DNA of 25,650 nucleotides from positions 1 through 25,650 of the IMG/VR virus record IMGVR_UViG_3300021138_000152; one strand, given 5' to 3'. How positions within the stretch are numbered: position 1 is the first letter of the stretch; every line of letters starts with the position of its first letter. The notes under the pieces are model-generated. The model was not told the origin of the DNA and did not search any database. It worked only from the letters and a program-made list of their open reading frames with translations. Source of the DNA: a virus. Shown here piece by piece: positions 1 through 25,650 of this stretch. Made by a program: the position numbers and the translations under genes.

Positions 1-1365
1 TATAAATTTTACGGCTTACACAAGCCCTTTGCGCATCAGGTAGATACTTCATCGTTCTTAACTTTAAATCGTCGTGCGTTCGTGTTTAATGACCCCGGAA
101 CTGGTAAAACTTTTTCTGCTCTTTGGGCGGCTGACTACCTTATGGAGTTGAAGAAGGTACGTAGATGTCTTGTGCTATGCCCTCTGTCGATTATGCACGA
201 CGCTTGGATGAACGGTATTGGTAAAAGCATCATACATAGAACCGCTATTGCGGCGCACCATCACCAAGCTTCTAAACGTATTGAGATGATTCAAGGTAAC
301 TATGAGTTTGTCATTGTGAATTACGATGGCTTAAATTTAATTGCCGATGAGATTATCAACGACGGTAGGTTTGATTTAGTTATTGTTGATGAGGCAAACG
401 CCTACAAAAACGTAGCTACAAAAAGATGGAAGACGCTCAACCGTATTCTTAAACCTGAGACTATGTTGTGGATGATGACGGGTACACCTGCATCGCAGTC
501 GCCTCTTGATGCGTACGGCTTAGCTAAACTGGTTAACCCAACCGGAGTTCCTAAGTTCGCAACGGCGTGGCGTGATAAGGTGATGCACAAAGTAACGATG
601 TTTAAGTGGCTTCCAAAAGAAGGTGCAAGCGACGCTGTATTCAAAGTTCTGCAACCGGCCATCAGGTATACAAAAGAAGAGTGCCTTGACCTACCGCCAG
701 TACTTACAGAAACACGTGACATACCGTTAACACCTCAGCAAGTCAAATACTACCGCATGCTAAAAGAACAGATGCTAGTAAACACGGCAGGCGAAACTAT
801 TACGGCGGTTAATGCGGCGGCGTGTGTAAACAAGCTACTACAAATATCATCAGGTGCGGCGTATACAGATGGGCAAGAGGTAGTTGAGTTTGATTGCTCG
901 CCTAGGCTAAACGTGTTGTTGGAAGTGTTGCAAGAGACATCACGAAAAGTAATTGTGTTTGCTAATTTTAGGCACAACATCGAGGCTATACATAATCACT
1001 TAACTAAGCATGGCATTGAGTGTGATTTAATACATGGCGATGTAAGCGTTAATAAGCGTACGGGCATATTCAAAAAGTTTCAAGAGACGCCAACGCCTCG
1101 CATACTGGTTATACAGCCTCAAGCCGCCTCACACGGCGTCACATTAACTGCGGCAGATACGGTGATATTCTTTGGGCCTGTTATGTCGGTAGAAACGTAT
1201 GTACAGTGTGTTGCACGTACTGATCGTATCGGTCAGAGTAGCGATAAAGTAACTGTGATACACTTGCAGGGTAGTGAAATTGAGCGTAAGATGTTCAAAC
1301 GATTAGAGTCTCGTGTAGAAGACCATGGTATGCTGTTAAAGTTGTACGCAGATATTATTAAGTAA
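1..1365 (+). CDS. SNF2-type superfamily II DNA helicase, 5' partial
   Basis: The reading frame is open from the first base, so the true start lies upstream; 454 residues are visible. An internal GTG at 82 cannot be the start, because in-frame residues before it already form the Q-motif-like stretch KPFAHQ. Helicase motifs follow in order: Walker A DPGTGKT (from base 91), motif II VDEAN (bases 385-399), motif III MTGTPAS, and a C-terminal RecA-like lobe with VIVFANF, LIHGDVS and motif VI QCVARTDRIGQ, ending at an IHLQGS segment. This set is typical of compact SNF2/Rad54-like phage helicases, which translocate on double-stranded DNA using ATP. The fourth residue of the DExx box is Asn rather than the usual His. 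It is the first visible gene of the rightward replication arm; its exact role (fork remodelling, recombination or replication) is inferred. Confidence 0.9.
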   Translation, partial: YKFYGLHKPFAHQVDTSSFLTLNRRAFVFNDPGTGKTFSALWAADYLMELKKVRRCLVLCPLSIMHDAWMNGIGKSIIHRTAIAAHHHQASKRIEMIQGNYEFVIVNYDGLNLIADEIINDGRFDLVIVDEANAYKNVATKRWKTLNRILKPETMLWMMTGTPASQSPLDAYGLAKLVNPTGVPKFATAWRDKVMHKVTMFKWLPKEGASDAVFKVLQPAIRYTKEECLDLPPVLTETRDIPLTPQQVKYYRMLKEQMLVNTAGETITAVNAAACVNKLLQISSGAAYTDGQEVVEFDCSPRLNVLLEVLQETSRKVIVFANFRHNIEAIHNHLTKHGIECDLIHGDVSVNKRTGIFKKFQETPTPRILVIQPQAASHGVTLTAADTVIFFGPVMSVETYVQCVARTDRIGQSSDKVTVIHLQGSEIERKMFKRLESRVEDHGMLLKLYADIIK

Positions 1366-1445
1366 AATTTAAATTTTATAAAAACACACATTTGTGTTGC
1401 AAAACTGTTTTTATTGTTGTAAATTATTTGACAAAGGAGAAGTAA
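1366..1445 (+). promoter_or_regulatory. Intergenic spacer with short dyads, possible weak promoter and ribosome binding site
   Basis: Eighty bases separate the helicase from the next gene. They are AT-rich and hold a 6-bp inverted repeat (1383-1398, AACACA/TGTGTT around CATT) followed closely by a second dyad AAAAC-T-GTTTT (from 1401). A promoter-like pair TTGCAA (1397-1402) and TAAATT (1420-1425) with a 17-bp spacer overlaps these dyads. A good ribosome binding site, AAAGGAGA (1433-1440), sits 5 bases before the ATG at 1446. The promoter call is weak (4 of 6 matches at -10); the ribosome binding site is clear. Confidence 0.35.
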
Positions 1446-1856
1446 ATGGAAGAGCAAGAAAAAATACCATTAGATAAATTAGCTCGTGTTTATCTTAAAA
1501 TTCGTAACAGGATTGGTACATTAACAAAAGACTACGAGACTCAGTACGAAGAACTAAAAGCTCAACAGACTGAGATACAAAATGCGATGAAAGACCAAAT
1601 GCTTAAACTTGGTAGCTCATCAATCAAAACATCCGAAGGCACAATTATGTTGGGTCAGAAGGTACGTTACTACACAGATGATTGGGACTCATTCAAGAGT
1701 TTTGTGCTCGAACATGAAGCCCTTGACCTGTTTGAGAAACGTATCGCTCAAGGCAACATGGTTTCGTTTTTAGATGAAAACCCCGGAGTCGTGCCGGCAG
1801 GACTTAACAGCATGACAGAATTCACAGTATCAGTACGTAAACCAACTTCTAAATAA
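1446..1856 (+). CDS. Small phage protein with coiled-coil N-terminus, function unknown
   Basis: 136 residues. The first ~55 residues are charged and helical (LARVYLKIRNRI, then Glu/Gln/Lys heptads), consistent with a short coiled coil. The second half looks mixed alpha/beta: LGSSSIKTSEGTI, a WDSFKSFV segment, LFEKRIAQGNM, and a C-terminal PAGLNSMTEFTVSVRKP strand. The helix-then-small-domain layout recalls Gp157-type and other small phage replication-module proteins, but I do not recognise a specific family. The start is supported by AAAGGAGA upstream. It lies directly before the putative single-stranded DNA-binding protein (14-base gap), so a role in replication or recombination is a guess from context. 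Confidence 0.8.
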   Translation: MEEQEKIPLDKLARVYLKIRNRIGTLTKDYETQYEELKAQQTEIQNAMKDQMLKLGSSSIKTSEGTIMLGQKVRYYTDDWDSFKSFVLEHEALDLFEKRIAQGNMVSFLDENPGVVPAGLNSMTEFTVSVRKPTSK

Positions 1857-1870
1857 GGAAACGCAGTACC

Positions 1871-2785
1871 ATGACAAATTTAACTACATTTAACCCCTCT
1901 AAAGTTCCAGCATTTCTTAAAAAGGCTGAATTATCTCCAATGGCAAGAGCATTGGCAGGCGGTACAGGCGCAGGCATCAAGCGCATCTCTCTTAAAGGTG
2001 GTGTATTCCGTTTGGTAGCCGGTGGTAAAGAAGTTGCCGCTATTGATGACCGCCACCTCGACGTCGTGATTGTTAACGCCGCACATAAAATTAGCCGTAC
2101 GTTCTACGCAGGACAGTACGTTGAGGGCGAAACAAAAGCGCCTGATTGCTGGTCAGCAGAAGGTGACTTACCGGACTCAACAGTTCTAGAACCTCAATCT
2201 AAATCCTGTGCAACATGTCCACAAAATATTAAAGGCTCAGGCCAAGGTGAGACACGTGCTTGCCGATTCTCTCAGCGTCTAGCGGTTGTTTTAGCTAACG
2301 ACTTAGAGGGAGATGTTATGCAGTTATCTCTAGCGGCTACTTCAATCTTTGGTAAGGACGAAGGCGAAGCGCGTAGACCGTTGCAAGCTTATGCTAGATG
2401 GTTAGCCGCGCAAAATATTAGCCCTGAGACTGTTATCACCCGTCTTAAATTCGATACAAAGGTCTCAACACCTAAGTTGTTCTTTATGCCAGTACGTTAC
2501 TTAGAAGATGATGAGTACGCTACAGTAGTAGATAAAGGCCAGTCTGATGACGCCAAACTCGCAGTTACAATGACTGTTGCACAAGCTGATAACGTAAAGC
2601 CGCCTGCTATTGAGTATAAAAAGCCCGACGCCCCTAGAGCGAAGCCCGTAGAAGAGCCAGTAGCTGAGGAAGAAGTTGACGAGCCTGAAGTACGTAAAGA
2701 AACTAAGGCAAAGCCAACAGTAGTTCCTAAAAAGGGCGGTAACTTAGCCTCAGTAGTTGATAACTGGGATGCAGACGACGAGTAA
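1871..2785 (+). CDS. Putative single-stranded DNA-binding protein with Cys motif and acidic tail
   Basis: 304 residues. Four cysteines (C93, C113, C116, C131) in a DCW...CATCPQN...ACR arrangement could bind zinc. The body before and after is beta-rich, and residues ~240-300 form a Pro/Lys/Glu-rich linker that ends in NWDADDE. A flexible linker with an acidic C-terminal tip is the hallmark by which T7 gp2.5 and bacterial SSB recruit partners, and the gene sits between a helicase and a primase-helicase. The single-stranded DNA-binding role is inferred from this tail and context, not from a recognised OB-fold signature. AAGGAAA upstream serves as ribosome binding site. Another possibility is a recombination-mediator or other replication accessory protein. 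Confidence 0.75.
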   Translation: MTNLTTFNPSKVPAFLKKAELSPMARALAGGTGAGIKRISLKGGVFRLVAGGKEVAAIDDRHLDVVIVNAAHKISRTFYAGQYVEGETKAPDCWSAEGDLPDSTVLEPQSKSCATCPQNIKGSGQGETRACRFSQRLAVVLANDLEGDVMQLSLAATSIFGKDEGEARRPLQAYARWLAAQNISPETVITRLKFDTKVSTPKLFFMPVRYLEDDEYATVVDKGQSDDAKLAVTMTVAQADNVKPPAIEYKKPDAPRAKPVEEPVAEEEVDEPEVRKETKAKPTVVPKKGGNLASVVDNWDADDE

Positions 2786-2904
2786 TAGTTACGGGGGGAA
2801 AGCAACAAGTCGGCTCGGCGACTATAAATAGCCTGTACGGTAATGAAATAAACTTCATACTTACGAAAAAACTGCAAGTACCCCCACCTACAAACGGAAA
2901 TAAA
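2786..2904 (+). other. Structured untranslated spacer upstream of the HTH gene
   Basis: 119 bases with no ORF. They contain a hairpin AGTCG-gctcgg-CGACT (2808-2823), a second imperfect hairpin built on ATGAA/TTCAT, a GGGGGG run near 2793 and a CCCCC run near 2880 that could close the whole element by long-range pairing. A TATAAA (2824-2829) follows the first hairpin but no matching -35 box was found. The ribosome binding site for the next gene is weak (CGGAAATAAA). It may be a leader controlling translation of the HTH gene; this is inference from pairing by eye. Confidence 0.3.
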
Positions 2905-3168
2905 ATGGCCTATTCAAATACAATAAAACAAACAACGGCTAAAGCCCCTAAGTCACTAGGTAATCAACTAGGGCGGTGGGCTATTCACCTCGATTTTCCA
3001 GTAATCAAGATAGCCAAATATACTGGGGCAACTAGACAGACGGTCTACAATTGGTTTAGTGGTACTGAAGTAACACCTGCGTACAGGGAAAAAGTCAGCA
3101 ACCTACTAAGAATTCTTCAAGCAAGTAAAACAGCAGACGAGGCACTACGCAATGTACAACATAATTAA
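2905..3168 (+). CDS. Small helix-turn-helix DNA-binding protein
   Basis: 87 residues. Residues ~32-55 read IKIAKYTGATRQTVYNWFSG, a clear helix-turn-helix with the recognition helix RQTVYNWF, resembling Cro/C1 (XRE) or phage terminase-small-subunit-like HTH folds. The sequence continues with a helix EKVSNLLRILQ that may mediate dimerisation. It probably binds DNA as a regulator of this arm. It lies downstream of the structured spacer and its end overlaps the next small ORF by 17 bases. The ribosome binding site is poor, so expression may be modest or controlled by the leader. Confidence 0.75.
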   Translation: MAYSNTIKQTTAKAPKSLGNQLGRWAIHLDFPVIKIAKYTGATRQTVYNWFSGTEVTPAYREKVSNLLRILQASKTADEALRNVQHN

Positions 3169-3289
3169 TCCAAGCACATTAACGGACAAAGAACTAATAC
3201 GTTTTGCGGAAGAACTAGCACATAACGGTACAATGCCTATTTCTATGCAGTTAGAGTTGGTCAAGCGTTTCTCTCACTACGTACACTGA
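3152..3289 (+). CDS. 45-residue small ORF between HTH and primase genes
   Basis: ATG at 3152 follows GAGG (3139-3142) by 9 bases, and the frame runs to TGA at 3287-3289. It begins MYNIINPSTLTDKELIRFAE and ends QLELVKRFSHYVH, which looks like two amphipathic helices. The segment TDKELIRFAEEL and the continuation to MQLELVKRF have the look of a real small phage protein rather than random translation. It overlaps the HTH gene by 17 bases and leaves only 15 bases before the primase gene, so it fills what would otherwise be a gap in a tightly packed operon. Function unknown. Confidence 0.6.
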   Translation: MYNIINPSTLTDKELIRFAEELAHNGTMPISMQLELVKRFSHYVH

Positions 3290-3304
3290 ATTTAAGGGGA
3301 CATT

Positions 3305-6169
3305 ATGAAGTCGCAGGATTTCCTAGCGACTGTACTTCCGTCTTCGGGTGCTTATTGCGCTTGTGAATTCAGTACAGTTGAAAAAACGCATCTCTTTGTA
3401 AGCAGTATTGAAGAGGTCTACAATGCAACTCTGTCTTTTTCTCATCTAGGGTATGAGTCGTTTTATGCGTTAGCTTCTTTTGGCGACTTAAAAAAACGTA
3501 CGGCGGCTAATGCATTAAAAATTAAATCTTTGTTCTTGGACATCGATTGTGGTGAAGGTAAAGATTATCCTACTAAGACTGAAGCTGCGACGGCATTGGA
3601 TACATTTTTGTCTGAAACATCTTTAGCAGAACTAGGCACGCCGTGGATTTTATCTAGCGGCGGTGGTTTACATGTCTACTGGGCATTCGATGAAGAAGTT
3701 ACTATAGCTGAATGGAAGCCCGTAGCCGAGAACTTAAAACGTCTTTGCGCCAAGAACGGATTTAAGATAGATCAGAACGTAACGGCAGATGCGGCAAGAG
3801 TATTACGAGCGCCTGACACGTTTAACTACAAAAAAGAAAAGCCACGCAAGGTAAAGATTTTAGTAGAGTCTTCACCGCCAACATTCGATTTTAAAACAGT
3901 AGCGAAAAACCTTAAAGAAAAAATGAATGGCGCATCCTATGAGCTTCTGCAAGCTAGTATGCCCGTCGCAGGCACTAAACCAAAAGCTGATGCCAATGCA
4001 AATAGCGTTAAGTTAATGGAGAACAGCGTTACGTTATTCAAGAATATAGAAGAGGCCACCAAACCCTGTCTACAACTCAAGCACTACGAAGAACATGCAA
4101 CAGATGAAGGGATGGAACCACTATGGTACGCTTGGATTTCTATTGCTAAGAAGTGCAACGATGGATTAGATTATGCTAGAAAGTTAGGCGACATGCATCC
4201 GTACGATGAAAAGCGCCTAATCGATAAATGGAATCACTCAAAAGGCCCGACGCCATGCCTGAAGTTCGATAGCATAAACCCCAACGTGTGTGATAAATGC
4301 GTACACTTTGGTAAGATAACTAATCCATTAGCTTTAGGCAGAGACGTTAAGGTAAACAATGAAGCACAGGAAATATTAGTACAGAAAGAAGATGCGCCTG
4401 AGCAGATTGTGATTAATAAGCCAATACCGCCTAAAGGTTATAGCTACGGCGATAAAGGTGGCGTTTATGTAATAAAAGACGTGGAGGATGAGGAAGGTAG
4501 CAAGAGTAAGAAAAACATCATGTTGCTGTCCTACGATTTGTTTGTGGTTGATATTTTATATACAGACGGCGAACACTACGCACACTTAATGGCTATGCGC
4601 CCCGAAGGGCCTGTTGATGTAATGTTGCAACAGAAAAGTATTATTAGCAAAGATGAGACATTAAAAACTTTAGCTTCACAAAACGTCATCGCCTCTTATG
4701 GTGGGTTTGATAAAGAGTTGTTCTACTATGTACGTGCCGCAGTTGAATACGCTAGTACAAATAAGAAGCCCGTTAAAGTACCTTCAAGTTACGGTTGGCA
4801 AGAAGATGGTACGTTGGTATATAGCTCACACATATACCACTCCAATGGCAGTAAAACTTTTGTGCCAATGCCAGGTCTAGCAAATATTAACCATGCTTGT
4901 AAACCATCGGGTAGTTTTGAAGGTTGGCGCAAGACCATAGACATGCTAGTGGCTAGAGAGTTCTATGACATTATATCAATGGGGTTGATTGGGCCTGCAT
5001 CGCTTTTAATGGAGTTCACAGGCGTAGAGGGTATGACATACCACATGGGTTCATCGATATCAGGTACAGGTAAAAGTTTAGCGCAGATGATGGCGTGTAG
5101 TTTTTTTGGTGCGCCTAACTTGTACAAGTTAAGTCAAAGTACTTCTCCTGTTGCAATTCAGCAACGTGCTGGGCTACTACGAAACTTTGCCATTATTACC
5201 GATGAAGTAACAACCAAGAGCCGTGATGATTTTGAATGGCTACCTGCACACTTGATGGATAAGTCGCAGGGTAAAGGTAAAGACCGTATGGAATCGGGCG
5301 CTAACAAAGAACGGGTAAACACAACCATATGGAAAAGTATTGATTTGTTCTCGTCTAATACACACGTCTTAGACTACCTAGGCGGTACAAGAAAGCACTC
5401 GTCACAGGCTGAGTTACTACGTATTTTAGAAATGAAGTTGACAATTAAAATTGAACTTAGCGATGACGAAATTGAACTGGTTAAAGGGTTAAACCATAAC
5501 TACGGTATTGCAGGCGAACGATTGATACGGTGGATGGTTACTAACCTAGATACTGTAAAGCAAGTTACAAAAGACACAAATCTAGCATTGAAGAAAGAGT
5601 TCTCGTCTGTACCGGATGAGCGATTTTGGACAGCCGGTAATTGTTGTATTGTGGCTATGGCTATACTGCTCGGTAAAAAGTACGCAAACATTATCGACAT
5701 CCCTGTGAAACCTGTTATAGAGTCTTTGCGTAAGATGGTCATGGATGGTAGGAAGGCTATAAAAGGTAATAAGCGGTCAGCAGAAGATATCTTGAACAGT
5801 TACACACGTGAGCATTATGGCAAGTTTGTGGTTGTTAAACACATTAATGGTAAGTTAGAAACATTCCTTGGGGCAGGAGACGCTATCGATCAGTCTATAA
5901 CACGCTCGCAAGTAACGGGTAGGGTTGAGCATGACGCCACACCTAATCATGTGGACTACTTCATTGAGGTGAATCAGCTTAAGGCGCACTGTGTATCGAT
6001 GAGTTACGGGTATGAAGACTTTAAGAAAGAGATTGAGAAGATTCCAACATATAAAATTAGCTATGAAAGGAAAAACATATTAGCCAAAACAAGAGGGCCT
6101 GTCATGCGTGTGTACGTTATGCATATCTGTCGCCCAATAGATGATGATGTGCTTGAGGAAAATGATTAA
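3305..6169 (+). CDS. Primase-polymerase / DUF927-type helicase fusion
   Basis: 954 residues. The N-terminal ~200 residues look like an archaeo-eukaryotic primase (PrimPol) domain: metal-binding FLDIDCG (D79, D81), SSGGGLHVYW (H123) and RVLRAPDTFNYK (165-176). A middle region has C318, C329 and C332 in PTPCLKF...NVCDKCVHFGKI, a probable zinc site common in these primases. The C-terminal half resembles DUF927 helicases, with Walker A GSSISGTGKS (582-591) and Walker B IITDE (D633, E634). It would synthesise primers and unwind DNA at the phage replication fork in the cytoplasm, combining both activities as T7 gp4 does but from unrelated folds. AAGGGGA is 7 bases before the ATG. It is the last gene of the rightward arm and is followed by a terminator. 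Confidence 0.88.
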   Translation: MKSQDFLATVLPSSGAYCACEFSTVEKTHLFVSSIEEVYNATLSFSHLGYESFYALASFGDLKKRTAANALKIKSLFLDIDCGEGKDYPTKTEAATALDTFLSETSLAELGTPWILSSGGGLHVYWAFDEEVTIAEWKPVAENLKRLCAKNGFKIDQNVTADAARVLRAPDTFNYKKEKPRKVKILVESSPPTFDFKTVAKNLKEKMNGASYELLQASMPVAGTKPKADANANSVKLMENSVTLFKNIEEATKPCLQLKHYEEHATDEGMEPLWYAWISIAKKCNDGLDYARKLGDMHPYDEKRLIDKWNHSKGPTPCLKFDSINPNVCDKCVHFGKITNPLALGRDVKVNNEAQEILVQKEDAPEQIVINKPIPPKGYSYGDKGGVYVIKDVEDEEGSKSKKNIMLLSYDLFVVDILYTDGEHYAHLMAMRPEGPVDVMLQQKSIISKDETLKTLASQNVIASYGGFDKELFYYVRAAVEYASTNKKPVKVPSSYGWQEDGTLVYSSHIYHSNGSKTFVPMPGLANINHACKPSGSFEGWRKTIDMLVAREFYDIISMGLIGPASLLMEFTGVEGMTYHMGSSISGTGKSLAQMMACSFFGAPNLYKLSQSTSPVAIQQRAGLLRNFAIITDEVTTKSRDDFEWLPAHLMDKSQGKGKDRMESGANKERVNTTIWKSIDLFSSNTHVLDYLGGTRKHSSQAELLRILEMKLTIKIELSDDEIELVKGLNHNYGIAGERLIRWMVTNLDTVKQVTKDTNLALKKEFSSVPDERFWTAGNCCIVAMAILLGKKYANIIDIPVKPVIESLRKMVMDGRKAIKGNKRSAEDILNSYTREHYGKFVVVKHINGKLETFLGAGDAIDQSITRSQVTGRVEHDATPNHVDYFIEVNQLKAHCVSMSYGYEDFKKEIEKIPTYKISYERKNILAKTRGPVMRVYVMHICRPIDDDVLEEND

Positions 6170-6188
6170 GATACACTATCCTTGGGAA

Positions 6189-6214
6189 GAGACCCCCGTC
6201 AAAGGGGGTTTTTT
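6189..6214 (+). terminator. Rho-independent terminator of the replication arm
   Basis: The core is ACCCCC-gtcaaa-GGGGGT (6192-6209), extendable by G-U and A-T pairs, followed by a run of six T (6209-6214). It starts about 20 bases after the stop of the primase-helicase gene. On the opposite strand the hairpin is followed by TCTCTT only, so it should work mainly for rightward transcription. Confidence 0.85.
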
Positions 6215-6281
6215 CGTTCCGACTCTACAACTAGAGGCGGTAAGACTTGATGGCATAAAGGCGGCAATCAACTGTAGGATA

Positions 6282-6314
6282 AAAGCAAAAGCAGAGCCGT
6301 GTGTTAAAGACGGC
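6282..6314 (-). terminator. Possible weak terminator of the leftward late operon
   Basis: On the - strand, GCCGT-ctttaacac-ACGGC (6314-6296) forms a 5-bp stem with a 9-base loop, followed by an interrupted T-rich stretch TCTGCTTTTGCTTTTA. It begins 17 bases after the stop of the giant gene, which is the right place for an operon end. The short stem and broken T-tract make this a weak call. Confidence 0.35.
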
Positions 6315-6330
6315 ATGCTTGGCGTTTGGT

Positions 6331-9300
6331 TTACTCGTTTGAAATAGCCCTAAAATCTTTGGCAAGTTGTATTTTATCCTGTCGGTTTGCATCGAGTAGC
6401 TTACGTTTTTCAGCGGAAGATAAAGACTTGTCTGCACGTACGGCTCTCTCTTCTTTGTTGTACTCCCCCATTTGTTGCTTAAACATACCGGCGGCATTAG
6501 CGTTATCAATTTGGCTCATATATTTTCTGTAGAATGCATCCGCTTTATCAGGGTCTTGTTCATTGAGGCGCTTGTATGTTGCACTAGCTTGCTCAATATT
6601 TTGCATGTCAACGTATGCTTTATTGATTAAGCCTGTAGCATCTGTAGGTTGGAAGAAACCACCGACAATCGGTAAGTCTTTTGACGTAGCATCAGGCGCA
6701 GAACCTTCTCTAAGGATTGGGTTAAACATAGACATCATCGCAGTACCAATACTGCCTGTATAGCCGTTAACAAGATGGTCAATCTGAATAGGTGAAACAC
6801 CTAAAGTCCTACCAACAAGTTTAGATAGCTCTGTAGTGGTTGCATTAGAACGATATCCCGGAAGTTCTTGTAACTGGCGCTGACTTTCAATTGGAGACAT
6901 TGTGTAGAAATTAGTGTTAGTTAAGCTTTCCATAATAGGTTTGGCGCCTTGCGGCAAGAACAAGTTAGAAACCCCTGGAACTTGGCTAACAACTAATTTA
7001 GCGACAGCAGGCAGTACGTCTTTAGATTTAGCATCGGTAGCTGCTAGGTTATACATCGCTTCGGGCAAGGCCTTGAATACCACACCTGATTCAAATGGAA
7101 TTGGTACTTTAATCGGGTCTTTAAAGAAAGGCAACGGAATGAACCAGTTATTTAGTTTGTCATACTCGTCAGCGTTCTTGTACGCTTCATTGTTCTGCAT
7201 CAAAGCGGTGTATGCTAAAGTCAAACCAGCAACAGTAGCGCCACGTTTAAGCATAGTTTCTCTTACGCCTAGCTTATCTTCAAACAAAGACTTACCTGAT
7301 ATAGCTCTTGCAAATACGTTAAGACCTTGAATCTGTGAGTTAAAGAAAGGAATCATTGTACTTAACATGCGTACAGTAGGCGAGTAACCGTGTTTAGTAA
7401 AGTTCTGCGCTTCAAGAGTTGCCAAAGATGCTTCCATTGAGGACATGCCTTTTTTAATAAACCCATTGTACAAAGATAATCTAGCGGATTCATCAGCCAT
7501 AATAGCTAAGCGGTCTGCTTTAGCCCAAAGTTTTTCCCATCCTGATTTACCCTCAGCCATCTGTAAAGCGATAGTACGCATGTCAGCCATAGTACCCGAA
7601 AATACATGACCTCCAATAATACCTTGTTCTTGTAGCTTACGAATTTCAGGTGCTTCGCCCTTAGCCATTTTGTTTAAAGCGCTTAGCGTACTTATAATAG
7701 GTTTATTATCAGCACCACTAGTTATCCATCCGGACAGTGAATCTTTAAATGCTACACGCATAGCGTACGCAGGGTTACGGGTAGTACCTTTTCTTAACAA
7801 GTCGGCAGGCCCACGCAAAAAGCTAACTGCGGCCGGTAGCGTCATCGATATACCTTCCATACCTTTAACAATTAACTCAGATGGAATATTACCAAACATA
7901 CTGGCAGATTCACGACTTGCCTCAGCACGTTCACGTAACTTTTTATACTCAGGAGTATTAGCTTTACCTGCGGCACGCATCTTTTCAAGGGCAGACTCCA
8001 TGTTTTTATATTCGCCAGACGTGTTAATGACAGCGTGTTTCTTTTCACCGTCCTCGTAAAAGCGTATAACATCTTTAGAAGCAGGCCCATCGCCTTTCTT
8101 AATATCAGCTATACCAAGAGTTTGCAAAGTGTAAGCGGTGTTCTTAGCCGCTATGTTACCCATAGCCATGTCAGTCAACATGTATGTATTCTGTAGTGCG
8201 CCAGTTTCAAAGTTAACAATGGCACTATCACCGCCAAGTAGTTCTCTTAAATACGATTGCGTCTTTAAATCCCCAACCTTAACATTACGCTCGTTATCCC
8301 AAACTTCATCATTCTTGTCAACACGGTAGTAAGCAACATAATCGCCCTTCTTCATTTCAGCGGCTTCAGCTTTTGATAACCTACCAGACTCAACCATAAA
8401 ATCTAACTGGCCATTGTTGTATTCACGGTAAAGTTTACGGGCTTCTTGAAAATGGGTATTGCCACGTCCAAATTTTAAAACCTCATCAGCCATCTTAGTT
8501 GTTACTTTTCCAGCAAGATTTAAAGATTCAAGCCCAGCTTCTAAGCCACCTTTATTACTTGCCGCACGCTCAACCGCTAAGTACAATCCAAACTGCTCAA
8601 GCGCCGCTGTACCATTACCGATTTCATCTTTTGCTTTACCTGCAACTTCAGCCACTTTAGCTAAAGATGGGCCTTTTTTAGATGCGTAGCTATACGTACC
8701 GTTCTTTTCATCTTTAACAATACCGACAGGCCCATGCGTAGCAATCTCAGACATCATGTTGTTACGCTGATCGTATAGGCGGTTGTAGTACATCATTTGC
8801 AAACCTTCTAGCTTGTCTCTCATATTGCGTGCAATATACTCAAGACCTGCAAATCTATCTACAAATCTGTGCGCCATAGTCATACCAAGCGCATTACCTT
8901 TAAGTCTATCTAAGACAGTTTTTTCTTTTTGATAAACAGTACCGGCAGTATCTCTTAAGCCTGAACTAAACCCTTCAAGATATTTAGGGTCTCTGCTAAA
9001 CACAACGCTACCATCATTAGTTCTAAACCCACCCAGCTCATCACGCTGAAAACTACGCTCAGACTGGCGGATGATGTTGAAGATATCGCTGGTAGATACT
9101 TTTGATAGCTCAGCAAAACCTTTATCACGTAAGAACGCACGTACAGCACCAACTAACTCTTTCATCCAGCGGTTAGCTTTTTGTACGAATCCTTCGGTAG
9201 CACGTTGCTCAGCAGTGTGTGCAATCAATTCTCTAACAGCACGTATCTCCATGTCTTTCATTAAGGCATCTATTTCTGCTTTAGACGCACCAGCTTCACC

Positions 9301-12300
9301 ACGTTTTTTAATTGTAAGCGCATAGTCAGCAATTGTGCCGTCAATAAGGTTACGAATACCTAAGTCATCAGCAAGTTTAAGAACACCGCCATGTTGGTCA
9401 TTAATACGTTTATTTAAAGCTTCAAAGCCTTTTTCACCAAGTAGTCTATCAACCCCAACGTGACCAAGTAACTCGTGCGCGTAGGTAGTTTCCAAGTCTT
9501 TCATGCTTGTGTGATTACCGCCAATAATATAAACTTCACCGTCACGATTTACATAGCCTCTAACGCCGTTACCGTTTTCGCTACCTTCGGTTATACCATC
9601 AAGTTCTAAACCTTTTCTTTCTTTTTCCGGTAGGTCCGCTATAGTATCAACGTAGTTTACTTTAACGTCTTTAGGTAACTTTTTCTTTAAGTTCTCAACA
9701 AACTCTCTAGCTTTCGATGGCGGTAAACCATTTTGACGAGACGCAGTTAACCGGTACCTATTCTGGCTTGGCCCTTCAAAATAAGTATTGTTCGGCCCAT
9801 AGCCATGCTTTTCGCTTGCAATAGCTTCGGCAACATCATTTTCTACTTTTTTATCTATTTCAGCCGTTCCAGTTTTTAATGACTTTTTACGTTCCTTTTT
9901 TCCTGGTTTATCGCCAAGAACTACCATTGATCTTTCTACACTAGCGCCAAAATCTTTAAGTAAATCTAAATTGTGTTTTAAAATGTTTACTACTTCGCCT
10001 AAATTTTTATTTTTTACTTTTTTCTTAAATGCTTCTAAAGCTGCTTTTGCATCAGCTTGCTCTGTAACTGTTTTAGCATTTTTTAAATTATTTTCTAGCG
10101 TAACAAGTTTATCAGCGTCGTTTTTAATTTCTTGCTTTTTTTCCGTAAAAGCTTTTCCTAAAGATGCTTCAGCTTTTTTTAAATCGCTAATGTCAATGTC
10201 GCCTGCCCTTTTATTTTCAAGCGCATCCGCGGTTGTTTTAAGGGTATTTAATGTTTCTTCTAAATCTTTAACTTTATTAGCTAAATCTTTTTCTGCAATT
10301 TGTTTTTTAAGGTTTTGTATTTTATTTGTTTTTTCTACCTGATTATCAATAGATTTAGCCTGCGCTAAAGCTTTTTCTAAATTACTTAATTCTTTTTGAT
10401 CTTTTGCAATTTGGTCTTTTGCATCTCTTATATTTTTCTCAACGGCATTAATACCTGCTTCTGCAAGTTTAAGACTGCGCGCTTCCATTTGTTTTTTCCG
10501 AATCTCTGCCATCTGCCTAGCGCCTTCAGCGGTAGCTTCTTTAAGTTCTGCAAGTCTTTCTGCTTCTGTTTTAGGCGCAACTTTTCTTGTAATCTTTTTA
10601 ACACGTAAAGGTTCAGCGAGAATATCACGTCTATTTTTAAGGGTATCTAAACTGCGAGCTTCGCTTTTGTATGCTTCTGAGCTTTTATCAAGCTTAGCCA
10701 TACGTGCTTCAGCTTCTCTAATCTGCTTTTTAACGTCTGCGTACTCTTCTGATTTTTTAAGCGATGTTTCTAAAAAACTAAGTTGTTTTTCTTGTTTTGC
10801 GTATTCTGGGGTTGTATTATCCCCTTCTTTTAACGCTTCTTTTAACTCTTCTTTTAAAGACTTTATGTCTTTTTTTAGCTGTCGAATATCTTCAGGTCTT
10901 GTTCTTAGCCCTACAGAAACAGACGTTTCTACATCAAAATCTTCAACTTTTTCTACAATTTTTCTAGTTAATACGTCTGTTGTAACTTTTGTGCTAGGCA
11001 ATGTACTATTAATTTCAGCAAATTTTTGTTCAAGCTCGCGTTTTTGACGAACCATTGTTTCTAACTGCTCATTAGCTTTAGCTTGAACAGCACCCGTCAA
11101 TCTTCGTTCTTCAGCTACTTTTTCTGCCGATGCTTTTACTTCAGGGCTAACTTCTTTTATACTGATTATTTTAGCTTCAAGCTCATTTAAAAGGTTAACC
11201 TCAATCTCAACGTCAGCACGTATTATTTTTTTAGCTCTTTCTACTAGTCTATCAACTATATCTAATACTTTAGCCCTAGCTTCCGGACCGCCTTCATCTA
11301 TTTTTCGTAAAGTTTCTTCCGCAGTTTCTAGTTGTTTAATAAAAGTAGGAAGCTTATCCATACTTGCATCTACTTTTTCTAGACTGTCTTCAGCTTTTTT
11401 TATGTCTTTAGTAAGAACGTCAACTCTCTTTTTTTTCTTTTTGTCTGTGTCAGGTAATTTTTCTGCAATTTTAAGAAGACGTTTATTTTCATTTATGTAA
11501 TCAACAAAATCTTTTCTTTGCTTATATACAGAACGCGCGGTGGCTAAAAAGTTTTCATCCGATGTGTTTATGTTAAAAACTTCTGAAATATCTTTCTTTT
11601 CTTTTTCAATCGTTTTTTTAACACGCTCTATGTACGTAACAAGATCGGTCCTTTGCGTCATAAGGTCTTGCGCTTGTTGTAAAAGCATTTTAGAAGACTT
11701 TTCTTGGTCAAACGACCATAAAAAATTATCTTCAATAAACATGCGTTGTTCTTTTATTTCGTCGAGTAGTGTACCAAACTCTCTAGAACCTTTAAGTTCA
11801 TCAGCTAATTTTTTTTCTTCTACTTTTAAACGGTTCAATCGAAGGTCGTGTAAAAATAAACGCCTATCGTAGTTGGCCCTAATTTTGTTTAACTTTTTTT
11901 CCGGTAGTTCTGCTTTTTGTTTTTCTGTTGGCTCAAATCTAGGAGGACGTTTTGCCTGTGATATATTTTCTATTTGTAAACGTAAAGCCTCAAGCCGTTT
12001 TACTTTTCCAGCATTAGGTGAAACATGACCCTGTTTAGAAGGCTCTTCTTTAGCGCTAATTTTGCCGGATGCAAGTTTTTCTTTTAGCTTACGAACTGTC
12101 GCTGACTGCAATAGCTTAACAAAGTTTTCATGCGAAGTACGCACCGTGGCAATAGGCTCAAGTTCTTTTTCATCAAACAAGTTGCGTTGGTCGGGATTTA
12201 CACCCTCAGGTTCTTTTATGCCTGCTTCTTTCTCACGGACAGTTAAAGTGCTTTGTTCTTTACGTTCGTAAATTGGCGTGTTTACTTTTTTACCGTTTGG

Positions 12301-15300
12301 TCCTGTGTTTTTATACGTGCCTTTTTCTATTAGCTCTTGGTCTTTTAACGGAGCTTGTTTTGATTCAACAACGTCCGGTTCCGCTTTTACTTCTGCAAGT
12401 TCTTTTTTTAATTCTTTTAGTTTTTCTGTACGGCTGCTCTCACCGGCAAAAGTCAAGTATCGCCCAAGAATTGTTCGTAACGCAAGCTGTTCTTTTTTAA
12501 GCTCGTCTATTTCTTTAACTTCTTCTCTTGTTGGCCTTTCTTTATCTAAAGCGTCGATTTGTTTTTCAACTTCTTTAAGTTTTTTAGCTACTCCTGGGCC
12601 TGCTCCCGGTGCAAGGTCACTGATTCGTTCTTTTAAAACTTTTATGCGTAAAGCTTTAGGTAGGTTGCCCGCAGGCGCAAGTTCAAAAGGCGCACGTTGT
12701 ACCCTAGATGCACCTTCAAAGTAGTCTTTCTTAATAGCTTCAAGAGACTCTTCGAAATCTTTTACAGCGCTATCACTTTTTTTATTCTGTTCTGCTAACT
12801 CTTCTTTTTGTTTTTCTAACCGTTTAAGAAGGTTTTCTCTTCTTTCAACGTCAAACTTTTTAGGAGAGTCTTTTAGTTCTTCGTATGTTTTTTTAGTAAG
12901 CGCGATGGCTTTTTCTAATCTCTTAGTGCGTCTAGCTAAAATGGTAGGGTCTTTAGCAAGAAGATCAAATTGTTTTTGTAAAGTGGTAGTTAACTTTAAA
13001 GCGTCGTCTACGCTTAATGATTCTTGTTTGTATTGTCTGCGTACAGCGTTAATTTCATCGACCGCTGCTTTAGTGTACTCTTTACCGGCATCGCTAATTT
13101 TATTCTCAAGGCCCGACTTCATTGTTGACGCTACGTCAACGTTTCTACTATTAAAGTACTCGCCTGACAGTATAGAACGTACAGTTTCAATGGCATCTCG
13201 TTTAGCTGCTTCTTGACGAGTAAATGCTTCTTTCTCAGCAATTATGGGTCTACCCTCAGACGTTTCAATTTGAGCTGTTGCGAAACGTTTTTGTAATTCA
13301 TCAATTGTAGCTACATGCTGTTGTCTTTCAGCATCAGTCATAGCGTTATTGTAATTATTTTTGGCTTCTTCCAACGAGCGTTTAATTCTTTCGACACGTT
13401 GCACTTGATTTTCTATTGTTTCACCAGATACAACACCAGTCCTACTCGCTTCTTTTTCTAAAGCAGACTCACGTAACTTATCAATTAAGTTGTTAATAAT
13501 TCTATCAGACGCCCCAGAAGCATACGCTTCTTCAAGATCAAGTAAACCCTGTTGGTAGCTATCTATTACTTCTTCAGACTTAGGACGTGCTTTTTCTACC
13601 TGCGCAAATAAATCTTGCTGTTCTTGTTGCCTTTGTTCGGCTTCTGTAGCAACTGCTTCTTTTTTTAGACGCGCTGCTTGGCCAAGTAAATCTTCACCTT
13701 CGGGCAAACCTTTAAGCTTCTCTTGAATTTCTTTAATGTTAGTGCTTAACTTAGCAATCTTTTCAAAATCGCCTTTATCGCCCGCCGTTTTAAGGGCTTT
13801 TACTTGCGCCGCCAATTGGCCTTTTAGCGTAGAACGCTGAACATCTACCGACTGTTCTATAGGTGATGTTTTCTTAACACGTTCTGTAGATGTTACTAAA
13901 GCTTTTTGTGCGTTAGTTAACTGCGTACTTAAATCGCCAATGGACTCGATATTGCCCTCAGCGGCTGCCTTAGCCACTCTGTCTTGTAGTTCGTCAACAT
14001 GGTTTTTAAGTGTGTCATGTTGTCTAAATATTTCTTGTGGAGTAATGTCAGAGGGTTTGTTTGCTTTGGCTTCACGTTCCGCTACGGTTTCCGTTCCAAT
14101 TATGTTTTGTGTAGCACCGTAAGTAGGCTCGCCTTTTTCATTTACGCCTGTTTTAAAGTAGTTGATTTTGTTTTCTAATGGGCTTACCGCACCTTCAACT
14201 AGCTTCTTACCTTTAACATCCGTTTGTAACGGAGCCTCGGTAAATAAATTGCCTGTCTCTCCTTGACGTTTTTGAAACTCAGCCTGCTGCCTTTGTTGCT
14301 CAGCTTGCTGCATAGCATCAGCTTGTTCAGCGGCTATTTTATCTTCGTCAGCACGTTTTTGTTTATCTAGCTCTGCTTGTCTTTTATTGGCACTAACTTC
14401 AATAGCTCTTTTTTCACCACCGCGTTTAGGTAAGCCGTGTAATGCGCCAAAGATAGGAGACAATTCAAGAGCTCCAATAGCGTTTTCTTTGTAGGCTTCA
14501 AATGCTTCAGGAGTAAAGACCCCTTGGTCAGCGGCTGCACGTCTAGCGGCTTCAGTACCAACCATCATAGCTGTACCAGTAACGGCATTAACGCCCATAC
14601 CTTCTAGTGTATTTCTAAGAGGCCCATGCAGTTTTGCAATAGCTTCTTCTTTTGTTATTACGCCTTTAGCAACTTGTTCACCAAGCGTAACTGCTTCTTT
14701 ACCTAAAATTTTATTTACTGCTTTAACCGCCACTCCTGTACCAGGAATACCAAAACCCGTTAAGCCAGCTTGAAGAAGACCATATCCTAAAGCTTTACCA
14801 ACATCTTTAGTAGCACCTGTTTCTTCCGCTCTATCTAAGTTTTCTGCAACTTCAGCGGGTAAATCAGCTAATGCAGTGGCGGCAGAACCAATTAAGCCAG
14901 CACCAACTGCGCCAACACCAGCTACAGGAGCAAGTGCGGCAGCTCCAGCACCAACAGCCATAGGCGCACCATAACGGCCAACAATACCGCCAACAGGTTC
15001 ACTAACGTATTTTCTAAAGGCGGCACCAACGCCGGGAACTAACCCTTGGCTCATTGCTTGGTCTACATCTTCAGAAGTTGTAGGAATAAATTGGTTTTGT
15101 TTAGCAGCTAATTTATCTTGTGCGCCCCAGTCTTTAAGTATCTTACTGTTAAAAAGTTCGCCAAGTCCGCTTTCAGTAGATGCTTTTGCTTCTCTAAATG
15201 CAGTTCCAGCAGCAGCGCCTAAGCCTTGACGTTCTTCTTTTTCGCCGGGTGTTAAGAAAGCAACTGGGAATTGCTCTTGCGCTTTAGCAATTGCCTCTTG

Positions 15301-15360
15301 GGGGTTCATCCCTTTAGGGATTTCTAAATATTGACCGCTAGGCAGTTGCAAATAAGGCAT
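6331..15360 (-). CDS. Giant 3009-residue polyvalent/ejection-type internal virion protein
   Basis: The N-terminus (PYLQLPSGQYLEIP, then a proline-glutamine module) resembles short domains heading other phage ejected proteins. Residues 131-165 are a Gly/Ala hydrophobic stretch that could enter a membrane. Residues ~313-1810 are Lys/Glu/Leu-rich coiled coil with few prolines. Around H1962 is YAHELLGH, with RELIAH (E2044) some 80 residues later, a peptidase-like arrangement seen in large phage polyvalent proteins. The last ~900 residues are helical; segments near 2510-2548 (SFLRGPADLL) and ~2657-2685 (MIPFFNSQIQGL) recall the large polyvalent protein-associated domain LPD38, from memory only. 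It is last in the late operon, the position of T7 gp16, so I infer a role in DNA ejection or early host takeover. The start follows GGGA by a few bases and is in frame with the conserved N-terminus. ORFs on the other strand across it are shadows. Confidence 0.85.
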   Translation of the reverse strand: MPYLQLPSGQYLEIPKGMNPQEAIAKAQEQFPVAFLTPGEKEERQGLGAAAGTAFREAKASTESGLGELFNSKILKDWGAQDKLAAKQNQFIPTTSEDVDQAMSQGLVPGVGAAFRKYVSEPVGGIVGRYGAPMAVGAGAAALAPVAGVGAVGAGLIGSAATALADLPAEVAENLDRAEETGATKDVGKALGYGLLQAGLTGFGIPGTGVAVKAVNKILGKEAVTLGEQVAKGVITKEEAIAKLHGPLRNTLEGMGVNAVTGTAMMVGTEAARRAAADQGVFTPEAFEAYKENAIGALELSPIFGALHGLPKRGGEKRAIEVSANKRQAELDKQKRADEDKIAAEQADAMQQAEQQRQQAEFQKRQGETGNLFTEAPLQTDVKGKKLVEGAVSPLENKINYFKTGVNEKGEPTYGATQNIIGTETVAEREAKANKPSDITPQEIFRQHDTLKNHVDELQDRVAKAAAEGNIESIGDLSTQLTNAQKALVTSTERVKKTSPIEQSVDVQRSTLKGQLAAQVKALKTAGDKGDFEKIAKLSTNIKEIQEKLKGLPEGEDLLGQAARLKKEAVATEAEQRQQEQQDLFAQVEKARPKSEEVIDSYQQGLLDLEEAYASGASDRIINNLIDKLRESALEKEASRTGVVSGETIENQVQRVERIKRSLEEAKNNYNNAMTDAERQQHVATIDELQKRFATAQIETSEGRPIIAEKEAFTRQEAAKRDAIETVRSILSGEYFNSRNVDVASTMKSGLENKISDAGKEYTKAAVDEINAVRRQYKQESLSVDDALKLTTTLQKQFDLLAKDPTILARRTKRLEKAIALTKKTYEELKDSPKKFDVERRENLLKRLEKQKEELAEQNKKSDSAVKDFEESLEAIKKDYFEGASRVQRAPFELAPAGNLPKALRIKVLKERISDLAPGAGPGVAKKLKEVEKQIDALDKERPTREEVKEIDELKKEQLALRTILGRYLTFAGESSRTEKLKELKKELAEVKAEPDVVESKQAPLKDQELIEKGTYKNTGPNGKKVNTPIYERKEQSTLTVREKEAGIKEPEGVNPDQRNLFDEKELEPIATVRTSHENFVKLLQSATVRKLKEKLASGKISAKEEPSKQGHVSPNAGKVKRLEALRLQIENISQAKRPPRFEPTEKQKAELPEKKLNKIRANYDRRLFLHDLRLNRLKVEEKKLADELKGSREFGTLLDEIKEQRMFIEDNFLWSFDQEKSSKMLLQQAQDLMTQRTDLVTYIERVKKTIEKEKKDISEVFNINTSDENFLATARSVYKQRKDFVDYINENKRLLKIAEKLPDTDKKKKKRVDVLTKDIKKAEDSLEKVDASMDKLPTFIKQLETAEETLRKIDEGGPEARAKVLDIVDRLVERAKKIIRADVEIEVNLLNELEAKIISIKEVSPEVKASAEKVAEERRLTGAVQAKANEQLETMVRQKRELEQKFAEINSTLPSTKVTTDVLTRKIVEKVEDFDVETSVSVGLRTRPEDIRQLKKDIKSLKEELKEALKEGDNTTPEYAKQEKQLSFLETSLKKSEEYADVKKQIREAEARMAKLDKSSEAYKSEARSLDTLKNRRDILAEPLRVKKITRKVAPKTEAERLAELKEATAEGARQMAEIRKKQMEARSLKLAEAGINAVEKNIRDAKDQIAKDQKELSNLEKALAQAKSIDNQVEKTNKIQNLKKQIAEKDLANKVKDLEETLNTLKTTADALENKRAGDIDISDLKKAEASLGKAFTEKKQEIKNDADKLVTLENNLKNAKTVTEQADAKAALEAFKKKVKNKNLGEVVNILKHNLDLLKDFGASVERSMVVLGDKPGKKERKKSLKTGTAEIDKKVENDVAEAIASEKHGYGPNNTYFEGPSQNRYRLTASRQNGLPPSKAREFVENLKKKLPKDVKVNYVDTIADLPEKERKGLELDGITEGSENGNGVRGYVNRDGEVYIIGGNHTSMKDLETTYAHELLGHVGVDRLLGEKGFEALNKRINDQHGGVLKLADDLGIRNLIDGTIADYALTIKKRGEAGASKAEIDALMKDMEIRAVRELIAHTAEQRATEGFVQKANRWMKELVGAVRAFLRDKGFAELSKVSTSDIFNIIRQSERSFQRDELGGFRTNDGSVVFSRDPKYLEGFSSGLRDTAGTVYQKEKTVLDRLKGNALGMTMAHRFVDRFAGLEYIARNMRDKLEGLQMMYYNRLYDQRNNMMSEIATHGPVGIVKDEKNGTYSYASKKGPSLAKVAEVAGKAKDEIGNGTAALEQFGLYLAVERAASNKGGLEAGLESLNLAGKVTTKMADEVLKFGRGNTHFQEARKLYREYNNGQLDFMVESGRLSKAEAAEMKKGDYVAYYRVDKNDEVWDNERNVKVGDLKTQSYLRELLGGDSAIVNFETGALQNTYMLTDMAMGNIAAKNTAYTLQTLGIADIKKGDGPASKDVIRFYEDGEKKHAVINTSGEYKNMESALEKMRAAGKANTPEYKKLRERAEASRESASMFGNIPSELIVKGMEGISMTLPAAVSFLRGPADLLRKGTTRNPAYAMRVAFKDSLSGWITSGADNKPIISTLSALNKMAKGEAPEIRKLQEQGIIGGHVFSGTMADMRTIALQMAEGKSGWEKLWAKADRLAIMADESARLSLYNGFIKKGMSSMEASLATLEAQNFTKHGYSPTVRMLSTMIPFFNSQIQGLNVFARAISGKSLFEDKLGVRETMLKRGATVAGLTLAYTALMQNNEAYKNADEYDKLNNWFIPLPFFKDPIKVPIPFESGVVFKALPEAMYNLAATDAKSKDVLPAVAKLVVSQVPGVSNLFLPQGAKPIMESLTNTNFYTMSPIESQRQLQELPGYRSNATTTELSKLVGRTLGVSPIQIDHLVNGYTGSIGTAMMSMFNPILREGSAPDATSKDLPIVGGFFQPTDATGLINKAYVDMQNIEQASATYKRLNEQDPDKADAFYRKYMSQIDNANAAGMFKQQMGEYNKEERAVRADKSLSSAEKRKLLDANRQDKIQLAKDFRAISNE

Positions 15361-15396
15361 AATGTCCCACTATATATTAATTAAATTAAATTGTAC

Positions 15397-17031
15397 CTAC
15401 TGTGGTTTTAATTGTAGCGTATTAGCACCTTTAGGTAAACTGTCTAAAAGCTGTGGTTGCCCGAATGTACCGCTGTTAATAGCTTGTTGGTACTGTAAAG
15501 GCGTAGTAATACCCATGGCTAAAAACTCACGTTTTTGTTTTGGGTCTTTTGAAGCTTTGTCAAAGTCTGTTATAGCCTGTTGAACAGTTATTTGATTTAT
15601 TTTAGCATTTGCTCCAGCGCCTTTAGCTGCCATAACGCCGGGCATTTCATTGTAGTAGTTTGCTCTAGCCTTAAGTTCCGAAATTTCAGCAGGAGCTTTG
15701 TATGCAGAAATGTTGATTTGATTTGCTTTAGCCATATTTTCACCAATAGTATTTTGCAGCTGAATACCATTTGCTTGATACCTTTGAGCAAGTTCTTGGT
15801 TGCCTTGTTCAGCGGCTTCAGCAGCTTTCTGCATACTGAATGTGTAGTCACGATAATCTTTCTGCAATTCTTTAGCTTCTTTGCGGCTTAAATTTAAAGC
15901 GGCAAGACCTGCAGTGTTGCCTTCTTGAATAGCTTTACCAAACTGCGGATTAGATACTAGAGCCGCACCCATGTTCATCATATACTCGCCAATACCTTGG
16001 CTCTTACGGTCTTCAATTTCTTTCTTGCGTTCAGGTTCTGCTTTAGCGTACTCATCCAGCATTGCTTGGAATCGGCTATGTTTGTCTTTTAGTTCAGAAA
16101 TAGTATTGTTAATACTCTGATACATTGGGTCTGCCTGAATCATTTCTTGTGTATCTTCAAGAGTCATTATTTTTGGTCCAGCATCTGCTTTAGGCGCAGC
16201 TGGGCCTGCTACTTGTTTAGCCTTTAATATATCTGCTATACCACCTTCAGCTGGAGCAGTTGATGACTTTGTATTTACAGGCGGGGTTTCAGGCTTAGGC
16301 ACAGCAGCTGGCGGTGTTGTGGTTGAACTAGCAGTGGGTGCAGGTGCAGGTGCAGGTGTTGGAGTTCTACCGTATACAGCCTGATATGCCTGCTTAGAAG
16401 TATCAGACATAGGAAGAGGTATATTTTTATCTACGGCTTTAAGAGCTTTATTTCTTAAATTGTAGTAGTCGCTGATTGACATATTAAGGTCTGACGGCGC
16501 TGTTTCAGGCATACCCTCATTTATTGCTGCGTACGCGGCTTTTCTTCTATCTTCAGGAGTTCCGCCTACATCAAAAGCAATAATACCTCCTTCAGCCATA
16601 TTCTGAATATTAGGTGCTGGTAACTGGTCTAGCCCAGCTTCAGGTTGTATTTGTGCAGTTTGTTGTGGAGCAGCTTGTGGTTGCCCTATGCCTTGTTGAG
16701 GCGGTACTATCATCCTTTGTGGATTAGCCGCTTGCTGTTCAGCAGACAATAACTGGTCTTTAATGGATTGTTGTGGGGGTTGTTGCCCAGCCATGGCTGT
16801 GCGTAACTCTTGACGACCTTGAGCTGCCAACATAGCAGCAAATTGAGGGACTGGAGTAGGTGTACCATTGATATCTAAATGTACAGGTTTTCCTGCTAAC
16901 ACATCAGCAAGAGTTTGGTCAGGCACATCTTTTAGCATGTGCATCATAGCCATCATGCCAGACAAATCTTGTCCTTGTTTTTGTGGCGCTCCAAGAGCAG
17001 CGCCTAATCCAGCTTGTTGCATGTTCATCAT
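15397..17031 (-). CDS. Putative internal virion (ejection) protein, gp15-like position
   Basis: 544 residues. The Met- and Gln-rich N-terminus contains MMAMMHML and a Gln/Pro-rich linker. MAEGGIIAFDVGG (146-157) is a glycine motif also seen in the 502-residue protein. A Pro/Ala/Thr linker (about residues 220-270) leads to a long helical C-terminal half with charged heptads, including YMMNMGAALVSNPQFGKAIQEG, a pattern I associate with internal or tail-tape-like proteins of podoviruses. It lies between the 322- and 3009-residue genes; its start is 4 bases after the 322-residue gene's stop and uses GGAAG as ribosome binding site. Three nearby ATG codons (17031, 17028, 17022) leave the exact start open. 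No enzymatic domain was seen; ejectosome role is inferred from position. Confidence 0.75.
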   Translation of the reverse strand: MMNMQQAGLGAALGAPQKQGQDLSGMMAMMHMLKDVPDQTLADVLAGKPVHLDINGTPTPVPQFAAMLAAQGRQELRTAMAGQQPPQQSIKDQLLSAEQQAANPQRMIVPPQQGIGQPQAAPQQTAQIQPEAGLDQLPAPNIQNMAEGGIIAFDVGGTPEDRRKAAYAAINEGMPETAPSDLNMSISDYYNLRNKALKAVDKNIPLPMSDTSKQAYQAVYGRTPTPAPAPAPTASSTTTPPAAVPKPETPPVNTKSSTAPAEGGIADILKAKQVAGPAAPKADAGPKIMTLEDTQEMIQADPMYQSINNTISELKDKHSRFQAMLDEYAKAEPERKKEIEDRKSQGIGEYMMNMGAALVSNPQFGKAIQEGNTAGLAALNLSRKEAKELQKDYRDYTFSMQKAAEAAEQGNQELAQRYQANGIQLQNTIGENMAKANQINISAYKAPAEISELKARANYYNEMPGVMAAKGAGANAKINQITVQQAITDFDKASKDPKQKREFLAMGITTPLQYQQAINSGTFGQPQLLDSLPKGANTLQLKPQ

Positions 17032-17034
17032 ATA

Positions 17035-18003
17035 TTAGCTTCCAAATGCTTTGTAAGCGCCAGCTGCGCCTAATCCAAGACCCATTAACTGTTGTGTAGT
17101 TGTAGGGTTTGCTTGATATGTTTGTGTTGTAGCGGACTGTAATGGTAAACCGTGTAACAAATTTGATAAGTATCCCAACTGCATATACGGGTACTGCTGA
17201 GCATTAGCGTAGTTTTGTACGCCCTGATTAATAATATTCTGCTGTTGATTCTGTTGCTGCGCGCCCATTTGATTCTGTTGATTAAGAATATTTTGCTGCG
17301 CACCTAGTTGCTGCCCACCAATGTTAGCTAAGTTAGCCCCCATTTGCCCAGCTTGACCTAAACCTTGTAAACCTAATTGAGCGCCTGTATTCATTTGAGA
17401 CTGCGCGTTATTAAATGCTTGATTATACGCATTACCTACTAATTGATTAGTGGCAAGTAACTGGTTCTGATTATTTAAACCAGACATAATGGCTTCACGA
17501 CCACCACCAAATGCGCCTGCCTGTGTAGCCTGCCCTTGTTCTTGAGCTTGTTGTTGGCCATATTGCTGGTTTAATAACTGAAGTTGCGGGGCTAAAGATG
17601 CCTGTAAATATGGGTTCATATAAGCTTGAACCTGATTAGGGTCGGTAGCCATATTTTGAAAGTTTTGCCCAGCGTTTAATGAACCTAGCCCAGCTTGCGC
17701 TGTTAATGCACTACCTTGACCATACTGGTCTGGAGTTTGAAGATTAGCCGCACCAGAAAACGACTGCTCTTGCATAGGGGAAAACCCTGCTACATAATCT
17801 GCGGGGTTAGTACTATAAGGCGTGTACGGTTGTGTTGTTGTGTAAGTAGTATTACCATTAGCATCCGTTGTCGGTTGAAAAACTTGCTGCTGTGCAGCAC
17901 TCATCATATTTTCTACATATGGTTGTGCATAAGCCGGTAAGTTTGTTTGCTGTACCGTGCTGGTAGTATTTGTTGGTTGTGAACTTCCGCCGCCGCCGCT
18001 CAT
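17035..18003 (-). CDS. Gln/Asn-rich putative internal virion protein, gp14-like position
   Basis: 322 residues, very rich in Gln, Asn, Ala and Gly. After a glycine-rich start (MSGGGGSSQP) come PAYAQPYVENMMSAAQQQ and YMNPYLQASLAPQLQLLNQQ, then QAGAFGGGREAIM, followed by long Gln/Asn helices and a C-terminal GLGLGAAGAYKAFG that may be membrane-seeking. This composition and the GGGREA segment match my recollection of proteins beside tail genes in marine and freshwater podoviruses. In T7, gp14 has a comparable position and is ejected into the outer membrane; equivalence is inferred from order only. Its ATG overlaps the previous stop as ATGA, implying translational coupling. Confidence 0.75.
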   Translation of the reverse strand: MSGGGGSSQPTNTTSTVQQTNLPAYAQPYVENMMSAAQQQVFQPTTDANGNTTYTTTQPYTPYSTNPADYVAGFSPMQEQSFSGAANLQTPDQYGQGSALTAQAGLGSLNAGQNFQNMATDPNQVQAYMNPYLQASLAPQLQLLNQQYGQQQAQEQGQATQAGAFGGGREAIMSGLNNQNQLLATNQLVGNAYNQAFNNAQSQMNTGAQLGLQGLGQAGQMGANLANIGGQQLGAQQNILNQQNQMGAQQQNQQQNIINQGVQNYANAQQYPYMQLGYLSNLLHGLPLQSATTQTYQANPTTTQQLMGLGLGAAGAYKAFGS

Positions 18004-18404
18004 AATTTAATCTCCACTAAATTTGCTTTATTGTTAAGTCCGTGACGTATATAAAGTCTTGTTAATGAGTCACGAGCGTATCCTTGAATTCGTGTAGCAC
18101 CCATTCTGCGCAAAATATTAACCATTTGACCAAAAATATCAGATTTTATTATACCTTTACCGCCTATAGTAGTTATAAAAGCTGTTCTATAATTAACGTC
18201 ATTATCAAATGCTACGGTAGCAACCCCGTGAATTTGCTGTAAATCATCTACTGCAACTAACAAAATCCATGAACCGTTTGTAATAAATACTTTTACTTGG
18301 TCTAAGTTGTAGTCATCTGTGTATTGTAATGCACGCTCTATGTAGGGCGCAACTGCCGACCAGATTTGTAATACATACTCAACGCCGACTGTTTGAATTT
18401 TCAT
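18000..18404 (-). CDS. GNAT-like small protein, T7 gp13-like position
   Basis: 134 residues. The pattern of an N-terminal helix pair (VLQIWSAVAPYIERAL), strands VKVFITNGSWILLVAV and IHGVATVAFD, a helix DIFGQMVNILRRMGA and a final strand-helix ending in RDSLTRLYIRHGLN fits an acetyltransferase (GNAT) fold. The usual acetyl-CoA loop R/Q-x-x-G-x-G/A is represented only by IGGKGIIKSD, so catalytic activity is uncertain. T7 gp13, of similar size and in the same place before the internal proteins, is required for assembly. It overlaps both neighbours by ATGA, so it is embedded in a translationally coupled series. Confidence 0.7.
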   Translation of the reverse strand: MKIQTVGVEYVLQIWSAVAPYIERALQYTDDYNLDQVKVFITNGSWILLVAVDDLQQIHGVATVAFDNDVNYRTAFITTIGGKGIIKSDIFGQMVNILRRMGATRIQGYARDSLTRLYIRHGLNNKANLVEIKL

Positions 18405-19909
18405 GCTGGTAGGTACTTTTCTGCTTTAATTTGTTTACCCTGCTTAGGGTTTCCTGTTCTTGCCTTACGTACTTTGTCCATCATAGAATATAAACGCTTA
18501 GCTCCGGCATCTGTTGACCCATTACCTAAATGAGAAACTACATCCGCAGGTACTACAAACTCACCTTCAGCTAAACGAGCTGGCTGGTGCTTACCAATCC
18601 TAGCAGGGATATTATCACTCATACCATCGCCCGGACCTTTTAATAGCCTACCGCCATCTGAGTAAGAACCTAAGTTGTAAGTCTCACCACCCCGTGCTAA
18701 ATTAAGTTGTCCTAGCCCGCCAGTAGTAGGTGGAACAGCTCCAGATGGCATTTGTGCCATAGCCATAGCGTTATTTAACTGCGCACCTGAAGCGGCTAAT
18801 GGGTTCATCATAGCTAGTTCAGCTGCATTTGTGTACTTAGGTTTTTTACTTTTTACATCTCCACCATTAGCAAACTTCATAGCGCCTGTATACGGGTCAG
18901 TCACTGCATCTGTCGGCTCTATTACATTAGTACCTGTCGGAGTATTAGTAGCATTCTGGTAGGTATTCATACCAGTTAAACCGCCTAGTCCAGACTGAGG
19001 AAAAGCTTGATTTCCACCAATAGCATTCTCTCTTGACATCTGCTCTACAGTACCACCCATAGGCATACCGCCTTCTGCCAAAGCTATAATACCGCCGGTT
19101 GCCGCTCTGTAAGGGTTTGTTTGGTAATTTCTATACTGCGCTTGGTACGCTGGAGATGGCTGTGCGGGTATTTGTGGGTGGTAATTTGGGTCTAATCGAG
19201 TCGTGTTGTACCCTGTATCTTGTTGGCCGGGTATCGCCCCTACTGAGTTTGGTTGCTGTGACATCATTGCTGCTCCAGCTATGCCAGCTAAAGGTTTCCA
19301 GTTTGCTGTTGCAAAATCAACCGCCGCTCCCGGACTAGATGTTACGTTTGAAAGACCCTGCATCATGTTAGTGCCTTGTCCCGTAATTTTACCGGTAGCG
19401 TTACCTGCTTCTTCCATAGCTTGTTGTCTAATGGTGTCTTGTGCTGCCGTATCTGTAATACCTTGAGTAGCGGCCTGTTGAACTGCTTGTTCTCCAGCTG
19501 TGTTTGCTGCTGTTTGCGCAACTTCACCGGTTGCTGCTCCTGCCGACGCTGCTCCAGATGCTGCAAGACTTTCTCCTAAACTACCACCACCATAAATACT
19601 TAACCCAGTCATCAGCCCGTGTCCTAAATCACCCGTTTTAGAGTAATCGTAAAGACCGCCTGCGCCAGCTACAAAAGGTAAAAGTTCAGGAGCGAATACA
19701 GCAGTACCAATGCCTATAGCTGCTGGTAAAATAGAATCTAAAATACCTGCTTCAGGTAGGCCTGTGTGTGGGTTCATCGTAAGACTTTTACCATGGGCGT
19801 GCGCTAAACTTTGTAATCCAGCCAATTCTTTGTTTGACATATGTACGAGTTTACTATCAGGACCGCGACCGCGTTCCTCAAGGTGTTTAGCTACTTGTTG
19901 TAAACTCAT
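18401..19909 (-). CDS. Putative tail/internal virion structural protein with conserved EFVVPADVVSHLG tail
   Basis: 502 residues from the ATG at 19909 (MSLQQVAKHL). An ATG 15 bases further upstream is open but lies on the wrong side of the ribosome binding site AAGGAG. A helical N-terminus is followed by an Ala/Gly hydrophobic stretch (LPAAIGIGTAVFAPELLPFVAGAGG) and Ala/Gln/Thr-rich low-complexity sequence. Then come several glycine motifs (GGIIALAEGG, FANGGD, SDGGR) and a conserved-looking C-terminal block with GPGDGMSDNIPA, EFVVPADVVSHLG and AKRLYSMMDKVRKART. I recall the last block from tail-region proteins of aquatic podoviruses; its function is not known to me. It is the first of the group placed after the nozzle-like gene and is likely a virion component. 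Confidence 0.78.
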   Translation of the reverse strand: MSLQQVAKHLEERGRGPDSKLVHMSNKELAGLQSLAHAHGKSLTMNPHTGLPEAGILDSILPAAIGIGTAVFAPELLPFVAGAGGLYDYSKTGDLGHGLMTGLSIYGGGSLGESLAASGAASAGAATGEVAQTAANTAGEQAVQQAATQGITDTAAQDTIRQQAMEEAGNATGKITGQGTNMMQGLSNVTSSPGAAVDFATANWKPLAGIAGAAMMSQQPNSVGAIPGQQDTGYNTTRLDPNYHPQIPAQPSPAYQAQYRNYQTNPYRAATGGIIALAEGGMPMGGTVEQMSRENAIGGNQAFPQSGLGGLTGMNTYQNATNTPTGTNVIEPTDAVTDPYTGAMKFANGGDVKSKKPKYTNAAELAMMNPLAASGAQLNNAMAMAQMPSGAVPPTTGGLGQLNLARGGETYNLGSYSDGGRLLKGPGDGMSDNIPARIGKHQPARLAEGEFVVPADVVSHLGNGSTDAGAKRLYSMMDKVRKARTGNPKQGKQIKAEKYLPA

Positions 19910-19914
19910 AATAT

Positions 19915-19920
19915 CTCCTT
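19915..19920 (-). promoter_or_regulatory. Ribosome binding site deciding the start of the 502-residue gene
   Basis: On the - strand, AAGGAG is followed by ATATT and the ATG at 19909, an ideal 5-base spacing. This excludes the alternative start at 19924, which lies upstream of the site. Confidence 0.8.
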
Positions 19921-19942
19921 GCAATTATCTTGATTTTACCAC

Positions 19943-20215
19943 TTAAACTGTCGTACCACTAGCGTTTTTCCATACAGTGCCGTTATACCAAATAGGAATA
20001 CCTAGGGTAGTGTCAAAGTATTGTTGCCCTACTTGAAGCTGTAATGTTGGTCTTTTTGCCGTTGTCCCACTTAACGGTGTTATTAGCCCTGCTACTGCAT
20101 TATCTATCTGATTAAAATATAACCCTAAAATCTGCTCAAACTGATCCATAAACAACTTATTGTACTCAAGCGGTGCAGCAGGCAGTCGAGGATTTTTTGT
20201 TGGGATAAGCGCCAT
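19943..20215 (-). CDS. 90-residue putative tail-associated structural protein
   Basis: Starts at the ATG at 20215, which shares one base with the stop of the nozzle-like gene (TGATG); a GTG three bases upstream is a less likely start. The sequence opens IPTKNPRLPAAPLEYNKLFMDQFEQIL, continues with a helix LYFNQIDNAVAGL, and ends QQYFDTTLGIPIWYNGTVWKNASG, a strand-rich segment found at the ends of many phage fibre and tail proteins, where it decorates or caps a trimer. Similar small proteins recur next to nozzle genes in aquatic podoviruses as far as I recall. Exact role unknown. Confidence 0.7.
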   Translation of the reverse strand: MALIPTKNPRLPAAPLEYNKLFMDQFEQILGLYFNQIDNAVAGLITPLSGTTAKRPTLQLQVGQQYFDTTLGIPIWYNGTVWKNASGTTV

Positions 20216-22410
20216 CACCTTTTCCCGTCTGGTTTAATATCTAGTCTTGGAACACCTAATTGCCATTGAACACCTACATCCGATGAGGACACTACTAATG
20301 ACATTTGACGACCACGAATTCTACAATACGCATATTGCGTAAACTGTTGCACTTCATAGGTACTTTGACCTACATAATTCTGTCCGCTAGTTACTACCGG
20401 CAAATCTGAGCTACCATATGAAGAGCCAGGGTTTTGTCTTGGCAACACTGTAAATGTGACTTTTGGATTGTTAACTGTAGAGCCATTGAAACTAATATCC
20501 GGTATCATGCGCCATACAAAGCCGAAATTATGCCCGTCCCCAATGTCAAAATCGGATGACTGAATATAAGAATCAAGTGCTACTGGTGGGTTTGCCGTAC
20601 CATTATCAACAGCGCTCTCGTGATAAATAATACCTGATTGAACTACGCCAATATCAGTCACGGTTACACCAGAATTATGCACCGATGCTACTGTACCATA
20701 AGCACCTCTTGAGCATCCCAGTAAAGATGTTTGGGTTGAGCTTGTATAAATGATCCGTTCTGCTTCAATTTCTACTACCCCAGATGAAGGGAAATTACCT
20801 TTGTTTGCAATATATATTGTCGTATCTGTCAACCCAACTGCTTGTGTAAGCGTTGTTACTGGAGCGTATCCTACTGCCGTTGGATATCCTCTAAGTGGTG
20901 TGTCAGACCAAGCAGTTCTAGTTAAATTACCATAATACCAAGTTTGCTCTAAATGGTTATAAATTACATACTTATCAATAACAAGTGAATTAGCAGAACA
21001 GTAATACCACCACACCTCATTAAAACCCTCATTTACCCCAGCAAAGAACTGATAAGACTGAGATTGATTTATGTCTTGATATACATATTCTCTAACGGTA
21101 CATGGTAGGGTTTGCACTTGTCCAGAATACATGAAGAACTTATCTTTACCCATCCAGTAAGTAACGTTGTTAACCGCCACTGCAACGTTAGGACCCATAA
21201 TAGAAATATTGTCGCCAAGAATATTAAAGCCCCATACATACGGCGCACCTAGGTATTGCATAGAATATATTGCAACATCAGTAAATACTACGATTTCTTG
21301 ACGGGTTTGCACCGCAGTAATAATCTGTGAACCACGACTTAATCTATAATTACCAGCTTGATTTGTAATTTGCGGATACCATACAGTAAGATTATTTTGG
21401 TCAGACCAACTAATTAACATTGGATCTTGAATGCCGTTGCCTAGTGTATCTGTACCAAATGCAATAACAAAACGACTAGCATCGGACACCATAACAAAAT
21501 TACAAATAGTAGGGCATGCAGCCGTACCAGCATCTGTTCTCCAATACGCAATAGTATTTTGAGTGTTTGTGTTAGTTGGGGATAAAACTTGCCCCACGTT
21601 ATAGATGTTGGGGTTTGTATCTACAACCCAGTAATAGATAGGTCCACCACGAGGATTAAATACTAAATTCTGTCCGTAGTTTGCTTGACTCCATAAACGT
21701 AATTGAGACCCAATACCTAACCCAGCAGGAGCGGGACTTCCCCATCCTGTACTAGAGTATCCGGTGTTAACTCCACCCCATCCGCCAGCACCCCACCCAG
21801 CATTTTGTGTATATGTCGCGCCACCCGATGTAATTTGATATGTTGCAATTGTAGAACCGCCACCATTTCCAGTATCGCTTGAATTGGCTGTAACTGAAAC
21901 TGTAATTGAATATTGGGATGAAGAAATGTAGGTAACTTGATACCCTTGAGCTTGATTTAAAATCGCCGCAGTTACATTACCACCTAGCGTAACGGCCCCC
22001 GTAAAGGACACAAAGTCACCAGACTGCGCATTATGTCCACTTTGAGTAACAATAAGAACAGAAGAGCCATTGGTCGCAGCAAAAGTAGCAGCACCAGCAG
22101 ATGACACCGCGCGAATGGGAGTAATATCATAAATAACACCACCAGTACCTTGCTGAATATAAATCTTTTGGTTAGTGCCAATGCCTAAGTAGTTATACCC
22201 ATTTAGCCCAATCCAGTTTTTTAATGAGCGAGCTACACCAACATAGGAGTTACCTGTGCTTACTTGACCGCCATCTAATGTCCATCCACCAATTTTTTCT
22301 ACTTGTCCAGAACGAAACCTAATTTTATCGCCCGCATACCATCCACCTTCGTTAGCAAGAGTTGTGCCTTCTCTATTTACTCCGGGGCGCATGACAAGTT
22401 TTTGTAACAT
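20215..22410 (-). CDS. Tail nozzle/hub-like structural protein (T7 gp12 or P22 gp10-type position)
   Basis: 731 residues, beta-rich throughout. The N-terminus KLVMRPGVNREGTTLANEGG, then KIRFRSGQVEKIGGW, resembles the opening of podovirus tail proteins classed as nozzle or DNA-stabilisation proteins with a propeller-like body. An internal insert (about residues 90-190) is Ser/Thr/Gly-rich and resembles a ubiquitin-like or Ig-like decoration. A later block TIYIANKGNFPSSGVVEIEAE followed by RGAYGTVASVHNSG is a small beta module that I recall from several phage tail proteins. It probably forms the exit of the tail and holds the genome in. Its start is directly adjacent to the endolysin stop (TAAATG), so tail and lysis genes share one transcript. 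Confidence 0.75.
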   Translation of the reverse strand: MLQKLVMRPGVNREGTTLANEGGWYAGDKIRFRSGQVEKIGGWTLDGGQVSTGNSYVGVARSLKNWIGLNGYNYLGIGTNQKIYIQQGTGGVIYDITPIRAVSSAGAATFAATNGSSVLIVTQSGHNAQSGDFVSFTGAVTLGGNVTAAILNQAQGYQVTYISSSQYSITVSVTANSSDTGNGGGSTIATYQITSGGATYTQNAGWGAGGWGGVNTGYSSTGWGSPAPAGLGIGSQLRLWSQANYGQNLVFNPRGGPIYYWVVDTNPNIYNVGQVLSPTNTNTQNTIAYWRTDAGTAACPTICNFVMVSDASRFVIAFGTDTLGNGIQDPMLISWSDQNNLTVWYPQITNQAGNYRLSRGSQIITAVQTRQEIVVFTDVAIYSMQYLGAPYVWGFNILGDNISIMGPNVAVAVNNVTYWMGKDKFFMYSGQVQTLPCTVREYVYQDINQSQSYQFFAGVNEGFNEVWWYYCSANSLVIDKYVIYNHLEQTWYYGNLTRTAWSDTPLRGYPTAVGYAPVTTLTQAVGLTDTTIYIANKGNFPSSGVVEIEAERIIYTSSTQTSLLGCSRGAYGTVASVHNSGVTVTDIGVVQSGIIYHESAVDNGTANPPVALDSYIQSSDFDIGDGHNFGFVWRMIPDISFNGSTVNNPKVTFTVLPRQNPGSSYGSSDLPVVTSGQNYVGQSTYEVQQFTQYAYCRIRGRQMSLVVSSSDVGVQWQLGVPRLDIKPDGKR

Positions 22411-22944
22411 TTAAGCCACCATTTTAAGTGCAGATACTTCTACTGAAGCAACACGATTAAGCCAGCCATGCTCATATGTAGGATTGTTTAAAGATTTGTA
22501 ATACTTCTCTTTCGTATCTGTAAAACGTTCAATCATTTGCTTGGCAGGAATATTATGTATAGCCGATAAACTAAGAGGGCCCAGCACTCCATCAGGGGTA
22601 ACACCAATTGCTTCCTGTAATAATTTAATTGCTCTACCGGGACCTGTATTTACAGCAAGATCAAACGCCATGTAGTCAACACCAGTAGGTAATTCATCGC
22701 CATGCACTACATCCCAATATTTACGTTTATAAAACGGCGCTATTTTTTCTGATGTTAATGCCCTCATATCATTCCAAGTAACAGGGTGTCCAACATAAGT
22801 TTCCCATGCCGCCTGTGTCACGCCGAGATTTGTGCAGCCTGCCCTACCATCTGGTAGTTTATTCCCATCATCATGCGGGTCAGATTGAAACCCAGCTTCA
22901 GATTTAAGCACGGATACTAGAGCTTGTTCAAAGTTATTTATCAT
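22411..22944 (-). CDS. Endolysin, glycoside hydrolase family 108-type
   Basis: 177 residues. The N-terminal motif SEAGF with E16 as likely catalytic acid, followed by DPHDDGN and TNLGVTQAAWE, matches the GH108 (secretion-activator/ZliS-like) fold, whose usual form is EGGY...DPGGxTxxGIT. The C-terminal part AIKLLQEAIGVTPDGVLGP matches the associated peptidoglycan-binding-3 domain. It would cleave cell-wall glycan at the end of infection, reaching the periplasm through the holin; no signal peptide is seen. Its ATG overlaps the holin stop (ATGA), giving a coupled holin-endolysin pair. The Ala in EAGF and a short insertion after DPHDDGN are departures from the family form. Confidence 0.9.
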   Translation of the reverse strand: MINNFEQALVSVLKSEAGFQSDPHDDGNKLPDGRAGCTNLGVTQAAWETYVGHPVTWNDMRALTSEKIAPFYKRKYWDVVHGDELPTGVDYMAFDLAVNTGPGRAIKLLQEAIGVTPDGVLGPLSLSAIHNIPAKQMIERFTDTKEKYYKSLNNPTYEHGWLNRVASVEVSALKMVA

Positions 22945-23435
22945 TTTGCTGGAGTAGAGTTATATAACATTTGATCTTTATCTTGAGAGCTACGACTTGA
23001 ACCAAACCAAAAAGATACAATAGCCACCCAAGCGCTTCCAAGCGAGCCCAACATAATCATCAATTCATCAGACTTTTGAGCATATCCCATCATTAACGCA
23101 TAGAGAATACCAAAAAACCCAATAGTAATACCATATGATAAAACTGCTGGCACATGCGATTTAGTAGTAGACTGCATATCACGAGCAGACTTTCTATCGT
23201 CCGTAGCTAACTTCTCAAAGTCTAAACCTAGTTCTTGTGTTTGCTTTTGAAACTCAATCTCGGCAATCTTAATCTGCGCTATTTGATCCGAAGTCATCTT
23301 GCCGCTATCAATAGTATTTTGCACATCTTTTTCGTCAACGCCTAATACTTTAGATATAGCGGATACGGCTAAGCCTGCTAATGGCCCACCAAGTGCTGTT
23401 GCTATTGTAGGTGCTACTTGTTCTAACCAAGACAT
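22941..23435 (-). CDS. Holin, GTA-type three-transmembrane family
   Basis: 164 residues. An N-terminal amphipathic or hydrophobic helix (IATALGGPLAGLAVSAISKVLG, residues ~11-32) is followed by a charged cytoplasmic helix (~36-92) and two transmembrane segments, about 95-117 (VPAVLSYGITIGFFGILYAL) and 125-145 (LMIMLGSLGSAWVAIVSFWF). The ending GSSRSSQDKD is typical of the GTA_holin_3TM family. It would form inner-membrane lesions that release the endolysin. It lies immediately before the endolysin with a 4-base overlap and shares one base with the cupin gene stop upstream. Confidence 0.88.
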   Translation of the reverse strand: MSWLEQVAPTIATALGGPLAGLAVSAISKVLGVDEKDVQNTIDSGKMTSDQIAQIKIAEIEFQKQTQELGLDFEKLATDDRKSARDMQSTTKSHVPAVLSYGITIGFFGILYALMMGYAQKSDELMIMLGSLGSAWVAIVSFWFGSSRSSQDKDQMLYNSTPAK

Positions 23436-23716
23436 CAGTATTTCCCTTCTTCAAAAATATTTACAAACACAGTATTATCTTCTAACGCTTCAATTTCATG
23501 CCATTCGCCAGCGGGTAAATTTAATGGCTGACTATTTTTGTTTAATGTATAACTACGACCTTCTAAACTAACTAAACAAGATCCACTATGGCAAACTGTT
23601 GCATGTGAAAATATATGTTCATGTTTTAATAATCCTTCACCTATGTTTGCATGGTACACATTAATTTGTGCAGACGCATAGGTAAAAATATGAGCTGGTA
23701 TGATATTAGTAATCAT
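23435..23716 (-). CDS. Small single-domain cupin protein
   Basis: 93 residues forming one predicted beta-barrel. Metal ligands are plausible: H32 and H34 in KHEHIFSH, and H73 in PAGEWHEI, which fits cupin motif 2 (PxGxxH). The usual Glu of motif 1 appears to be replaced by H38 or is absent. No cysteine or substrate signature identifies the reaction; small cupins of this kind bind sugars, act as dioxygenases or isomerases, or only stabilise structures. It sits between the fibre-associated gene and the holin with 1-base overlaps on both sides, so it is expressed with the tail and lysis genes. A role in sugar modification of the fibre, receptor interaction or lysis timing is a guess. Confidence 0.75.
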   Translation of the reverse strand: MITNIIPAHIFTYASAQINVYHANIGEGLLKHEHIFSHATVCHSGSCLVSLEGRSYTLNKNSQPLNLPAGEWHEIEALEDNTVFVNIFEEGKY

Positions 23717-23952
23717 TATGCAGACTGTAAACCTGTTGATTTGGGTTGTGGCGGGGCAGTATAAGGTGCAATTTCCCCAAACTCACCTGCTTTTGCACGG
23801 TTATAAAGTTCTACGCCATAAGACGTTGTATCGTATGATGTAGCATTAAAAGGTAGTACTTCATTAAATTCTGCAAATTTTACATCTAAATAAATAGAGT
23901 TCCCATCTGCTGATGAATAACTTGGATTTGATACTGATTCAATTATTAACAT
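23716..23952 (-). CDS. Small fibre-associated protein, possible tail fibre assembly factor
   Basis: 78 residues. The pattern SIYLDVKFAEFNEVLPFNAT, then a YDTTSYGVELYNRAKAGEFG segment and an APYTAPPQP tail, resembles proteins encoded directly after tail fibres in other phages, often annotated as fibre assembly or chaperone proteins. The start is supported by AAAGGAAA 4-5 bases upstream. Position right behind the tail fibre gene supports the call, but no domain is decisive. Confidence 0.65.
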   Translation of the reverse strand: MLIIESVSNPSYSSADGNSIYLDVKFAEFNEVLPFNATSYDTTSYGVELYNRAKAGEFGEIAPYTAPPQPKSTGLQSA

Positions 23953-23961
23953 AATTTTCCT

Positions 23962-25053
23962 TTAAGCAATACGAACACATAAAATATAGGAAGTATAATA
24001 ACAACCTGCAGCGGAAAGTGCACCTGTGTATCCCATAACTCTCCAAGTTCCAGAGCCCGATGGAATGTTAAATGTAGTTGCTGAACCTGTAGAGCCAACT
24101 GCATAGGGCCTAGCACAATAAGTTGTTGGGGAACCAATAGCATAAGTACCTACAGCATTATAGGTTGTGGGGGGAGTGTTAGATGCTACGGCTGTAGTTA
24201 CAAAAGCGGTTGTTGCTACTTTTGTTGAGTTATCGCCTGTAGTTTGAGTTGTTGCAGTTACGTTAGAAGCAATTGTCCCCCCTGATACTAAATTTGTTGC
24301 GTTAGTAGCATTAGTTGCATTTGTAGCAGAACCTGTTGTTAAACTTGATGCCGTACCTGTAAGACCTGTGCCCGGACCTGAAAATTGAGTTGTTGCTGTA
24401 AACGTTGTTCCTTGATAGGCATTGGCTGTATTCAAGGCATTTGCAGTTGTTGCAGTTGTTGCTGTAGCGGCATTACCACCAATACTTAAATTTGCTACTG
24501 GGGTCGTTGAAGTTACAACAAATGGCGCAGTTCCCGTTGCTATTGTACTTGTGTATTGTGTAGCAGATACAGTACCTGATACAGATAAATTACCTGAAAT
24601 ACTATTTGGGTTGCCAACTAGGTTGTAGTTAGTACCATCACCATATACTGTAACAGTTGCGCCATTTAAAATAGTTACCCCAGTACCAGTAGCATATTTA
24701 ATCTGAATACTCTGCCCACCGGTTGTAGAGTTATTAATAATGTAAATTTTACTTGCTGATGCGGGGGCAATAATATTTCTAGTAGCCGTTAAACTTCCGG
24801 AGCTTGTCACTACCAATACAGCACTTCTTGCTTGGTCTACTGAGCCATTGTTTGCGGTTAAAGTAATATCGGCATCGGTTGGAAAGTTGACTGCTGGGTA
24901 TGTGCCACCAATATAAGGCCCACCTGATACACCAGCAATTGCCTGTTCTATGATTGTACCTAAACTACCATTGGTTGTAGCGCCCCAGTTACCGGCTTGA
25001 TCGCCTGTGCCAATCAATTCAGTTCGTAGGTTTGTTGAGTATACTGATGACAT
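23962..25053 (-). CDS. Tail fibre protein
   Basis: 363 residues. The N-terminal part (YSTNLRTELIGTGDQAGNWG, then TTNGSLGTIIEQAIAG) is a recurring opening in phage fibre proteins and probably attaches to the tail or previous fibre. It is followed by a beta-rich domain with KIYIINNSTTGGQSIQIKY and ATVTVYGDGTNYNLV, then Ala/Thr/Asn repeats (ATATTATTANALNTAN, TNATNATNATN) typical of a trimeric shaft, and a C-terminal domain with TWRVMGYTGA, whose cysteines (YCARPY, GCYYTSYILC) are unusual for a fibre tip. It would bind the host receptor. AAGGAT precedes the ATG. The gene upstream is another fibre-like protein. Confidence 0.8.
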   Translation of the reverse strand: MSSVYSTNLRTELIGTGDQAGNWGATTNGSLGTIIEQAIAGVSGGPYIGGTYPAVNFPTDADITLTANNGSVDQARSAVLVVTSSGSLTATRNIIAPASASKIYIINNSTTGGQSIQIKYATGTGVTILNGATVTVYGDGTNYNLVGNPNSISGNLSVSGTVSATQYTSTIATGTAPFVVTSTTPVANLSIGGNAATATTATTANALNTANAYQGTTFTATTQFSGPGTGLTGTASSLTTGSATNATNATNATNLVSGGTIASNVTATTQTTGDNSTKVATTAFVTTAVASNTPPTTYNAVGTYAIGSPTTYCARPYAVGSTGSATTFNIPSGSGTWRVMGYTGALSAAGCYYTSYILCVRIA

Positions 25054-25061
25054 AATTATCC

Positions 25062-25650
25062 TTATTGACTATTATTTATAGGTGACCACACCGTAGATAC
25101 GTTATTATTTATTGAGCCCCAAGTTACAGATTGGCTATTATCAATTATTCCCCATCCACTAGTAAGATTACTATCTAATAATACCAAATTTTCGACAACA
25201 TTAACAGCATAAACTGTACCTGTAGTTCCAGTACTTATATCAAGGACAGAAATATTTTCTGTTACAGATGCAGTGTAAGCATTGCTAGTATTACCCGTTG
25301 AAGAATCGGCTAAACCAATGTTTTCAACAAGGCTAATTTTGTACGCAGAAACAATTATCTGACTATCTGCTGAATTAATATTTTCACTTACAATAATACC
25401 ATAAGTTGAACCAACAGTTTGACTATCTGCTGAACCTACGTTTTCAGTTACAGATGCAGTAAATACACCGCCAGTAGTTCCTGTAGAAGAATCACCTGAA
25501 CCTACGTTTTCAGTTACAGAACCTGAGTATGCAGTCGCAGTAGTTTGACTATCTGACGAACTTATGTTTTCAGTTACAGAAGCAGTATAAGAACCCGAAG
25601 TAGATGCCGTTGCGGAATCAGCAGAACCTATGTTTTCAGTTACAGAACCT
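25062..25650 (-). CDS. Repeat-rich fibre-like protein, 5' partial
   Basis: On the - strand an open frame enters from the window edge and ends with TAA at 25064-25062; about 195 residues are visible and no start is in view. It is built from near-identical units beginning S-V-T-E-N-I/V followed by G-S-x-D-S and a Ser/Thr/Gly stretch with Y-T-A or similar. Eight copies are seen, degenerating toward the C-terminus, where IIDNSQSVTWGSINNN and WSPINNSQ end the protein. Such repeats form beta-rich shafts or adhesin-like arrays on virions. It lies 8 bases before the tail fibre gene, so it is a fibre or accessory surface protein; the repeat function is inferred. Its start and total length are unknown. 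Confidence 0.7.
   Translation of the reverse strand, partial: GSVTENIGSADSATASTSGSYTASVTENISSSDSQTTATAYSGSVTENVGSGDSSTGTTGGVFTASVTENVGSADSQTVGSTYGIIVSENINSADSQIIVSAYKISLVENIGLADSSTGNTSNAYTASVTENISVLDISTGTTGTVYAVNVVENLVLLDSNLTSGWGIIDNSQSVTWGSINNNVSTVWSPINNSQ
25189..25650 (-). repeat. Tandem 60/66-bp coding repeats (20/22 residues)
   Basis: A TTTTC-anchored unit (best form TTTTCAGTTACAGA on the + strand, encoding SVTEN) recurs at 25189, 25255, 25321, 25381, 25441, 25507, 25567 and 25633. Spacings are 66, 66, 60, 60, 66, 60 and 66 bases, all multiples of 3. The last four copies are the most alike and show a 126-base (60+66) period. The array runs off the window edge. Confidence 0.85.

Follow-up and report, generated by a model that had tools for sequence, protein, structure and literature searches.

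A 3009-residue polyvalent-type protein at the T7 gp16 position in a phage genome fragment

The window (the whole stretch of DNA analyzed, 25650 bases) is an entire IMG/VR record and represents a genome fragment. A single gene in it encodes a giant protein of 3009 aa. This protein is probably a minor component of podophage virions that is made late, the last and largest ejection protein, comparable to T7 gp16 and N4 gp50. It is a long, effector-poor member of the known polyvalent protein family, and it belongs to a widespread, structurally unsolved family of giant podophage proteins.

The giant open reading frame

6331..15360, minus strand: giant open reading frame, 3009 aa, ATG start, with homologues and purifying selection

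The frame is intact from ATG to stop and is the final gene of a conserved late block. An earlier note on this DNA had described the gene without its strand; the gene is real and is encoded on the minus strand. Eleven loci related to it were found in a first scan. One (L002) is 100% identical to the giant across the 1495 C-terminal residues that it contains. Four full-length close relatives (L008, L009, L011 and L042) encode proteins of 2746, 2766, 2746 and 2611 aa, which are uninterrupted and align with the giant from residue 1 to the end. Comparison of L008, L009 and L011 gives dN/dS values of 0.01–0.14 over the frame as a whole, of 0.02–0.14 in all seven segments of the protein, and of 0.09–0.14 within the coiled-coil portion. 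Because dN/dS is low in every segment, the coil included, translation and constraint extend over the entire frame. That the frame arose artificially from joined genes, which the earlier note had considered, is ruled out by the end-to-end homologues and by the dN/dS values in all segments.

Identity to close relatives is uneven along the protein. It is 50–64% at residues 1–370, about 10–30% with length changes at residues 400–1850, and about 35–83% from residue 1901 to the end.

The late gene block

15397..17031, minus strand: g544, adjoins the giant gene upstream, with homologues that relatives carry in the corresponding position
17035..18003, minus strand: g322, PHROG 'DNA ejection protein' (phrog_4287, E=9e-11)
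18000..18404, minus strand: g134, small protein conserved in relatives
18401..19924, minus strand: g507, late protein, strongly conserved over its C-terminal ~100 residues
19943..20218, minus strand: g91, small virion-like protein (phrog_20787, virion structural protein, E=1e-15)
20215..22410, minus strand: g731, nozzle or packaged-DNA-stabilization-like tail protein (phrog_3287, E=1e-57)

The block g731, g91, g507, g134, g322, g544 and the giant gene is retained in independent contigs. The presence of a nozzle gene, proposed from the sequence, agrees with the match of g731 over its full length to the 'stabilization protein' of DSL-LC04. The assignment of a GNAT-like small protein is not supported: g134 has no Pfam GNAT match and no match to the pelagiphage gene annotated as an acetyltransferase. 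The giant gene is last in the operon, as had been stated, but the genes between g134 and the giant number two, g322 and g544, and not the three virion-like genes counted earlier. There is no match to g544 in the phages collection; its position suggests an internal virion role. The neighbors of the giant gene show no alignment to T7-type counterparts. In the contigs of five relatives (64–72 kb) there is no match to P22 portal families. A search of the same five contigs for RNA polymerase families also gave no match, and is uninformative because its control gave no signal.

Relation to the gene 16 position of T7-like phages

The link to T7-like phages is through Pelagibacter phage Lederberg EXVC029P. 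A profile of the C-terminal part of the giant matches Lederberg gp8 with a probability of 99.9% (E=5e-37, 771 columns). Lederberg gp8 has 1254 aa, and the C-terminal ~830 residues of the giant are homologous to it. The gene order in Lederberg is tail tubular A, tail tubular B, a gene annotated as an acetyltransferase, one for an internal virion protein, a 589-aa gene, gp8 and the tail fiber. The place of gp8, with the internal virion block before it and the tail fiber after it, is that of T7 gene 16. The giant gene likewise lies after gp14/gp15-type genes, as judged by gene order and by the homology of the giant itself. The two proteins are alike in the C-terminal ~830 residues and in their place relative to the nozzle and internal virion proteins; gp8 differs in that it has no HExxH or HExxxH motif and no long coil, and is of T7-like length.

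The earlier note had drawn a parallel to the T7 order 12-13-14-15-16. The gp16 position stands by way of Lederberg gp8, but sequence homology to T7 gp16 (1318 aa, as the note had given) is not detectable: the profile probability is 0.3%, and the N-terminal part is also negative. The giant resembles T7 gp16 in following gp14/gp15-type genes and in being the presumed largest ejection protein. It differs in showing no detectable sequence relation and no Pfam match to an N-terminal lytic transglycosylase domain.

DSL-LC04 and HTVC027P have genes of unrelated sequence at the corresponding site, which suggests gene replacement at that locus.

The C-terminal module and its family

6334..8943, minus strand: conserved C-terminal helical module, residues ~2140–3009, from alignment and AlphaFold2
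6664..7188, minus strand: Pfam LPD38 (PF18857), residues 2725–2899, E=2e-29

Profile searches and structure predictions had been proposed in the earlier note, as had a polyvalent-type helical end. The searches place Pfam LPD38 within this end, scoring 103.5 bits where the cut-off is 27. LPD38 is a polyvalent-associated domain (Iyer 2017), listed as confined to phage-type proteins (PMC5512222). The AlphaFold2 model of the C-terminal part has a mean pLDDT of 69 and is of modest confidence. A fold search of the PDB with this model gave nothing at E<=0.001, and a solved structure of the module was not found. Among viral models, 67 match the fold at E<=1e-3, many of them named as large polyvalent proteins.

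The module is widespread. The C-terminal 689 residues match 49 phage records by tblastn, all with less than 60% identity; the phiARM81mr homologue, searched with its C-terminal part, gives 168 matches. An alignment-based scan detected 57 viral loci. The complete frames listed are 1999–3382 aa, except for one of 1734 aa (L071). At the N-terminus, a viral scan by tblastn found no relative and an alignment-based scan found 18 loci. No relatives were found in bacterial genome contigs.

Members of the family differ in the domains between the N-terminus and the module. phiARM81mr has ddrB-ParB and a methylase, D274 has a helicase and a methylase, 41E34.2 has a methylase, CF418P1 has a pyrophosphatase and LPD3, and locus L083 has an ART domain. 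Pfam analysis of the middles of 11 relatives shows one ART above the cut-off, three matches far below it and otherwise nothing. Pelagiphages and Bacillus phages have short members (1253–1678 aa) without HExxH or HExxxH. Because domain content varies in this way, the C-terminal module represents the constant part of these proteins, whose zincin and middle can be exchanged.

A candidate metallopeptidase domain

9031..9768, minus strand: zincin-type metallopeptidase domain, residues ~1865–2110, from motif, predicted topology and a weak profile match
9460..9477, minus strand: HELLGH, residues 1962–1967, HExxxH zinc-binding motif, from alignment
9229..9231, minus strand: E2044, in the second helix, candidate for the third zinc ligand, a Glu in all HExxGH members

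The peptidase-like motif that had been noticed in the sequence is HELLGH. Of the 45 aligned members, 22 have an HExxGH motif (one further member is truncated at this point), and H1962, E1963, H1967 and E2044 are conserved among these 22. The predicted order over residues ~1865–2110 is helix, strands, the HELLGH helix and a second helix. By profile, the domain weakly matches the N4 vRNAP zincin, and this known zincin is the best match inside that 3500-aa protein. Polyvalent MPTases include an HEXXXH form and have a zincin core of like layout (Iyer et al. 2017, PMC5512222). With HExxGH, E2044 and the predicted topology, the giant has the zincin-like MPTase domain of phage-type polyvalent proteins, and residues ~1865–2110 are a candidate metallopeptidase.

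This domain is common in polyvalent proteins, but is not universal (Iyer 2017, PMC5512222), and several relatives of the giant are without a zincin at this place. The zincin is thus dispensable for the shared core function. No other enzyme was found in the giant with Pfam, NCBIfam, PHROGs or PADLOC.

The N-terminal domain and the coiled coil

14251..15360, minus strand: conserved N-terminal domain, residues 1–370, from AlphaFold2 and alignment of relatives
14866..14970, minus strand: Gly/Ala-rich hydrophobic stretch, residues 131–165, from composition, kept in relatives
9796..14250, minus strand: coiled-coil or helical spacer, residues 371–1855, from composition and periodicity

Residues 1–370 are modeled as a beta-hairpin (strands 3–5 and 11–13) followed by helices. 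The fold is tentative because the mean pLDDT of the AlphaFold2 model is only 66. The hairpin motif, LPxG and then GMxPxxA, is common to many relatives. The Gly/Ala segment pointed out earlier, residues 131–165, has 63% G+A and is the sole region with a 19-residue Kyte-Doolittle mean above 1.4. It is a possible membrane segment.

Composition and periodicity also bear out the coiled coil of about 1500 residues. Residues ~371–1850 contain about 31–43% K/R/E/D, and Gly, Pro and aromatics are scarce. Heptad-like periodicity is strong at residues 1201–1350 (z 10.5). A middle of the same composition, 600–1502 residues long, is present in all 18 full-length members with a zincin at this place, and the longest is that of the giant in this window. 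The coil is the fast-evolving portion of the protein. There are no internal repeats within it, and no effector family was detected in the middle with Pfam, NCBIfam, PHROGs or PADLOC. Matches to Rad50 (NCBIfam) and to Pfam RVT_N and TPR_11 are below cut-offs, that of Rad50 far below, and are attributed to composition effects of helical sequence. As an aromatic-poor coil with about 10–30% identity between relatives, the middle does not have the appearance of a catalytic region.

Comparison with other giant phage proteins

The phage-type polyvalent proteins PTXU04 gp25, Aeromonas phage phiARM81mr p69 and Vibrio phage D274 gene 20 share with the giant the C-terminal module with its LPD38 end and a place at the end of a late block, and many have a zincin motif ~1000 residues from the C-terminus. 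The giant differs from them in having no second recognized enzyme; its coil of ~1500 residues replaces the methylase-helicase, ParB, pyrophosphatase and other domains. The homologue PTXU04_00025 (gp25) is an essential Fit gene, and its knock-down results in a large drop in plating (PMC11879866). When expressed, PTXU04 gp25 and its upstream neighbors, genes 20, 22, 23 and 24, are toxic or interfere with infection (PMC11879866). Electron microscopy shows a short tail in Escherichia phage PTXU04 (PMC6563267). Peptide fingerprinting of its gel bands assigned gp7, gp10, gp11 and gp12 but not gp25 (PMC6563267), a weak negative because only prominent bands were excised. Beyond these gel bands, no virion proteomics for the clade of the giant were found in the literature.

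N4 gp50 has about 3500 aa and is encoded beside gp51 and gp52. In a published proposal (PMC12633501) it is the last protein to be ejected, and its subdomains of ~250–300 residues pass in a chain through a conduit formed from its two operon neighbors. Like the giant, it is the product of the last gene of a late run, has a zincin in its C-terminal half and adjoins two smaller ejection proteins, putative ones in the case of the giant. The giant differs in that no RNA polymerase domain was found (there is no Pfam match to a T7-like RNA polymerase domain), and only the zincin can be aligned, weakly. A further comparison is with gp69 of Burkholderia phage JC1, a DarB-like protein of 4515 aa that mass spectrometry detected in purified virions (PMC9144972). 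It is also a podophage giant that ends the virion module, and is likened to the giant by size and position alone.

Proposed function and alternatives

An ejection protein is the best reading of the giant because of the essentiality and toxicity of the PTXU04 homologue, the N4 gp50 model and the presence of JC1 gp69 in virions. Its position, its family and the essentiality of the homologue suggest that it is delivered with the DNA. A few copies would be packed in the head and expelled ahead of or with the genome. The products of g322 and g544 may help to build a trans-envelope conduit, which the giant would follow, docking through its hydrophobic N-terminal part, its helical C-terminal module or both. 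Its passage through the tail could be that of a chain of small helical units. The constant part for ejection or packaging would be the C-terminal module of ~830 residues with LPD38 at its end, and the coiled coil would be a threadable spacer of drifting length. The putative peptidase would most likely cleave the giant itself, either within the head or once delivered, and so part the N-terminal part and the coil from the module. Cleavage of a host protein is less likely.

The earlier note had suggested a multi-domain effector. In such a reading host proteins or defenses would be the targets of the delivered coil and zincin, and a conduit role would be secondary. LPD38 relatives with methylase-helicase, ParB, pyrophosphatase, ART and annotated RelA/SpoT domains are in line with this, as is the toxicity or infection interference of the expressed PTXU04 homologue. 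However, of the effector proposal one candidate enzyme, the zincin, stands, and a second enzyme or an effector family was not found in the databases searched; the low identity and the scarcity of aromatics in the coil also argue against it. A true multi-domain effector is considered rather unlikely, and the term in its strict sense is unsupported because the zincin is the only enzyme-like domain found.

Other alternatives give the protein a structural role. As an undelivered head-assembly or scaffolding protein it would use the zincin in head maturation, and there is a precedent in P1 DdrB, which has a C-terminal MPTase and is cleaved before packaging (PMC5512222). Yet the giant ends a block that contains a DNA ejection protein, it has a homologue at the gp16 position, and the giants of Lederberg and PTXU04 are encoded away from the capsid gene and after tail genes, which makes this role very improbable. 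In its long coil, its hydrophobic stretch and its peptidase-like domain the giant resembles the tape-measure proteins of long tails, but the nozzle/stabilization-type neighbor, the podophage relatives, the short tail of PTXU04 and the lack of a match to a tape-measure family in Pfam leave a tape-measure role with hardly any likelihood.

Implications

A broader proposal, put forward tentatively, is that the LPD38 module serves podophages in general as an ejection chassis, from pelagiphage proteins of 1254 aa at the gp16 position to giants of 3000 aa, onto which effectors or, as in this window, an effector-free coil of adjustable length are grafted. In this clade, the zincin would then cut after ejection, and the freed coil and N-terminal anchor would remain within the conduit as a part of it.

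The polyvalent family was defined computationally. The findings tie it to the gp16-position proteins of T7-like phages by way of one alignable module. Whether the module is an ejection part, and what the peptidase cleaves, are questions that can be tested in cultured phage PTXU04.

Genes and sequence elements around the late block

Features of the window outside the gene for the giant 3009-residue protein
1-1365, + strand, incomplete gene encoding SNF2 and Helicase_C domains (Pfam E-values 2e-23 and 5e-19)
3305-6169, + strand, gene for a primase-helicase-like protein of 954 aa (matched to DUF927 and, weakly, to a LigD-type primase-polymerase)
6192-6214, + strand, strong-looking candidate intrinsic terminator, ACCCCC-GTCAAA-GGGGGT followed by T's (read by eye)
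22411-22944, - strand, gene for an endolysin-like protein with Glyco_hydro_108 and peptidoglycan-binding domains (domain search)
25416-25650, - strand, tandem repeat with a 126-base unit at the end of the record (sequence)

The endolysin-like gene is directly upstream of the nozzle-like gene. The primase-helicase-like gene is convergent with the gene for the giant protein and is followed by the candidate terminator, which is absent from the list produced by a pattern scan. A superfamily II helicase, such as the one encoded at the window start, also occurs in the comparison phages DSL-LC04 and HTVC027P, near where their equivalent late blocks end. The terminal repeat codes for repeats within a partial frame of 195 residues.

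Two late proteins (15397-17031 and 18401-19924, both - strand) share an AEGG-type motif (AEGGIIAF, LAEGGMP). In the protein encoded at 18401-19924, conservation is by far strongest over the C-terminal ~100 residues.

Position of the zincin motif in homologous giant proteins

The homologues of the giant protein at viral loci L043, L046, L049, L050, L051, L056 and L060 do not have the zincin motif where it normally lies, ~1000 residues before the C-terminal end. Farther upstream these proteins contain a motif of the form HExTH or HExVH, and it looks as if the position of the zincin domain has been shifted.
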